DNA of 64,000 bases, taken from Lachnospiraceae bacterium (lineage in GTDB: Bacteria; Bacillota_A; Clostridia; Lachnospirales; Lachnospiraceae). The notes under the pieces were generated by a model that searched no databases, was not told the DNA's origin, and worked only from the letters and a program-made list of their open reading frames with translations. Shown piece by piece: positions 1-64,000 of this stretch. Location of the stretch: contig JAFRMI010000003.1 of assembly GCA_017430765.1 (NCBI GenBank), forward strand, positions 10,643-74,642, written 5' to 3'. The position numbers and the translations under genes are program-made. Position 1 is the first letter of the stretch, and every line of letters begins with the position of its first letter.

Positions 1-84
1 ACTGCAGCCGCGAATTCCTGCGATCCGGACAGGACAGGAGGAAAACCTGCTCTGCCGGGGATTACTGCGGAATATCTGCCTGTC

Positions 85-807
85 TTACAGTTCTTCATCT
101 GTCCATGCTTCACGCTTTACAAGACGAATGATCCGGATATACATGACAATTACGAAGATGATAAAGAGCAGTGACGCGAAAGCGGTCTGCATCATGGCGC
201 AGGCGTCATAAAAACCGTGCAGCGCCACCGCGATCAGGTAGCCGGTGATGAGATTCATCTTCGCGTTCTCTTTGTCGCCGCGTTTCTCCGAGAGTTTCGC
301 GCGTCCATAGAAATAGCCGAACACGATCGCGAAACCCAGATGTCCGGGGATGGAAAGGAATGCCCGGGGAAATGCGACGGTCAGGCCGTAATGGAACACG
401 TATTTAATATTCTCAAATGCAGCAAATCCAAGGGAGACGAACGCGGAGTAGACGATTCCGTCAAAGCGGTAGTCGAAAGAGGGATGGTTCCAGCTCCTTC
501 TGTAGAGAAAGAAGAACTTTGTGCCTTCTTCCACTGCGGCGACAACCAGGAATGCCAGAATCAGGATGTAAGCCGCGCTGCTTGAATCGAGCTTGCTGAT
601 TCCGAGCAGGATCTGTCCGATGGTCTCCAGAACAATGGATGCGAGGGCGGCAAGAACTCCGCCGATGAGAAGAGAGATGAGCAGTTCTTTCGGCTCTTTC
701 TCCACCGTGTCCAGATTATAGATCTTTTTGAGAAGAAATGCAGCCGGCAGAACAGCAGCCGCGATATAGACCGCCATGATGACGGTTGTTGGTAATAATA
801 AAAACAT
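85..807 (-). CDS. PrsW-family intramembrane metalloprotease
   Basis: Predicted 240-residue polytopic membrane protein of the PrsW (M82, CPBP-superfamily) type, which cleaves membrane substrates such as anti-sigma factors. Visible family motifs are EEGTKFF at about residues 93-99, FDGIVY followed by FEN at about 115-133, GHLGFA with H156, and HGFYD at 197-201; the Glu, His and Asp residues of these are the likely metal ligands. Several hydrophobic helices span the chain. I chose the ATG at 807 because GGAGGT lies just upstream on the minus strand; a longer reading frame to 897 has no site and would run into the divergent promoter region. Substrate unknown; no sigma or anti-sigma gene is adjacent. 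Confidence 0.85.
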   Translation of the reverse strand: MFLLLPTTVIMAVYIAAAVLPAAFLLKKIYNLDTVEKEPKELLISLLIGGVLAALASIVLETIGQILLGISKLDSSSAAYILILAFLVVAAVEEGTKFFFLYRRSWNHPSFDYRFDGIVYSAFVSLGFAAFENIKYVFHYGLTVAFPRAFLSIPGHLGFAIVFGYFYGRAKLSEKRGDKENAKMNLITGYLIAVALHGFYDACAMMQTAFASLLFIIFVIVMYIRIIRLVKREAWTDEEL

Positions 808-969
808 AGCTTTTACCTCCAACCAATTATAGTAACGGATTGCATTACTGAAATCAAGACTGGAAATCTTGATAACGGAATTTGGTCTGTGATACACTGC
901 AGGGGATGGAAACTACAAGGTTCCGTGGTTTATGGAATCTTATGGAGCGGTGCGGAGGAAGGAAACCGC

Positions 970-1755
970 ATGGCGCATGGAACGGGAAGGAATGCAGCAG
1001 GCCTTTTTGAAAGAATCCCGCCGGACGGACAGGAGCAGGAGCTGATGAACGAGTTTGAAAATTCCAATAAACAGCAGATCCGTAAGATGAGTACAGCGAA
1101 GAAGCTGCAGTATTTTAAGGACTATTACTTATTAAAAGTCGTGGTTATCCTGGGTGCGGCTGCCGTCCTGGTTTACGGGCTGTATTCGCTTTTAAAACCG
1201 AAGCCGAATCATATTCTCACGGTTGTGATCCTTGACAACGTTCTCGAAGACGCCGCATCTGCCGCATTTTTGGAGGAAGTGAAAGCGTCTCTTTCCGCCG
1301 CGGACGCCCGCGACGAGGTGCTGCTTCTGGCAGACTTTTCGTCTGAACAGGATGCTGACATGACACGTCTAAGTGTCATGGCTTCCGCGGGAGAGGTGGA
1401 TGCGGTGATTGCTCCGGAGAGCGTATTTGCCAACCTGGCGGCGGGAGGCTTTTATCTGCCGCTTCGCGATGTGTTTGGTGAGGAAGAAATCAGCCGCCGG
1501 CAGGAGCAGAATGCTGTTTTTGAGACGGCCGGTTTTGCCGCACCCGAAGCAGGGGCTGATGCGGAAGTGACAGGGGCCGGGGACGGCGAGATCCTTCCCT
1601 ATGGAATCCGGTTTGAGAACTGCACGAAGTGGCAGGCCATTGTGATCAATCCGGACGACGCGGTCTTCGGCGTCGCTGCAGCATCGAACGTTCCGCAAAA
1701 TGCAGCCGCATTTGCCCGGATCCTCCTCGAAGAGCAGGCCGATTCAGGTTCATAA
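970..1755 (+). CDS. Single-pass membrane protein, extracytoplasmic domain unknown
   Basis: Product of about 261 residues that I do not recognise by name. It has a charged cytosolic stretch of about 50 residues, one clear transmembrane segment at about 54-76, and an outside domain of about 180 residues. Part of that domain (alternation of GEVDAVIAPESVFANLAAGG) resembles the lobes of solute-binding proteins, but this is only an impression. The ATG at 970 follows GGAGGAA at a good distance; an in-frame ATG at 1045 with AGGAGC upstream is the alternative, and the frame is open back to 889. It is divergent from the PrsW gene and ends before a hairpin terminator. Confidence 0.6.
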   Translation: MAHGTGRNAAGLFERIPPDGQEQELMNEFENSNKQQIRKMSTAKKLQYFKDYYLLKVVVILGAAAVLVYGLYSLLKPKPNHILTVVILDNVLEDAASAAFLEEVKASLSAADARDEVLLLADFSSEQDADMTRLSVMASAGEVDAVIAPESVFANLAAGGFYLPLRDVFGEEEISRRQEQNAVFETAGFAAPEAGADAEVTGAGDGEILPYGIRFENCTKWQAIVINPDDAVFGVAAASNVPQNAAAFARILLEEQADSGS

Positions 1756-1819
1756 GCAGAGCTCCACGTGATCTTCGTGAAGAATGCTTTCCGCACATAT
1801 TACAGCGACAGGACAAATA

Positions 1820-1853
1820 CAGGCAGGAGGGATTTGCCTCCTGCCTGACTTTT
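1820..1853 (+). terminator. Intrinsic terminator after the membrane protein gene
   Basis: Perfect 11-bp stem CAGGCAGGAGG / CCTCCTGCCTG with a 6-base loop, followed by ACTTTT. It lies between two convergent genes. Confidence 0.75.
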
Positions 1854-1897
1854 ATGGCTGCTGTCCGGTTTATGCTTTTATGAGGGGGGAAAGATAT

Positions 1898-2182
1898 TTA
1901 CAGATTGAGTTCTGCTTCCCGGACTGCAGCTCCGGCAATATTCTGAAGAACCTGTGACATCTCCTGCTCCGTTACGCCGTCACTGCGGAGCAGATATCGT
2001 TTGCCGAGAAGTTCGTCGTACATCCTGTTAAAGGAGTCCGGCGCCGAGTATCCGCGGCCCCTGTAATATTCATAGGTGGAGCGGCACTCTCCGATATACT
2101 GCCGGTACTGTTCCGATGTAAGATCCTGTCCGCCTGCCGCGGCATCCAGCGCTTCAACTGATAATTTCTTCAAATCTGCCAT
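1898..2182 (-). CDS. Small protein with double-glycine-type leader
   Basis: 94-residue protein, not recognised as a named family. The N-terminus reads MADLKKLSVEALDAAAGG, which has the spacing of double-glycine leaders of bacteriocin or peptide-pheromone precursors: hydrophobics before LDAAAGG, with the Gly pair at 17-18. The remainder (about 76 residues) is hydrophilic, Tyr-rich (QYRQYIGECRSTYEYYRGRGY) and has one Cys. An AGGAGG site lies 8 bases before the ATG, so translation is well supported. No peptidase-containing ABC exporter or maturation enzyme is nearby, so export is inference. It could equally be a cytosolic protein whose start only resembles a leader. Confidence 0.6.
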   Translation of the reverse strand: MADLKKLSVEALDAAAGGQDLTSEQYRQYIGECRSTYEYYRGRGYSAPDSFNRMYDELLGKRYLLRSDGVTEQEMSQVLQNIAGAAVREAELNL

Positions 2183-2359
2183 AGTGTAAGCCTCCTATAT
2201 TTCTAATTGTGAAAGTCAGATGACTGATTTGCCTTTTCTGCGATTATTCTAGCACAGAGAACGTCACACCTGTGTCATAGATTTTCTGAATTGTGAAAGC
2301 GCAATCTAAGGACACAGCATAAAACCACAATTAGAGAACACAATAAATTCACAAAAGAA

Positions 2360-2402
2360 TTAGCACTCACAACTTGACAGTGCTAACAGCAAGTGATATA
2401 AC
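2360..2402 (+). promoter_or_regulatory. hsp20 promoter overlapped by CIRCE operator
   Basis: TTAGCACTC-N9-CAGTGCTAA at 2360-2386 matches the CIRCE operator of HrcA (consensus TTAGCACTC-N9-GAGTGCTAA) with one mismatch. TTGACA at 2374-2379 and TATAAC at 2397-2402 form a sigma-A promoter with a 17-bp spacer; the -35 lies inside the CIRCE element, so HrcA binding should block RNA polymerase. Confidence 0.9.
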
Positions 2403-2504
2403 AGTACCATCGAAGGCAGGAGAGAAAGAAAAAAACACCTTCGTTCATATATAAGTCAATAAACAGCCGCACAGGCGGCCATCGAATAAAAGGAGGCAAA
2501 GATC

Positions 2505-2939
2505 ATGTTAGTACCGAGCTTATTTACAGACAATTTCGTGAACGATTTTTTCAATGACGCGTTTGACCGCACACCGCCGATGTTCAAAGCGTCCGGAAGC
2601 ACAATCATGAGCGCAGACATCAAGGAATTCAAGGATCATTATGAACTGGAACTTGAACTTCCGGGTTATAAGAAAGAGGACGTTACCGCTTCCCTGAAAG
2701 AGGGTTATCTGACCATCGAAGCCAGAAGAGAAGGCGACAACCCGACAGAAGAGAATGAGGGAAGATATATCCGCCGCGAGAGATTTGTCGGAACACTGAC
2801 CAGATCCTTCTATGTAGGTGAGGATGTCAAGCAGGAGGATATCAAGGCCAAATTCGAGAACGGTGTTCTTGATATCAATGTGCCGAAGGTCCAGTATGTA
2901 CCGGAAGTTGAGACGGCAAGGAACATCACGATCGAGTAA
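2505..2939 (+). CDS. hsp20: Hsp20/alpha-crystallin small heat-shock protein
   Basis: 144-residue small heat-shock protein, an ATP-independent holdase that binds unfolding proteins in the cytosol. The alpha-crystallin domain covers about residues 38-140: YELELELPGYKKEDV begins the first strands and GVLDINVPK carries the conserved hydrophobic-Leu motif near the end. Length fits the clostridial Hsp18 type. The ATG follows AAAGGAGG. The long leader from the CIRCE-overlapped promoter is about 95 bases. It appears monocistronic, ended by a hairpin at 2995-3023. Confidence 0.93.
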   Translation: MLVPSLFTDNFVNDFFNDAFDRTPPMFKASGSTIMSADIKEFKDHYELELELPGYKKEDVTASLKEGYLTIEARREGDNPTEENEGRYIRRERFVGTLTRSFYVGEDVKQEDIKAKFENGVLDINVPKVQYVPEVETARNITIE

Positions 2940-2994
2940 GCGTCGGCTCGCTTTGCGGGTGTTGAAAAAGTACACGCAATATGTATGCACAGAT

Positions 2995-3023
2995 AAGGAG
3001 CAGCGTTTGACTGCTCCTTTTTT
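2995..3023 (+). terminator. Terminator of hsp20
   Basis: Stem AAGGAGCAG / CTGCTCCTT around CGTTTGA, followed by a T run. Confidence 0.85.
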
Positions 3024-3123
3024 CTATCCCTTTTAATGGATTCGGTTGACATAAGCAGGCCTTAAGCCTGTAACCTGACTAATCAAACAAAACAGCAGCC
3101 AATACTTACTGAAATAAAGCATG

Positions 3124-3153
3124 AAAACAGCCCGCGGTAGAACCCGCGGGCTG
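3124..3153 (-). terminator. Terminator of the GH13 amylase gene
   Basis: Perfect 10-bp stem CAGCCCGCGG / CCGCGGGCTG with a 6-base loop; on the minus strand it is followed by TTTT, placed 35 bases after the stop codon. Confidence 0.8.
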
Positions 3154-3187
3154 AAGGCATAAATACTGCAGCTGCAAAGCAGAAATA

Positions 3188-4504
3188 TCAGCCCCGGTCA
3201 GCTGCAGATTCGCAGGGAATAATTCTTGATTCAAAGGCTTCGAGCGGGATGTCAACAGCAGTCCCTTTGAAATCCGCCTGTATGGATGCCGGACGGTCGC
3301 TGATGTTGAAGGCAACGAGCAGCGCTTCGCCGTCACATTCCCGGGCGTACAGGAGCTGCTCATTTCCTTCCTTGACATTGGTATAGGAACCGTATTGGAG
3401 TGCCGGGGATGTTTTCCGGAATTGGGCCAGCTCCGAGATATGTTTCATCAGATCCGCATCCCCACTTTCCATGGCCTCTTTAGTCATCGGCATCCGGAGC
3501 GGGTAGTCCGCTTCTCCGCCATAGCCTTTTGTGCCTTCCATTCCCCACTCGCTTCCGTAATAGACAGACGGGATTCCCGGCATCGTCAGAAGCATGGTGT
3601 ACAGCGCCTTCAGATGCCGCCGGTCGGTGAGCATGGAGGCGATGCGCGTCTGGTCGTGGTTGTCGAGGAAATTGTACAGGTATTTTCCCTTGTACATGCC
3701 CCACTCCGGGTTTGTCTGCCGGTTGATCCCATAAGAGATCTCATACAGATTGTGTGAGTTGCAGCTTGAATACATGCCCTTCCAGCACTCGTAGTTCGTG
3801 ATGGAATCCAGCTGGTCCGGCTGCATGGCCTGGCAGTTCGCGCAGTTCATGAATTCTCCCATAAGCCAGAAATCGGGCACCCGCCCCTTGCAGTACCTAT
3901 TGAGGTCCCGGAAGAGCGCAGGGTCGAGGACGTCTGCCGTGTCGAGCCGCAGGCCGTCGATCCCGTAGTCATCCATCCAGCTTCCGACAGCGGACAGAAT
4001 GTAGTTCCGAACATCCGGATTGGCGAGATTGAGCCGGACCAGGTTCCAGTCACCGCCCCAGTTCTCATAGGTGACAGGGTCTCCGGTCGGATTGCCCGGG
4101 CCGAAATTGAGGTTACGGAACCACCACCTGTAGGGCGAGGAATCTCCGTTGGCAAGAACATCCTGGTAGAGAGGGCAGCGGCGGCCGACATGTCCGAAGA
4201 CACCGTCTAATACGATCCGGATTCCGCGCGTATGCAGTTCCCCGAACACTTTCTGAAACTCTTCCTTCGTCCCGAGCCGTCTGTCCGGTGTGAAATAGTC
4301 AATCGTGTCATACCCGTGTGCGGCGGACTCGAAGATCGGACCGATATAGAGAGCCCCGATGCCGAGAGATTCAAGGTGAGGAATCCAGTCAAGAAGCTGG
4401 AGGATGCGGCTCCCGGCCGTCTCGTCGCCTTCGTTTCTTTTCGGTGCGTCAAATGCGCCAAGCGGATATATATGATAGAAAGTGACTTCGTTAAACCAAC
4501 TCAT
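3188..4504 (-). CDS. Cytosolic GH13 alpha-amylase-family glycosidase
   Basis: 438-residue alpha-glucan hydrolase or transglycosylase of the GH13 barrel fold. No signal peptide, so it acts on imported maltodextrins. Conserved regions are intact: DGVFGH (D100 region), GLRLDTAD with nucleophile D188, LMGEFMN with acid/base E217, and FLDNHDQ with D284. Region I has Gly instead of Asn before the His. It is compact, without an N-terminal carbohydrate-binding domain. The start at 4504 has GGGGGA upstream; the frame is open to 4642. Divergent from the LacI-type regulator and probably co-regulated with it. Exact specificity (maltogenic versus alpha-amylase) cannot be fixed from sequence alone. Confidence 0.88.
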   Translation of the reverse strand: MSWFNEVTFYHIYPLGAFDAPKRNEGDETAGSRILQLLDWIPHLESLGIGALYIGPIFESAAHGYDTIDYFTPDRRLGTKEEFQKVFGELHTRGIRIVLDGVFGHVGRRCPLYQDVLANGDSSPYRWWFRNLNFGPGNPTGDPVTYENWGGDWNLVRLNLANPDVRNYILSAVGSWMDDYGIDGLRLDTADVLDPALFRDLNRYCKGRVPDFWLMGEFMNCANCQAMQPDQLDSITNYECWKGMYSSCNSHNLYEISYGINRQTNPEWGMYKGKYLYNFLDNHDQTRIASMLTDRRHLKALYTMLLTMPGIPSVYYGSEWGMEGTKGYGGEADYPLRMPMTKEAMESGDADLMKHISELAQFRKTSPALQYGSYTNVKEGNEQLLYARECDGEALLVAFNISDRPASIQADFKGTAVDIPLEAFESRIIPCESAADRG

Positions 4505-4648
4505 TCTAATTCCCCCTGTATTGATTACTCTTAATATCTGCTTTTTAGAAGGGCGGGAGCCCCGGACTGTCAAGAAACCGTAAATTTCGGGAACAGCCTC
4601 AGAGCCGCAGATCTGCCGGGCATAACCTTCTGATTCCGGCATCCTCTT

Positions 4649-4676
4649 ATTATAACCGGCTGGTCAGCGAATGCAA
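4649..4676 (-). promoter_or_regulatory. Promoter of the GH13 amylase gene
   Basis: On the minus strand TTGCAT (4676-4671) and TATAAT (4654-4649) are 16 bp apart, giving a leader of about 140 bases before the ATG at 4504. The rest of the gap between the two divergent genes holds the palindrome at 4712 and the lacI promoter. Confidence 0.6.
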
Positions 4677-4711
4677 GTCCCGCCCGGCGTAAGGGAAAAG
4701 CCCTTTCTGGT

Positions 4712-4727
4712 TGTTTTGTACAAAACA
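4712..4727. promoter_or_regulatory. Perfect 16-bp palindrome between divergent promoters
   Basis: TGTTTTGTACAAAACA is a perfect inverted repeat about 35 bp upstream of the amylase -35 and 43 bp upstream of the lacI -35. A half-site copy TTGTTTTGTGC follows at about 4735-4745. It is unlike the AACGTT-centred operators downstream, so a second regulator may bind here. Confidence 0.5.
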
Positions 4728-4770
4728 TGGTACCTTGTTTTGTGCTATTTGGAGAATTTACAGAATATTG

Positions 4771-4831
4771 TTGTCAAATAGCGCAAAGATACCTTATACT
4801 AATCCCTGGAAACGTTACCGGGAACGTTCCC
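4771..4831 (+). promoter_or_regulatory. lacI-type gene promoter with tandem operators
   Basis: TTGTCA (4771-4776) and TATACT (4795-4800) form a promoter with an 18-bp spacer. Immediately downstream lie two adjacent LacI/GalR-type sites: GGAAACGTTACC (4808-4819) and the perfect palindrome GGGAACGTTCCC (4820-4831). Their position over the start of transcription suggests autorepression. Confidence 0.75.
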
Positions 4832-4878
4832 GACGGACGTCTTCATACATTTTTGACTGATATTGAGAAGGAGAGAAC

Positions 4879-5898
4879 ATGACGATCAAAGATGTCGCTG
4901 TTCACAGCGGAGTATCAGTCAGCACTGTTTCCCGTGTGTTAAACAATCATCCGGATGTCAGTGCACCTGTACGTGAAAAGGTCTTGAAGTCAATTCAGAC
5001 GCTGCATTATGTCCCAAATAACAGTGCGAGGGATCTCGTAAAGCCGCAGTCCGATTCAATCGGCGTGATTGTCCGCGGAGCTGAAAATCTGTTCTTTACG
5101 TCTGTCATTCTTGCGGTGGAGCGAGCCATTACCGAAGCGGGATATACAATGGTGCTGCATCAGATCAAAGCAGGGGAGGATGAATTATTTGCAGGCGCAA
5201 GCCTCACCCGGTCAAAGCGGCTGCGGGGACTTCTGTTTCTCGGAGGCTGCTATGATTACTCGGAGGAGCAGGTGAATTCACTGGAGGTTCCGTTTGTCTG
5301 CTGTACTTTTACCAACAGCTTCGGATCTCTGGACAAGTCATCTTTTTCATCCATTTCAATAGATGACGAGGAGGAAGCCTATAAAGCGGTGTCCTACCTC
5401 ACGGACAGGGGGCACAGAACGATCGCCGTTCTGCTCAACTCAAAAGAGGACCGGTCCGTCAGCGAACTCCGCTTCCGCGGTTATGCAAGAGCCCTGCGGG
5501 ATGCCGGAACAGAACCGGATCCGTCACTTATTGCGGAGATATCCGGCTATCAGATGGATGGGGCCTACGAAGCGACGAAGGAACTGGTTGGAAGAAGGCC
5601 TGATATGACAGCGATCTTTGCCATCGCTGACTCTTTGGGAATTGCCGCAATCAAGGCGCTCCATGATTCGGGAAAGAGGGTTCCGGAGGACTGTTCGGTG
5701 ACCGCGATCGACGGAATCGAGCTTTCCCGCTATACGATCCCGACGCTCACCACTCTGATCCAGCCCCGTGAGATTATGGGCAGGAAGGCTGTGCAGAGCC
5801 TGGTGGATGTGCTTGAAGGGAAAGGGAAGAACACCCATCTGTATCTCGAGACGGAACTGCGTCCGGGTGAGAGTGTGGCTGATCTTCGCCGTACATGA
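4879..5898 (+). CDS. LacI-family regulator, probably of maltodextrin use
   Basis: 339-residue DNA-binding repressor. The N-terminal helix-turn-helix is typical (TIKDVAVHSGVSVSTVSRVL, residues 2-21), followed by the hinge helix and a periplasmic-binding-protein-like sensor domain from about residue 60. The start is preceded by AAGGAG. It heads a run malR-like regulator, binding protein and two permeases, and faces a GH13 gene, so maltodextrin-responsive control is inferred. Tandem AACGTT-centred sites lie over its own promoter. The effector sugar is not known. Confidence 0.88.
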   Translation: MTIKDVAVHSGVSVSTVSRVLNNHPDVSAPVREKVLKSIQTLHYVPNNSARDLVKPQSDSIGVIVRGAENLFFTSVILAVERAITEAGYTMVLHQIKAGEDELFAGASLTRSKRLRGLLFLGGCYDYSEEQVNSLEVPFVCCTFTNSFGSLDKSSFSSISIDDEEEAYKAVSYLTDRGHRTIAVLLNSKEDRSVSELRFRGYARALRDAGTEPDPSLIAEISGYQMDGAYEATKELVGRRPDMTAIFAIADSLGIAAIKALHDSGKRVPEDCSVTAIDGIELSRYTIPTLTTLIQPREIMGRKAVQSLVDVLEGKGKNTHLYLETELRPGESVADLRRT

Positions 5899-6007
5899 AG
5901 CGATGGTTCGTGAAGATGCGGCACAGGGCGGCTCATTTTCAATTATTAAAGTGTAATCTGCTGAAAGGCATGTAATAAAAGAATCATTTTTAAAGGAGGA
6001 AGTCACG

Positions 6008-7321
6008 ATGAAAAAAGCACTCAGTTTTTTACTGGCGGCTGCAATGGGCGTTGGCCTTATGGCCGGATGCCTTGGGAGCAGCAATGTTTCCGCGGGAATT
6101 TTAGGAGGTAAAAAAGGCAATTCGGAGGGTTCTGTATACTGGCTGAATTTTAAACCCGAATCGGATGAAGTCCTTCAGGAAATTGCCGCCACTTATAAAG
6201 AGAAGACAGGTGTGGAAGTCAAAGTGGTGACAGCTGCTTCCGGCACATACAATCAGACGCTTCTGTCGGAAATGGACAAGTCCGCTCCGCCGACCCTTTT
6301 TGTCGTAGGCAATCAGGCATCCGTCAGAGACTGGACCGACTATGCTCTGGATCTCAAGGACACGCCGATCGCGAAGGAACTGAACACCGATGCTTACAAT
6401 CTCTATGATGAGTCCGGCAAGCTCGTTTCCATCGGCTACTGCTACGAGTGCTACGGCATTATCGTCAATCCGGACCTGATCGAGAAGGCGGGCCACAGCA
6501 TGGACGAGATCAAGAACTTCGACGGTCTCAAGGCTGTTGCGGAAGATATTCATGCAAATGCAGCCACTCTCGGATTCGATGCATTCAGCGCTTCCGATAT
6601 GGACGACAGCTCCAGCTGGAGATTCACAGGCCATATGGCGAACCTCGAATACTTCTATGAAGAGCGCGATGACGGCGGCTGGACGGAGTGCCCGCCTGAG
6701 ATTAAAGGCACATACATGGAGAACTATAAGAACCTTTATGACCTCTGCATCAACAACAGCACCGTTGCTCCGACGGAACTTGCCACCGGCGGACATGACG
6801 CTGAGGCGGAATTCAAGGAAGGCAAAGCGGCTTTCTTCGTAAACGGATCCTGGGAGTACGCTGCGGTCTCCGAAGCTGTCCCGAATGCTACGATGATTCC
6901 GTATTACTGCGGTGTGGAAGGCGAGGAGAAAGCCGGTCTTAACTGCGGCACAGAGAACTGCTGGGCAATCAATGCCAAGGCTTCTGAGGCGGATCAGAAG
7001 GCTACCATGGACTTCCTTGTATGGCTTGTCACGGATCCCGACGCTTCCCGCAAGGCAGTGGATTCCTTCGGCATCATGCCGTTCAAGAGCGCAGCTGAGT
7101 CCACAAACGGCTTCCTTAAAGACGCCGCCAAATACACTGAAGACGGCTGCTATGTCATGGACTGGGCGACAAACTATCAGCCGAACGTGGACCAGTACCG
7201 CGCAGCTTTAGTATCTGCTCTGAACCAGTACAATGCGGATCAGTCCGACGCCAACTGGGAACTTGTACGCACAGCGTTCGTAGACGGCTGGGCAGTACAG
7301 TATAAGGCTGCAAATCAGTAA
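6008..7321 (+). CDS. malE: Maltodextrin ABC transporter substrate-binding lipoprotein
   Basis: 437-residue extracytoplasmic solute-binding protein, family 1. The N-terminus is a lipoprotein signal with lipobox LMAGC and lipidated C21. The mature domain has the usual two-lobe pattern, including EFKEGKAAFFVNGSWEYAAV and a late GIMPFKSA segment. AAAGGAGG lies 6 bases before the ATG. A hairpin at 7365-7394 separates it from the permeases and may make it more abundant than they are, as is common in such operons. Substrate is inferred from the surrounding glucan enzymes. Confidence 0.85.
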   Translation: MKKALSFLLAAAMGVGLMAGCLGSSNVSAGILGGKKGNSEGSVYWLNFKPESDEVLQEIAATYKEKTGVEVKVVTAASGTYNQTLLSEMDKSAPPTLFVVGNQASVRDWTDYALDLKDTPIAKELNTDAYNLYDESGKLVSIGYCYECYGIIVNPDLIEKAGHSMDEIKNFDGLKAVAEDIHANAATLGFDAFSASDMDDSSSWRFTGHMANLEYFYEERDDGGWTECPPEIKGTYMENYKNLYDLCINNSTVAPTELATGGHDAEAEFKEGKAAFFVNGSWEYAAVSEAVPNATMIPYYCGVEGEEKAGLNCGTENCWAINAKASEADQKATMDFLVWLVTDPDASRKAVDSFGIMPFKSAAESTNGFLKDAAKYTEDGCYVMDWATNYQPNVDQYRAALVSALNQYNADQSDANWELVRTAFVDGWAVQYKAANQ

Positions 7322-7364
7322 TTCCCTGCAGCAAAACACGAATCACATGTGAATAAAGCGGAAC

Positions 7365-7394
7365 GGGGCAGCCCGATTCGGCTGTCCCGCTTTT
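7365..7394 (+). terminator. Hairpin between binding protein and permease genes
   Basis: Stem GGGGCAGCC / GGCTGTCCC (one G-T pair) with loop CGATTC followed by GCTTTT. Probably a leaky terminator within the operon. Confidence 0.6.
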
Positions 7395-7447
7395 CATCCT
7401 GAGGATGAACTGTTCAGATATCCGGAGCAGTTTTCTTAAAGGAATTA

Positions 7448-8371
7448 TTGTCGGGGTATATTATTTTGAGAAAAAAGAAAAACACTGGGAGCACATCGCT
7501 CCGCGCGCCTCTTCGCCGCTGGGGATGGCTGTTTCTGGGGCCGGTCGTCGCGGCGTTTGCCATCGGGTTTGTGTGGCCTTTTGCGCAGGGCATCTACCTG
7601 TCTTTTTGTAAGTTCCGTCTGATTTCTGACGCGAAGCCCATTGGTTTCGGGAATTATATCGCGGCTCTCAAGGACCAGACATTTATTCACGCATTCTGGT
7701 ACACGGCACTTTTTGCGATCGTCAGCCTTGTGCTCATCAATATATTTGCATTTGCCGTCGCATATGTCCTGACACAGGGGATAAAGGGGAATAATCTTTT
7801 CAGAACGGTATTCTTCATGCCAAACCTCATCGGCGGCATTGTCCTCGGTTATATCTGGTCCATGATCTTCGACGGCGTCCTGTCGCACTTCAATACATCG
7901 ATTCTCCTGAACGCGAAGTACGGTTTCTGGGGTCTCATCATTTTGATGTGCTGGCAGCAGGTTGGATATATGATGATCATCTATATCGCAGGCCTTCAGG
8001 CCGTCCCGGAGGATCTGATCGAAGCGGCCAAGATCGACGGGGCTACACGCTCACAGACGCTCTTTAAAGTGACCATTCCCAATGTCATGCCGTCGATCAC
8101 GATCTGCACATTCCTGTCTCTGACCAATGGATTCAAGCTGTTTGACCAGAACCTGGCCCTTACAGCCGGGCAGCCGTTTACCATTCTTCCGGACGGCTCG
8201 ACCGTCAAGCAGACAGAAATGCTGGCCCTTAACATCTTTAATACATTCTATGGTCAGGGAACAACTTCGCAGGGCGTCGCACAGGCAAAGGCGGTTCTGT
8301 TCTTTATCCTTGTAGCTGCCCTGGGTCTCCTGCAGCTGGCATATACCAGAAAGAGGGAGGTGCAGCAGTAA
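7448..8371 (+). CDS. malF: Sugar ABC transporter permease, MalF type
   Basis: 307-residue inner-membrane permease with six predicted helices. The EAA loop that contacts the ATPase reads EAAKIDGATRSQTLFKVTIP at about residues 197-216. No ATG start exists: the frame opens with TTG at 7448 (AAAGGA 5 bases upstream) and another TTG at 7466, so the start is uncertain by six codons. It ends one base into the next permease gene (TAATG), showing translational coupling. Confidence 0.85.
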   Translation: MSGYIILRKKKNTGSTSLRAPLRRWGWLFLGPVVAAFAIGFVWPFAQGIYLSFCKFRLISDAKPIGFGNYIAALKDQTFIHAFWYTALFAIVSLVLINIFAFAVAYVLTQGIKGNNLFRTVFFMPNLIGGIVLGYIWSMIFDGVLSHFNTSILLNAKYGFWGLIILMCWQQVGYMMIIYIAGLQAVPEDLIEAAKIDGATRSQTLFKVTIPNVMPSITICTFLSLTNGFKLFDQNLALTAGQPFTILPDGSTVKQTEMLALNIFNTFYGQGTTSQGVAQAKAVLFFILVAALGLLQLAYTRKREVQQ

Positions 8372-9231
8372 TGAAACAACAGCAGACATTTGCTGCGGAG
8401 CAGCGCCGTAAGAATATTCTGACCGCTGTGTTCAGCATCATATGCGTTATATACGTACTTCCGGTGTTCTTTGTTGTGATTAACTCATTTAAACAGAACA
8501 CCTATGTCAAGACCGAGACGTTTGCGCTGCCCAATGCTGTGAACGGAGCGGGCTTCAGCAACTTTATAAAGGGTATGACCTTCGGCAACTATCCATTCTG
8601 GGACAGTGTGAAGTACAGTGTAATTATTACGATCCTCTCCACCGCCCTGATTCTTCTCTTTACGTCCATGGCAGCCTGGTACATTGCCCGTGTGAATTCC
8701 CTGTTCTGCCAGATCGTATATTATCTCTGCGTGTTCTCGATGGTTGTCCCGTTCCAGATGGTCATGTTTACGCTTTCCAAGACAGCGGACAAGCTTCATC
8801 TCAATACGCCCTGGACGATACCGATTGTATATCTGGGGTTTGGTGCGGGCCTGGCGATCTTCATGTTCGTCGGTTTTGTGAAATCCATCCCGCTTGAGAT
8901 CGAAGAAGCGGCCTCGATCGACGGCTGCGGCCCTCTGCGGACATATTTTGAGGTGGTATTTCCGATGCTTGTTCCGACACTGATCTCAGTAGGCATTCTC
9001 GAGATTATGTGGGTGTGGAACGACTACCTGCTGCCGTATCTGGTTCTCGATATCAATGTATACCGGACGATTCCCATCCATATTCAGTACCTGAAGGGAA
9101 GCTACGGTACGGTTGATCTCGGAGCAACCATGGCACTGATTCTTCTCAGCATCATACCGGTCGTCATCTTCTATCTGAGCTGCCAGAAATACATCATCAA
9201 GGGTGTTGCGGCCGGCGCGGTGAAGGGATAA
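8371..9231 (+). CDS. malG: Sugar ABC transporter permease, MalG type
   Basis: 286-residue partner permease with six predicted helices. Its EAA loop is EEAASIDGCGPLRTYFEVVF at about residues 173-192. It starts inside the stop codon of the preceding permease, with GGGAGG upstream. No ATP-binding subunit follows; the operon ends at a repeat block. In related bacteria one shared ATPase (MsmK/MsiK type) serves several sugar transporters, so an ATPase elsewhere is inferred. Confidence 0.87.
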   Translation: MKQQQTFAAEQRRKNILTAVFSIICVIYVLPVFFVVINSFKQNTYVKTETFALPNAVNGAGFSNFIKGMTFGNYPFWDSVKYSVIITILSTALILLFTSMAAWYIARVNSLFCQIVYYLCVFSMVVPFQMVMFTLSKTADKLHLNTPWTIPIVYLGFGAGLAIFMFVGFVKSIPLEIEEAASIDGCGPLRTYFEVVFPMLVPTLISVGILEIMWVWNDYLLPYLVLDINVYRTIPIHIQYLKGSYGTVDLGATMALILLSIIPVVIFYLSCQKYIIKGVAAGAVKG

Positions 9232-9237
9232 ATAATA

Positions 9238-9406
9238 TGAGTCAATGGGGACGGTTCTCATTGACTCATTTTTAATTTCAAAGGGAGTCAATGAGAACCT
9301 TCCCCGCGGACTCAATTTCGCATCCAAAACGAGTCAATGAGAACCGTCCCCGCAGACTCACTAATACGCAAAAAATGAGTCAACGAGAACCGTCCCCGCT
9401 GACTCA
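9238..9406. repeat. Four copies of a palindromic GTCA repeat
   Basis: Four units of about 29 bases at 9238-9268 (inverted), 9285-9313, 9331-9359 and 9376-9406. The shared core is TCAATGAGAACCGTCCCC and each unit is flanked by GAGTC and GACTC, so every copy can form a hairpin; the first has a perfect 10-bp arm (TGAGTCAATG). They fill the gap between convergent malG and malQ. Such GGGGACGGTTCT-type elements recur in Clostridia; I recall them as REP-like, but no RAYT transposase is nearby. Confidence 0.85.
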
Positions 9407-9419
9407 TTATCGTTCTGTT

Positions 9420-10907
9420 TTACAGTCTGCCGTACAGCATTGTGAGGCTGCGGATCCGTGACGCCAGCTCCGGTGTGAGTGCGTCGGCGGACATGCGCCA
9501 CAGCCAGTTTTTTCCGAGTGTCGACGGATGGTTGATTCTCGCGGAATTGTCGAGACCCAGATAATCCTGCATCGGGATGACGGAGAGGTCCGCGACGGAA
9601 GAGTGCGCCGCGATGATCATCTTTTCGACGATCTCCTGCGGGTCGTCGGTCCGCACGTCGAGGAAGGCCTTTACCTTCGCGAGTTCCTCAGGAAGGATGC
9701 TGCGGGTCCAGCCGAGCAGTGTCTCATTGTCATGCGTGCCCGTGTAGACGACGCAGTTCTTCTCGTAATTGAACGGGAGATAGTCGTTGGCTCCGGTGGA
9801 GTCCCTGGAGTCAAACGCGAATTCCAGTACTTTCATATTCGGAAAATGCGTCCATCTTACCATTTCCCGGACCGAGTCCGTGATGTAGCCGAGATCTTCC
9901 GCAATGATATCCAGTTCCCCGAACTTTTCTTTAAGTGCCCGGAAGAGAGAGATTCCGGGTCCTTTTTCCCAGTGCCCGCTGACCGCCGTCTCTTCTCCGG
10001 CGGCGACTGCGAAGTATTCATCGAATCCCCGGAAATGATCGATCCGGATGATGTCGTAGAGTTCGAGACATTTTTCGATCCGGCGGATCCACCAGGCATA
10101 CCCTGTATCCTCGTGTACAGCCCAGTCATAGAGCGGATTTCCCCAGAGCTGACCGGTCGCGGAGAATCCGTCTGGGGGAACGCCCGCCACCTGGCGGATT
10201 CTTCCCCGTTCATCTGTCTGGAACAGCTCGCGATGCGCCCAGAAATCGGCACTGTCCGGTGCGACGTAGATCGGAATATCCCCGACAATGCGGATCCCCA
10301 AAGAGTTGACATAACTTTTCAGAGCGTGCCATTCCCTTGAGAACTCATATTGCAGATATTCATAAAAGCCGATTTCTCCGCGAAGCTTTTCGGTCCATGA
10401 AGCGACCGCGTCCGCCTCATGAAGGGACAGCGGTTCTTCCCAGCTGTCGAGCGGCGCACCGCCGTGTACGTCTTTGACAGCCATAAAGAGGGCGTAATCC
10501 GGAAGCCAGAACGCATTGTTTCTGACGAACGCCTGAAAATCCGGGCGTTCCTTGTGGTCACTCCTCTCATAGGCGAGATGAAGGAGAGGAAAGCGTTTTT
10601 TGTACTGGGCACCGTAGTCAATGGACGACTCCTGTGTCAGCTCCGCAGCCGCACATTCCTCCTGGCTTAGGAGACCCTGACGGATCAGTTCCGGGAGGCT
10701 GATAAAATAAGGATTACCGGCGAAGGTCGAGAACGACTGATAGGGGGAATCTCCGTACCCGGTCGGTCCGACCGGGAGGATCTGCCAGACACTTTGTCCG
10801 GACTCCTTTAAAAAATCCGCGAAGCGATACGCTTCATCAGAAAAGCAGCCGATTCCATACGGTCCGGGGAGAGAGAAGATGGGAAGAAGAATGCCTGTTT
10901 TTCTCAT
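9420..10907 (-). CDS. malQ: 4-alpha-glucanotransferase (amylomaltase)
   Basis: About 495 residues, GH77. Transfers alpha-1,4-glucan segments between maltodextrins in the cytosol. N-terminal GILLPIFSLPGPYGIGCFS and WQILPVGPTGYGDSPYQS are family hallmarks; RIDHFRGF carries the nucleophile Asp, IIAEDLG the acid/base Glu, and GTHDNETLLGW the third acidic residue. I chose the ATG at 10907 because GAGGTG is 8 bases upstream; upstream in-frame ATGs are too close to it. Convergent with malG and part of the maltodextrin region. Confidence 0.94.
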   Translation of the reverse strand: MRKTGILLPIFSLPGPYGIGCFSDEAYRFADFLKESGQSVWQILPVGPTGYGDSPYQSFSTFAGNPYFISLPELIRQGLLSQEECAAAELTQESSIDYGAQYKKRFPLLHLAYERSDHKERPDFQAFVRNNAFWLPDYALFMAVKDVHGGAPLDSWEEPLSLHEADAVASWTEKLRGEIGFYEYLQYEFSREWHALKSYVNSLGIRIVGDIPIYVAPDSADFWAHRELFQTDERGRIRQVAGVPPDGFSATGQLWGNPLYDWAVHEDTGYAWWIRRIEKCLELYDIIRIDHFRGFDEYFAVAAGEETAVSGHWEKGPGISLFRALKEKFGELDIIAEDLGYITDSVREMVRWTHFPNMKVLEFAFDSRDSTGANDYLPFNYEKNCVVYTGTHDNETLLGWTRSILPEELAKVKAFLDVRTDDPQEIVEKMIIAAHSSVADLSVIPMQDYLGLDNSARINHPSTLGKNWLWRMSADALTPELASRIRSLTMLYGRL

Positions 10908-11058
10908 AGTCATACACCTCGTCAATGATTTTTTGAAAGATGGTGCAGGGCAGTGTTCGGAATATCATATATCTTTGAGAACGGATACGATTGTCTTTTC
11001 CTGTGCGGCAGGCAGCGGCAATACGAAGTGAGCCGCAGCCATATAACCCGGCAATATG

Positions 11059-11682
11059 TCAGAAACGCTCATCTTCGGGAATCAGACTTCTAAGCACCGG
11101 CCAATACAGGAGCGAAGAGAGGTCCGCCGGCAGCGAGATCCCCATGAGAAAAGCGATGGGCATAAGACGCGTCACCTGCGTGAACAGGAAGAGACATCCG
11201 AGATGAATGACAAGGATTGTCACGGTTTTCGGGAAATTGGCGACGGCGAGGAGGGCCGCATTTTTCAGTGTGGCACGGAGGGTGTTTTCAAATTTCGCCA
11301 TGAGCGGAAACGCAAAAGCCGCGACGGACGCTATAAGAACACCTGCTACGGAGATCGGGATGATGAAAAAATCCGGTATCGCGCTGCTTTGGGTAACGAT
11401 CAGGTAGTCCATAAAGATAAAAAAACCCGCAGCAAGAAAGAGCATCCATACAGGCGTCGCAGTTTTTAAATTCCCCTTGAACTGTTTCCAGTATGTCGGG
11501 AGAATTTTACCTTCCGTTCCTTCCCGGTGCTGGATTATAATATAATGCATCGATGTGATGGCAGCCCCGGCCGTGACGATCGGGATCGAGAACAGAAGGG
11601 TGAGAAAGTTTAAGGCGACGAGTACCGTCAGCTCATTCATGCCCTTGAAGACGGGGCCGTCAAGTCCGAAAATCTGATTCAT
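11059..11682 (-). CDS. YesL-like (DUF624) membrane protein
   Basis: 207-residue protein with about four to five hydrophobic helices and the DUF624 opening (FGLDGPVFKGMNELTVLVALNFLTLLFSIP pattern, residues 5-34). Members are often encoded beside carbohydrate ABC transporters of Bacillota; no biochemical role is established. Upstream of malQ on the same strand with a 150-base gap, so cotranscription is possible. Confidence 0.8.
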   Translation of the reverse strand: MNQIFGLDGPVFKGMNELTVLVALNFLTLLFSIPIVTAGAAITSMHYIIIQHREGTEGKILPTYWKQFKGNLKTATPVWMLFLAAGFFIFMDYLIVTQSSAIPDFFIIPISVAGVLIASVAAFAFPLMAKFENTLRATLKNAALLAVANFPKTVTILVIHLGCLFLFTQVTRLMPIAFLMGISLPADLSSLLYWPVLRSLIPEDERF

Positions 11683-11941
11683 GGGATTCCTCTTTACTGT
11701 GCCGGCGTGATGCCGTATGTGTTTACCGGAACAAAGTCCGCAAGCGGACTGCAGCTTCTCCGCCTTTTATACATGAGGGGCGCGCAGCCGGACTTTGCGG
11801 TGCTGCCCGTCCCGCGGACGGGCATTCAGGCGGGCCGAAGTGAGGCGAAGACCGCCGCGTGGGCGGGATCCCTTAGATTCTCTCATATAAAGTACATGGA
11901 ATCAACCTCTGCGGCGGAAAGTACAGGAAAGGTTTTCAGAA
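11683..11941. other. Intergenic gap with two strong hairpins
   Basis: No credible gene. AGTCCGC-AA-GCGGACT at 11735-11750 and TGCCCGTCC-CGC-GGACGGGCA at 11804-11824 are perfect inverted repeats. A weak AGGAAAGG site precedes the alpha-glucosidase start; no clear promoter was found. Confidence 0.5.
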
Positions 11942-13660
11942 ATGAAGAGACAGTGGTGGCACGGAAAAACCGCGTATCAGATCTATCCGAAAAGTTTTTG
12001 TGATTCGAACGGGGACGGGATCGGAGATCTGAGGGGGATTATCAGCAAATTGGATTATCTGAAAGATCTGGGGATTGATATCGTATGGCTCTCCCCGATC
12101 TACGTATCTCCTCTGGCGGACCAGGGGTATGATATTGCTGATTATTACAGCATAGATCCCCGATTTGGGACGATGGATGATATGGACGAGCTGCTTGCGG
12201 AAGCAGGTAAGCGGGATATGTATATTGTGATGGATCTCGTTGTGAACCACTGCTCGGACGAGCACGAGTGGTTCCGGAAGGCCTGTGCGGATCCATACGG
12301 GAAATACGGCAGATATTTTTATATTGAGAAGCTGGAAGCCCCCGTTCCGCCTAAGGAGAGGGAGGCGGACTGCGCCTATCTGGAGGACGGGCGGAAACTG
12401 CCGTCAAACTGGAGATCCTATTTCGGGGGACCTGTGTGGGAGAAGTTGCCGGGCCATGAGGATCTCGTCTATCTGCATGTCTTCCACAAAAAGCAGCCGG
12501 ACCTCAACTGGGAAAACCCGGAAGTCCGCGAGGAGATCTACCGGATGATCAACTGGTGGCTTGACAGGGGGCTCGCCGGCTTCCGGATCGATGCGATCAT
12601 TAATATTAAAAAGGCCCTGCCTTTTAAGAATTATCCGGCGGACCGGCCCGACGGGCTCAGCGATGTGCATAATGAACTGCATGAAGCAAAAGGCGTCGGT
12701 GAATTTCTGGGTGAGATGCGGGACCGTACATTTAAGCCGCACAATGCCTTTACGGTCGGAGAAGTCTTTGACGAAAAAGAGGAGGAGCTGCCGGATTTCA
12801 TAGGAGATAACGGGTACTTTTCCTCGATGTTCGATTTCGCGGAGACGGTCTGGGGAAGCGGGGACGGAGGATGGCACGAGAGCCTTGCTATAACCCCCGA
12901 TGCATACCGGGACTGTGTCTTCGGTACACAGGAGAGAATCGGTGATATTGGCTTCATTTCCAATATTATTGAGAATCACGACGAGCCGCGCGGGGTGAGC
13001 CGCTATATTCCGGAGGGAGAGGCGGATGTGACGGCCAAAAAGATGCTCGCGACGGTATATTTTCTCGTGAAGGGACTGCCCTGGATCTACCAGGGGCAGG
13101 AGATCGGGATGGAGAATTACCCATTTACCTCGCTCGATGAGGTGGACGATATATCGTCCATCGACGCCTATCACGTGGCGCGCAGGGCGGGTGTCTCCCA
13201 CAATGACGCCCTTCGCCTGATCGGAAAATACGGCCGCGATAACGCCCGCACCCCGTTTCAGTGGACCGCCGGAAAGAACGCCGGTTTTACGGAGGGAACG
13301 CCTTGGCTCAGGGTGAATCCGAACTATCAGGAGATTAATCTGGAAGCCCAGATGCGGGATCCGGATTCGGTGTACTCCTATTACAGGAAGCTGACCGCGC
13401 TGCGGAAAGATCCGGCGTATGCGGAAACGCTTGTGCACGGGGACTTTGAGCCGTATCTGGCGGATATGCACAACGTGATGGCATATTACAGGAGGAGCGA
13501 ATCACAGACGCTGCTGATTATGGCGAACTATCAGAAGGAGGCGCGGGAGCTCCCGCTGCCGGGAGCAGTCCGTCTGATCCTCAGCAATCTGCCGGAGGTC
13601 CCGATTCGGGAAGACAGCATCTTCCTTGAGGGCTACCAGGCTGTGGTGCTGGAAGAGTGA
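11942..13660 (+). CDS. malL: GH13 alpha-glucosidase (maltase / oligo-glucosidase type)
   Basis: 572-residue cytosolic exo-glucosidase. Conserved regions: MDLVVNHCSDEH, GFRIDAI with nucleophile D217, TVGEVF with acid/base E274, and IENHDEPR with D347; WYQGQEIGM-like WIYQGQEIGMEN follows. In GH13 subfamily 31 the residue after the nucleophile tracks linkage: Val in alpha-1,6-specific members, Ala or Thr in alpha-1,4-active ones. Here it is Ala218, favouring maltose and maltodextrins over isomaltose; that is inference. Completes the intracellular maltodextrin route with MalQ. Confidence 0.9.
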   Translation: MKRQWWHGKTAYQIYPKSFCDSNGDGIGDLRGIISKLDYLKDLGIDIVWLSPIYVSPLADQGYDIADYYSIDPRFGTMDDMDELLAEAGKRDMYIVMDLVVNHCSDEHEWFRKACADPYGKYGRYFYIEKLEAPVPPKEREADCAYLEDGRKLPSNWRSYFGGPVWEKLPGHEDLVYLHVFHKKQPDLNWENPEVREEIYRMINWWLDRGLAGFRIDAIINIKKALPFKNYPADRPDGLSDVHNELHEAKGVGEFLGEMRDRTFKPHNAFTVGEVFDEKEEELPDFIGDNGYFSSMFDFAETVWGSGDGGWHESLAITPDAYRDCVFGTQERIGDIGFISNIIENHDEPRGVSRYIPEGEADVTAKKMLATVYFLVKGLPWIYQGQEIGMENYPFTSLDEVDDISSIDAYHVARRAGVSHNDALRLIGKYGRDNARTPFQWTAGKNAGFTEGTPWLRVNPNYQEINLEAQMRDPDSVYSYYRKLTALRKDPAYAETLVHGDFEPYLADMHNVMAYYRRSESQTLLIMANYQKEARELPLPGAVRLILSNLPEVPIREDSIFLEGYQAVVLEE

Positions 13661-13727
13661 ACCGCGGGGACAGGAACCGCGGCCGGCCGATAAAATTTGA
13701 AATTTCATTGATATTACAAGGAATATG

Positions 13728-13757
13728 AGCCATCGGAGGAGCGTCCCCGGTGGCTTA
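13728..13757 (+). terminator. Possible terminator after alpha-glucosidase
   Basis: AGCCATCGG / CCGGTGGCT (one wobble pair) with a 10-base loop, followed by TATCTTGTC. The T run is poor. Confidence 0.35.
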
Positions 13758-13825
13758 TCTTGTCAAGATATCTCTTCCGTGATACCTTTTATAAAGACAA
13801 ATAGAAATCATGGGGAGGTACGGCA

Positions 13826-15289
13826 ATGTCCTGTACAACGATTCTGGTAGGAAAAAAGGCAAGCAATGACGGGTCCACAATGATCGCGAGGACGGACGAC
13901 GGGCATTTTGACGTGAAGAAGCTCCTGGTCGTGAAGCCGGAAAGCAGCAGGAAGACGTATAAGAGCGTGATTTCCCGCGCGGAGATCCCGCTCCCGGAGC
14001 ACCCGATGCGCTATACGGCGTGTCCCAGCGTGGATCCTTCGCAGGGAACCTGGGCGGCGACCGGGATCAATGCGGCTAATGTCGGGATGACAGCGACGGA
14101 GACCATCACATCGAACCCGCGGGTTCTTGCGGCGGATCCGTTTGTGACATACCGGAAGGCGAAGAAGAGAGGAGAAAAGGATGTGCCGGGCGGCATCGGG
14201 GAAGAGGATATTGTAAGTCTGGTGCTCCCTTATATTCACTCCGCGCGGGAAGGCGTTCTGCGGCTGGCATCCCTTCTGGAAAAATACGGCACCTATGAGC
14301 CCAACGGCATCGCTTTCAATGACGCGGACGAGGTCTGGTGGCTCGAGACGATCGGAGGCCATCACTGGATCGCGCGGCGCGTTCCCGACGACGCCTGCGT
14401 GATCAACCCGAATCAGTTCGGAATGGATGCATTTGACATGGAAGACGCGTTCGGGGAACAGAAAGCCCACCTCTGCTCCGCGGATCTGCGGGAATTTATC
14501 CGGGACAGCCATCTGGACCTCAACCGGGACGGCGTCTTTAATCCGCGGAATATATTCGGATCCCACACGGACTTTGATCATATCTACAACACGCCGCGGG
14601 CGTGGTTTATGGGCCGGTATCTGACCCCGTTCTCCCGCAGATGGGACGGGGAGAGTGCCGAGTTCACACCCGAAAGTGACAATATTCCGTGGGCTTTAGT
14701 GCCTGATCGGAAGGTGGCGGCAGAGGATGTCAAATATATGCTTTCCTCGCATTATCAGGGGACGCCGTTCAATCCCTACGCGGCGCATGACACCGGAAAG
14801 CGCGGGATCTACCGCCCGATCGGCATCAACCGGACGGGCGTCACCTCGATCTGCCAGATCCGGAGCGATGTGCCGGATGAAATCAGGGGGCTTGAGTGGA
14901 TCTGCTTCGGATCGACAACATTTGACGCGGCCCTGCCTGTGTATGCGAATGTCTCCCGGATGCCGGCATATCTTTGCGACGTGACCCTTGACACGACGAC
15001 AGAGAATTTTTACTGGGCAAGCCGTATGATCGGCGCTCTCGCAGATGCCAGCTACGGGTCCTGCATCCAGCTGATCGACCGGTATCAGAAAGCGGTGTTC
15101 ACTGAAGGCCGGCGGATCGTGCGCGAGTATGACCGGCGGATGCGGGAGAGCGGCGACTTTACGCTGGCGGAAGATGCGAACCGGGAGCTCGCCGCTATGG
15201 CAAAGAGGGAAACAACGGAGACGCTCGGGAAGGTTCTTTTAGAGCGCAGCAAGGATATGAAGAACGGGTTCAACCGCGCAGACAATTAA
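13826..15289 (+). CDS. C69-family dipeptidase
   Basis: 487-residue Ntn-hydrolase of the PepD type. The N-terminus MSCTTILVGK places Cys3 to become the N-terminal nucleophile after short processing; SNDGSTMIARTDD follows as in the family. Internal segments TWAATGINAANVGMTATET and EVWWLETIGGHHW are typical of cytosolic C69 dipeptidases. GGGGAGG lies upstream of the ATG. Probably takes part in peptide use; no transport gene adjoins. Confidence 0.9.
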   Translation: MSCTTILVGKKASNDGSTMIARTDDGHFDVKKLLVVKPESSRKTYKSVISRAEIPLPEHPMRYTACPSVDPSQGTWAATGINAANVGMTATETITSNPRVLAADPFVTYRKAKKRGEKDVPGGIGEEDIVSLVLPYIHSAREGVLRLASLLEKYGTYEPNGIAFNDADEVWWLETIGGHHWIARRVPDDACVINPNQFGMDAFDMEDAFGEQKAHLCSADLREFIRDSHLDLNRDGVFNPRNIFGSHTDFDHIYNTPRAWFMGRYLTPFSRRWDGESAEFTPESDNIPWALVPDRKVAAEDVKYMLSSHYQGTPFNPYAAHDTGKRGIYRPIGINRTGVTSICQIRSDVPDEIRGLEWICFGSTTFDAALPVYANVSRMPAYLCDVTLDTTTENFYWASRMIGALADASYGSCIQLIDRYQKAVFTEGRRIVREYDRRMRESGDFTLAEDANRELAAMAKRETTETLGKVLLERSKDMKNGFNRADN

Positions 15290-15336
15290 CGGGACAGGGG
15301 CGTGAATGGTGCCCCAATCTAATGAATATGTGTGGA

Positions 15337-15363
15337 TCAGGGGGCCAAAAACGGGCCCCCTGA
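15337..15363. terminator. Hairpin between dipeptidase and hemC
   Basis: TCAGGGGGCC / GGCCCCCTGA, perfect 10-bp stem between convergent genes, without a long T run on either side. Confidence 0.5.
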
Positions 15364-15381
15364 CGAAAATGCGTGAACATC

Positions 15382-16242
15382 TTATGATGCAGTAAGTATT
15401 TCTATTACTTTTTCTTTTAACCGGGGAAGATCCTCCCTGCCGCCGGATTCCACGGCCTGTTTCCTGTCAAACACGGCTCGAAGCGTCACACGACGTCCCT
15501 CAAATGCGGCATATACACCCATGGCAGTGGTACAGTCCGCCTGCATTCTGCAGAAAAGATCGCGTTCCGTTTCAAAGCGCTCCCAGACAGCCGGATCCGT
15601 AATCCCGCGGAGGATTTCCGCGGCCTCCGCATCATCTTCCCTGCACTGCAGCGCAAGAATTCCCTGACATGCCGCCGGGATCATCTCATCCGGGGAAAAG
15701 GTATGTACTTTAAGCCCGGTGAGATCCGGCGCAAGGCGCGTTAGGCCGGCTTCCGCAAGTACAATTCCATCGTATTCTCCGCTGAGCAGTTTATGGATCC
15801 GTGTATTGATATTTCCTCTGATCTGCCTGCACTTTGCATTCGGAAGACAGGTGCGAAGCGCCATTTCCCGCCGGACACTTCCCGTGCCGATCACACGCAG
15901 GTCTTCCATTCTTTTTCCTTCCGCAAAGAGCAGACAGTCGAGCGGAGATGCGGCTTCCGGCGTGCCGGCGATCACAAGTCCGTCCGCGGTCCTGAAAGGA
16001 AGGTCTTTTCCGCAGTGTACCGCGATGTCCGCCGTGCCGGCAAGAAGCGCGTTCTCAATTTCCCGTACAAAAAGACCGTTTCCGCCGATCTTTCGCAGAG
16101 CGCTTTCCCGGTCATTATCCCCTTTTGTTTTTACCACCTCAAAGACTGTCTCGATACCGTTCCGTGCGAGCAGCCCTCTCACATATTCCGCCTGCGCGCG
16201 GGAAAGCAGGCTTCCTCTCGCCGCCACGATCAATTTCCGCAT
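15382..16242 (-). CDS. hemC: Porphobilinogen deaminase
   Basis: 286 residues. Joins four porphobilinogens into hydroxymethylbilane in tetrapyrrole synthesis. Visible motifs: AARGSLLSRAQAEYV, KTKGD, IGTGSVRREMALR, RGNINTRIHKL, LAEAGLTRL, IPAACQGILALQCR, and a Cys in RMQADCTTAMGVYA at the place of the dipyrromethane-cofactor cysteine. Start at 16242 has AGGCGG upstream. No other haem or cobalamin gene is present in this window, which is unusual since hemC is usually clustered. Confidence 0.92.
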   Translation of the reverse strand: MRKLIVAARGSLLSRAQAEYVRGLLARNGIETVFEVVKTKGDNDRESALRKIGGNGLFVREIENALLAGTADIAVHCGKDLPFRTADGLVIAGTPEAASPLDCLLFAEGKRMEDLRVIGTGSVRREMALRTCLPNAKCRQIRGNINTRIHKLLSGEYDGIVLAEAGLTRLAPDLTGLKVHTFSPDEMIPAACQGILALQCREDDAEAAEILRGITDPAVWERFETERDLFCRMQADCTTAMGVYAAFEGRRVTLRAVFDRKQAVESGGREDLPRLKEKVIEILTAS

Positions 16243-16336
16243 AGTTTCACCGCCTCTTAATGTCGAGCATTCCGTCTGCGATTTCATTATATGCTGAAGC
16301 GCCGTTCACCGCCTCGCGGGCGGACAGCGGAGCCGT

Positions 16337-16954
16337 CTAACCGCGCCGGTCTCCCGCAGACGTCCGCATATTCTGCATAATCGGAAGCATCCGTTTTGCC
16401 ATCAGAGCAGCCAGCACACACAGCACAAAATCCGGCACCACTGTGCTGAGAAACCACACGGCGATGAGTTCACGGAATCCGATCGTCATTCCGTTTGTCA
16501 GGACATAGTTGAACATAATATAATAATAAATCAGTCCGCACAGGTAATACGACATTTCCCCGGCAAATGCAGCCGCGAGAAGCTGGGGAAATCCCTTTTT
16601 TTTCAATCCTTTCATTACTGCACCGGCAACGAACGCCGCCGCGGCGAACCCGATCAGAAAACCGAAGGTCGGCTTCATGACATAGGCGAACCCTCCCCCG
16701 TGCGCAAAGATCGGGAGACCGGCAAGACCGAGAATAAGATATGCCGTCACACTCAGAAACCCCAGTTTCGGTCCGAGAAGAAACCCTGCGAGCAGGGCAA
16801 AGAAAAACTGCAGCGAGAAGGTTACCTGGAAAAAGCCGAGCGGTATCATGATCTTGATAAACGCCCCGACAGCGATCAGGGCTACAAACAATCCGGAGAA
16901 AACGATGTCACGTACTGAAATGGATCCCTGATACGTTCTTTCTCTTTCTGTCAT
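16337..16954 (-). CDS. bioY: Biotin ECF transporter S component
   Basis: 205-residue membrane protein of the BioY family: six helices, with the conserved pattern of LGPKLGFLSVTAYLILGLAGLPIFAHGGG at about residues 58-87 and KPTFGFLIGF. Works as the substrate-binding subunit for biotin, with an energising ECF module encoded elsewhere or alone. Start chosen at 16954 with AAAGGAGA upstream. Divergent from the Tad cluster. Confidence 0.9.
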   Translation of the reverse strand: MTERERTYQGSISVRDIVFSGLFVALIAVGAFIKIMIPLGFFQVTFSLQFFFALLAGFLLGPKLGFLSVTAYLILGLAGLPIFAHGGGFAYVMKPTFGFLIGFAAAAFVAGAVMKGLKKKGFPQLLAAAFAGEMSYYLCGLIYYYIMFNYVLTNGMTIGFRELIAVWFLSTVVPDFVLCVLAALMAKRMLPIMQNMRTSAGDRRG

Positions 16955-17439
16955 TATCACCCGTCTCCTTTCTCTATGGCCTTTAAAGCGTATGACAATT
17001 ACCGAGTATATTCGGCTGCTCACTATAGTATCATATTTGTAAGTGCGGAACAATTTTTCCGGCAGACATTGATTTTTTTTATTTTTTGATGATCTTTCTG
17101 CAAGATTATTATAAAAACGGAAATATCCACAAAAGCGGCATTCCGAATTCAGTCACTATTCCGATATTGCATGCGGAAAGACTATTCGCTATACTGTTCC
17201 GCATAAGACAGATGTCCGGATACTTCACAACTTCCAGGGAAGGATTTCCGCCGGTGCGGTACGTCCCTCCGATCCGTTCATCGCAGACCCTTCTGTCTTT
17301 CCGGCATAACGTCTCCGTGTGCCGTATCACCCGGTTTTATTTCGAATAATGAATCTTAAAGTGGATTTGACGCCTGTGATCTGATTCGCGGGATGGCATT
17401 TTCACTCATTATTATATCCTTTTTTTGGGAGGGGGAGAG
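16955..17439. other. Long gap between bioY and the Tad cluster
   Basis: 485 bases. AT-rich around 17030-17110. It must hold promoters for both divergent units, but I could not identify convincing -35/-10 pairs or operators, and the short open frames in it lack start signals. Confidence 0.5.
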
Positions 17440-18627
17440 ATGGACGGGAATCGGTACAGGATACTGCAGGCAAAGCTCATGGAAGAGCTGGATCAGCGCT
17501 CCGACGCGAACGACGCCGTGATCCGGGAGATCATCGATACGCTGGTACTAAGCGATGACGGAGAGCCGCGGCTGACACTTGGCGAGCGTGTGCGGATCAG
17601 CCGGGAACTGTTTGCTTCTGTCCGCAGACTCGATATACTGCAGGATCTGATTGACGATAAGAGTGTTACCGAGATCATGGTCAATGGACCAAACTGCATC
17701 TTTATTGAGAGAGACGGGCACATCGAGCGATGGAACCGCACCTTTCAGTCAGATGAAAAACTGATGGATCTTGTCCAGACCGTAGCGGGGGCGTGCAACC
17801 GGGTGATCAACGAGCAGCATCCGATCGTCGATGCGCGGCTCGCCGACGGCAGCCGGGTGAACGCGGTGATCTCCCCCGTCGCGCTGGACGGGCCGTATCT
17901 GACCATCCGGCAGTTCCCCGAGGAGGCAATTACGATGGAAAAGCTCGTCGGATATGGGAGCCTGACGGAGGAGGCAGCTGCATTTTTGGAGAAGATGGTG
18001 CAGTGCGGGTATTCGATCGTGATCGGCGGCGGCACGTCGGCGGGAAAGACGACATTCCTCAACGCGCTTTCCAATTATATCCCCGGGACAGAACGGATTG
18101 TGACGATCGAGGACAACGCGGAACTGCAGATCCAGGGAATCGGGAACCTCGTGCGGCTCGAGGCGAAGGAGGCGAACCACGAGGATATGAGACCGGTCAC
18201 CATCCGGGATCTCATTAAGTCGGCACTGCGCATGCGCCCCGACCGGATCATCGTCGGGGAAGTGAGGGGCGGGGAAGCTGTCGATATGCTGCAGGCATTT
18301 AATACGGGCCATGACGGGTCGCTGTGCACCATTCACGCGAATTCCTGCGAGGACATGCTCTCCCGGCTCGAGACAATGGTCCTGATGGCGTTTCCCCTGC
18401 CCCTTCCGGCGATCCGGAGGCAGATCGCATCAGGCGTGGATCTCCTGGTACATCTGGGGCGCCTCCGGGACCGGTCGCGGCATGTACTGGAGATTGCGGA
18501 GGTGGACGGAATGCGGGACGACAGGGTGGAGACGCACAGCCTGTTCCGATGGAATGAAGCGGGCGGGGCTCTTGAAAAAACGGGAGATCTGAAGAAAAGA
18601 TGGAAACTGGAGATGCGGGATGCGTGA
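17440..18627 (+). CDS. cpaF: CpaF/TadA-type secretion ATPase
   Basis: 395-residue hexameric ATPase of type IV filament systems, Tad branch. The N-terminal domain contains DDKSVTEIMVNGPNCIFIER-type sequence; Walker A GGGTSAGKTTF is at about residue 195 and the Walker B/Asp region DRIIVGEVRGGEA at about 267, followed by NTGHDGSLCTIHANS with the His box. A TTG-started frame opens at 17425, but the ATG at 17440 is placed well after GGGAGGGGGAGA. It leads a five-gene operon and overlaps the next gene by 8 bases. Confidence 0.93.
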   Translation: MDGNRYRILQAKLMEELDQRSDANDAVIREIIDTLVLSDDGEPRLTLGERVRISRELFASVRRLDILQDLIDDKSVTEIMVNGPNCIFIERDGHIERWNRTFQSDEKLMDLVQTVAGACNRVINEQHPIVDARLADGSRVNAVISPVALDGPYLTIRQFPEEAITMEKLVGYGSLTEEAAAFLEKMVQCGYSIVIGGGTSAGKTTFLNALSNYIPGTERIVTIEDNAELQIQGIGNLVRLEAKEANHEDMRPVTIRDLIKSALRMRPDRIIVGEVRGGEAVDMLQAFNTGHDGSLCTIHANSCEDMLSRLETMVLMAFPLPLPAIRRQIASGVDLLVHLGRLRDRSRHVLEIAEVDGMRDDRVETHSLFRWNEAGGALEKTGDLKKRWKLEMRDA

Positions 18628-19375
18628 TGCGGTGAAGACGGATTACCGGGTGTATCGTTTTAAATTGAAAGAGCTGCTTTTGTACTGTGCCCTTTATGCG
18701 GCGGCCTCCTGCGCGGTCGGGTGGCTTTTCTTCGGACGGCCCGCAGCCGGTGCGGTTTTTGGGGCGGGTATGCCGCTGTACATAAGGGAGGTCAGGAAGA
18801 GCCTCGCTGCGCGGAGAAGGAAAAAGCTCACGGCGGAATTCCGGGATGCGCTGAACCTCTTCGCCGTTTCCCTCAAAGCCGGGTATTCTGTGGAAAGAGC
18901 TCTTCCCCTGACGGCCGCGGAGCTCACCTCCATCTACGGAAAAGAGGCCATGATCGTCAGGGAGTTCCGCTATATGGCGGGGCAGCTTTCCTTTCAGGTG
19001 CCTGCGGAACAGCTTCTGCAGAACCTGGCCCTCCGTTCCGGCGCTGAGGAGATCCGGAACTTTGCGGCTGTATTTGCCACGGCGAAGCGGAGCGGCGGAA
19101 ATCTTCCGAAGATTGTCAGCCACGCTGCGGAGACCATCAGCGGGAGAATCGAGGTGGAGAAGGAGATCGAGGCGACGCTCTCGGCGAAGAAGATGGAACA
19201 CAGGATTATGTCTGTGATGCCGTGCGGGATCATCCTGTATATGCGTGCCGGCTCGCCGGGATTTCTCGAAGTGATGTACACGACGGGCCTGGGAGTCGTG
19301 ATCATGGCAGCGGCGCTTGTGCTCTATGCGCTGGCAGTCTATTGGGGTATGCAGATTGTGAAAATTGAAGTGTAA
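18620..19375 (+). CDS. tadB: TadB-like type II secretion system F protein
   Basis: 251-residue inner-membrane platform protein of the Tad system. Two N-terminal helices near residues 12-50, a T2SSF cytosolic domain (FRDALNLFAVSLKAGYSVERAL at about 74-95) and two C-terminal helices. Overlaps cpaF by 8 bases, implying coupling. Forms the membrane platform together with the following TadC-like protein. Confidence 0.88.
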   Translation: MRDAVKTDYRVYRFKLKELLLYCALYAAASCAVGWLFFGRPAAGAVFGAGMPLYIREVRKSLAARRRKKLTAEFRDALNLFAVSLKAGYSVERALPLTAAELTSIYGKEAMIVREFRYMAGQLSFQVPAEQLLQNLALRSGAEEIRNFAAVFATAKRSGGNLPKIVSHAAETISGRIEVEKEIEATLSAKKMEHRIMSVMPCGIILYMRAGSPGFLEVMYTTGLGVVIMAAALVLYALAVYWGMQIVKIEV

Positions 19376-19414
19376 GAACGCCGGCTGCAGCCGGTATGTC
19401 CGCCGGGGGGTGAA

Positions 19415-20764
19415 GTGTTGCTGAAATACACTGTGTATATCGCTGTTGTTTTGATATATGCCGTCTTGTTCCTTGTGTCAGGAGGGCTGTTCCGGAAAAC
19501 CGCGGAATTTCTTCTTAAGAAGATCGAAGCGCTTCGCGCCGTGGCGGACGCGCGGGCTTTGTCGAGGGCCCTTATGATCTTTCTTGGGGCTGTATTTCTC
19601 TCCGCGGCCATGACAGCCCGGGGGGATCTGGAGGATACCGCCAGGGACGGGTACCTTTTGCGGGAGGCGTACGGGGGTGCGGACGAGGAGAAGGACGTCG
19701 TTCTTGAGACGGAAAAGTCCAGCCAGGAGATCACTGTCCTGATCGAAGCCAGAAAACTGAGTTCCGGGGAGATTCGCGGACACCTGGAAGCAGCGGGAGA
19801 CGGGCTGGGAAAAATGTTATTCAAAGACGGGCTCCGCCCGGATCACGTAGATGCGGATCTGTGTCTGCCGGATACGGTGCAGGGGCATCCTGTCCGCGTC
19901 TCATGGATGACAGATCTTCCGGAAGTCCTTGATTTTGAGGGACACAATCTTCTTATGCCGGGGAGCCCGGAGGAAGCAGGCGGGGGAATTCCTGTCACCT
20001 TGACAGCAGAGATCGTCTGTGAGGATGAGATCGCGGAGAAGGAATTTCCGGTCACCGTGTATCCGAAGAAGATGACGGATGCGGAGCGGATGGCCTATCT
20101 GGCGGAACAGGCGGTTCGGGAGGCGAATGACGCCTCGAAAGAGAAAGTCGTCCTCCCGGGCAGGATCGGGGGAAAAACGGTCGCCTGGAAGACGCCGGAC
20201 GACGGAAGCGGCGTGCTTCTTCTCTTTCTGGGGATCCTGACGGCAGTTTTCTATGTCTATGCGGAAGAGGCCCGGAAGGACCGGGCGGAGCAGGAGCGGA
20301 TCGAGCAGATGAAGAAGGATTATCCGGGGATCATCAGTAAACTGGTGCTGCTTTTGTCGGCGGGCATGAGCCTCCGGTCCGCGTTTGGCCGGATCGGTAG
20401 GGACTATCGCACAGGCCTCCTTGAGGGAGGACCGAAACGCGCGGGGTATGAGGAGATCGTTGCGCTGACGAAAGAGATGGAACGCGGAATCCCGGAGGCG
20501 GAAGCATATGCCAATTTGGGGAAAAGGGTCCATTGTCCGGTGTATAAGACGTTTTCGACCCTTCTTGTCCAGAACCTGATGCGCGGCGGCAGTGACATGG
20601 CGAGGCTCCTTATGCGGGAGGCGGATGAGGCGTTTGATGAGAGAAAGAAGAGGGCCAGGGTGCTCGGGGAAGAGGCGGGGACAAAACTCCTTCTGCCGAT
20701 GATGCTGATGCTGTGTGTCGTGATGGCTGTCCTGATCGTTCCCGCCTTCTTCGCCTTTGCCTGA
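19415..20764 (+). CDS. tadC: TadC-like platform protein with an extracytoplasmic insert
   Basis: 449 residues, start GTG at 19415 after GGGGGG. The C-terminal 180 residues are a T2SSF platform domain (YPGIISKLVLLLSAGMSLRSAF near 313-334) with a last helix pair. Unlike plain TadC, the N-terminus has two helices (about 1-25 and 52-68), then about 195 residues predicted outside, then a helix at about 264-284. The outside part holds an Ig-like stretch (PVRVSWMTDLPEVLDFEGH and VTLTAEIVCEDE...FPVTV, about 155-220), similar to atypical bacterial Ig folds. I recall Lachnospiraceae homologues with the same layout. The insert may guide the filament or contact cell wall. Confidence 0.82.
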   Translation: MLLKYTVYIAVVLIYAVLFLVSGGLFRKTAEFLLKKIEALRAVADARALSRALMIFLGAVFLSAAMTARGDLEDTARDGYLLREAYGGADEEKDVVLETEKSSQEITVLIEARKLSSGEIRGHLEAAGDGLGKMLFKDGLRPDHVDADLCLPDTVQGHPVRVSWMTDLPEVLDFEGHNLLMPGSPEEAGGGIPVTLTAEIVCEDEIAEKEFPVTVYPKKMTDAERMAYLAEQAVREANDASKEKVVLPGRIGGKTVAWKTPDDGSGVLLLFLGILTAVFYVYAEEARKDRAEQERIEQMKKDYPGIISKLVLLLSAGMSLRSAFGRIGRDYRTGLLEGGPKRAGYEEIVALTKEMERGIPEAEAYANLGKRVHCPVYKTFSTLLVQNLMRGGSDMARLLMREADEAFDERKKRARVLGEEAGTKLLLPMMLMLCVVMAVLIVPAFFAFA

Positions 20765-20830
20765 ACCGCGTGAACAATACAGGAAGTGAAGCGGACAGCG
20801 GATGTCCGCTTTACAGGGGAGGTGTTTTCC

Positions 20831-21403
20831 GTGATCAATATGCAGACAGGTTTCGGCCCATATGTAACAGTCACCTATGCGGCAGCAGCCGCACTGTGCG
20901 ATGTGAAAACGGGGAAGATTGGGAATCCCCTCATCATACTGGGGTGGACCGCAGGACTTTGCCTTCAGACCGCCTGGCAGCTGCCTTCGGCGCGGGAACC
21001 TGCGGAAGTGCTGCTCCGCGGTTCGGTGCAATGGCTGTCCGGGGCATTGATCCCGCTCCTTCCGGGCATTCTTCTGCACAGGCTTGGCATGATCGGAGCC
21101 GGGGACGGAAAACTGCTCTCCGCTCTCGGGAGCTGCGTCGGACCTGAGGGATCCGTCCGGATTATGCTTGCCTCCGTATTTTGCGGGGCACTGGTGTCGC
21201 TGCCGCTTTTGGTTTCCGTGACCGGGGTCCGGGAGAGACGGCTGTATTTTGCCTCTTATGTGCGGGAGGTTCTGGAGACGGGACGCATTCCTTCTTACCG
21301 GAAAGCTTCCGGGAGCCGGCTTCGTCCCGAAGAATTTCACTTTGCTGTCGCGGTATTTATGGCGGTTCTTCTGTACATGGGCGGGTATTTACCGCAGCTT
21401 TGA
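20831..21403 (+). CDS. cpaA: Type IV prepilin peptidase (TadV/CpaA)
   Basis: About 190-residue A24 aspartic peptidase of the inner membrane. The two catalytic Asp motifs are visible: CDVKTGKIGN near residue 23 and GMIGAGDGKLL (GxGDxK) near 98. GTG at 20831 follows GGGGAGG by 8 bases and is preferred; the frame is open to 20786. It would process Flp-type prepilins, none of which is encoded in this cluster. Confidence 0.88.
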   Translation: MINMQTGFGPYVTVTYAAAAALCDVKTGKIGNPLIILGWTAGLCLQTAWQLPSAREPAEVLLRGSVQWLSGALIPLLPGILLHRLGMIGAGDGKLLSALGSCVGPEGSVRIMLASVFCGALVSLPLLVSVTGVRERRLYFASYVREVLETGRIPSYRKASGSRLRPEEFHFAVAVFMAVLLYMGGYLPQL

Positions 21404-21474
21404 TCCGATCCCGGACAGGCAGAAACGGTTCGGAGAAAAGGACCGCCGGAACAGGAGGAGAAAGGAAGAAAAGA

Positions 21475-22476
21475 ATGAGAAAACAAGTGGTGGCCCTGAT
21501 GGACTCGGAAGAGTCCTATACGATCCGGTTTATGGATTATGTGAATCGAAAGAAGAGCGCACCCTTCGAGGTCCGTGCATTTACAAGAAAGGAACAGCTC
21601 AGGCAATTCCTGGAGGATCACTATGTGGAACTCCTTTTAATAGCGGAGTGCGATGCCGATGAGGAGACGGAGAGTTTCCCGGTCGGAATGACGGTGTACC
21701 TTACGACGGATGTGTCCCGCGGATGTGCCGGCCGGCCCGCGGTCAATAAATACCGGGCGGTGTCGGAAGTGATTCGGGAGATCGTGCAGATTTACAGCAC
21801 GAAAGAGCGGTCTTCACCGGGAGCTGTCATTAAGCCCCGCACGAATGTGATCGGCGTCTTCTCCCCGGTCGGAAGGTGCGGGAAAACATCTTTTGCCCTG
21901 GCACTGTGCATGCTTCTGGCAAGGAAGAAGGCGGCTCTTTATATCAATATGGAGAGCTGTCCCGGCCTGCCCGAAGAGCTGCCGTCCTCCGGCGGACATG
22001 ATTTGAGTGAGCTGATCTACTACATCAGACAGAATGATCCGAATCTGAAAGGAAAACTTCTGACTGCCATAGCGGAAAACCGGCAGATCAGCCTGATTCC
22101 CCCCTGCGCGCAGGCGGACGAGCTGTTCAGTGTGACGGGCCGGGAGTGGAGGGAGCTTCTGCAGGTGATCCGCACGGAAACGCCTTATGAAGCCGTGGTT
22201 CTTGATCTCGGCGAGCTGCCGCACCTGCTGCCGGAACTTCTTTCAGAATGTGATGAGATTTATATACCGGCGTCCGGCGGCGCCATATCGAAGACGAAGA
22301 TGGAAACCTTCGCGAGGAGGGCCGGTGCCAGGGCGGAGACCGTTCGCGAAAGAATCCACACAGTCACTCTTATGGAAGACACGGCAGCATTTGAAAGTGA
22401 TAAGTGGTTTCAGAGGCTGACATATGGGGGTATTGGGAAAATGGCGGCGGAATGTATAGAACGGGAAGGCCTGTAA
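21475..22476 (+). CDS. cpaE: CpaE/TadZ-like localisation ATPase
   Basis: 333 residues. N-terminal receiver-like region (about 1-110), then a ParA/MinD-type ATPase with deviant Walker A GVFSPVGRCGKTSFALAL at about 123-140. TadZ proteins place the Tad machine at the cell pole or surface. Start at 21475 follows AAAGGAAG. Last gene of the cluster; it converges on tmk. The C-terminal half is poorly conserved, so ATPase activity is not assured. Confidence 0.8.
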   Translation: MRKQVVALMDSEESYTIRFMDYVNRKKSAPFEVRAFTRKEQLRQFLEDHYVELLLIAECDADEETESFPVGMTVYLTTDVSRGCAGRPAVNKYRAVSEVIREIVQIYSTKERSSPGAVIKPRTNVIGVFSPVGRCGKTSFALALCMLLARKKAALYINMESCPGLPEELPSSGGHDLSELIYYIRQNDPNLKGKLLTAIAENRQISLIPPCAQADELFSVTGREWRELLQVIRTETPYEAVVLDLGELPHLLPELLSECDEIYIPASGGAISKTKMETFARRAGARAETVRERIHTVTLMEDTAAFESDKWFQRLTYGGIGKMAAECIEREGL

Positions 22477-22532
22477 CCGTCTGCTGCATTTTTTACCGGC
22501 AGGAGCAGCCGTCCGCATCCGGGCCGCGGCTG

Positions 22533-23165
22533 TTATCTCAAAAAATAATCCCGTGTACGTGTCCAGATCTCTTCCGCGATCGCATCGGGTGATCCGTCTC
22601 CCGGCACGATGATGACATTCTCCTCATCCTTCAGGCGCTCAAAGGCTTCAAAGTAGCGGCTCCTGGTTTCACGAAGCCGTCCTGCTTCCTCGAAAAGCTC
22701 CTTGGTGAGCCGGTTTGTCTCGATCCGTTCCATCGTGATATCCGGATCCACGTCGATAAAAACGGTCAGATCAGGGCGAAGCTTCTGCATCACCGGTTCA
22801 TGGGCCCGGATGATATAATCCATCGGAAGGTCAACACTCTGATAAGCAAAGGAGGAGAAATAATATCTGTCAGAGATCACATGAATCCCCTGACTGAGAA
22901 ACTTTTCCAGACCGTTGACGTCATTTTGAATGTGATCCAGACGGTCCGCGACGAACAGGGACGCGAGCACGTCATTGGATGTCCGGATGCGTCCGATCAT
23001 GATCTGGTGGATCAGGCTTCCGATCGGAGAGTCACTCGGCTCCGCCGTGCGGCAGACGGAACAGCCCTCCGCTTCAAGCCGCTTTTTCAGTTTTTTGATC
23101 TGGGTACCCTTTCCGCTTCCGTCGATCCCTTCAAAGACAACAAATGCGCCTCTTTTATCTGCCAT
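22533..23165 (-). CDS. tmk: Thymidylate kinase
   Basis: 210 residues; phosphorylates dTMP to dTDP. P-loop FEGIDGSGKGTQ at 12-23, the DR(Y) motif in VISDRYYFSSFAYQ at about 96-109, and VFIDVDPDITMERI. This is the variant group seen beside Clostridia housekeeping genes rather than the TmpK-HolB pair. Adjacent to an HRDC gene, no functional link known. Confidence 0.9.
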   Translation of the reverse strand: MADKRGAFVVFEGIDGSGKGTQIKKLKKRLEAEGCSVCRTAEPSDSPIGSLIHQIMIGRIRTSNDVLASLFVADRLDHIQNDVNGLEKFLSQGIHVISDRYYFSSFAYQSVDLPMDYIIRAHEPVMQKLRPDLTVFIDVDPDITMERIETNRLTKELFEEAGRLRETRSRYFEAFERLKDEENVIIVPGDGSPDAIAEEIWTRTRDYFLR

Positions 23166-23417
23166 AATCCTTCCATCCTTTCGATTGCCTGGAGTCTCCT
23201 GTCAGCCGCTGGGATGAAGTCTTTGTTCAAAACAGTACAGAGCGGATGAGGGACTCGAACAGGATTATTTTACAGATGTACAGAGAAGATTACAATATGG
23301 AATCTTTGCCGGTCCGCACCGCCTGATGCAAAAGAGGATGTTCCGGCTGCCCGGAAGCCTGTTCTGTGCGGTGTGAAGACTGAAGAGAATGAAACATGAG
23401 GAGAAAGGAGAACCGCC

Positions 23418-24311
23418 TTGACAGTACGATATTATGATTATCTTGTTTACATAATGAGATGGCTTTTGCTGTATACGGAGCCCTCTGCAACTATCTATTA
23501 CCGTCTCGAGGGGACCGATCAGAAAGCCGGAACCGGAGGTGAAGACCTTCCGCTTCTTTGCTTCTCTGCCCCCGGCGGCGGAGCAGATCCGGACCTGGAG
23601 GAAAGAGAGACGGGGCCGGAAGTGTATGGCCTTCGAACCGGCTCCTTTGATACCGCGGAGGAACAGGACAGCGACGGGAAGGCGGAATGGACTTTTCTTA
23701 ACGATCTGCCGGATTTCCTCAGAGCCTCCCTTGCGTCCCGGCTCATCGGAAAGGGATATGAAGATGTCCGCGCCATCCGTCCGGATGATGTGATGCTTGA
23801 AATCTTTGTGATTACCAGGAAGGATTCGCTCATCTTCTCTATACGGATCGAACCCGGCTGGCTTTACGCAAAAGAGGCGGACGAACCGGAGTTTGAGACG
23901 GAAGCGTATCTGCGCGCTGCATTTTCAGGCCTTCCCATCCGGGGACGGCGGATGCTGACAACCGAAGAATATCGTCTTCTCGTCTTCCCGGAAGAGCGCG
24001 TACGGTTTGACAGCCTCAGAAAACTCAGGAAAAGCCTCGCGGATAAGCGGAATGTTTCCGCGTACGTGATCTTCTCAAACCGGGCTCTTTATGAACTGGC
24101 CAGAAAAGCTCCTTCCTGTAAAGAAGATCTGCTTGCGGTCAACGGAATCGGGGAGCGCACCTTCATGCAATACGGAGAGGATATTCTTGCGTGTCTTATG
24201 GAACATGGGAATACCCGCCCCATCCGGTTCCTTTTTACGGAGGATCCGGAGACAGAGGAGGTGTCTGCTTATCAATCGTCGGAGTGCGAGGAGATAGAGG
24301 CACTGATATAG
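23418..24311 (+). CDS. HRDC-domain protein of unknown role
   Basis: 297 residues starting at TTG 23418 (AAGGAG 7 bases upstream). The C-terminal half has an HRDC fold: FDSLRKLRKSLADKRNVSAY at about 196-215, YVIFSNRALYELA, and LLAVNGIGERTFMQYGEDI near 241-259, the pattern seen in RecQ and RNase D tails. The N-terminal 190 residues have no recognised catalytic domain. Likely a nucleic-acid-binding protein. No helicase or nuclease lies next to it. Confidence 0.75.
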   Translation: MTVRYYDYLVYIMRWLLLYTEPSATIYYRLEGTDQKAGTGGEDLPLLCFSAPGGGADPDLEERETGPEVYGLRTGSFDTAEEQDSDGKAEWTFLNDLPDFLRASLASRLIGKGYEDVRAIRPDDVMLEIFVITRKDSLIFSIRIEPGWLYAKEADEPEFETEAYLRAAFSGLPIRGRRMLTTEEYRLLVFPEERVRFDSLRKLRKSLADKRNVSAYVIFSNRALYELARKAPSCKEDLLAVNGIGERTFMQYGEDILACLMEHGNTRPIRFLFTEDPETEEVSAYQSSECEEIEALI

Positions 24312-24418
24312 AAGAGATACATACGCGATCGATCCGCCTGCAGGAGTACAGCTTCGCAGATTTTCTGAAATTGTATCTCCCGGGATCTGTTTGCAAAATC
24401 ACCCCACAAGATTCATGG

Positions 24419-24486
24419 TTGCTTCACAATTTCCCGATATGGTATAAATATAGCGGACGGCAGGCGTCTTAGTGCTGCCGCCCGCC
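24419..24486 (+). promoter_or_regulatory. Promoter and leader hairpin of the pantothenate/CoA operon
   Basis: TTGCTT (24419-24424) and TATAAA (24443-24448), 18-bp spacer. The transcript would begin with a strong hairpin, GCGGACGGCAG / CTGCCGCCCGC at about 24453-24486 with one internal mismatch, about 90 bases before panT. No T run follows, so its role (stability or control) is unknown. Confidence 0.6.
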
Positions 24487-24574
24487 TTACAACGTATCCG
24501 GGGGCAGACGGAAGGTTTGCTCCGCTTGTATTGTATCCGCGCTTCAGGCGGAATAATAACAGGAGGGATTTATA

Positions 24575-25231
24575 ATGAAAGTGACCAAAGACACAAACTA
24601 CATGGTGACACTTGCCCTGATGGCGGCGATCGTGATCCTGCTCGCCAATACCCCGCTGGGAATGATCCAGCTGCCGATCATCAAGGCGACAACCGTCCAC
24701 ATCCCCGTCATCATCGGCGCTGTGATTCTGGGACCGATGGCGGGCGCTTTTCTTGGCGCGGTGTTTGGGATCTGCTCTCTTATCAGCAATACGCAGGCGC
24801 CGACACTTCTCTCATTTGCATTTTCCCCATTCCTCAGTACGACCGGAATTGCCGGAGCCCTGAAGGCTCTGTGGATCAGCATCGGATGCCGCATTATGAT
24901 CGGCGTGGTCGCAGGCTGGGTTTATCTCGCCCTGAAAAAAATCAGGATTCCTTCTGCCGCGCGCCTGGCGGTTACGGGCTTTATCGGCTCCATGACCAAT
25001 ACCGTCATGGTGATGGGCAGTATATATATTCTGTTTGCAAAGCAGTATGCAGAGGTTAAGAACGTAGGGATGGAGGCTGTTTTCGGCCTCATCATGGGAA
25101 CCGTGACCGCTTCCGGGATTCCGGAGGCGATCGCGGCCGCCATTCTGGTTGCCGTGATCGCGGAGGCTCTGAAAAGGGCCGGTATGCTGCGGCGCCTTCA
25201 GCCGGAACAGAAACACGGGATCGGAGTGTAA
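24575..25231 (+). CDS. panT: ECF transporter S component, probably pantothenate
   Basis: 218-residue membrane protein with six helices of the ECF S-component fold (LPIIKATTVHIPVIIGAVILGP early in the chain, then an alanine-rich AAAILVAVIAEALKR end). Substrate is inferred from context: the next two genes make phosphopantothenate and phosphopantetheine. AGGAGG precedes the ATG. The ECF ATPases are not in this window. Confidence 0.8.
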   Translation: MKVTKDTNYMVTLALMAAIVILLANTPLGMIQLPIIKATTVHIPVIIGAVILGPMAGAFLGAVFGICSLISNTQAPTLLSFAFSPFLSTTGIAGALKALWISIGCRIMIGVVAGWVYLALKKIRIPSAARLAVTGFIGSMTNTVMVMGSIYILFAKQYAEVKNVGMEAVFGLIMGTVTASGIPEAIAAAILVAVIAEALKRAGMLRRLQPEQKHGIGV

Positions 25232-25252
25232 CGAGCGGACAGGAGGGAATGT

Positions 25253-26017
25253 ATGCTTCTGGCGATTGATATCGGAAATACCAACATTGTACTCGGGTGC
25301 CTGGACGAGGAGACGATCTGTTTCAGAGAAAGGCTGTCGACGGATCACAGCAAGACGGCTCTGGAATACGCGCTGTCTTTCAAGAATGTCCTTGAACTGC
25401 ACGGGATTGCTCCGGAGGACATCTCCGGCGCGATTGTGGCATCCGTGGTACCGCCGATTACAGAACTGATGACGGAAGCGCTGGGGAAGTTTCTCCCGTG
25501 CCGCGTCCGGATCGTCGGGCCAGGACTGAAGAACGGACTTAACATCCGAATGGATAACCCGGCCCAGGTGGGAGCCGATCTGATTGTCGGGGCTGTGGCG
25601 GGTATCCACGATTATCCATGTCCGCTTGCCCTCATCGACATGGGCACGGCGACCACAGTCTGCGTGATCGATCAGGATAAGACCTATATCGGGGGCATGA
25701 TTCTTCCCGGACTTAGAGTCTCGCTGGATTCTCTCACCAGCCGCACCTCACAGCTCCCGCGGATCGGCCTTGACCCGCCGAAGAGACTGATCGGGAAAAA
25801 TACGGTTGAGTGTATGAAGAGCGGGATCCTGTACGGAAGCGCGTCCATGCTCGACGGAATCCTCGACAGAATCGAAGCGGAGCTCGGCATGGAGGTGACA
25901 GCTGTCGCGACCGGCGGCCTTGCAGGAAGGATCGTCCCTCTGTGCATACACGAAATCGTTCTCGATGACGACCTTCTCCTTCGGGGGCTCAGATACATTT
26001 ACGAAAAGAACAGATAG
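25253..26017 (+). CDS. coaX: Type III pantothenate kinase
   Basis: 254 residues. Phosphorylates pantothenate, first step of CoA synthesis, ASKHA fold. Motifs: AIDIGNTNIVLG at 4-15, NPAQVGADLIVGAVAG near 103-118, and LIDMGTATT with the catalytic Asp near 125. AGGAGG upstream; 21 bases after panT. Type III enzymes are not inhibited by CoA, which fits an operon led by an uptake gene. Confidence 0.95.
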   Translation: MLLAIDIGNTNIVLGCLDEETICFRERLSTDHSKTALEYALSFKNVLELHGIAPEDISGAIVASVVPPITELMTEALGKFLPCRVRIVGPGLKNGLNIRMDNPAQVGADLIVGAVAGIHDYPCPLALIDMGTATTVCVIDQDKTYIGGMILPGLRVSLDSLTSRTSQLPRIGLDPPKRLIGKNTVECMKSGILYGSASMLDGILDRIEAELGMEVTAVATGGLAGRIVPLCIHEIVLDDDLLLRGLRYIYEKNR

Positions 26018-26077
26018 ATGCCATCGTCCGCGAATTCGACAGACTCCAATCGGGTTATAGGAGGAGAGGGAGGGACT

Positions 26078-27283
26078 ATGCTTGAAGGAAAAACAGTGAT
26101 TCTCGGCGTCACCGGAAGCATCGCCGCGTACAAGGCGGCGGACCTCGCGAGCCGCCTTGTGAAGCAGCACGCCGAGGTTCACGTGATCATGACCGGCAAT
26201 GCGGCGAACTTCATTCATCCGATCACTTTTGAGACGCTGACAGGGCGGAAGTGCCTGACGGACACATTCGACCGGAATTTTGAGTTCGAGGTGGAGCACG
26301 TCTCACTTGCCAAGAAGGCAGATCTTATGGTCGTCGCCCCCGCGACGGCGAATGTGATCGCCAAGTTTGCCTGCGGGATCGCGGACGATATGCTGACAAC
26401 GACGTTCCTCGCGTGCACGTGCCCCGTGTGGATCGCACCGGCGATGAACACGCGGATGTATGAAAATGCAGCCACGCAGGACAACATCCGGACCCTGAAA
26501 AGCCGCGGCATTGAATTCATCGAGCCGGCTTCCGGCCGCCTCGCCTGCGGCGACGTGGGAAAGGGAAAGCTGGAGGATCCATCTGTTATTGCCGACCGCA
26601 TTCTGCATGCGATCGCGTATGAGAAGGACCTTCTTGGAAAGAAGAGTCTGGTGACGGCCGGCCCGACCCGCGAATCCATTGACCCGGTGCGCTTTATCTC
26701 GAATCATTCCACCGGGAAGATGGGGTATGCCGTCGCGAAGATGGCCTCCATGCGCGGCGCGGACGTAACGCTTGTTACGGGACCGGTCGCGATCGCGCCT
26801 CCTCCGGCAGTCAAAGTGATTCCCGTCACGAGCGCGGGGGATCTGTTCAGAGCCGTGACGGGGGAAGCGTACAGACAGGACGCGATTATCAAGGCGGCGG
26901 CAGTGGCGGATTACCGGCCGTCTTCCGTCAGCTCCGAGAAGATGAAGAAAGCGGACGATGACCTGTCGATCGCCCTCGAGCGGACAGAGGATACCCTGCA
27001 GTATCTGGGAGACCGCAAGCGGCCGGGGCAGATCCTGTGCGGATTTGCGATGGAGACGTCTGATCTCGACGCCCGTGCGGCAGAAAAATTAAAAAAGAAG
27101 AACCTGGATATGATCGTCGCAAATAACGTGAAGGTAGAAGGGGCTGGGTTTGGAACGGATACCAACGTCGTCACGATCATCACGAAGAAAGAAACGGTTC
27201 ACCTTGAGAAGATGAGCAAGGAGATGGTGGCCATGCAGATCCTGGACAGAATATCCGGGATGATGCAGAAGGGGAAGGAGTAA
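26078..27283 (+). CDS. coaBC: Bifunctional phosphopantothenoylcysteine decarboxylase/synthase
   Basis: 401 residues. The N-terminal CoaC flavoprotein half has GVTGSIAAYKAADL, the active His in VEHVSLAKKADLMVVAPATAN, PAMNTRMYEN and the Cys of GRLACGDVGKG. The CoaB half starts about residue 190 with TAGPTRESIDPVRFISNHSTGKMG and ends with KKNLDMIVANNV. The start at 26078 has GGAGGG upstream; the frame is open from 26018, directly after coaX. Two base pairs separate it from the next gene. Confidence 0.95.
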   Translation: MLEGKTVILGVTGSIAAYKAADLASRLVKQHAEVHVIMTGNAANFIHPITFETLTGRKCLTDTFDRNFEFEVEHVSLAKKADLMVVAPATANVIAKFACGIADDMLTTTFLACTCPVWIAPAMNTRMYENAATQDNIRTLKSRGIEFIEPASGRLACGDVGKGKLEDPSVIADRILHAIAYEKDLLGKKSLVTAGPTRESIDPVRFISNHSTGKMGYAVAKMASMRGADVTLVTGPVAIAPPPAVKVIPVTSAGDLFRAVTGEAYRQDAIIKAAAVADYRPSSVSSEKMKKADDDLSIALERTEDTLQYLGDRKRPGQILCGFAMETSDLDARAAEKLKKKNLDMIVANNVKVEGAGFGTDTNVVTIITKKETVHLEKMSKEMVAMQILDRISGMMQKGKE

Positions 27284-27285
27284 AG

Positions 27286-28671
27286 ATGGCTCTGACAGCA
27301 GCATTTATGGTGCCGCATCCGCCCATGATCGTTCCGGAGATCGGGAGAGGCGGAGAGAAGCAGATCGGGGAGACGGTCCGGGCATACGAGCAGGTGGCAG
27401 ATGAGATCGCTGCGCTTGCCCCGGATACGATTATTATCACCAGTCCCCACACGGTCATGTACGCGGACTATTTTCACATCTCTCCGGGGAGGTCGGCAAA
27501 GGGATCGTTTGCGGATTTCCGGGCGCCGCAGGTTCGTTTTGAGGAGACATACGACGAGGAGCTTGCGGATCAGATCGCGGCATTCGCGGCGGAGAGAGGG
27601 TTCCCGGCAGGCGTTATGGGAGAGCGGGAGAAAAAGCTCGATCACGGGACAATGGTGCCCCTCTATTTCATAAGAAAACGGATCAAAAGCGGAAAGATCG
27701 TGCGGATCGGGCTGTCAGGCCTTCCTCTCACCATGCATTATGAGCTTGGGATGATGATCCGCGACGCGGTCACGAAACTTGGCCGGAGAGCTGTCTTTGT
27801 TGCGAGCGGCGATCTGTCCCACAAACTGCAGACCTACGGACCTTACGGCTTTGCTCCGGAGGGTCCGGCCTACGATGAAAGGATCATGGATGTGTGCGGG
27901 AGAGGCGCATTCGGGGAACTGTTTGACTTCGACGAGGCACATCTTGAGAAAGCGGCCGAGTGCGGCCACCGTTCCTTTGTGATCATGGCCGGTGCACTGG
28001 ACGGCATGGCTGTGGAGGTGAAGCAGCTGTCCCATCAGGATGTGACGGGCGTGGGATACGGAATCTGCACGTTCTATCCGAAAGAACCGGATGAGAGCAG
28101 GCATTTTCTCAGCCGTCATCTGAAGGGACTCCTCGGGAAGCTTAAGAAGCAGCGGGACCGGTCGGACGCCTATGTGCAGCTTGCCCGGCTGTCTCTTGAG
28201 ACATATATCCGCGAAGGCAGAATGATTGACGTCCCCGGGTGGGTTCCATCGGAGATGCGGGAGAAAAGGGCGGGGACCTTTGTCTCCATCCATAAGCACG
28301 GGAAGCTGCGCGGATGCATCGGAACCATTGTGCCGACAGCCGGATGCGTCGCGGAGGAAATCATCCAAAACGCGGTCAGCGCGTCGACGCGGGATCCGCG
28401 GTTCGATCCGATAGAGGAGGAGGAACTGCAGTGGCTGGAGATCCACGTGGATGTGCTCGGGGAGCCCGAGCGGATTGCGTCTAAAGCGGAACTCGATGTG
28501 AAACGGTACGGTGTGATCGTCACAAGCGGGAGACGGCGGGGCCTTCTTCTGCCGGATCTTGACGGCGTGGATACGGTGGATCAGCAGGTTTCCATCGCCA
28601 TGCAGAAGGGCGGAATCCGCGAAGGCGACCGGATGACGCTCGAAAGATTTGAAGTGGTGCGGCATATGTAG
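27286..28671 (+). CDS. LigB-like / AMMECR1 fusion protein
   Basis: 461 residues in two parts. Residues 1-265 resemble class III extradiol dioxygenases (PHPPMIVPEIG, TSPHTVMYADYF with His, ASGDLSHKL). Residues about 285-461 are an AMMECR1 domain with the signature LRGCIGTI. This is the AmmeMemoRadiSam arrangement, a triad of AMMECR1, Memo/LigB-like and radical SAM proteins whose reaction is not settled. The radical SAM partner follows. It starts 2 bases after coaBC, so it is probably in the CoA operon. Confidence 0.9.
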   Translation: MALTAAFMVPHPPMIVPEIGRGGEKQIGETVRAYEQVADEIAALAPDTIIITSPHTVMYADYFHISPGRSAKGSFADFRAPQVRFEETYDEELADQIAAFAAERGFPAGVMGEREKKLDHGTMVPLYFIRKRIKSGKIVRIGLSGLPLTMHYELGMMIRDAVTKLGRRAVFVASGDLSHKLQTYGPYGFAPEGPAYDERIMDVCGRGAFGELFDFDEAHLEKAAECGHRSFVIMAGALDGMAVEVKQLSHQDVTGVGYGICTFYPKEPDESRHFLSRHLKGLLGKLKKQRDRSDAYVQLARLSLETYIREGRMIDVPGWVPSEMREKRAGTFVSIHKHGKLRGCIGTIVPTAGCVAEEIIQNAVSASTRDPRFDPIEEEELQWLEIHVDVLGEPERIASKAELDVKRYGVIVTSGRRRGLLLPDLDGVDTVDQQVSIAMQKGGIREGDRMTLERFEVVRHM

Positions 28672-28854
28672 GTATGCCGCCTCTGTCTTTTTACGGTTTC
28701 TGACACACCGCCGCATGATATGCGCGGATGGCGAATGTCCGCGGTCCCGGCAGCGGTACCCGGGCCTGCCGGGATCGAAGAGAAACAGCCGCCGGCACGT
28801 GTCGTCACGGGAAGATGGAAGAGGCGAAAAGAAGCAGGAGCAGGGGGATGCAGT

Positions 28855-29715
28855 ATGGCTGTCTGTAATGTATGTTTTCACCAATGTAAACTGAGCGAGG
28901 GGCAGACAGGCTTCTGCGGGGCGAGGATCTGTGCGGACGGAGAAGTGGCGGCGCGCAATTACGGCCGCGTGACGTCTCTGGCTCTGGATCCCATAGAGAA
29001 AAAACCGCTTTCACGTTTCTTTCCGGGAAGCCTGATCCTGTCCGCCGGCAGTTATGGGTGCAACCTGCGCTGTCCCTTCTGCCAGAATGCGGAGATCTCC
29101 TGGTCAAAGCGGGCGATGGCATACGCGGAAAGGGCGGAATATATTTCCCCGGAGGAGCTGGCGGGGATGGCTGCATTTTATAAAAAGAAGGGGAACATAG
29201 GGGTTGCTTTTACCTATAACGAGCCGCTGATCGGATATGAGTATGTGCGCGATACAGCGAAGCTGGTCCATGACATGGGTATGAAAAATGTCCTCGTCTC
29301 GAACGGGACGGCCTCCCTCGATATCCTTAAGGAGATCGGGCCGTATATCGACGCGATGAATATCGACCTCAAGGGCTTTACCGATCGCTATTACCGGGAT
29401 GTTCTGAAAGGGAGCCGGGAGATGGTGATGGATTTTATAGAAGAGGCGGTCAGGATCTGTCACGTGGAACTCACGACACTGATTGTGCCCGGTGAGAATG
29501 ATACGGAGGAGGAGATGCGCGGCATCGCCGGCTGGATCGCTTCTCTTACAGATGCGGAAGGGAGGACCGTCGGGCCTGCGATCCCGCTCCACATCTCCCG
29601 CTTCTTCCCGCGGTTCCATATGCAGGACCGGCCGGCGACGGATGTGGGTCTTGTCCTTCGCCTCGCGGAAGTGGCGGGAGAACAGCTGCAGTATGTCTAT
29701 CCCGGCAATATATAA
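28855..29715 (+). CDS. amrS: AmmeMemoRadiSam-system radical SAM enzyme
   Basis: 286 residues. Radical SAM motif CNLRCPFC at C69, C73, C76, preceded by an N-terminal Cys set (C4, C7, C11, C21) that suggests an extra metal site. GVAFTYNEP and SNGTAS are typical of the pyruvate-formate-lyase-activase-like group. Start at 28855 after AGGAGCAGGGGG; a frame open from 28720 has no signal. Functional partner of the fusion protein upstream; substrate unknown. Confidence 0.9.
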   Translation: MAVCNVCFHQCKLSEGQTGFCGARICADGEVAARNYGRVTSLALDPIEKKPLSRFFPGSLILSAGSYGCNLRCPFCQNAEISWSKRAMAYAERAEYISPEELAGMAAFYKKKGNIGVAFTYNEPLIGYEYVRDTAKLVHDMGMKNVLVSNGTASLDILKEIGPYIDAMNIDLKGFTDRYYRDVLKGSREMVMDFIEEAVRICHVELTTLIVPGENDTEEEMRGIAGWIASLTDAEGRTVGPAIPLHISRFFPRFHMQDRPATDVGLVLRLAEVAGEQLQYVYPGNI

Positions 29716-29861
29716 GCACCGGGAAAAAAACACCGGGTTACGCCCGGGGCAGATCCTGAAGAAGGCCGGTGCGAAGAGGAGAACGCCGGGACTTGGCAGG
29801 GTACTGTGTCATCTGACGCTGAGCAGAATCCCGCGCTAAGTCCCGCGGGCGATATTTGAGC

Positions 29862-30755
29862 TTATCGGCTATCTGCCCTGGCGGCCTCCCGAATCTTCCG
29901 GTTCATTGTATTGAGAACCCGCTTTTTATCCAGACACCACAGCGGTGCGAGGAGAAGGGCGCGCGGCCCGTCCCCGGTCATCCTGTGCAGAACGGTTTTT
30001 TCCGGGAGAATGCTTACGCACTCCGCGATGAGATCCGCGTACTCATCGAGCGTGAAAAGAGGAAAGGGACATTCTTCATACTGCTTTGCCATAGCGGTTC
30101 CTTTTAAGATCTGCAGCATCTGCATTTTAATGCCGTCGAGCTCCGGGCGGAGACCTGCCAGATAACGGACCGTATCCAGCATGTCCTCCCTCGACTCGCC
30201 GGGAAGGCCCATAATGATATGAACGATCACGGTGACACCGATCGCCTTTAAGTTCCGGTAGCTCTCTTCGAATTGGGAGAGCGGATACCCCCGGCGGATC
30301 GCCCCGGCTGTCCGTTCATGGACCGTCTGCAGCCCGAGTTCCACCCAGACCGGTTTGACCGCGTTTAATTCCCTGAGAACAGCAAGGATTTCCGGCGGCA
30401 GGCAGTCCGGTCTTGTGCCGATGGACAGCGCAGCGATCTCATCCCTCGATATGGTCTCCATATAGAGCTTCCGCAATCGCTCCGGGTCTCCGTATGTATT
30501 TGTATAGGACTGAAAATACGCCACGAACAGATCGGCATTCGTCTTCGCCCGGATGCGCCGCTTCGCTTCTTCGAGCTGCTGCTCCACCGGGCCCGCCCGC
30601 GCGGCGAACTCTCCGGAGCCGCCCCCGGAGCAGAATGTGCAGCCGCCGAATCCGATGCGCCCATCCCGGTTCGGGCAGGTGCAGCCGGATGTCAGGGAGA
30701 GCTTGTATACCTTCTCTCCATAGGTACTTTTCAGATAGTCGGACAGGCGGATCAA
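29862..30755 (-). CDS. TIGR01212-type (YhcC-like) radical SAM protein
   Basis: 297 residues, start TTG at 30755 with GGAGGT just upstream; the ATG at 30794 lacks a site. The cluster motif is the long form seen in this family: C27 PNRDG...GGC39 TFC42. Later segments VELGLQTVHERT and HIIMGLPGESREDM are typical radical SAM barrel strands. Related Elp3-like proteins act on tRNA, but this group has no firmly assigned substrate. Confidence 0.88.
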   Translation of the reverse strand: MIRLSDYLKSTYGEKVYKLSLTSGCTCPNRDGRIGFGGCTFCSGGGSGEFAARAGPVEQQLEEAKRRIRAKTNADLFVAYFQSYTNTYGDPERLRKLYMETISRDEIAALSIGTRPDCLPPEILAVLRELNAVKPVWVELGLQTVHERTAGAIRRGYPLSQFEESYRNLKAIGVTVIVHIIMGLPGESREDMLDTVRYLAGLRPELDGIKMQMLQILKGTAMAKQYEECPFPLFTLDEYADLIAECVSILPEKTVLHRMTGDGPRALLLAPLWCLDKKRVLNTMNRKIREAARADSR

Positions 30756-30831
30756 GAGAAACCTCCGTGAATGGATTGTGTAAGATCCTCCCAACTATAC
30801 CATTTCCAAAGGAAGGCAGGCAACGTGTGAT

Positions 30832-31626
30832 ATGGAAATCAACAGGGAAAAGATCAGAGCGGAGTTCTCATCCTATGTCTCTGCGTATGATGTGAGCGAT
30901 CCGAAGATCGCGCTTAAGATTCTGCACACAGAACATGTGGCGGATCTGTGTGACACCATTTCAGACAGCCTTCACCTTGGGGAGGAAGAAAAGAACATCG
31001 CCTGGGTATGCGGCATGCTTCACGATATCGGGCGCTTCGAACAGGTCCGCCGATACGGCACGTTTTTTGACAGGAAATCCGTCAATCACGCGGCTTTCGG
31101 CGCGGATCTTCTCTTTAAGGAGGGACTGATCCGTCAGTTTCTGGAGGATACCTCCGAAGATCCGCTGATAGAGCGGACGATCCGCCTGCACAATGTCTAC
31201 GCCCTCCCGGAAACGCTTTCCGACAGGGAGCGCATGTTCTGCCACATTCTCCGCGACGCGGATAAAATCGATATCATGAGGGTAAACTGTGAGACGCCCC
31301 TCCCGGAGATCTACAATCTGCCGGAGGAGGAATTCCGGACATCCGCGATCTCGGACGCGGTATTTGCCGATGCCATGCGCGGACTCAATGTCAACCGGGA
31401 ACACTCAAAAACCGCGGCGGATTATGTTGTCGGACATATCTGCTTCGTCTACGGACTCGTATATCCGGAGAGTGTCCGGCAGGTCTCCCGTCAGGGGTAT
31501 CTCCGGAAGATGCTGCATTTTGCGAGCGACAATCCAAAGACAGCAAAGAGATTCGCTGAGATTGGCGCGTCCGTTGAATCGTACCTTGCAGGCTTTCAGA
31601 ATCAGAACAAGGAGTCATCACTATGA
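30832..31626 (+). CDS. HD-domain metal-dependent phosphohydrolase
   Basis: 264 residues. HD motif: H35 region (LHTEHVADL), LHDIGRFEQ with H64-D65, a later His in RLHNVYAL, and D in RDADKIDIM. Such proteins hydrolyse nucleotides or related phosphates; substrate unknown. Ends ATGA over the start of a radical SAM gene, so the two are co-translated and may work on one pathway. Confidence 0.85.
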   Translation: MEINREKIRAEFSSYVSAYDVSDPKIALKILHTEHVADLCDTISDSLHLGEEEKNIAWVCGMLHDIGRFEQVRRYGTFFDRKSVNHAAFGADLLFKEGLIRQFLEDTSEDPLIERTIRLHNVYALPETLSDRERMFCHILRDADKIDIMRVNCETPLPEIYNLPEEEFRTSAISDAVFADAMRGLNVNREHSKTAADYVVGHICFVYGLVYPESVRQVSRQGYLRKMLHFASDNPKTAKRFAEIGASVESYLAGFQNQNKESSL

Positions 31627-32525
31627 AAAACATGGATATTATGTACCGCCCTCCTTATGAGGCCCAGTCCCTTCTTCTTCTGGCAACGTCCGGCTGCAGC
31701 CACAATGCCTGCCGTTTCTGCACCATGTACAAAAATGTGCCCTTCGAGGTCGCACCGCTGGACCTCATCGAAAAGCAGCTTATCTACGCGGCTGAATACC
31801 AGCCCCATAAGACGCGGGCCTTTCTGGAGAACGGGGACGCCTTTACGCTGGACGCGGCGTATCTTCTTGAAATCGCAAAGCTGATTCACCGCTACATGCC
31901 GTCGATCGGGGTGATCAGTATGTACGCCCAGATCCAGAATATTATGACCAAGACGGACGAAGATCTCCGGAAGCTGGCGGCCGCCGGAATCGGTGAACTC
32001 AACATCGGACTCGAAAGCGGTGTGGACGATGTCCTCGCGTATCTGCGGAAGGGGTATACGGCAGCGGAGGCGGAACATGCGCTCATGCGGCTGCATGACG
32101 CGGGGATCCCATTCAGTGTCAATGTCATTTTCGGCGCGGCCGGCGCGGGACGAGGCACGGAACACGGGGAGGCAACCGCGCGTTTTCTCAATAAGGTGCA
32201 GCCATATCTGATCTTCACCGGGACGATTCACCCGGCCGAGGGCTGCGATATGTTCGAGGATATGCGGGCGGGGCGGTTCATAGAACCTGTATTTGAGGAG
32301 TATATTGCGGAGGAGGAGAGATTCCTCGAGACGCTTGCCATGCGCGACGCGGAGTATTTCGGCATTCATCCTGCCAACATCCTGCAGCTGCACGGACAGC
32401 TTCCCGCGGACAAGGAGAAGCTCCTTTGCAAGCTTCGGAAGGAACGCGCCGAAGCGGATCCCGCCCTCCTCTCAAAACTTCCGGAGCGGATCGGCCTCGA
32501 AGGAATGATCTTTAACTGGAACTAA
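31623..32525 (+). CDS. Radical SAM protein with CX4CX2C motif
   Basis: 300 residues. The cluster cysteines are C25, C30 and C33 in TSGCSHNACRFCTMY, i.e. CX4CX2C rather than the standard CX3CX2C; the phrase GCSHNxCxFCxMY is known in a COG1032-like group. LNIGLESGVDDVL and NVIFGAAGAGRGTEHG follow as barrel motifs. No B12 domain. Overlaps the HD gene by four bases. Function unknown. Confidence 0.85.
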   Translation: MKNMDIMYRPPYEAQSLLLLATSGCSHNACRFCTMYKNVPFEVAPLDLIEKQLIYAAEYQPHKTRAFLENGDAFTLDAAYLLEIAKLIHRYMPSIGVISMYAQIQNIMTKTDEDLRKLAAAGIGELNIGLESGVDDVLAYLRKGYTAAEAEHALMRLHDAGIPFSVNVIFGAAGAGRGTEHGEATARFLNKVQPYLIFTGTIHPAEGCDMFEDMRAGRFIEPVFEEYIAEEERFLETLAMRDAEYFGIHPANILQLHGQLPADKEKLLCKLRKERAEADPALLSKLPERIGLEGMIFNWN

Positions 32526-32600
32526 AGACGCGGATGCATTCATATGGCCTGAGCGGCTTATGCTGCAGGGCGGCATTTTTACTGTCGAAGCTCAGCGATA

Positions 32601-33458
32601 TCACCGCCGGAGCTTCGCGATGTTGTAGAAGAGAATGCCTGCAATGACAACGGCGGCGCCTGCGATGGAGAGCCGCCCCAGCTTTTCCCCGTAAAATACG
32701 GCCACCAGAATCGGATTTAAGATCGGTTCCAGCGCGTTGATGATCGACGCCGTGACGGGGTCTATGTGTGCTGTTCCGTAGGAGAAAAAGATATAGGCGA
32801 CACCGATCTGTACGGCGCCAAGAAGAAAGAGCGGAATAAGCGCCGAGGCGCCAAATACCGTTTCCCGAAGGATCATCGGGGAAAACACAATTCCTGTGAT
32901 GAGTTCCCCGATGAACATGGAGGAGAGGGCATCTCCGTCCTCAAACCGGTTCATCATGAACATTCCCGCATAGAAGATGCCGGCCATAACCGCACAAAGA
33001 TCCCCCGCAATCTTTCCGACAGACAGACTTTCCAAAAAGAAGCACAGGATACCCGCGAGCACGACAAGAATGGTGCTGATCTCCAGCCTTCCCGGTTTCT
33101 CCCTGAAGAAGACGAACATCATAACAATAATCCAGATCGGCGCCGTGTACTGCAGGACGACGGCGTTGCCCGCCGTTGTCAGTTTTGTCGCGATGGAGTA
33201 GAACGATGTTGCGAGCATGATGCATGCCGCACCTGCAAGAACGGTCCGGTTGAACCGGATCCTGTGCCGGGTGATGAGCAGATAGAGTCCGATCACGCAT
33301 AATCCGATCAGGTTCCTGCCGCCGTTGATGGCGAGCGGATTCCAGGGAATGAGTTTAATCAAAAGGCCGCCCGTTGAAAACATGAGGGCGGATGCAAGCA
33401 TGGCGAGGACTCCCAGCTGATTTGAGGAGTGCGTGTCTTTCGTTCGTGCAGTATTCAT
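32601..33458 (-). CDS. EamA/DMT-family transporter
   Basis: 285 residues in ten predicted helices forming two EamA repeats (about 14-145 and 155-280). Second-half motif SIINALEPILNPILVAVFYGE is typical of drug/metabolite exporters. Convergent with the radical SAM gene and followed upstream by a spacer to the clostripain locus. Substrate cannot be predicted. Confidence 0.88.
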   Translation of the reverse strand: MNTARTKDTHSSNQLGVLAMLASALMFSTGGLLIKLIPWNPLAINGGRNLIGLCVIGLYLLITRHRIRFNRTVLAGAACIMLATSFYSIATKLTTAGNAVVLQYTAPIWIIVMMFVFFREKPGRLEISTILVVLAGILCFFLESLSVGKIAGDLCAVMAGIFYAGMFMMNRFEDGDALSSMFIGELITGIVFSPMILRETVFGASALIPLFLLGAVQIGVAYIFFSYGTAHIDPVTASIINALEPILNPILVAVFYGEKLGRLSIAGAAVVIAGILFYNIAKLRR

Positions 33459-33767
33459 AGGAAGAATATAACAATGCGAAAACGGATTAGCAAGGTTTAA
33501 TTGTGATTCATTATGGACAACCGCGCGGACTGCTTATTATTCCGGTGCCGATGGCAGCAGGGAAAAAACGGTACGGGACAGACCGTCCGGTGCGGCACGC
33601 AGCCGGTTTCCGGGGCGCAGTTCAGGGGAACAGGATCGGGAATAGTATGTCCATTTCGGTTTTTTTGTGATACACTCTTTAGTGGCTGCATTTTATGAAG
33701 GAAAGAGATGCGGGCGCAGCGCGTCCGCGATCCGCTTCGCTTTGTACGGCAGAAAGGAAGAAGAGTT

Positions 33768-36284
33768 ATGGCACCAGCACCCATGGGCCGGGACCGGAAA
33801 GTGACCGGCAAGGCTAAAGATATCTACAAGAGGGGCGACGGGCTCGGAACGGGACCGGTCGGCTCATCCGGCGGTTACAGCGGAAAGACAGGGGGCTCGT
33901 CCTCCGGGGGCGGCGGTAAGAGAAGCGGCGGAAAGATGCCGCTCATCCTGATCCTTCTGCTCGTTCTCTTCGGAGGCGGCGGAGGACTGTCCGGACTCCT
34001 CGGGGGATCCGGGAGTTCGGGAACCGGTTCGACGAACGGAAACGGGACCGGCTTTTCCCAGGCGACGCCTGCCGTAACGGCGACGCCGAAACCGGGCAAC
34101 GCCGGCAGCAATGCGTCCGGAAGCCAGAGCGCATCGTCTTCCCAGATGGACTCCTTTATCAACCAGTTCTTCGCGGGCGATCCGTCGACCTTCACGTCGA
34201 ACGGAGGAACGACGCAGTCCGCCGATGAGACCACAGCAGATGTTTCCGTGGCATCCGGGTCCCGCGAGAAGTACACAAAACTTCTCGGAAACGGAAAAGA
34301 CACCGTCACCATCATGGTTTATATGTGCGGGACGGATCTTGAGTCGAGAAGCGGCATGGCGACTGCGGATCTCATGGAGATGACGAAGGCGGACCTTACG
34401 AACGTCAACATCATCGTATACACCGGCGGCTGCAGGAGATGGCAGAACAACGTCATCAGCAGCTCCGTCAACCAGATCTATCAGGTGAAGAACGGGGGAC
34501 TCTCCCTTCTTATCAAGGATGCGGGCAGCGGCGTCATGACCGATCCGTCCACGCTTGCGTCCTTCATTAAGTGGTGTTCGCAGAATTAATCCGCGAACCG
34601 CAATGAGCTGATCTTCTGGGACCACGGCGGAGGCTCCGTGAGCGGCTACGGCTACGACGAGAAGAACGCCCGCGCCGGCGGCATGACGCTCGAGGGCATC
34701 AACAGAGCGCTTTCGAAGGCCGGCGTGCGCTTTGACTTCGTCGGATTTGACGCCTGCCTCATGGCGACGGCCGAGAATGCGCTGATGCTGAACAGCCACG
34801 CCGACTATATGATCGCATCCGAGGAGACCGAGCCCGGGATCGGCTGGTATTACACGGACTGGCTGACGCAGTTCTCGAAAAATACATCCATGCCGACCAC
34901 TGAGATCGGCAAGAGGATCGCGGATGATTTCGTGAAGGCCTGCAACGCCAGGTGCCGCGGCCAGCAGACGACGCTTTCCGTCATCGATCTGGCGGAATTC
35001 GCCAACACGGTTCCGGATAAGCTGACCGCATTTGCGAAGTCCATCAGCGCGCTCATCGAGAAGAAGCAGTATTCACAGGTGGCGTCGGCCAGGAACCAGA
35101 CACGCGAGTTTGCGCGGAGCACCCGGATCGACCAGGTGGATCTCATCGATCTCGCCAGGAATATGGGGACGCAGGAGGGCAGAGATCTCGCCGCGGTCCT
35201 TGAGGGAGCTGTCAAATACAACAACTATAACAACATCTCGAAGGCGGGCGGCGTCTCCATCTATTTCCCGTACCAGAGTATCTCTAAGGTCGATTCGGCG
35301 GTCAGCACCATGAATGCGATCGGCATGGATTCGAGCTACGGGGAGGCGATCAAGGAGTTCGCGTCCCTCCAGACCTACGGACAGGTCGCAGGCGGCGGCA
35401 CGAACAATCCGTACAGCTCCCTGCTCGGAGATTACGGAATCTTCGGAACCGGAAGCGGATCCGGATCCTCGTCCGGCTCCTCCTCGTATTCAGCGGACTA
35501 CGGTGCGGACGCGCTCAGCCAGCTTCTCGGGGCGTTCCTCGGAGGAAATTACAGTTCGATCTCCGGACTGTCCTCCTCGAATACCGGATATCTGAGCGGA
35601 AGGGCGCTCGGAGTGGAAGAGACCGCGGAGTATATCAGCGCGAATCATTTCGAGGGCGATCAGCTTCTGTGGCAGGAGGACGGCGGAGAGTATAAGATCT
35701 CCATCGCGGACGACCAGTGGCAGTATGTACACGGCGTCGACCTCAATATGTTCTACGACGACGGGGAAGGCTATATCGACTTCGGTCTTGACAATGTGTA
35801 CAGCTTCGATGAAGCCGGCAGATTTGTTGCGAATACGGACAAGGTGTGGCTGTCATTTAACGATCAGATCGTCGCTTACTACCACGAGAACACGGAGCAG
35901 GATGGCGAGAAGTACGCGATCACGGGCTATGTCCCGGCGCTTCTCAACGGCGACCGTGTGAACCTCATCGTAGTATTTGACAACGAGGATCCGTACGGAC
36001 GGCTGGAAGGCGCGCGGGCGGTCTATAAGGACGGCGAGACGGAGACGGTCGCGAAAACCATGACGGAGATCAAGAACGGGGATACGATCGATTTCCTCTG
36101 CGACTATTATACCTATGACGGGGAATATCAGGATTCTTACAAGTTCGGGGATCCGCTCACGGTGACGGACGATCTCACGATCGGAAATTCGGAGTTCTCT
36201 GATCAGGGCAGCGTCATGATTACGTACCGCTTCCGCGATCTCTATAACCGTGAGTACTGGACAGCACCGATTCTGGTCAAGTAG
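33768..36284 (+). pseudogene. Clostripain-like (C11) protease interrupted by in-frame stop
   Basis: One continuous frame of about 838 codons broken by TAA at 34587-34589, between WCSQN and SANRNELIFWDHGGG. The N-terminal part has a helix (MPLILILLLVLF) and a Gly/Ser-rich linker; the C11 domain starts near TVTIMVYMCGTDLESRSG. The catalytic His (HGGG) and Cys (FDACLMA) both lie after the stop. The only later start, GTG at 34638, falls behind the His, so reinitiation would not restore it. Long Ser/Gly linker and a beta-rich tail follow. AGGAAG precedes the ATG. Decay is recent: the rest of the frame is intact. Confidence 0.8.
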
Positions 36285-36310
36285 AAGAAAGTATACAGAC
36301 AGATACAACG

Positions 36311-36343
36311 AAAAGGAGACAGGACAGCCTGCCTCCTTTTTTT
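36311..36343 (+). terminator. Terminator after the clostripain-like gene
   Basis: AAAAGGAG-A-CAGG / CCTG-C-CTCCTTTT with one internal mismatch, followed by a T run. Confidence 0.75.
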
Positions 36344-36361
36344 GACGATATAGAAAATGCT

Positions 36362-37417
36362 TTATCTGAGCTGCATCGCGAGCCGGTCCGGATTGGGGGA
36401 GTAGGAGAGAGCTGTCTCCTTCGTGATCCTTCCGGAGCGGAAGAGGTTCAGGAGAGACGTATTCATCGTGACCGCCTGCGGGCCGGAAGTCTGAATGACA
36501 CCGTCGATCTGGTGGAGCTTGTTCTCCCGGATCATGTTGCGGATCGCTGTGTTGACCATCATAATCTCGAAGGCCGCCGCGACGGAGCCGTCGACGGTGG
36601 GGACCAGCTGCTGGGAGACGACCGCCTCGAGCACGCTGGAGAGCTGGACGGCGATCTGGTGCTGCTGCTCCGCCGGGAAGACGTCGATGATGCGGTTGAT
36701 GGTGTTCGACGCACCGATCGTGTGAAGGGTGGAGAACAGGAGATGGCCGGTCTCGGCGGCGGTCATGGCGACAGAGATGGTCTCAAAGTCGCGCATCTCG
36801 CCGAGGAGGATGACGTCCGGGCTCTGCCGGAGAGCCGCGCGGAGGGCAGTCACATAGCTTTCCGTGTCGACGTCGATCTCACGCTGGGAGACAATGCTCT
36901 TCTGATGCCGATGGAGATATTCAATGGGGTCTTCAAGCGTGATGATGTGGGAGTTCCGCGTCCGGTTGATGTGATCGATGACGCAGGAGAGCGTCGTCGA
37001 TTTTCCGGATCCGGCGGAGCCGGTCACAAGAACCATTCCTTTTGCCAGATCCCCGAAGCGGATAATGGCGTCCGGGATGCCGAGAGCTGCCGGATCGGGC
37101 ATGGCGAAGGAGATGATCCGGATCACCGCGGAAAGCGAGCCGCGCTGCTTAAAGGCGCTGACACGGAAACGCGAGAGACCGGGAATCGCGAAGGAGAAGT
37201 CATCGTCGCCTTTAGAGGCGACTTTTGCGCTGTCGCGTCCTCCCGCGAGCGCGTAGACTTCTTTTATGAGCCGCTCCGTGTCGGCAGGCAGGAGTCTCTC
37301 CGACGACTCCATGTAGATGGAACCGTGCTTTCGGAACGAAAGACCGAGCCCCGCGACGATAAATACGTCGGAGGCGCCTTCGGATACGGCCTGCTGCAGG
37401 ATATCGGTGATTGTCAT
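36362..37417 (-). CDS. pilT: PilT-type retraction ATPase
   Basis: 351-residue hexameric ATPase of type IV pili. Walker A TGSAGSGKSTTL, Asp box HIITLEDPIEYLH, Walker B DVILLGEMRD, His box AAETGHLLFSTLHT, and the PilT-specific AIRNMIRENK (consensus AIRNLIRE). Three ATGs in a row (37429, 37423, 37417); GGAG sits six bases before the last, which I prefer. Last gene of an operon with a PilC-like platform protein and four small membrane-anchored proteins; no PilB extension ATPase is present. Confidence 0.9.
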   Translation of the reverse strand: MTITDILQQAVSEGASDVFIVAGLGLSFRKHGSIYMESSERLLPADTERLIKEVYALAGGRDSAKVASKGDDDFSFAIPGLSRFRVSAFKQRGSLSAVIRIISFAMPDPAALGIPDAIIRFGDLAKGMVLVTGSAGSGKSTTLSCVIDHINRTRNSHIITLEDPIEYLHRHQKSIVSQREIDVDTESYVTALRAALRQSPDVILLGEMRDFETISVAMTAAETGHLLFSTLHTIGASNTINRIIDVFPAEQQHQIAVQLSSVLEAVVSQQLVPTVDGSVAAAFEIMMVNTAIRNMIRENKLHQIDGVIQTSGPQAVTMNTSLLNLFRSGRITKETALSYSPNPDRLAMQLR

Positions 37418-37493
37418 ATGCATCTCCATTCCGCCGTGTTTTTTGACCGCGGCACATAGTATATCTCAGTAAGGGACAGCTCCTCTGTTCAGC

Positions 37494-37913
37494 TTACCAG
37501 CCCAGCCGTCCGTCCGTCATGAGGTTCAGCGTATTCTCCACTTCCCTGCCCACGTTGGACATCACCTGCCACCGGGTGATGATATAGCGGGGCGCTTCCG
37601 CTGTTCCCGCAAGGCGCGCCTCGACATCCAGCTCGTCGCTGTCGTCGATGGAGACGGTGAATGCAAGTGTCTCCAGTGCGCCGTCCGGATTCATCACGGC
37701 CTCGTCGGTATATTCGTGGATGGTCAGCTCCGCCATATCCGAAGCCGCCTGATAGGCCAGATTCTTCTCAGCGCGGATCTGCGCGGCCGTCAGATCGTTC
37801 CTGGCCTCGGCGATGGAAATCGCCGCGAAGGTCAGAAGACACAGGATCAGAAAGACCACGAGAAGAAGAGAAAGCCCGAAGGTATGGGGGCGGATCTCAT
37901 TTTTTTGTTTCAC
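37494..37913 (-). CDS. Small membrane-anchored pilus-operon protein
   Basis: 139 residues: 13-residue basic head, one helix (about 14-36, GLSLLLVVFLILCLLTFAA), then an extracytoplasmic tail. The layout matches pseudopilins, but no prepilin cleavage motif with Glu at +5 is visible. In the region between pilC and pilT, so likely a structural or assembly part. Family not recognised. Confidence 0.7.
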   Translation of the reverse strand: MKQKNEIRPHTFGLSLLLVVFLILCLLTFAAISIAEARNDLTAAQIRAEKNLAYQAASDMAELTIHEYTDEAVMNPDGALETLAFTVSIDDSDELDVEARLAGTAEAPRYIITRWQVMSNVGREVENTLNLMTDGRLGW

Positions 37914-38034
37914 GTCCGAAACCTCACTTTGTAAAAATCGCTTATGTCATGTCTTCCGCGGGTGGATCTTATTTTCCATAACAGGAGAAAAACCACCCGG
38001 CGAAACGGCACCATGTCCGTCTTTTACGCGGATT

Positions 38035-38490
38035 TCAGGGATTCTGTACCGCTGTCAGATAATGCGAGAACGGGATGGATGTGACCGGTTCCCCTTCCGC
38101 ATCGGAATTGGCGTAGTAGGAGACCGTTCCCTCCAGGACGGACTCAAAGTCTATTACGTCAGCACAGATCAGGTGCTCCCCGCCATGCGCGGGGATCCGG
38201 ATGTTCATCCGGACCGTCACGGCCTCCATCTCTGCGTCCGGGTAAAGCGCGGTGATCTTCTCCCGCACTTCCTCCGCGGTGTCGCAGCTGCGGATGACTT
38301 CCACGACGGAGGCGGTCTCACCGGACGCTGTTCCAAGCAGCGTCGCCTCCGCGCTCATGTTGTGGGCCCGCACGAAAACGGAGATGGCGGCGGCAGCGGC
38401 GACCGCAAACAGGGTGATCGCAAGGATCAGTTCCATAAGAAAGAGGAACGAGGAGGAGATTCTGTTTCTCGCGGGTTTTCCTTCGCGCAT
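38035..38490 (-). CDS. Pseudopilin-like protein
   Basis: 151 residues. The N-terminus RISSSFLFLMELILAITLFAVA looks like a degenerate type IV prepilin head: a hydrophobic helix with one Glu, which would be at +5 if cleavage follows SSSF. The rest is an outside domain of about 110 residues. The gene starts 1 base after the preceding one ends, showing tight coupling. Probably a minor pseudopilin. Confidence 0.7.
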   Translation of the reverse strand: MREGKPARNRISSSFLFLMELILAITLFAVAAAAAISVFVRAHNMSAEATLLGTASGETASVVEVIRSCDTAEEVREKITALYPDAEMEAVTVRMNIRIPAHGGEHLICADVIDFESVLEGTVSYYANSDAEGEPVTSIPFSHYLTAVQNP

Positions 38491-38491
38491 A

Positions 38492-38980
38492 TCAGGCCTC
38501 CTTTCCGCTTCTTACGGCGATGAGACCGGAGACGGACGTCCGGTCCTCCCCGGTGCAGGTCAGCCGGATGAGCCCGTCCCCGAGATCCTCCGCGGAGAAG
38601 GCGGCAAGGGGCAGGATCTCCGTCCCGGTTTCCGGCAGCACCTCCGCGTTCCGTCTCATGAAGAGCTCCCGGAGGGAACCGTCATAGAGATAGATGTATG
38701 TGACATAGTCCGCATGATCGGGATCACTGATGGCCAGGACCTCTTCCCCGTTAAAGGTTTCCGTCCCGATGGTTCCTCCCGCGTCGTTTCTCCGGATCTT
38801 CTCCGAAATATACGCGTACGATGTGCGGGCGGAGTAGTTTCGCGCTGCCTCATCGACGCCGTGCTTATAGATTCTGGCCGAGAAAAGGATTACCGTGATC
38901 GCTGCCAGAGCGAAGATGCAGAACAGAATGACCGGGAACAGGATTTCAATATGATGCTTTGTGGTTTTATGATTCGGCAT
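38492..38980 (-). CDS. DUF4860-like pilus-operon protein
   Basis: 162 residues with one N-terminal helix (EILFPVILFCIFALAAITVILF) and an outside domain containing ARTSYAYISEKIRRND and VTYIYLYDGSLRELF. I place it with DUF4860 from memory, without certainty. ATG at 38980 is preferred since GGAAG lies five bases upstream; another in-frame ATG is at 38992. Overlaps the end of the preceding gene. Confidence 0.65.
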   Translation of the reverse strand: MPNHKTTKHHIEILFPVILFCIFALAAITVILFSARIYKHGVDEAARNYSARTSYAYISEKIRRNDAGGTIGTETFNGEEVLAISDPDHADYVTYIYLYDGSLRELFMRRNAEVLPETGTEILPLAAFSAEDLGDGLIRLTCTGEDRTSVSGLIAVRSGKEA

Positions 38981-39335
38981 CGTCTTCCGCATCCTCCTCC
39001 CCGTCCGTGAGATCGCGCTCGATCACGGTAAACTCCGGCCGCAGGTTGTCCCCTCTTATGTGGTAGTCGACATAAAACAGGTCCTCACTGTAGCGCAGGC
39101 CGTAATGCTGCGTGAGATAGTAGACATCCTCCGGATAGTGGCCCTCCTGTGCATAGCACTCCGTGATATCGCGCGTGAGGGCGCTTACAAGAGACTCCTT
39201 CTGCCGTTTCCGGGTTCCGTCTCCGACACTTCCCACCGCCGTGAGAAACAGGACGATGAGACAGGCGAAAAGAGCGAGGGGAAGGAGAAGCCCCGCTTTT
39301 CTGTTCTTCTTTTTATTACTTCGAAATGCTGCCAA
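38967..39335 (-). CDS. Small membrane-anchored pilus-operon protein
   Basis: 122 residues: basic head (MAAFRSNKKKNRK), one helix (about 15-35) and a tail with YAQEGHYPEDVYYLTQHYGL, similar in pattern to minor pilins whose post-helix segment reads YPxDxxxL. Acidic C-terminus. Overlaps the next gene by 14 bases. Confidence 0.7.
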   Translation of the reverse strand: MAAFRSNKKKNRKAGLLLPLALFACLIVLFLTAVGSVGDGTRKRQKESLVSALTRDITECYAQEGHYPEDVYYLTQHYGLRYSEDLFYVDYHIRGDNLRPEFTVIERDLTDGEEDAEDDAES

Positions 39336-39422
39336 GGAAACGCTTCCTCCGTGTTCTGCAACGGCCCGGCTAAAAGAAGTGCTGAACCGTTCGGGTTAGT
39401 TTAAATTGAGCGGCATCCGGAA

Positions 39423-40490
39423 TCACATGGAACTCATGAGCCCGAGAAGCGGGAACATGACGGAGAGCATGATGACACCGATGGCGGCGGACATCAGGAT
39501 CACGAGAAGCGGCTCCATCGTCGCGAGCCGGTTATTGATCTTCGTATCAATTTCATCCTGATACATATCCGCGATCTCCCCCATCACGCGGTCCAGCGTG
39601 CCGGTTTTCTGGCCGATGGAGAGCATCCGGCTGTAGATGCCGGAGAAAATGCCGCGTTCGGAGAGAGCCGCCGCGAACCCTTTTCCCTCCATCATCTCAC
39701 TCCTGCACGCTTCAAGCTCTTTCGTGAAATCCGGGTCTTCGCTCAGCCCGGAAGCCATCTCCATACCCTCATCGGGAGTGAGACCGGCAGCGAGCGCCAT
39801 GGACATGGCATCCGCAAAGCGGCAGGCGGAGACTGTGCGGCGGGATTTCCGGGCTGACGGGAACCGCTGCGTGAAATTCCGCATCGCAGATTGTCCCGCA
39901 TCCGTCCGGAAGAGGATGAAGATGAGAATGAGGACCACAAGGATGAGCAGGATAAAGATCACCGCGTAGGCGCGGATCGCGTTGCCGATCCCCAAAAGTA
40001 CAGCCGGAAGGCCGGTCATCTCGGCGCCGAGGCTCACAAACACCTCGTTGAAGACCGGCATGACCTTTACGAGGAGCAGAATGATCACCAGCAGCATCAT
40101 CCCGGTCAGGATCATCGGGTAGAGAACCGCGTTCCGTGTGCTTTTGCGTATGGAATCCTCCCTGTCATAGTGCTTTTCCAGGGCATCCATGACGGAATCC
40201 AGGTTGCCGGTGCGCTCCCCGATCTCCGTCATCTGCACAAAATACGGCGGAAAAGCGCCGCTTGCGGCCAGCGCGGGAGACAGATACCCTCCGGTCATCA
40301 TTTCGTCGAGAATTGTCCCGAGAATCTGCTGATCCCGGGAGGACTCCGCATCCTCTTTCATGATGGAGATACCCTCCATTGCGGAGATGCCGGCGTGCAG
40401 CACAAGCGACATCTGTTCCGCGAATGCGGAGAGCTCCGCGTTGGTGAGGGTGCCGTTTCCTTTGTTTTGAGCCTGCTCTGTCGTGGACAT
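39423..40490 (-). CDS. pilC: PilC/GspF-type platform protein
   Basis: 355 residues with two T2SSF domains: FAEQMSLVLHAGISAMEGISIM at about 22-43 and CRFADAMSMALAAGLTPDEGM at about 221-241, each followed by hydrophobic helices. Motif ERTGNLDSVM and QKTGTLDRVM mark both repeats. First gene of the pilus-like operon, which then reads four small anchored proteins and PilT. Confidence 0.9.
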   Translation of the reverse strand: MSTTEQAQNKGNGTLTNAELSAFAEQMSLVLHAGISAMEGISIMKEDAESSRDQQILGTILDEMMTGGYLSPALAASGAFPPYFVQMTEIGERTGNLDSVMDALEKHYDREDSIRKSTRNAVLYPMILTGMMLLVIILLLVKVMPVFNEVFVSLGAEMTGLPAVLLGIGNAIRAYAVIFILLILVVLILIFILFRTDAGQSAMRNFTQRFPSARKSRRTVSACRFADAMSMALAAGLTPDEGMEMASGLSEDPDFTKELEACRSEMMEGKGFAAALSERGIFSGIYSRMLSIGQKTGTLDRVMGEIADMYQDEIDTKINNRLATMEPLLVILMSAAIGVIMLSVMFPLLGLMSSM

Positions 40491-40601
40491 AAAACGTGAT
40501 TCCTTTCAGGAGTGATAGGAGATTTCAAGTTTTCTTATAACCAGTCTCTCCGGCTCCCGTTCGCAAGCCTGCAGACGGGAGCAGAGGGATGTTCACACGG
40601 T

Positions 40602-41477
40602 TTAATATATACATACGGGGGTATAGCGGGACGATCTGTTCAGATATGACCGGATCCGGTCCGGCTTATTGCATGCCCCAAGTGTCGGGTCGACAACTGA
40701 CCAGGTGCCGGCAGTCACATCGAACGCACCCCCTACGGTTCCGGACTCATCGGTTTGAACGCTGACCCACGCGTGATACATCTCGCCAAGATACCCGGTC
40801 TCCATGCGGGCCGGGATACCGACGCTCCGCAGCATGGCTGTCATGAGTGCCGCGTAATCCGGCGCGACGCCCGTCCCTGCACTGAGAGTGCCGTTCGGGG
40901 ACGGCACATAATCCACCGGGGCGTTCGCCGCAAGCTCCGTGTCGTATGACACATGGCTTATGACATAATCGAAGACAGCCTGCGTCATGGCGAGCTGTGA
41001 GGTCATCCCCTCCGTGACTTCCCGCGCGGTCTCTGTGACCGCATCCCCGTCCTTATAGAAGATGACGCAGTTTCCTCTTAAAAATGGAGCCGCTGCATCC
41101 GCAGCCTCCACATCCAGTCTCCGGGAGAGCAGATAGGCGAAGCGGCTGCTTCCGGGGACCTGTTCGAGAAGGTCGATCCGGTAACTGCCGTTTCCGCCTG
41201 TGAGCGGAACCGTGTAGGTGGAGCCGTCATCTTCGGCAGATGCATTCCCCAGAGGATAGGACGCGCGGCTGCCGTCCGGGGAGAGGACTTCCACGCGGAA
41301 GCGGTCCGCGTCCTTCGGGATGTTAACGGTAATAAAACCGTCCGCGGCCGTCTCACAGGCAACCGCTGCGGGAAGGGAATCCGTGACAGCGGCACGCACC
41401 GGAAGACAAAACGCGGTGAACAGGAGGAGGACCGACAGGATCAGCTGTGTATTTTTTTCTCTGAATCGCTTTTTCAT
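40602..41477 (-). CDS. Secreted transglutaminase-fold protein, catalytic Cys missing
   Basis: 291 residues with signal peptide (about 1-29, QLILSVLLLFTAFCLPVRAA). The C-terminal half is a transglutaminase-like fold: TQAVFDYVISHVSYD, AGTGVAPDYAALMTAMLRSVGIPAR, YHAWVSV and WSVVDPTL. In active members the second segment reads GVCxxYA; here the codon is GCG (Ala), so the nucleophile is absent while His and Asp remain. Start at 41477 has a weak site; the frame is open upstream. Upstream of pilC on the same strand, perhaps a cell-wall-binding part. Confidence 0.8.
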   Translation of the reverse strand: MKKRFREKNTQLILSVLLLFTAFCLPVRAAVTDSLPAAVACETAADGFITVNIPKDADRFRVEVLSPDGSRASYPLGNASAEDDGSTYTVPLTGGNGSYRIDLLEQVPGSSRFAYLLSRRLDVEAADAAAPFLRGNCVIFYKDGDAVTETAREVTEGMTSQLAMTQAVFDYVISHVSYDTELAANAPVDYVPSPNGTLSAGTGVAPDYAALMTAMLRSVGIPARMETGYLGEMYHAWVSVQTDESGTVGGAFDVTAGTWSVVDPTLGACNKPDRIRSYLNRSSRYTPVCIY

Positions 41478-41692
41478 ACTGCAAAGTATATCATATTCGA
41501 GAAAGTTTTCGAATAGAAATGCATTTTTGTTGCTCTTTTTTTCAGAATCAGTTATGATACAAGATAGTAGTAACATGGGATTGGTTTTTGCTTTTTTAAA
41601 CGTTTTATGCGTGACTGCGGCATAGGGGGCTGCCATAAGCGGCAGCGTGCGCGCGTGTCCCGTCATTAAAATTTCCTCTTTAAGGGGTATGT

Positions 41693-43351
41693 ATGGCAGA
41701 AGTAAGAAAAACAATAATGGTTAAGACCTTCCCGCGCCTTGTGATCAGCGATGGGAAAACGACGGTGACGGAGAACGATATCCGGTCGGATATGGTCATC
41801 CGTCTCTTTGCCTATCTGATCTGCAGCCACAAGAAGGTGTGCGGAGCAGAGGAACTGGCGGCTGCTCTGTGGCCGGGGGACGAGAGTGTCAATCCGGCAG
41901 GGGCTCTTAAGAACCTCGCCTACCGCCTCCGGCAGATCATGAAGAAATATTTCCCGCAGACCGATTTCATCCGCACGGGCCGCGGCGGATACTCATGGAA
42001 TCCGGACCTGCCGATCTGTCTTGACGCCGATACACTTGTGTCAGAGATCCGCAAAGCTGAGAAGACGGAGGAGCTGGACGGGAAGATCCGGCATTACAGT
42101 GCCGCATTTTCCGTATATAAGGGGCGGTTCCTGGAGAGCATCGCGGAGGACGCGTGGGTTGTCCCGAAGCTCGCATCCTATGAGAATCTGTTCCGCGAGA
42201 CGGCGAGCAATTACACGGAGCTTCTCGGGATGACCGGGGACTATATCGAGATGGAGGACGTTGCCCGCACGGCGATCGGGATTGATCCGCTCGAGGAGAA
42301 GTTTCATATGGCGCTCATCCGGGCTTTGGTGGCGGAGGAACGTCACAGTGACGCCGAGGAACATTACCGGGTGGCGGCAAAACTGCTGTATGACAACCTG
42401 GGGATCGGCCCTTCGGAGGAGATGAAGCGGCTCTTTGACGCGGTGATGGAGCAGGAACACCGCCAGGAGACGGACCTTACGGTGATCCAGGAGGAACTGC
42501 ATGAGGCGGAGACGCCGCACGGCGCATTTTACTGCGAGTACGGCGTGTTCAAGAAGATCTATGAACTGGAGGCCCGGCGCACGGCCCGTATGGGCATGAC
42601 GATCTTCCTGTCCCTCATCACGATGCACGCGGCGGGAGAGGCGAATGAGATGTCCGGGAAGGGGCGCGACGTACTGGACCGCGGGATGGCGCAGATGCTG
42701 GAGGTCATGATTGACTCTCTGCGTACCGGCGACGTCTGCACGAGATACAGCGCCAACCAGTACCTGATCATGCTGCCGGCCTGCCCGTATGAGAACGCCC
42801 GGGCAGTGACGGAGAGAATCCTGAAGAATTACGAGCATGTGAAGAGGCGGGCGAAAGTCGAAATCGGATACACCCTCAAGGAAATGGAGCCGGCCATGGA
42901 GGGCATGCACGGCAATCCGGTCTGCATCCCGTCTACCCTGCGCGTTTTGATCGACGTGCTGGACGCGGAAAACGGGCACTTTTCGGGCAGAATCACCGGC
43001 ATCGCCGTCGAGCGGGATCAAACCTTCCGCGGGACGCAGGAGTTTCTGCGCGTGACAGATACGCTTCTTAATAAAATTGGAAGGCCGCAGCCGGGAAGGC
43101 TTCCGCGCCACTTTACGGGCGGCGAGAAATATGTTTCCTACAAAGCAAAACCGGAACTATTCCGGCCGGCCGAGGAGATTATGGAAAAGAAAGGCAATGC
43201 CGCGACATACGATCTCGAGTTCCGGTCCAGATCCTACAGTACATGGCAGGGATTCCTCTATGAGGAAGGCGGAAAGGAACCGGCATATTTTTCCAGCGAA
43301 CTGGAACTGCTGAATCTGATGCTCGGCAGCCAGGAGAGAGGGGAGGTGTAA
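41693..43351 (+). CDS. BTAD transcriptional regulator with degenerate GGDEF-like domain
   Basis: 552 residues. N-terminal winged helix of OmpR type (about 20-110: EELAAALWPGDESVNPAGALKNLAYRLRQ), then a bacterial transcriptional activation domain (about 115-265, with DVARTAIGIDPLEEKFHMAL). From about 280 a GGDEF-like fold follows, but the signature is replaced by RYSANQYLIML, so cyclase activity is unlikely. The last 45 residues carry STWQGFLYEEGG...FSSELELLNLML, shared with the next small gene. Start preceded by AAGGGG. Likely controls the surface protein downstream. Confidence 0.82.
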   Translation: MAEVRKTIMVKTFPRLVISDGKTTVTENDIRSDMVIRLFAYLICSHKKVCGAEELAAALWPGDESVNPAGALKNLAYRLRQIMKKYFPQTDFIRTGRGGYSWNPDLPICLDADTLVSEIRKAEKTEELDGKIRHYSAAFSVYKGRFLESIAEDAWVVPKLASYENLFRETASNYTELLGMTGDYIEMEDVARTAIGIDPLEEKFHMALIRALVAEERHSDAEEHYRVAAKLLYDNLGIGPSEEMKRLFDAVMEQEHRQETDLTVIQEELHEAETPHGAFYCEYGVFKKIYELEARRTARMGMTIFLSLITMHAAGEANEMSGKGRDVLDRGMAQMLEVMIDSLRTGDVCTRYSANQYLIMLPACPYENARAVTERILKNYEHVKRRAKVEIGYTLKEMEPAMEGMHGNPVCIPSTLRVLIDVLDAENGHFSGRITGIAVERDQTFRGTQEFLRVTDTLLNKIGRPQPGRLPRHFTGGEKYVSYKAKPELFRPAEEIMEKKGNAATYDLEFRSRSYSTWQGFLYEEGGKEPAYFSSELELLNLMLGSQERGEV

Positions 43352-43357
43352 GAGCTT

Positions 43358-43558
43358 ATGAAGAAAGCGTCATTTGTTGTTGACATCCTGGATACGAGGA
43401 ATCATACGTGGCAGGGAAAGCTGTACTGGGTGAATGAGAACAAGACCCGGACGTTCCGCAGCGCGCTGGAACTGATGCAGCTCATAAGCTCTGCCGTTGA
43501 GCCGGATGAGATTGCCGATATGGAAGAAGAGGAAGATCTGGCGGTGCAGTCCCTGTAG
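43358..43558 (+). CDS. WQG-module small protein
   Basis: 66 residues: SFVVDILDTRNHTWQGKLYW then RTFRSALELMQLISSA and an acidic tail. The same pattern, TWQGxLY...FxSxLELxxL, ends the regulator just upstream, 6 bases away. Small free-standing copies are familiar to me from Lachnospiraceae surface-protein loci, without known function. GGGAGG site upstream. May bind or titrate the regulator (inference). Confidence 0.75.
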   Translation: MKKASFVVDILDTRNHTWQGKLYWVNENKTRTFRSALELMQLISSAVEPDEIADMEEEEDLAVQSL

Positions 43559-43818
43559 GGAAAGACGTCTGCCGTGCATGAAGCGGGCGGAGCAAATTTC
43601 TTAAATTTTACTGTCAGGACTTACAATAGACACACAGATGTGTTACTCTGTTTAATCGGATAGTTTTTGTACCATATTTTTTACAAAGACAATGAGTATA
43701 TAAGGGGTTTTATCTACGAGGACACTTCCTGTGGCCGGAAAGAGCTTACGGAAGAGCGCGGGCACCTGGGAGCGGAATCGGACAATCATCAGAAATGCGG
43801 AGGGGCAGAACGGGGATT

Positions 43819-46617
43819 ATGTTCAATCGATATTTCAAACAAATGGCAGCAGGTGTGATTGCCTGTGCTCTTGTTATGTCCGGCGCGGGCGCCGTGTACG
43901 CGGAGAGCCAGACGGAATCCGCGGTGGTTTCGGAGGTGTCTCCCTCTGAGACAGAAAGCGGAGGGGAGGTGACTCCGGGTACGGAAGAGACGGAAGCCGA
44001 AGTGACGCCGACACCGACGCCGGAGGCGGCACCGACACCGGAAGCGGAGGCAGAACCGGAGACAACACCGGCTCCGACCAGTGCCCCGGAAGCGGCACCT
44101 GCAGAGGCGGCACCCCAGACGGAGAGCGGGACGGAGAATCCGCCGGAAACATCTCCGGAGCAGCAGCACACGGCGGAGCAGGACCCGCAGAACGCCGGAG
44201 AGGATGGCGAGAATCCCGATTCGACGCCCGGGCAGCCGGAAACGGAGACGCCCAAGGCGGCCTCTTCCTTTACTTTGACGATCGATTATAAAAGTGCGGA
44301 CAATACAGAAGCGCTGATTCCGGAACCGGAGCCGCTGATCTATGTGTATCTCGAGGAGAAGTCGGAGGCGGAAGACCGGGAACATCACTTCGCACCGGCG
44401 GCCTTTAATACCAATAAATCGACGGCGCTGATCCCGGCTATCGGTGCCGGAGAATACAATCTGACGCTCTATACGGCCGATGACAAGGCCGCGGCGGATG
44501 CGGCGTGTACGGATCAGGCGATCCCGAACACTTCCATATTTAAGGCGGTCGGCGAAGCGGGCCAGATCGGCGCTTTCACGCTGCAGTCCCTGCCGGATTC
44601 CCAGACCATTAAGGAGACGGCGACGTCGCTTGACCTGCACGCGATGGCCGGCGACGCGACGTTCAACGCCGGGGGAATCAAGAAGATCTCCGGCATCACG
44701 AAGACCGACAAGGTGTTCACGTTTGAACTCTACCGCGCGGATGACAAGTATGCGGTCAAAGAGAAGCTCTACGAGGCAAAGACAAGCGGGACGATCACGT
44801 CGGCGGACGGTCTGCCGTTCACGTTCGGCAGCATTGCGTTTACGAAAGCCGGAACGTACTACTATGTGGTAAAGGAGAAGGCGGACGACGCAAAAGAAGG
44901 CTTCACGTATGATACGGCGGAATACCATCTTTCCGTGAAGGCGGAAGAGCAGGGAGGCTCCGTGTGCGTAAAGGAGATTGCAGTCGCTAAAGGAACAGCC
45001 GCAGCTGCCACCGTCAAGTTCAGTGCGGTCGCCGGACCGAAATTCAGGATCGACGGTATCAAACCTGCCGATTACGAACTTTACGGCTATACAACAAAGA
45101 AGGAAGATCTGATTGATGCCGCGACGGGTTTGCTGAAAGACGGCGCGAAAAAAGCCGAGACAGATACTCCATCGACAGGTGATACCCATCTGCAGGCAAA
45201 GTTCCCCGCGTCCGGGGAAGGCGTGTACTTCGCGCTTGTGAAGACGGGCAGCAAGGTACCGGAGGCGGTGATCGAGGTGACGCCCGGAAAGGACGGCGCC
45301 CCCGCGAGGTGGAATCTTTCGGGGAGCGGCTGTGAGTTCCTCAATACTTACAAGGCTGCGTCTGTGACCGAGACCGTGGGCGTGAAGAAGGTCGTGAAGG
45401 GCAATCCGGAGAAGACGGAGACCTTTACCTTCCTCATGAAGCGCACGAGCGGGAAGAAGGTCAGTGAGGTGACGATTAAGGGAAGCGGGGAGGCAACTTT
45501 CCCGAAGAGCCTGAAATTCAGCAAGACCGGAACGTATACCTATGTGGTAACCGAGACTGCGGGATCGACGAAGAACATGAAGTACGATTCGTCCTCTTAC
45601 AAGGTGGTCTTCAAGGTGACCGACAACGGCAAGGGAAGCCTTGTGGCAAAGCGCACCATCACGAAGGGCTCAAAAAGCGCGAGCAAGGTGACCTTCACGA
45701 ATACCTATACGGAGCCCAAGGTGGATCCGGTCGTGACCGGCGATTTCTCCATCACGAAGGTGGATGAGTTTGACAAAGAGGGCGTGGAAGGTTCGGTCTA
45801 TACAATCTACGGAGCCAAGGGGACGAAGGGCTCTTCGGCGCGCACGGCGGCGGAGAAGAACCTGAAGAGAGGCAAGATCGTCGACAGCCAGATCAAGAAG
45901 CTGACGAGCGAGAGCACCGGGGATGACGGCATCGTCACGTTTACCGGGCTCGAGTCCGGGACATATTACGTGATTCGCGAGACGACTGCTCCGAACGGTT
46001 ACCAGAAGTCCGCGAACCCCATTATCATCAGCACGAAGGCAAAAGACGGGGTGTTTAGTGCGAACGTCATCGACAGCGGCGAGGGGACGGTCACCAAATC
46101 CAAGAGCGGGGAAGTGATCTGGACCGAACATCCCACGAGAGTCACCATCTACATGAAGTCCTCGAGCGGCGCTCTTCTCACGAACGCAAAACTGGAGCTT
46201 GTTGACAAGAGTACCGGCAAAGTAGTCGAGACCTGGAAGTCCGGAAAAACCAGCCACGAAGTGCGGTATCTGACGGCCGGACACCAGTACACCATCCGGC
46301 AGACCAACAAGCTGTCGGGGTATGAGCAGGCGAAGCCCGTGACATTTACGGTGACGAAAGAGGGTGTCGTGACGAACGATGTGATACAGTCGGTTACGAT
46401 CACCAGCAAGAAGCTGACGTCCTCTTCCAGCAAGTCGTCGTCGAGCACGCGCCGGACGAACGGCAGTGCCGGAAGCAGGGGCAACACGACGACCGGCAAC
46501 CGGACCAGGACGCAGAGCGCGAGGACAGGGGACTACGCCCCGATCGCGACGCTGATCGCTCTTATGGCAGCGGCGCTGGTTGCGGTGGTTCTGGTGCTTC
46601 GCAGAAAGAAGAGATAA
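43819..46617 (+). CDS. Large Spy0128/SpaA-repeat surface protein
   Basis: 932 residues. Signal peptide 1-29 (AGVIACALVMSGAGAVYA), then a long Thr/Pro/Glu-rich stalk, then Spy0128/FctA-type pilin domains (TFELYRADD...GTYYYVVKEKADD; TFTFLMKRTSG...GTYTYVVTETAGS) that usually carry isopeptide bonds, then SpaA/Cna-B-like domains (FSITKVDEFDKEGVEGSVYTI; GLESGTYYVIRETTAPNGY). The end is a Ser-rich linker, SARTGDYAPIATLIALMAAALV and RRKKR: a membrane helix with basic tail, with TGD but no LPXTG. Probably an adhesin or pilus tip. Start at 43819 is chosen for the signal peptide; 43795 is in frame. Confidence 0.85.
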   Translation: MFNRYFKQMAAGVIACALVMSGAGAVYAESQTESAVVSEVSPSETESGGEVTPGTEETEAEVTPTPTPEAAPTPEAEAEPETTPAPTSAPEAAPAEAAPQTESGTENPPETSPEQQHTAEQDPQNAGEDGENPDSTPGQPETETPKAASSFTLTIDYKSADNTEALIPEPEPLIYVYLEEKSEAEDREHHFAPAAFNTNKSTALIPAIGAGEYNLTLYTADDKAAADAACTDQAIPNTSIFKAVGEAGQIGAFTLQSLPDSQTIKETATSLDLHAMAGDATFNAGGIKKISGITKTDKVFTFELYRADDKYAVKEKLYEAKTSGTITSADGLPFTFGSIAFTKAGTYYYVVKEKADDAKEGFTYDTAEYHLSVKAEEQGGSVCVKEIAVAKGTAAAATVKFSAVAGPKFRIDGIKPADYELYGYTTKKEDLIDAATGLLKDGAKKAETDTPSTGDTHLQAKFPASGEGVYFALVKTGSKVPEAVIEVTPGKDGAPARWNLSGSGCEFLNTYKAASVTETVGVKKVVKGNPEKTETFTFLMKRTSGKKVSEVTIKGSGEATFPKSLKFSKTGTYTYVVTETAGSTKNMKYDSSSYKVVFKVTDNGKGSLVAKRTITKGSKSASKVTFTNTYTEPKVDPVVTGDFSITKVDEFDKEGVEGSVYTIYGAKGTKGSSARTAAEKNLKRGKIVDSQIKKLTSESTGDDGIVTFTGLESGTYYVIRETTAPNGYQKSANPIIISTKAKDGVFSANVIDSGEGTVTKSKSGEVIWTEHPTRVTIYMKSSSGALLTNAKLELVDKSTGKVVETWKSGKTSHEVRYLTAGHQYTIRQTNKLSGYEQAKPVTFTVTKEGVVTNDVIQSVTITSKKLTSSSSKSSSSTRRTNGSAGSRGNTTTGNRTRTQSARTGDYAPIATLIALMAAALVAVVLVLRRKKR

Positions 46618-46628
46618 CAAGGACAGTG

Positions 46629-46658
46629 TGGGGCAGAGGACGCGTTCCTCCTGCCCCA
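46629..46658 (+). terminator. Hairpin after surface protein gene
   Basis: TGGGGCAG-AGGA / TCCT-C-CTGCCCCA, long stem with a bulge, followed by TAATTA rather than a T run. Confidence 0.6.
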
Positions 46659-46739
46659 TAATTACGCGCGGAGCGGAGTGGAGACCGCAGGAATTCGGCA
46701 AGGGATTATACCGGCTGACGGTGGCCCGAATCCTGTGCG

Positions 46740-46759
46740 AAGTCCCGCGAGCGGGACTT
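46740..46759. repeat. Perfect inverted repeat AAGTCCCGC-GA-GCGGGACTT
   Basis: Nine-bp arms with two central bases, just upstream of the divIC promoter. A similar sequence, GAATCCNGNGCNAAGTCCCG, occurs at 29826-29851, so this may be part of a dispersed element. Confidence 0.5.
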
Positions 46760-46779
46760 GAACACAAATCCGGACCCAC

Positions 46780-46808
46780 TTGCGCAGAAAGGATTCCTGC
46801 TGTATACT
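46780..46808 (+). promoter_or_regulatory. Promoter of the divIC-tilS-hpt-ftsH unit
   Basis: TTGCGC (46780-46785) and TATACT (46803-46808) with a 17-bp spacer, 84 bases before the divIC start. The 13-mer TTGCGCAGAAAGG at the -35 recurs at 46866-46878 near the divIC ribosome site. Confidence 0.6.
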
Positions 46809-46892
46809 GTGAATAATTATATCCTGTGCGTGGGGGAGCTGCAGATCCTGCAGATTCGCACCGGATTTGCGCAGAAAGGGGAGCGCGCAGAC

Positions 46893-47219
46893 ATGCAGAC
46901 AAGACGCAGCGGCAGAAAAAGACGGAGACGGAGCCGCATCAACCGGGAAAACCGCGCGGCTATGCTGGCGATCACAGCGGTCGTGTGCTTTTTGTTTGTC
47001 GTGCTCGCGATCGAGGGGTTTCGCCTGAACCGGAAAATTGACGCGAATGAGGCGCGCCGCATGGAACTGCTCTCCGAGATTGAGGAGGAGGAGTTGCGGA
47101 CAACGGAGATTGAGGGTCTCCGTGAGCGCATGCAGTCGGAGGATTACATCAAGGAAGCGGCGAAGGAGAAACTCGGACTTGTCGAGGACGGAGAGGTGAT
47201 TTTTAAACCGGCGGGCTGA
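46893..47219 (+). CDS. divIC: Septum formation protein DivIC/FtsL type
   Basis: 108 residues: very basic cytosolic head, one helix (about 24-42, AMLAITAVVCFLFVVLAIEG), then a coiled coil rich in Glu and Leu and an end KEKLGLVEDGEVIFKP, the typical DivIC tail. Part of the cell-division complex. Start at 46893 follows GGGGAG; the open frame from 46758 is not used. Order divIC-tilS-hpt-ftsH is standard in Bacillota. Confidence 0.9.
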   Translation: MQTRRSGRKRRRRSRINRENRAAMLAITAVVCFLFVVLAIEGFRLNRKIDANEARRMELLSEIEEEELRTTEIEGLRERMQSEDYIKEAAKEKLGLVEDGEVIFKPAG

Positions 47220-47277
47220 AAACCGCGGGAAACCGGCACCCACGTCAAAATTGCTCAGTGGGGCAGGGAGGATTGTA

Positions 47278-48714
47278 ATGGCGGAGCAGGAGGATATCCT
47301 GACGGACCCGCCGGGATCTATTATGACATTGTTTGATGAAGTAAGGGAACGGATCCGGAAAACCGGTATGCTGAGCGGATACGGCCGTGTAATTGCGGCT
47401 GTGTCCGGCGGAGCGGACTCGGTTTTCCTTTTTTATGCCCTGAAAGGGTTTTGCGAAGCGCAGAAAAAAAACGGAGAGACCTGTCCCGTATTGGAAGTTC
47501 TTCATATACACCATGGGATCCGAGGGGAGGAGGCGGACCGGGACGCCACTTTCACAGAGAATCTGTGCAGGAAGCACGGAGTGCCGTTTCACCTTGTGAA
47601 GCGGAACATTCCGGAGGAGGCCGGAGAGAGGGGAATGACGCTGGAGGAGGCCGGCCGGGCCGCCCGCTATGAAGAATTTGCCCGGATGGGGGAGATAGGA
47701 CGGACCGCCATTGCTCTCGCCCATCATCGGGATGACCAGGCGGAGACGCTTCTCTTCCGCCTCGCCAGGGGAACCGGCCTTATGGGGCTCTCCGGTATGC
47801 GGGAGGTGCGGGGCTTCTATATCCGCCCGCTTCTTGGAGTATCCAGGGAAGCAATTGAACAGTGCCTCCGGGAGAACAAAATGACCTGGATGGAAGATTC
47901 GACCAACCGGGAGAATGACGCCGCCAGAAACCGGATCCGCCACCACGTGCTCCCGGTTCTGTGTGCCGAGGTGAATCCGCGGGCGGCGGAGCACATCGCG
48001 CAGACGGCGGAGATGCTCGCGGAAGCGGGGGATTTCTTCCTCTTCGAGGCGGAGCGGCGGGCGGACCGGTATCTGGCGGAAGAACTGCCGGATCGCACCT
48101 TGATTCGAAGGGAGCTCCTTTCGGAGATGCCGGTCATGCAAAGCGAAGTGCTGCGGATCGCCGTATCCCGCATCCCCCGCGCCATGCAGGGCAGGGATTT
48201 TGGCCGCGTGCATATTGAAGCGCTCCGGGAACTGCTCGCAAAAGAGGTGGGGAAGCATCTGGATCTGCCGGGAGGCCTTATAGCGGAGCGCGTATCAGAC
48301 GGCGTCCTTCTTGGATCCTCTCAAAATGCATCCGTTCCGAAGATGGCAGACAATGGATGCATTTTCCTAAGGGAAGTGGAGGCTGTGCCTTTGCCGGTTC
48401 CCGAAAATCGGTATACGAAATGGTTTGATTATGATAAAATGAACCACGTACCCCAGGTTCGGACACGAAAAGAGGGGGACTATCTCACCGTAAACGCCGG
48501 GGGCGGGAGAAAAAGCCTGTCGGACTATTTTACGGATCAGAAAGTTCCAAAAGCGATGCGGGACCGTATCCTGCTTCTCGCTGACGGAAGTGAGATTATG
48601 TGGGTGACCGGCATGCGGATCGGATACCGCTACCGGATCACGGGCACAACAAAACGGTTTCTGCAGGCGGACTGGGATCCCGGATGTGAGGGCGGACCGG
48701 ACCTGCCGGCATGA
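47278..48714 (+). CDS. tilS: tRNA(Ile)-lysidine synthase
   Basis: 478 residues. Makes lysidine at the wobble C of tRNA-Ile(CAU). PP-loop motif AAVSGGADSVFLFYAL at about 40-55; HIHHGIRGEEADRDA and AHHRDDQAETLLFRL are family signatures. TilS C-terminal substrate-binding part (KWFDYDKM, RTRKEGDYL) is present. ATG at 47278 has GGGAGG upstream. Confidence 0.93.
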   Translation: MAEQEDILTDPPGSIMTLFDEVRERIRKTGMLSGYGRVIAAVSGGADSVFLFYALKGFCEAQKKNGETCPVLEVLHIHHGIRGEEADRDATFTENLCRKHGVPFHLVKRNIPEEAGERGMTLEEAGRAARYEEFARMGEIGRTAIALAHHRDDQAETLLFRLARGTGLMGLSGMREVRGFYIRPLLGVSREAIEQCLRENKMTWMEDSTNRENDAARNRIRHHVLPVLCAEVNPRAAEHIAQTAEMLAEAGDFFLFEAERRADRYLAEELPDRTLIRRELLSEMPVMQSEVLRIAVSRIPRAMQGRDFGRVHIEALRELLAKEVGKHLDLPGGLIAERVSDGVLLGSSQNASVPKMADNGCIFLREVEAVPLPVPENRYTKWFDYDKMNHVPQVRTRKEGDYLTVNAGGGRKSLSDYFTDQKVPKAMRDRILLLADGSEIMWVTGMRIGYRYRITGTTKRFLQADWDPGCEGGPDLPA

Positions 48715-48751
48715 CACAGCGTAAGGACAAGCGGACGGAAGGAGATGGATC

Positions 48752-49282
48752 ATGGATAAAATCAGTGTGATGATTCCCGAGGAGAAGATTGAAGAGCGGG
48801 CCAGGGAACTGGCTGAAATCATCGGCAGGGATTATGCGGGCAAGACGCTGCACATGATCTGCGTTATGAAGGGCGGCGTCTACTTCCTGACGATTCTCTC
48901 CAAATACATTACGGAGGACGTACCGGTCACATTGGACTTTATGTCCGTATCCAGCTACGGCGACGATACGGTATCGAGCGGAATCGTGAAGATCGTGAAG
49001 GATCTGGACCAGCCGCTGGAAGGGAGAGACGTGCTGGTCGTCGAGGACATCATCGACTCCGGACGGACACTGCACTATCTGCTGGAGATCCTCAAAGGAA
49101 GAAAACCGGCCTCTCTGCGGATCTGCACGCTGCTTGACAAGCCGGACCGGCGGGTGTGCGACGTGAATGTGGATTACTGCGGGTTTGTGATCGAGGACAA
49201 GTTTGTCGTCGGCTGCGGACTCGATTATATGCAGAAATACAGAAATCTCCCCTATATCGGGGTAGTGGAACAGGAGAATTAA
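48752..49282 (+). CDS. hpt: Hypoxanthine phosphoribosyltransferase
   Basis: 176 residues; purine salvage. PRPP motif [19 protein letters not shown] at about 93-111 and the early MKGGVYFL loop. CCGGACCGGCGGGTGTGC codes for PDRRVC near the base-binding part. Between tilS and ftsH as in Bacillus. AGGAG upstream of the ATG. Confidence 0.95.
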
Positions 49283-49286
49283 GAAT

Positions 49287-51137
49287 TTGGAACGGAACAG
49301 GGGACGGGGCATCTTCATCTATGTGGTGATGATCCTTGCATTTTTGATGGCGTATTACTACATCAGCAGGCGCGATGTCGATGTTGAGCCTGCCTACAGC
49401 TACGCCGCCTTTCAGAAAGATCTGGCCGACGGACAGGTGGAGGCAGTTGAAATTAAGCCGAACACGCAGGTCCCGACCGGGCAGATCGCGGTCACTTTGA
49501 AATCAAAAGGGACGGAGCAGTTCTTCGATACGGACGTGAACGCGGTACGGGAGATGGTGGAGACCAAATACCCGGCGGTTCGCGTCACCGTGCGGAATGT
49601 ACCCCAGGAGAGTCTGTTTGCGTCGACGATCCTGCCGGTGCTTCTCATGATCGGCGCGCTGTTCATCCTGATGCTGTTCATGTCGAGGAGCGCGGGCGGC
49701 GGGGCCAATTCCCAGATGATGAATTTCGGAAAGTCGCGCGCCCGGATGTACAGCGGGGACGGCAACAAGATTACCTTCGCGGACGTCGCGGGACTTGACG
49801 AGGAGAAAGAGGATCTCGCGGAGATCGTCGATTTCCTGAAGGATCCGGGAAAATACACCAAAGTCGGCGCAAGAATCCCCAAAGGGGTGATTCTCGTCGG
49901 ACCTCCGGGAACCGGAAAAACCCTGATCGCGAAGGCGGTCGCCGGGGAGGCGGGGGTGCCGTTCTTCTCCATCTCCGGTTCGGACTTTGTCGAGATGTTC
50001 GTCGGTGTCGGCGCGTCCCGTGTCAGGGATCTCTTTGAGGATGCCAAAAAGAACCGTCCCTGTATTGTATTTATCGATGAGATTGATGCGGTCGCCAGAA
50101 GGAGAGGCGCCGGACTTGGCGGCGGTCACGACGAGAGGGAGCAGACACTCAACCAGCTGCTCGTGGAGATGGACGGTTTCGGAGTCAACGAGGGCATTAT
50201 CGTGATGGCGGCGACAAACCGCGTGGATATTCTGGACCCGGCGATCCTGCGCCCGGGCCGGTTTGACCGGAAAGTGTCGGTCGGCATGCCCGATGTGAAG
50301 GGCCGCGAGGAGATCCTCAAAGTCCACGCGAAGGGGAAGCCGCTCGGCGATGACGTGGATCTTAAGCAGGTCGCGCAGACGACAGCCGGTTTTTCCGGTG
50401 CGGATCTTGAGAATCTGCTCAATGAGGCGGCGATCACCGCGGCGAAAGCGGGACGCGTCTTTCTTCTGATGGAAGACATCAAGGGCGCTTTCGTGAAGGT
50501 CGGGATCGGCGCGGAGAAGAGGAGCAAGATCATCTCGGAGAAAGACAAGCGGATCACCGCGTTCCACGAGGCGGGACATGCGGTCCTCTTCCATCTGCTC
50601 CCGGATGTGGGCCCCGTGTATTCGGTTTCGATCATTCCGACGGGGATGGGGGCGGCCGGCTACACCATGCCGCTGCCAGAAAAAGACGAGTTATTCAATA
50701 CGCGCGGCCGCATGCTGCAGGATATTATCGTCGCTCTGGGCGGACGTGTCGCTGAGGAGCTGGTCTTTGACGACATTACAACGGGCGCTTCACAGGATCT
50801 GAAGAATGCGACCGCGACCGCCAAGGCGATGGTGACCAAGTACGGATTCTCCTCCAAGATCGGACTCGTCTCGTACGACAGCGGGAACGAGGTCTTCATC
50901 GGCCGCGACTATGAAAAGACGCGGGATTACAGTGAGCGTACGGCGGACTCCATTGATGCGGAAGTCCGCTCCATCATTGAAAAATGCTACAGCGAAGCCA
51001 AACGGATCATTCTCGAGCACAAGACGGAGCTCACTGCCTGCGCCGAGCTGCTCCTTAAGAAGGAGAAGATCGGACGGACGGAATTCGAGTCCCTCTTTGC
51101 CGCCCCCCAGCCGGCTGTGCCTGCGGGAGAGAATTGA
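49287..51137 (+). CDS. ftsH: ATP-dependent zinc metalloprotease FtsH
   Basis: 616 residues, membrane AAA+ protease. Two N-terminal helices (about 6-24 and 110-130) flank an outside domain; Walker A GPPGTGKT near 208, Walker B IVFIDEID near 265, second region of homology [18 protein letters not shown], and zinc motif HEAGH near 427. Start TTG at 49287, four bases after hpt, with AGGAG upstream. Degrades unneeded membrane and regulatory proteins. Confidence 0.95.
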
Positions 51138-51187
51138 ACCGCGTCACACAAATTCCCCGCCTCTTAGCCGCAGAAGCGCAGGCGGGG

Positions 51188-51221
51188 GTTAAGGGGGCTG
51201 CTGCCCTGACTTAACTCTTTT
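51188..51221 (+). terminator. Terminator after ftsH
   Basis: GTTAAG-GGGGC-TGCT-GCCCT-GA-CTTAAC followed by TCTTTT. An additional hairpin (CCCCGCCT / AGGCGGGG, 51155-51187) lies just before. Confidence 0.65.
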
Positions 51222-51233
51222 GATCTTAAACCG

Positions 51234-51261
51234 GTTTCAGCCCGTCAGCATGGGCTGAAAC
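51234..51261. repeat. Hairpin in the leader of the GH13 gene
   Basis: GTTTCAGCCC / GGGCTGAAAC with an 8-base loop, 80 bases before the start of the neopullulanase-like gene; could be a leader structure or terminator. Confidence 0.4.
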
Positions 51262-51341
51262 TGACAGTTTCTTTGCAGGCAGCGGGGAGAAGTGCCGAAC
51301 CGCTGCCGGAATCTTTTATTGTAACCGGAGATGTGACTTTC

Positions 51342-53444
51342 ATGAAACAGACTAAAAATGACTCCATGATGCGAAAATACGTCACGACGATGCGGTCTGT
51401 CTTTCGCAAGAGGGCAGTCTACTCCGATGAGACGCGTTTTTACCGATGTCCTTTCCAACCGGAGCCGGGTGATGACTGTACGGTCCGTATCCGCACTTAC
51501 CGGAACAACGTGGACGCGGTTTATTTCATCAGCGGAGAAATCCGGGAGATGATGGAACTTACCGAATCGGAGGGGAGCTTTGACTACTACTCCTATACAT
51601 TTCCCGTGGGCGATGAGCCCATCCTTTACTATTTTGAGCTGCGGGTCGGAATCCTGACGTTCTATTATAATAAACTCGGCGTTACGAAAGATCTCCGTGA
51701 ACGCGGGGCGTTCCGCGTATTCCCGGGTTTCCGGGTTCCTGACTGGGCCAGGGGCGCTGTGATGTACCAGATCTATACGGACCGGTTCAGCAACGGCAGC
51801 CGCTCGAATGATGTTCTGACGGACGAGTATTCCTATCTCGGAGAACATGTCAAGCACGCGGAGGATTGGTACAAGATGCCCAATCCCTATCTGGATGTCC
51901 GGAACTTTTACGGGGGAGATCTGGTCGGCGTCGAGCAAAAGCTGGATTATCTGCAGAATCTCGGCGTGGAGGTTCTCTATCTCAACCCGATTTTTGTCTC
52001 TCCGTCGAATCACAAATATGATATCCAGGACTATGACCATATCGATCCCCACCTCACGCGGATTGTAAAAGACGGGGGAAAGCTTCTCAAGAAAGACGAG
52101 CAGGACAATGCGAATGCGGAGGCGTACATCCGCCGCGTCACGGATCCCGTGAATCTCAAAGCTTCGGATGAGTATTTCGCGCATCTGTGTGAAGAGATTC
52201 ACCGGCGGGGGATGCGGATCATACTGGACGGGGTCTTTAACCACTGCGGTTCCTTCAACAAATGGCTCGACCGGGAATGTATCTACGAGCATCAGCCGGG
52301 CTATGAGAAGGGGGCGTTTGTGGATGCCGCCAGTCCGTATCATTCGTTTTTCAAGTTCAATAACGCGCATGCGTGGCCGTACAATGAGTTCTATGACAGC
52401 TGGTGGGGCAATAAAACATTGCCGAAGCTCAATTATGAGGACAGCGATAAGCTCGTCGAATATATAATGGGAATTGCCCGCAAGTGGGTGTCTCCCCCGT
52501 ACTGTGTCGACGGCTGGCGCCTCGACGTCGCCGCGGATCTCGGGCGTTCTCCTGAATATAACCACAAATTCTGGAAAATGTTCCGGAAAGCCGTGCGGGA
52601 GGCCAATCCGAATGCCTTAATTGTCGCAGAGCATTATGGCGAGACCTACGAGTGGCTGAAAGGCGATGAGTGGGATACCGTCATGAACTACGACGCGTTC
52701 ATGGAACCTGTGACCTGGTTCCTGACCGGTATGGAGAAGCACAGCGACGAATTCAGGGGGGATCTGCTCGGGAACGGAGAATCCTTCCGTGATGCCATGA
52801 ACTATCATATGGCGAGTTTTATGGGACCGTCGCTTCAGTGTGCCATGAACCAGCTCGACAACCATGACCATTCCAGATTTCTGACAAGGACCAACCATTA
52901 TGTCGGCCGCGTATCCACTCTCGGAAGCGAGGCTGCGGGCAGGGAGGTGGATGTGTCTATCCTTCGCGCGGCGGTTCTTATACAGATGACTTTTCCCGGA
53001 GCGCCCACCCTCTATTACGGAGATGAAGCGGGTGTTGTGGGATTCACGGATCCGGACAACCGCCGTACGTATCCGTGGGGCCGGGAGGACCATGAACTGA
53101 TTGATTTTTACCGAAAAGCGATCTCGCTTCACAAGCGGTTCCGGGCATTGACGGAGGGGTCCTATAAGGATCTCGGAAGCGGCTACGCACGCATTCTGTA
53201 CGGACGGTTTACTGACCGCGAGCAGTTTGTGGTCGCCGTGAATGCCAGAAATGAAACCGTTGTGCTGGAGATCCCCGTCTGGGAGACCGGCGTGACTAGG
53301 AGCAGCAATACGGAGATGGTGGAACTGCTCGCCACCTGGAACGAGGGGTATACTGAGGAGTCTGCGTATCATGAGGTGGTTGCGGGCGTGCTGATGCTTG
53401 AGATGCTGCCGCATGAGGCGGTGGTCCTGTACAGAGGCGCATAA
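51342..53444 (+). CDS. Neopullulanase/cyclomaltodextrinase-like GH13 enzyme
   Basis: 700 residues, no signal peptide. An N-terminal beta domain (about 1-130, resembling CBM34) precedes the catalytic barrel: VMYQIYTDRFSNG, ILDGVFNHCG, GWRLDVAAD with nucleophile D395, LIVAEHYG with E430, and QLDNHDHSRF with D509. The two-domain layout is that of enzymes that act on cyclodextrins, pullulan or short maltodextrins in the cytosol. Start at 51342 has CGGAG upstream; an earlier in-frame ATG exists. Third GH13 enzyme of the window, 38 kb from the mal genes. Confidence 0.87.
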   Translation: MKQTKNDSMMRKYVTTMRSVFRKRAVYSDETRFYRCPFQPEPGDDCTVRIRTYRNNVDAVYFISGEIREMMELTESEGSFDYYSYTFPVGDEPILYYFELRVGILTFYYNKLGVTKDLRERGAFRVFPGFRVPDWARGAVMYQIYTDRFSNGSRSNDVLTDEYSYLGEHVKHAEDWYKMPNPYLDVRNFYGGDLVGVEQKLDYLQNLGVEVLYLNPIFVSPSNHKYDIQDYDHIDPHLTRIVKDGGKLLKKDEQDNANAEAYIRRVTDPVNLKASDEYFAHLCEEIHRRGMRIILDGVFNHCGSFNKWLDRECIYEHQPGYEKGAFVDAASPYHSFFKFNNAHAWPYNEFYDSWWGNKTLPKLNYEDSDKLVEYIMGIARKWVSPPYCVDGWRLDVAADLGRSPEYNHKFWKMFRKAVREANPNALIVAEHYGETYEWLKGDEWDTVMNYDAFMEPVTWFLTGMEKHSDEFRGDLLGNGESFRDAMNYHMASFMGPSLQCAMNQLDNHDHSRFLTRTNHYVGRVSTLGSEAAGREVDVSILRAAVLIQMTFPGAPTLYYGDEAGVVGFTDPDNRRTYPWGREDHELIDFYRKAISLHKRFRALTEGSYKDLGSGYARILYGRFTDREQFVVAVNARNETVVLEIPVWETGVTRSSNTEMVELLATWNEGYTEESAYHEVVAGVLMLEMLPHEAVVLYRGA

Positions 53445-53472
53445 AAAGAAGCTGCGAGCCAGCTTCTTTTTT
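53445..53472 (+). terminator. Terminator of the GH13 gene
   Basis: AAAGAAGCTG / CAGCTTCTTT around CGAGC, with following T run. Confidence 0.9.
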
Positions 53473-53590
53473 GTGACAGTACAATATTTTATAATCTGCG
53501 TGAAAGGCGGGCAGGGAATCTGTTCACCGTATCGATTTTTGCGGTTTTGCGGGGTTGGGTGATGCATTTTCCGTGCCGAACAAGGGATGC

Positions 53591-54313
53591 TCAGCCCTCT
53601 TTCTTTACGGCGTCATAGAAACCGGCCATCACGGTCATCACGTAGGGAATGACCCAGATGAACCCGATCAGCAGCGTACAGACGGCGAGCAGAAGGTAGC
53701 CGATCATGGAAAGCTGAACCAGAAAGAGCTTCATCTTCCGGTGATTCATGAGCCGGATACTTTCTTTCATGGCGGGAACAGCCCCGAGTGTCTCGTCGTC
53801 GAGAAGAAGAAAACGGCTCATGGAGAGGGCGAGCCTGATGCGGAAAAATACCGCTGTCCCCGCAAGCGCAATGCACGTAAGGAGGATATAGGCACCCGGC
53901 GAAGCCGGAGGTGCGAATGTCCGGATCACGTAGACCGGGCCGAGACAGAGCATCTCAGCGGCAATCAGAACAATGCCGACGATAAGAAAACGGTCGGGCT
54001 GTGCCCGAAAGGGGACGGTGATATCTTTCAGGGAAGGTTTCTCCCCGCGCAGAAGCTTCAGGAAGTACTGCATGCCGCCGCATACGAAGAGGTCCGTCAG
54101 CAGTTCCACGACAATCGCCGTGACAACACTGAAAAGCGGTGCAAAGCGAAGCATGCCGCTCCCGCCGCCCGCGGCGCCGGTCCACATGCCGGAGATCGAT
54201 GCTCCCGCCACATACACGAACAGCAGCACCAATGAGACCGTCGTATGGCGGCTCCACGAAGAAAGAAGCGTCTCCCTTGCTTTTTGTTTCAGTTGTTTCC
54301 GTTCTGTATTCAT
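53591..54313 (-). CDS. DUF975-like membrane protein
   Basis: 240 residues with about six hydrophobic helices; opening QLKQKARETLLSSWSR is typical of DUF975 proteins. No motif of a transporter or enzyme. The start at 54313 has no good ribosome site; in-frame codons extend to 54385. 46 bases downstream of the next membrane protein gene on the same strand. Confidence 0.7.
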   Translation of the reverse strand: MNTERKQLKQKARETLLSSWSRHTTVSLVLLFVYVAGASISGMWTGAAGGGSGMLRFAPLFSVVTAIVVELLTDLFVCGGMQYFLKLLRGEKPSLKDITVPFRAQPDRFLIVGIVLIAAEMLCLGPVYVIRTFAPPASPGAYILLTCIALAGTAVFFRIRLALSMSRFLLLDDETLGAVPAMKESIRLMNHRKMKLFLVQLSMIGYLLLAVCTLLIGFIWVIPYVMTVMAGFYDAVKKEG

Positions 54314-54359
54314 ATGCAATGTGTTCAAACTTTTTTTCTGCAGAGTCTCCTGGACCTTC

Positions 54360-54929
54360 TTAGATGGCGCTGTCAGAGGATGCAACGACAGTGCCGGAAG
54401 AATCTGCCTTGAGGCCGTATTTTCTCATGAGTTCATCCATGATCTCCTGCTGCGCGACGGTGACGGATGTGGGATCGTTCGGATCGATCTCCTGCGCCTT
54501 CTCCATCAGCGTATCCCACATCCCCGTAGAGTAGAGTATGCCAAAAGAGATGCCGAACATTAACGTGAAGGCGATCATGCCGGCGGCACACAGTCCGATC
54601 GCTGTCCGGGCCTGCCGGTTGAAGCGGTTTTTCCTTGAAAGAAAGGCAAAAATCAGTCCCAGCGCACCGGCTATAAAGGACACGCCGATGAATATAAAGC
54701 TGAAGAAGATGGATATGACGGCAATGATCCCGCAGGTCAGCGCTGCGCGCGACATGGAATTCGACTGGTACTCCTCGGGAATCGGCCCGTAGTTGGGATC
54801 ACCCGTCGTGCGGAAACCGCGGTCGCCCGGCCCGTTCCAGTACTGCTCATTGCGCGGATCCTCACCGCCGTCCTGCTGATTCAGTTTTTTCCAATAATCC
54901 CGATAGTCTTTATTATCCGGTTCACTCAT
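54360..54929 (-). CDS. DUF4190-like membrane protein
   Basis: 189 residues: hydrophilic Asn/Gly/Asp-rich head of about 65, two helices (about 66-95 and 108-135, ALTCGIIAVISIFFSFIFIG), and an outer helix-rich tail with QQEIMDELMRKYGL. Matches the general DUF4190 plan (proline/Gly head then two helices). Probably cotranscribed with the DUF975-like gene. Confidence 0.65.
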   Translation of the reverse strand: MSEPDNKDYRDYWKKLNQQDGGEDPRNEQYWNGPGDRGFRTTGDPNYGPIPEEYQSNSMSRAALTCGIIAVISIFFSFIFIGVSFIAGALGLIFAFLSRKNRFNRQARTAIGLCAAGMIAFTLMFGISFGILYSTGMWDTLMEKAQEIDPNDPTSVTVAQQEIMDELMRKYGLKADSSGTVVASSDSAI

Positions 54930-55188
54930 ATCAAATACCACTGATGAATGTGTAAGATAACGCTATTATAGCATCCTTTTTCGGAAACAAAAGAGTAAAA
55001 ATGAAGCGATGCAGTGCCGGGAACCAGGTGAGGAGAGGAATTTCGGAGATCTGAGGGGGGCAGGGAATCCGAATAACAGAGCGGAGGGGCAGGAGATGGC
55101 CGGGGCCGGCTTTTCTTGTATTTGCCATGGCCGGGTGTTAGAATGAAACATGGCCACTGCCCGATTGACAGCAGAAGGAGAAGAGCGG

Positions 55189-56046
55189 ATGAAAAACAGA
55201 ATTTTATCCAGTATTACATTGTGCGTACTTGTCTGTGCCCTCGCCGGGTGCGGCTCCGCATCCGGGACAGGGGGAAGTGCGGAACCTGCCGCAGAGTCCT
55301 CCCCGGAATCCGCGGTGGATTCCGCAGCCGCAAGTGAAGCGGCGCCGTCTCCGGCGGAAGGGGAAGATGCGGATTCCGGAGCGGACAGCGCGGCCGCTTT
55401 GGGGGAGAGCGCGGAATCGGCCGCGGAGAGCGGGCCGTCTGCCGCGGAGCTCGAGGAGGCGCAGGATGAGGCACTGACTGCGCAGGACGAGGCGTTTGCG
55501 CTCGGAACTATATCCGAGGGACAATACGTACAGACATTCTTTCATATGCAGGCGGAGCTGTCAGATCCGTGGTCATTCTATGACAGGGAACAGATGGCAG
55601 AGGCAAATACGCTGTTTGCGGATGCGGCTGACGACAGCGGGATCATAAAGATCATCGATGAGGGGAATCCTTACCTCGATATGATCGCGGCCAACAGCAT
55701 GGCTGCAGAGACCGTCAATGTATCGATCACAAAGATGCCGGGATCCTCGAATCTCACGGATGTGTCGGAGTATATCGAGACACTGTATCCGGACATCGAG
55801 GAGCAGCTCAGCGCGCAGGGACTGTCCAATATCCATGTGGAGAAGACCGTGGCTGCATTTATGGGAGAAGAAATGACGGCGACTATGATCTCCGCGGACG
55901 CGCCGGTGGATGAGAGCTCGACCTATCCGTACTATGAACTGCAGGTCTATGTGAAAGAGGGACGGTATGTCGCCTGCGTCACGGCGACTTCGATGATACA
56001 GAATACGACACAGGAAGTACTCGATCAGTTTTCAAGGAAGGAATAA
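55189..56046 (+). CDS. Lipoprotein with Ala/Ser/Glu-rich linker
   Basis: 285 residues. Lipobox ALAGC with C21, then a low-complexity stalk of about 75 residues and a C-terminal domain (about 130-285) with NLTDVSEYIETLYPDIEEQL and YYELQVYVKEGRYVACVTAT. No named family recognised. AAGGAGAAG precedes the ATG at 55189. Five bases before fumC, so cotranscribed although unrelated. Confidence 0.7.
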   Translation: MKNRILSSITLCVLVCALAGCGSASGTGGSAEPAAESSPESAVDSAAASEAAPSPAEGEDADSGADSAAALGESAESAAESGPSAAELEEAQDEALTAQDEAFALGTISEGQYVQTFFHMQAELSDPWSFYDREQMAEANTLFADAADDSGIIKIIDEGNPYLDMIAANSMAAETVNVSITKMPGSSNLTDVSEYIETLYPDIEEQLSAQGLSNIHVEKTVAAFMGEEMTATMISADAPVDESSTYPYYELQVYVKEGRYVACVTATSMIQNTTQEVLDQFSRKE

Positions 56047-56051
56047 GGAAT

Positions 56052-57464
56052 ATGGCAGAGCGGATCGAACATGATTCAATGGGAGAAGTGAGAGTACCGG
56101 CAGATAAGTACTGGGGGGCGCAGACGGAGCGCAGCCGGAATAATTTCCGCATCGGTGCCGGCATTGAGACGATGCCGGAGGAGATCATCTACGCATTCGG
56201 CATTCTGAAGAAAGCGGCAGCTCTCGCGAATCACAAACTTCGCCCGGAGAAGATGACGAAAGAAAAGCTGCAGGCGATTCTTCCTGCCTGTGATGAGGTT
56301 ATCAGCGGAGCGCTCGCAGACCATTTCCCTCTTGTCGTGTGGCAGACCGGATCCGGGACGCAGTCGAATATGAACGTCAACGAGGTTATCGCGAACAGAG
56401 GAAATGTGATCGCGGAAGGAGCGGGCGGCACGGCGGCGGACCTGCCTGCCTGCAGAAAGCTTCTGCACCCGAATGACGATATTAATATGAGCCAGTCCTC
56501 CAACGACACCTATCCGACGGCGATGCACATCGCTGCCGTCCTTGCGGTTGAGGAGCAGCTGCTGCCGTCCGCGGCGCGCCTGGCCGACACACTGCTGGCT
56601 CTCGAAAAAGAAAATGAGGATGTTGTAAAGTCCGGAAGGACACATCTGCAGGATGCGGTTCCGATCCGTTTTTCGCAGGAAATCTCCGGCTGGAGAAGTT
56701 CGATCGAGCGGGATATGCAGCTTCTTAGAATCGCCCTATGCCCCTTAAAGGATCTCGCGCTCGGCGGCACCGCTGTGGGGACGGGACTCAACGCGCCGGC
56801 GGGCTTTGACGAGGAGGTCGCTTCGCAGGTTGCTCTCCTTACGGGAATGGACTTCCGCACCGCGGAAAACAAGTTCCACGCGCTCACATCGAAAGATGAG
56901 ATGGTGTTTGCGCACGGGGCAGTGAAGGCGCTCGCCGCGGACATGATGAAGATCGCCAACGATGTCCGGCATCTCGCCTCCGGGCCGCGTCTGGGTCTCG
57001 GCGAGATCACGATCCCGTCAAATGAGCCGGGATCCTCTATTATGCCCGGCAAAGTGAATCCGACCCAGTGCGAGCAGGTGACCATGGTCGCCGTACAGGT
57101 TATGGGCAACGACACGGCGGTCTCGATCGCGGCCTCGCAGGGCAACTTCGAGCTCAATGTTTTTATGCCGGTCATCGCCTACAATTTCCTGCAGTCGGTC
57201 CGTCTCCTTTCAGAGTCGATCGAGTCCTTCCGTGTAAACTGCGCGGTCGGCATCCGGGCGAACCGGGAGAAGATGCACGCGAACCTGCACAACTCCCTTA
57301 TGCTGGTCACGGCCCTTAACCCCTATATCGGCTATGAAAATGCAGCCAAAACAGTCCACCTGGCCTATGAGGAGAATCTCTCATTGAAGGAAGCGTGCGT
57401 GAAACTCGGCTTCCTGACGCCTGAACAATTTGATGAGGTGTTCCATCCGGAGGAGATGGCGTAA
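56052..57464 (+). CDS. fumC: Fumarate hydratase class II
   Basis: 470 residues; fumarate-malate interconversion, homotetramer. Signature GSSIMPGKVNPTQCEQ at about 322-337; SGRTHLQDAVPIRFSQEISGW and SSNDTYPTAMHIA give the other active-site regions. GRTH with HLQDA, rather than the aspartase form, supports fumarase. Start codon ATG with AAGGAA upstream. A sigma-A promoter for queT follows directly. Confidence 0.94.
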   Translation: MAERIEHDSMGEVRVPADKYWGAQTERSRNNFRIGAGIETMPEEIIYAFGILKKAAALANHKLRPEKMTKEKLQAILPACDEVISGALADHFPLVVWQTGSGTQSNMNVNEVIANRGNVIAEGAGGTAADLPACRKLLHPNDDINMSQSSNDTYPTAMHIAAVLAVEEQLLPSAARLADTLLALEKENEDVVKSGRTHLQDAVPIRFSQEISGWRSSIERDMQLLRIALCPLKDLALGGTAVGTGLNAPAGFDEEVASQVALLTGMDFRTAENKFHALTSKDEMVFAHGAVKALAADMMKIANDVRHLASGPRLGLGEITIPSNEPGSSIMPGKVNPTQCEQVTMVAVQVMGNDTAVSIAASQGNFELNVFMPVIAYNFLQSVRLLSESIESFRVNCAVGIRANREKMHANLHNSLMLVTALNPYIGYENAAKTVHLAYEENLSLKEACVKLGFLTPEQFDEVFHPEEMA

Positions 57465-57471
57465 ACGGGGC

Positions 57472-57500
57472 TTGCTTTATAATCGCAAGGTGTATATAAT
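57472..57500 (+). promoter_or_regulatory. Promoter of queT
   Basis: TTGCTT (57472-57477), 17-bp spacer, TATAAT (57495-57500). Confidence 0.8.
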
Positions 57501-57504
57501 ACAA

Positions 57505-57636
57505 CTTGCTGCGCATAAGCGCACATATAATAAGCGGTGCCGCCGGCGGACAGGCGGCCGTGAGTCTTAAGCGAGTAATCGATATGAAAGCTTATAGCAG
57601 GTGAACCTCACGTAAAAGAAAACCGGAAGGAGTATC
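57505..57636 (+). promoter_or_regulatory. Structured leader of queT, candidate preQ1 riboswitch
   Basis: About 130 bases between the promoter and the queT start. Potential pairings: GTGAG (about 57559) with CTCAC (about 57607), enclosing TAAGC / GCTTA, and an alternative GTGA-ACC-TCAC hairpin, then an A-rich stretch before GGAAGGAG. QueT genes are often under preQ1 riboswitches of several classes; I cannot assign a class by eye. Confidence 0.45.
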
Positions 57637-58137
57637 ATGAAAACAAAAGAGAATGTATTTACCGCAAGATTCATTGCGGAAGGAGCGATGATCGCCGCAC
57701 TGTATGTTGTATTCACCCTTGTTTTTGCGCCGATCTCATACGGTCCGGTGCAGGTGCGGATCGCGGAAGCGCTGACGATCCTGCCGCTTTTTACGCCGGC
57801 GGCGATTCCCGGTCTTTTTATCGGGTGCGTGCTTGCCAACATTCTGGGCGGCTGCATCATCTGGGACATCATCTTCGGCAGCCTTGCGACGCTGATTGGA
57901 GCGGTGATCGGCTACAGACTTCGGAAAAACCGGTGGCTCGTGCCCATTCCTGCCATTGTCTCCAACACGGTCATCGTCCCGTTCGTTCTGCGGTTTGGGT
58001 ATGGAGTAGCAGATATGCCGTTTATCCTGCTCGCACTGTCGATTGCGGTCGGCGAGATTGCCGGATGCTATGTGCTCGGCGAAATTCTGGCAGCGGCACT
58101 TCTTCCGTACAGAAAGGCAGTTTTCGAAACCGTATAA
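57637..58137 (+). CDS. queT: Queuosine-precursor ECF transporter S component
   Basis: 166-residue membrane protein of the QueT family: FIAEGAMIAALYVVFTLVFAPISYGPVQVRIAEALTILP pattern in residues 11-49, then GCVLANILGG. Takes up preQ0/preQ1-type bases for queuosine in tRNA. GGAAGGAG upstream. Single gene, ended by a terminator. Confidence 0.9.
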   Translation: MKTKENVFTARFIAEGAMIAALYVVFTLVFAPISYGPVQVRIAEALTILPLFTPAAIPGLFIGCVLANILGGCIIWDIIFGSLATLIGAVIGYRLRKNRWLVPIPAIVSNTVIVPFVLRFGYGVADMPFILLALSIAVGEIAGCYVLGEILAAALLPYRKAVFETV

Positions 58138-58153
58138 ATATGTCCGACAGACA

Positions 58154-58185
58154 AATCCCCCCGGTTAAGCCGGGGGGATTGTTTT
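58154..58185 (+). terminator. Terminator of queT
   Basis: AATCCCCCCG / CGGGGGGATT, 10-bp perfect stem, 7-base loop, followed by GTTTT. Confidence 0.9.
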
Positions 58186-58211
58186 ATCTGCGTGCTGCAG
58201 CCGCTGTTCTT

Positions 58212-59549
58212 TTAGTTCCCAAGGCATGCATCCAGCCGCCATTCGAGCGCTTCCCGATCCATATTCTTGCCTATGAAGACAAGCTTGATCATGCGGTCAC
58301 CGTACGTGTCATCCCAGATCTCACGGATCTGCGGGTACTGTTCCAGCATCCTGCGCTGTGTCGCGCGAGGAGCGGCCGCGAGGAACATTCCGGAGGGAGA
58401 TTCCGTAATCTGGCGGCCGGCCTGCTCGAAGATGAAGGAGGTATCACGTTCCTCCTCATACCACACCATCCCCTTGCAGCGGATGACAGAGTGCGGCCAG
58501 TAGTCGCACAGTTCCACCAGTTTGTCGTGGCGGAAAGGCCGGCGGCGGAAATAGACAAACGTGCTGATACCGTATTCCTCCATATGGGAACTGCCGTCAT
58601 CGTGGTGATGCGCATGGTGATCATGATGCCCGTGATGCGCATGATCCCCGTGGGGATCTCCGTGCGGATGCTTCTCTTCACCGGTATGACCGGGATTTTG
58701 GTGGGTATGTTCATCATGGGCGCGGTGATTTTGAGATAACGGTTCTTCTTCATGCTCTCCGCTGTGCTGCTTCTGTTCACCGCCAGAATGGACTGCATGC
58801 GCGTCTTTCGATGGTTCAAATTGGCGGATCGCGCTGACCCATCCGGCGGCGGACATGGAACGGTCAAGCTGAAAGCGGTCTGTGCGCAGAAGATCCCGGA
58901 TATCCGCATTGGCCTTCTCCGCTTCAATAATCTGCGCCTCACTTTGCAGGGACCGGATGATTGCCTTCAGCTCATCGAGCTGGTCCTGCGTAATCAGATC
59001 GGTTTTATTCAGGATGACAGTATTGCAGAATTCAATCTGCTGGATCAGGAGATTCTCGATATCATCCTCGCTGATCGCTTCCCGGAGCAGTTTTCTTCCG
59101 TTTTCAAATTCCTGAAGCATCCGCGCGCAGTCCACGACGGCAATGATATTGTCAAGCTCCATGAAGAGGCCGTCCTCTGAATTCGCATCGCAGATCATGC
59201 TGATGGATTGCGCGATCGGAATCGGCTCACAGATCCCGGAGGCCTCGATGATAATATATTCGTACTTCCCGGATTCCGCCAGGTCGGAGAGCTGGCGGAC
59301 CAGATCCGCCGAAAGGGAGCAGCAGATACAGCCGTTTGTGAGGGGGATCAGGTTTTGGTCTTTCAGGGAGACGCCTCCCGCTTTTTCAATCAGATCCGCA
59401 TCAATATTGACCTCGCCGATGTCATTGACAATGACTGCCGCACGGAGGCCCCTGTCATTTGCCAGAATGTGATTGACCAGCGTTGTCTTGCCGGCGCCCA
59501 GATATCCGGTGATCAGGCAGATGCGGACGGGGTTTGTTTTGGACGACAT
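58212..59549 (-). CDS. CobW/P47K (COG0523) GTPase with His-rich segment
   Basis: 445 residues. P-loop TGYLGAGKTTL at 14-24, metal motif CICC at C74-C76-C77, ILNKTDLI as the NKxD motif, and a CobW C-terminal domain. A His-rich stretch (about residues 250-316, with HGDHAHHGHHDHHAHHH) marks a zinc or other metal chaperone. GAGGT site before the ATG. Four bases after the lipoprotein gene upstream, so the two may act in metal handling at the membrane. Confidence 0.88.
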   Translation of the reverse strand: MSSKTNPVRICLITGYLGAGKTTLVNHILANDRGLRAAVIVNDIGEVNIDADLIEKAGGVSLKDQNLIPLTNGCICCSLSADLVRQLSDLAESGKYEYIIIEASGICEPIPIAQSISMICDANSEDGLFMELDNIIAVVDCARMLQEFENGRKLLREAISEDDIENLLIQQIEFCNTVILNKTDLITQDQLDELKAIIRSLQSEAQIIEAEKANADIRDLLRTDRFQLDRSMSAAGWVSAIRQFEPSKDAHAVHSGGEQKQHSGEHEEEPLSQNHRAHDEHTHQNPGHTGEEKHPHGDPHGDHAHHGHHDHHAHHHDDGSSHMEEYGISTFVYFRRRPFRHDKLVELCDYWPHSVIRCKGMVWYEEERDTSFIFEQAGRQITESPSGMFLAAAPRATQRRMLEQYPQIREIWDDTYGDRMIKLVFIGKNMDREALEWRLDACLGN

Positions 59550-59553
59550 GCTT

Positions 59554-59922
59554 TTACCTCACCGTTTCCTGCCTCACGAAGTGAAGCTCCACACCGAGCA
59601 GACTGGATTTTATGCCGTCTCCTTCCTCCGTAAAGGTCATTTTTGCACCGCCTTTCAGTTTCAGACCGTCTTTGGTCTCTTCCCAGGTACATTCGGTCAC
59701 TTCATCGCCCGAAGTCATCTGTGCTGTGCCGTCGGCATTGAGGATCAGCAGGATCTCGTCCTCGAATTCACCCGATTCGTCCATGAGGGACAGAGACGCG
59801 GCTTTCCAGGTGCCGAGGTATTTGCTGTCGGACAGATCTTTCTGGCTGCTGCCGCACCCTGAAAGAATGACACAGGAAAGAAACATGGTCATACAGAGAA
59901 TTACTGAAATTGCTTTCTTCAT
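59554..59922 (-). CDS. Small lipoprotein
   Basis: 122 residues. Lipobox LSGC with C23; the mature part looks like a small beta-barrel of the lipocalin-like kind (YLGTWKAASLSLMDESGEF, LILNADGTAQM, CTWEETKDGLKL). Directly before the CobW-type gene. Function unknown. Confidence 0.75.
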   Translation of the reverse strand: MKKAISVILCMTMFLSCVILSGCGSSQKDLSDSKYLGTWKAASLSLMDESGEFEDEILLILNADGTAQMTSGDEVTECTWEETKDGLKLKGGAKMTFTEEGDGIKSSLLGVELHFVRQETVR

Positions 59923-59961
59923 GTGATTGCTCCTCCTAAGCTGTTGATAGATAGCAGCACT

Positions 59962-60624
59962 TTATTCTATTTCCTTACCGGAGCCAGCTGCGTCCGCAGA
60001 TTTCTCTGCACCGGATAGGGACATCTTGTGTTCCGCCGTGCCTTTATGCCTTTTTTTCAGGATAGTCCTTACAGATTCTTTAAGGCCGATGTGTTTCACT
60101 TTACTTCCCCGGATAAAATCTTGGACTGCAGCTGTCTTATCCGCCACGGAAACGACCACCCCTTCCAGGGAGTTGGGGACCTTACTGTCAGCTGTCGGCC
60201 ACATGTGCCGCTCTATGATATCCTGCGTCTTGTCCGGCTGATCCTCCACGAGTTTCTGCGCGACACGGACGGAATCGGCGGGGTGCTGGCGGTAACACTC
60301 TTTGTTTGACTCATATTTAGCATCCCGGCCGAGAATGCCCAGGTCATGGCACAAAGAACCGGTGACAACTGCGGGGATGTCTGTTTTTATATGCAGTTTG
60401 CGCAGGGCGTAGCAGATCGCGAGACTGTTCTCCGCAACTCTGCGCGTATGTTCTCCCACAGTCGATCTCGTGTGATGCGTCTGACGGAATGCTTCCTTCA
60501 TCTCATCGGAATCCAGAATTTCACTTCCGTATTTCAAAAGATCTTCCCGTGCCCTCTCTTTTCTCCGGGCACGTTTCTCCTTTAATTGCTTCCGGCTGTA
60601 ATTCCGGATATGCAGACCACGCAT
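59962..60624 (-). CDS. HD-domain hydrolase
   Basis: 220 residues. HD residues in TVGEHTRRVAE, SLCHDLGILGRD and ERHMWP; a basic N-terminus and a Lys/Ser-rich tail. Resembles small HD phosphohydrolases of Clostridia with no known substrate. No ribosome site was checked beyond TTTAAA-rich upstream; the ATG at 60624 gives the usual length. Confidence 0.75.
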   Translation of the reverse strand: MRGLHIRNYSRKQLKEKRARRKERAREDLLKYGSEILDSDEMKEAFRQTHHTRSTVGEHTRRVAENSLAICYALRKLHIKTDIPAVVTGSLCHDLGILGRDAKYESNKECYRQHPADSVRVAQKLVEDQPDKTQDIIERHMWPTADSKVPNSLEGVVVSVADKTAAVQDFIRGSKVKHIGLKESVRTILKKRHKGTAEHKMSLSGAEKSADAAGSGKEIE

Positions 60625-60720
60625 CTGGTTCTCCGTTCCGCCGCCTTTATTGGCGGCATTTTTATACGTTCTTTAAATGAACCGCGTCACACAGATGAAT
60701 GTGTACGGATACAGGCTCTC

Positions 60721-61632
60721 TTAAGGGCAGACTTCCCGCAGCCACTTATTATAGCCGAGCGGAATGGATGTGAAGTGCAGGAGATAGGCCCCTTCTCTCA
60801 GATCCATAACCTTGCAGAATAATCTTCCCCCTGCTGTAACCACGATATTATCAAACGGATTGAGAGCGACAGGTGTCTCAAGAACCGCACCGTCGTGCCC
60901 GATCGAAACAAAACCGCCGTAACAGGTTTTTTCTGCGTATGTTTCTCCTCCAGCTTGTGAAAACAGACGGGGATGGGTTCCGCGATCGGTGCAGGCGTAT
61001 CCTCCTTCGTGTGAAAATAAAGATTATAAGGTTCACCGATTCCCATCTCGAGCATGGGAAAATCCCTCTCCGCATTCCAGCGGTTGATGCCATCCATTGC
61101 CAGTTCCATCTCAAGTGCCGCGGCGACGGCATCCGAGGTGTGTGAGGAGGATTCCACGGGAGCCCCGAAAACAGCCAGGATACCGTCCCCGATAAATTCA
61201 ATGATTGTTCCGTGCCGCCTCTGGATGATTTCGGTCATCTCTCCCAGATAGTGGTTCAGCATGACAGGATGAGTGAAAGACCATATTCTGCGTGCCGAGA
61301 GAGGGCGGCTTCACAGCTCTCTTCGCAGCGCCGCCGGGAGAACTCCGCGGCCTCCCGGTCACTGCTTCCCGGATCGACACCTATAAAGGCGCCGTGGAGT
61401 GAACGGACCCGGTTACTGTTCCGGTATTCGTCCATGCAGATTTGAAAAAGCCCGCTCTCGTTGAGAGCAGGCGGCATAGACAGGTCCAGCACCTCAAACT
61501 GTGAGATCGCGGAGACGGTCGCCGATGTTGTTCACCAGCAGGAGACTGTTCCCAGGATCGTTCTGCAGATACTGCCGGAGTTCTTCTGCCGCATATTCCG
61601 GCACCTTTGTGCCGTCCGTAAGTGCGTGTCAT
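60721..61632 (-). pseudogene. Decayed class III adenylate/guanylate cyclase gene
   Basis: Remains in three frames. From the 5' side: EVPEYAAEELRQYLQND-like remnant, a middle piece, MLNHYLGEMTEIIQRRHGTI and FIGDGILAVFGAP with AVAAALEME (cyclase core), then a deletion after MGIG and EPIPVCFHKLEEKHT, and finally in another frame LETPVALNPFDNIVV and LHFTSIPLGYNKWL ending at 60721. Half the catalytic domain is missing and at least two frameshifts are present. Confidence 0.8.
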
Positions 61633-61640
61633 AGTTCAGC

Positions 61641-62044
61641 CCGTCTTTCCTTTATTTCACTGCCTGCAGCGTGATCAGGGACAGATCCGTTGTCCGGTGA
61701 AAAGATTAGTAAACTTATCTATTAAAAGTCCTTAGATATTATTATACTCAGTTTTTCTGTTTTCTCAACCGGCATCTTCCATATTCGGAATAATTCGGAA
61801 AATTTTCTGATATTAAGTGCAAAAAGACCGGAATCTGTGTAACCGGTCCGCAGCCTTCAAGCCGCGGATGTACTGTGTCAGCGTTTATCCCTGTCTGCGA
61901 ACAGAAGAGCGTTGCCGGCAAAGATCTATTTTTCCAGGTACTCCAAAAAAGCTTTTGGAAATGGTTTCCGGCTTCTGCTGTCAGTTGGTGGTATTACAGC
62001 ATTTACTGACATTCTCTGACAGGTCTGGAAAAATAAAACCGGCA
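61641..62044. other. Gap with no recognised gene
   Basis: About 400 AT-richer bases between the decayed cyclase and tadA. An open frame at 61817-62149 has no start signal and no similarity I recognise. AT-rich stretch at 61690-61800 might hold the old promoter. Confidence 0.5.
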
Positions 62045-62073
62045 TTGATTTTCCCAGACAAGTCTTATATAAT
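62045..62073 (+). promoter_or_regulatory. tadA promoter, 8 bases before the ATG
   Basis: TTGATT (62045-62050), 17-bp spacer, TATAAT (62068-62073). The predicted start of transcription falls on or next to the ATG at 62082. Confidence 0.75.
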
Positions 62074-62081
62074 ACTCGAGT

Positions 62082-62603
62082 ATGAATGCGAAATCCGGAA
62101 ATTCGATCGGGGATACGGAGCGGGCAGCGGACGAGCGGTTTATGCGTGAAGCATTAAAGCAGGCCCGCCGCGCGTACCGGCTTCATGAGACGCCAATCGG
62201 ATGTGTGATCGTCCAAAACGGTCAGATTATTGCCCGCGGATACAATCGCCGCAATACGGATAAGAGTACTTTGGCACATGCGGAACTCACAGCGATTCGA
62301 AGAGCAGCCAAAGCCGTCGGAGACTGGCGCCTTGAGGACTGCACGATTTACATCACACTTGAGCCCTGTCCGATGTGTGCGGGGGCCATTGTGCAGGCAC
62401 GAATCCCGGCCTGTGTAATCGGGTGTATGAATCCAAAAGCCGGCTGTGCCGGATCGGTCACGAACCTTCTCCAGATGCAGGGATTTAATCACAGGGTGGA
62501 GATCCGAAGCGGCATCCTTGAGGAAGATTCCAGGGAACTTTTGCAGTCATTCTTTCGGGAGCTCCGGCAGCGGGACCGCAGAATCAAGGAGTCTAAAGAG
62601 TGA
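62082..62603 (+). CDS. tadA: tRNA-specific adenosine deaminase
   Basis: 173 residues. Converts wobble A34 of tRNA-Arg(ACG) to inosine. Zinc deaminase motif HAE at H66-E68 and PCPMC at C96/C99 with catalytic E68; ERFMREALKQARRAY opens the fold. No Shine-Dalgarno precedes the first ATG, and the promoter abuts it, so the transcript may be leaderless. ATG at 62142 (MREALKQ) is a possible internal start but would trim the first strand. Confidence 0.92.
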   Translation: MNAKSGNSIGDTERAADERFMREALKQARRAYRLHETPIGCVIVQNGQIIARGYNRRNTDKSTLAHAELTAIRRAAKAVGDWRLEDCTIYITLEPCPMCAGAIVQARIPACVIGCMNPKAGCAGSVTNLLQMQGFNHRVEIRSGILEEDSRELLQSFFRELRQRDRRIKESKE

Positions 62604-62626
62604 CACGCATTCGTTACAATTCATAT

Positions 62627-62714
62627 GGAGAGTTATCGAAGTGGTCATAACGAGCCGCACTCGAAATGCGGTCGTCGGGTAACCGGCGCGAGGGTTCGAA
62701 TCCCTCACTCTCCG
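62627..62714 (+). tRNA. tRNA-Ser (CGA)
   Basis: 88 bases. Acceptor GGAGAGT pairs with ACTCTCC, discriminator G; anticodon stem CCGCA / TGCGG with loop CTCGAAA gives anticodon CGA; long variable arm and T loop GGTTCGAATCC. CCA is not encoded. Just 23 bases after tadA, so possibly read through from it. Confidence 0.95.
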
Positions 62715-62723
62715 CGAGCAGAC

Positions 62724-62762
62724 AGCAGCAGGCCGGCACATGGTGCCGGCCTGCTGCTTTTT
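62724..62762 (+). terminator. Terminator of tRNA-Ser
   Basis: Perfect 16-bp stem beginning AGCAGCAGGCCGGCAC, loop of 3, followed by TTTT. Confidence 0.9.
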
Positions 62763-62812
62763 CCGAAAGCATTTGGTAATGCGGATCTTCATTCCGCCGT
62801 GCTGAGCGGTGA

Positions 62813-63521
62813 TTATAATTCTAAACGCACCGCAAACCAGGGAAATAGGAACGACACATAGAACATCTGAAGAAAGCAGGAAATCATTATGCCCGCCGGG
62901 CCGGGGATCCACCCTTTGATCAGGGGCACCAGTATCAGACTGACCGCATAATAGACGACTGTGCCAATTGCAATGCGCGTCAGTTTCTGCGGAGCGGCAA
63001 TATTTGTCGAAAACCCGACATACCGCCGCTCCAGAACCCATCCGGTGAGAAACGCGACGCACCAGCCGACACCTTTAAAAGTATCATTCGCCATCTTCGC
63101 CCCGTCCACGAGCAGTTTCCCTTCGGCATTATAATCTTCCGGGTAAGGCTTGACTCCTGCATAGACAGCCAGGGCGGCGGCAAGGATAATTCCGATCCAT
63201 ACAACCAGAAGTTCCTTTTCCGGATGGACAGCAAGATACTGCATCAGTTTTGAAACCAGCCACATGACGAGCATCCCGGATCCAGGGGCGATACGCACAT
63301 ACAGTGATCTTGAGAACGCCGTTCACCAGACGGTTTTCGCTCCAGCCCATCAGCAGAAAAGTGCCAAGATCCTTGCTGACACTCCAATAAATGATGGCCA
63401 TGATCACCAGTACCGTATTCAATTCCCCGAGGAAGGTCATCTTCAGAAAAAAGTCTGACAGAAATGCGCCCGCGCCTTCCCTGAACTGCTGCCGGAAGAA
63501 CTGCCGTAAGGCATGTATCAT
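62813..63521 (-). pseudogene. PAP2-type phosphatase gene with internal deletion
   Basis: The N-terminal part (63521 to about 63285) reads RQFFRQQFREGAGAFLSDFF...WSVSKDLG...CAYRPWIRD and the C-terminal part (about 63280 to 62813, shifted frame) reads GSGMLVMWLVSKLMQ...GWCVAFLTGWVLERRYVGF. These match the two ends of a PAP2 membrane phosphatase; the middle with the PSGH and SRxxxxxHxxxD motifs is missing. The junction is near GGATCCGG at 63275-63287, where the frame also shifts. Confidence 0.8.
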
Positions 63522-63663
63522 GCGTTCAGCCTGCAGGCACTTATATCAGTAAAAAACAGCGGACTGTCTGCCCATCCGCGCTATTAACAAAAGATTCACA
63601 TTAACAAACATCAGGTGTGATATAATGATTACTGTTCATCTGCCAAAATATTAACAGAGGAAA

Positions 63664-63782
63664 ATGCCGCCAAGTGGCAGGCGCATTGCAATAAAGGCAG
63701 GCAAAAGAAGTATCATGCCGCAAAGCGGCGGAGACATTGAATATAGAGACAGAAAAAACTAGAATCATGCCGCAAAGCGGCA
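63664..63782 (+). repeat. Three tandem units of about 52 bases
   Basis: Units start at 63664, 63715 and 63767, each beginning ATGCCGC(A/C)AAG(C/T)GGC. Units 2 and 3 contain the perfect palindrome TGCCGC-AAA-GCGGCA or close to it. Units 2 and 3 can be read as mini-ORFs starting MPQSG and ending TAG or TAA. They sit directly before the last gene. Confidence 0.8.
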
Positions 63783-63811
63783 GATGCACTGAAATAAGGA
63801 ATGTATAAAAC

Positions 63812-64000
63812 ATGAATCAGGACATCGGGGATCCTAAGAACCGGTTTGCTTCGGGATCGTATGTAAATATTGAAATTAAAGATGTTGACGCCGACAGCGG
63901 CAGCATATACGAGGATCATCTTCCCAAGATGCGTGCAGTGATGTACGAGGTTCTTGAACGGGTTAATTCTTTCCGTGCCGACGTGAAGGAAGAGGTTGGA
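63812..64000 (+). CDS. Start of an unidentified gene, cut by the window end
   Basis: ATG at 63812 with AAGGA about 11 bases upstream; 63 codons open to the end of the window, without a stop. Opening residues MNQDIGDPKNRFASGSYVNI, then acidic sequence and an apparent helix near YEVLERVNSFRADVKEEV. No family recognised. The preceding tandem repeat may control it. Confidence 0.6.
   Translation, partial: MNQDIGDPKNRFASGSYVNIEIKDVDADSGSIYEDHLPKMRAVMYEVLERVNSFRADVKEEVG

Follow-up and report, generated by a model that had tools for sequence, protein, structure and literature searches.

A PilT-containing operon of Clostridia as a proposed, previously undescribed type IV filament variant

PilT is known as a retraction motor, and the question raised by the locus considered here, which lies in a 64,000-nucleotide stretch (the window) of a Lachnospiraceae contig (JAFRMI010000003.1), is what such a motor does in an operon that encodes a platform protein and pilin-like proteins and no PilB. 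The initial annotation described six tightly packed genes on one strand, encoding a platform protein, four small proteins that each combine a basic head with a single helix, and a clear PilT. All of these components have been borne out, the platform protein and the ATPase by profile matches, the helix of the small proteins being hydrophobic, and all genes lie on the minus strand, but the operon comprises seven genes rather than six, the seventh (TG) being located directly upstream of pilC, and “tightly packed” is roughly right at best, with gaps between genes of -26 to +121 bp. TG (40602–41477) encodes a transglutaminase-core protein with a signal-peptide-like start as judged by eye; its PF01841 match (1.5e-18) was scored on a longer open reading frame (40602–41714), within which the start at 41477 was chosen. 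Promoter-like hexamers are present upstream of TG (41485–41512, minus strand, 9/12 matches), as weak candidates, given three such matches in the region vs 2.2 expected, while a terminator-like 13-pair stem followed by a T run is positioned just past pilT (36311–36340, minus strand), a consensus match from a pattern scan that yields 11 such sites in 6 kb vs 4.6 expected.

The platform protein, PilC (39423–40490), is of the PilC/GspF type (T2SSF, 4.6e-47) and scores 203.7 bits on the GspF model, below the cut-off of 424. The ATPase (36362–37429) is PilT-type, with 400 bits on TIGR01420 against a cut-off of 319, and the motifs named in the initial annotation (AIRNMIRE, Walker A/B, and His box) are kept, together with the Asp box, in 40 operon PilTs. 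Between the two lie the four pilin-like genes. The structure prediction that had been proposed for all of them covers two, both of which are pilin-like: the product of orf2 (38967–39335, TTG start), which has no cleavage motif, groups with pilins, and the model of the next protein (38492–38992), already a named Pfam family (DUF4860, 9.4e-27), has a long N-terminal helix followed by a GspJ-like beta domain and groups with GspJ-type pseudopilins. From their heads and, for orf5, the gene order, we infer that orf4 (38035–38490) encodes a GspI/PilV-like subunit and orf5 (37494–37913, GTG start) a GspK/PilX-like one. The former carries a Glu in the register of the pilin Glu5 that is invariant in one alignment (68 of 68 rows) and nearly so in a wider one (120 of 123), and the latter has a Gly in 67 of 67 rows and no Glu5. 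The earlier remark that just one of the small proteins has a plausibly placed Glu thus holds for orf4 and is incomplete for DUF4860, the head of which also carries a conserved acid (D in 62 and E in 3 of 68 rows).

The existence of the operon is thus confirmed, as is its conservation, and it extends beyond the six genes first described; a TG homolog is linked in 103 of 123 related loci (52 of 59 in an earlier set). The core order C-2-J-I-K is conserved, along with PilT, and TG, which is nearly always present in clade A, keeps its linkage despite a varying position (ahead of pilC, between orf5 and pilT, or following orf5). The loci fall into two groups, namely clade A, which includes the window and has degenerate leader sites, and a sister group B, in which pilT comes first and one subunit has a GFTLIE-type site. 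In the PilC and PilT trees, clade A occupies a single branch (support 100/99 and 100/100, respectively), and the operon PilTs form one clade that is separate from the PilTs adjoining PilB.

The absence of PilB is not confined to the operon. A search of 496 six-frame segments of the 64-kb window with an HMM of the operon PilTs detected no PilB, the matches being the operon PilT itself and a TadA (17425–18627, 20.8 bits) that belongs to a Tad-like locus (17425–22476). Among 72 DUF4860-bearing genomes, many of them draft or metagenome-assembled and of unstated completeness, a PilB-like ATPase is absent from 35 and present in 37, in one as fragments only; the window’s own species is represented by the 64 kb alone. 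The earlier observation of a PilT with no PilB therefore stands at both levels, and, with 35 of 72 genomes devoid of a PilB-like ATPase, the suggestion that PilB and the pilin are encoded elsewhere does not provide a general answer, although the 37 others do have one. In 19 of the 35 PilB-less genomes the operon PilT is the sole strong match of the ATPase family (other ATPases below 35 bits in one search round and no other match reaching E 1e-15 in a second, with part of the first-look candidates scored in many genomes of this second round, including G220 and G289 of the 19, and in two genomes of a further round), and the remaining 16 have another ATPase of the family, mostly TadA-like. PilB looks dispensable for the cassette.

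A similar picture emerges for prepilin processing. No A24 prepilin peptidase was found over the cut-off in 16 of the 35 PilB-less genomes, and two of these 16 are near-closed, namely G064, with 2.97 Mb of its 3.0 Mb in one contig, and G045, with 3.97 of 4.2 Mb; as a control, it is missing from three of the 37 PilB-bearing genomes (G130, G222, and G223) and from none of the 16 PilB-less genomes with another family ATPase. It has to be noted that a match in G089 falls just below the cut-off (24.0 vs 26.5), and that G064 has three unlinked GFTLIE-type genes despite the lack of an A24 match, so that a peptidase may have been missed there. Within the 19 PilT-only genomes, the three with A24 carry a group-B locus and the 16 without it carry clade-A loci only, i.e., A24 and a canonical head co-occur in 3/3 vs 0/16 (Fisher p 0.001, a post hoc value for a pattern noticed before testing, with group B defined by its GFTLIE-type orf4 head). 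The statement that GFTLIE heads are lacking is correct for clade A and for the window, where the single match to a GFTLIE-like pattern lies inside the pilC frame and is not a head, but it does not extend to the pilT-first loci, in all 15 of which the orf4 homolog has a head of the GFTLIE/GFSLLE type, as against 0 of 78 pilT-last loci. The possibility raised at the outset that the four proteins are ordinary pseudopilins with clear cleavage sites is borne out as to the pilin-like fold of the two modeled proteins and, as to the canonical site, for orf4 of group B and not for clade A. Given the missing A24 and the noncanonical heads, subunit processing in clade A looks dispensable.

We consider the operon to be an apparently undescribed member of the type IV filament superfamily; in a literature search that covered few subscription journals and no preprints, none of the matches listed described the cassette, and there was no paper on DUF4860. 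The reading to which we give an even chance is that the cassette is a PilT-powered compact membrane machine derived from the platform and the minor-pilin part of a type IV pilus. The four one-helix subunits would remain membrane-bound with their heads uncleaved and would form, above PilC, a short tip complex resembling GspIJK. The PilT hexamer would rotate PilC using ATP; the rotation would move or strain the tip complex with no filament growing, and the tip complex would act on, or present, the secreted TG-like protein at the cell wall. The start of TG is often lipobox-like (a loosely defined pattern matches 65 of 103). The catalytic Cys of TG is replaced by Ala in the window and in two relatives (P0018 and P0019), being kept in 103 of 103 other loci, and TG of the window lineage is probably inactive as an enzyme. 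Coupling of TG to the machine is not universal, because TG is absent from 12 of the 20 group-B loci and its Cys has been lost in the window. More tentatively, this widespread branch of the superfamily may have abandoned filament assembly and prepilin processing altogether, leaving PilT as the sole motor of a nonfilamentous transmembrane device; with the same reserve, its uncleaved pilin-like subunits may transmit force or movement to an envelope partner, TG being that partner and not a catalyst.

The alternative that survives best, while rather unlikely, is a T2SS-like exporter, in which PilT would now power the assembly of a very short endopilus, and this endopilus would push TG or other cargo through the cell wall. 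Pilin processing is normally required for assembly, and the clade-A subunits lack the standard cleavage site; in addition, TG has a signal-like and often lipobox-like start of its own, so that a need for export by the operon is not obvious. The subunit set nevertheless resembles the GspG/H-I-J-K set, TG is linked to the operon, and there is a precedent in Tad, where, according to PMC12019362, one motor drives both directions. The options of the initial annotation that the ATPase drives assembly or that the machine is a secretion-like filament retain some probability, but the data lean rather toward a machine in which the subunits need no longer be processed. That the minor pilins and PilT are instead an accessory module lent to a Tad or type IV pilus system in the same cell would agree with the Tad-like locus in the window and with PilB in 37 genomes, but it is improbable, as no Tad or type IV pilus motor was seen in the 19 PilT-only genomes and the operon PilTs branch separately from those adjacent to PilB. 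Similarly doubtful is the idea that clade-A subunits are still processed at a relaxed site by a Tad or orphan A24 peptidase. Residue -1 of orf4 is S in 32 and G in 29 of 102 clade-A loci, orf5 has its invariant Gly, and some genomes have A24 genes distant from Tad and PilB; since Gly at -1 is accompanied by Glu at +5 in these 29 loci, some clade-A subunits may be cleaved. Yet K, R, N, T, P, H, L, or F occupies position -1 in 35 of the 102 loci (Phe in the window), and the operon is kept in the 16 genomes without A24 over the cut-off. An ordinary type IV pilus with PilB, PilD, and the major pilin encoded elsewhere is very unlikely despite the PilB-like ATPase of 37 genomes and the 64-kb view of the window’s species, given that 30 of the 35 PilB-less genomes have no N_methyl match over the cut-off and that, in four of the other five, the match is by position the operon’s own orf4, G064 alone having extra GFTLIE genes.

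The cassette, carried by many gut Clostridia together with TG as a linked partner gene, offers a natural test of PilT acting alone and of pilin-like subunits working uncleaved, and it gives DUF4860 a likely role. Compared with known systems, it shares with Tad the combination of one ATPase and a platform, and a Tad-like locus lies in the same window, but its ATPase is a PilT and not a TadA (44.5 bits on TIGR03819, cut-off 373), and it has a single PilC in place of TadB and TadC. The ComG competence pilus of monoderms is likewise encoded by a small operon, for a platform and a number of small pilin-like proteins, and the hosts of the cassette are presumably monoderm as well; here, however, PilT replaces the ComGA-type assembly ATPase (132 bits, cut-off 300) and the operon contains no ComGC-type head. 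With the T2SS pseudopilus (GspGHIJK-F) it has in common a GspF-like platform, the predicted GspJ-type minor pseudopilin structure of DUF4860, and the putative GspI- and GspK-like heads, whereas PilT stands where the T2SS has GspE (126.6 bits, cut-off 630). With the monoderm type IVa pilus it shares the PilC platform, the TIGR01420-family PilT, the pilin-fold subunits, and, in group B, the class III head of orf4 (G at -1 and E at +5). The operon differs from it in occurring without PilB in nearly half of the genomes (35 of 72) and without an A24 match over the cut-off in some of them, in the noncanonical heads of clade A, in encoding neither a canonically headed major pilin nor proteins of the PilM/N/O kinds, and in the addition of TG. 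What it retains is the core of the type IV filament superfamily, i.e., an ATPase, a platform, and subunits with the pilin fold predicted for orf2 and DUF4860.

The cassette lies on the minus strand of the window, from approximately 41.5 to 36.3 kb, with the gene order TG (the first gene, 40602-41477, minus strand, encoding a secreted transglutaminase-like protein), pilC, orf2, DUF4860, orf4, orf5, and pilT. The gaps from TG through pilT are 111, 87, -26, 1, 121, and 64 bp, with a weak promoter-like site immediately 5' of TG and a terminator-like stem immediately 3' of pilT. The PilC is a GspF-type platform, and the identification of the ATPase as PilT, made in the initial annotation, is borne out both by its match to the PilT/PilU model TIGR01420 (400 bits, cut-off 319) and by the Walker, Asp, His, and AIRNMIRE-type motifs, which are retained across 40 operon PilTs. 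No PilB was found within the window, and besides PilT the ATPase family is represented there by a TadA (17425-18627) alone; this TadA is part of a Tad-like locus (17425-22476) that also has a pair of T2SSF proteins and, below its cut-off, a TadZ-like match. The operon is adjoined by a divergent gene for a BTAD-domain regulator (41693-43351), whose GGDEF match is below its cut-off, and downstream lies a clostripain-like (Peptidase_C11) gene (33708-36284) with an in-frame stop after codon 293, both halves being in one frame. Elsewhere in the window, the TG and orf2 profiles give very weak matches at 59557-59961 and 8242-9228 (E 0.0007 and 0.0035, respectively).

A single contig scan with the DUF4860 alignment returned 59 loci, judged by record titles to be mainly from Lachnospiraceae, with some from Oscillospiraceae, Christensenella, and others, and the order of the small proteins is the same wherever the contig permits. 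Among sampled whole genomes, DUF4860 was detected in 23 of 151 from the order of Christensenella hongkongensis, in 41 of 146 from the order of a Lachnospiraceae genome, and in 14 of 398 across the phylum of the latter (13 over the cut-off). In a wider set of 123 loci, enlarged by stretches from these sampled genomes, some of which loci share a genome or come from close relatives, and several of which have gene orders clipped by contig ends, the arrangement TG-C-2-J-I-K-T (C, PilC; 2, orf2; J, DUF4860; I, orf4; K, orf5; T, PilT) accounts for 70 loci, followed by TG-C-2-J-I-K (21), T-C-2-J-I-K (9), T-C-2-J-I-K-TG (6), C-2-J-I-K-T and C-2-J-I-K (4 each), C-2-J-I-K-TG-T (3), and other orders (6). 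Of 17 genomes in which pilT is not linked to the operon, 16 carry the gene elsewhere; in four of the eight unlinked-PilT loci listed (L078, L081, L083, and L085), it follows a gene of ~357-384 aa whose start is common to these loci, and is itself followed by a gene that by eye is ComM-like.

The loci divide according to the head of orf4, which is of the GFTLIE/GFSLLE type in 20 loci (group B); the remaining 102 form clade A, to which the window belongs. Position -1 of the clade-A orf4 is occupied by S in 32 loci, G in 29, T in 8, R and N in 7 each, K and A in 6 each, P in 4, and H, L, and F in one each, Phe being the residue of the window. The lack of a GFTLIE head, as initially annotated, describes the orf4 of the window and of clade A but not that of group B, in which some DUF4860 heads also look canonical (loci L125, L127, and L136). 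Gene order matches this split, in that all 15 pilT-first loci and none of the 78 pilT-last loci belong to group B. In the PilC tree, 40 clade-A rows fall on one branch (100/99), with the B and type IV pilus (T4P) rows on the opposite side; the PilT tree gives one branch each for A (100/100) and B (100/98). With T4P taken as the outgroup, this would fit a single loss of canonical processing, but both trees are midpoint-rooted, the B rows are split in the PilC tree, and the PilT tree has weak deepest forks. Outside both groups stands locus L134 of genome G189, a PilB-PilT-PilC pilus locus with GFTLIE heads, counted among the 123 with a DUF4860 score of 25.1 bits (cut-off 25); with its GFTLIE-headed, DUF4860-like minor pilin, the locus may be a relative of the ancestor of the cassette.

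A PilB-like ATPase, defined as a near full-length PF00437 match of >380 bits, was sought in 72 DUF4860-bearing genomes (G189 included) and was present in 3 of the 10 reached via loci, 10 of 22 more from the Christensenella order, and 23 of 40 from the Lachnospiraceae order. With G058, which has fragments, the totals are 37 genomes with and 35 without, so that the PilT without PilB noted in the window recurs in 35 of the 72 but does not extend to the other 37. No prepilin peptidase of family A24 scored over the cut-off in 16 of the 35 genomes without PilB, nor in 3 of the 37 with it (G130, G222, and G223), the latter giving a rough idea of the false-negative rate. A24 was found in all 16 PilB-less genomes having another strong family ATPase, mostly TadA-like. 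The operon PilT is the sole strong match to the ATPase family in 19 genomes, of which only G184, G220, and G241 have an A24 over the cut-off, each with a B locus (G241 carries two A loci beside it), whereas the 16 without A24 carry A loci only, one with Gly at -1 (Fisher p 0.001, computed after the pattern was seen). The lone A24 genes of G220 and G241 (L173 and L174) share one setting, with an alaS-like gene adjacent and an efp-like one nearby (both named by eye). The prepilin-head model N_methyl scored over its cut-off in 5 of the 35 genomes without PilB and, among the first ten genomes, solely in the three with PilB; in G197, G220, G233, and G241 the match, judged by position, is the operon's own orf4. 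The near-closed genome G064 has three unlinked, scattered GFTLIE-type genes (L177-L179), and searches of it for PilB and A24 found neither. Taken at the level of gene content, and within the limits of draft genomes and search sensitivity, PilB is shown to be dispensable for the cassette and the A24 peptidase to be dispensable in clade A.

Among the first 59 loci, 52 carry a TG homolog; five of the seven without one have the operon near a contig start, which is not so in L057 and L059, and a wider search added matches for L045 and L057. It is linked in 103 of the 123 loci (95 of 102 in clade A, 8 of 20 in group B), the clade-A exceptions being L005, L052, L055, and L056, which lie close to the start of a contig, together with L108, L059, and L143. 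Its position varies: it may stand 5' of pilC, separate orf5 from pilT, or lie 3' of orf5; 65 of 103 TG carry a lipobox-like motif by a loose pattern. The triad Cys is replaced by Ala in the window and two close relatives, so that TG in this lineage would probably be an inactive enzyme; it is kept in 103 of 103 other loci.

Packing of a normal pilus relies on a free N-terminus and on Glu5, and because of that, uncleaved subunits would be unlikely to enter such a pilus, which suggests that the cassette probably encodes a short complex anchored in the membrane. The main rival reading is an endopilus-like exporter. In the membrane-anchored model, PilT would move the complex of uncleaved subunits via PilC, and the complex would work together with TG at the envelope.

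In the literature searched, which held no preprints and few subscription journals, no published account of a PilT-only cassette was found. PilB served as the ATPase marker in one survey (PMC6668835), and a Gram-positive survey took ATPases such as ComGA as its queries (PMC3244431); a PilT-only cassette could therefore have been overlooked by both. As for known systems, minor pilins together with PilY1 are reported as pilus primers located at the tip (PMC8833165), and one system is reported in which extension requires PilT (PMC9815625).
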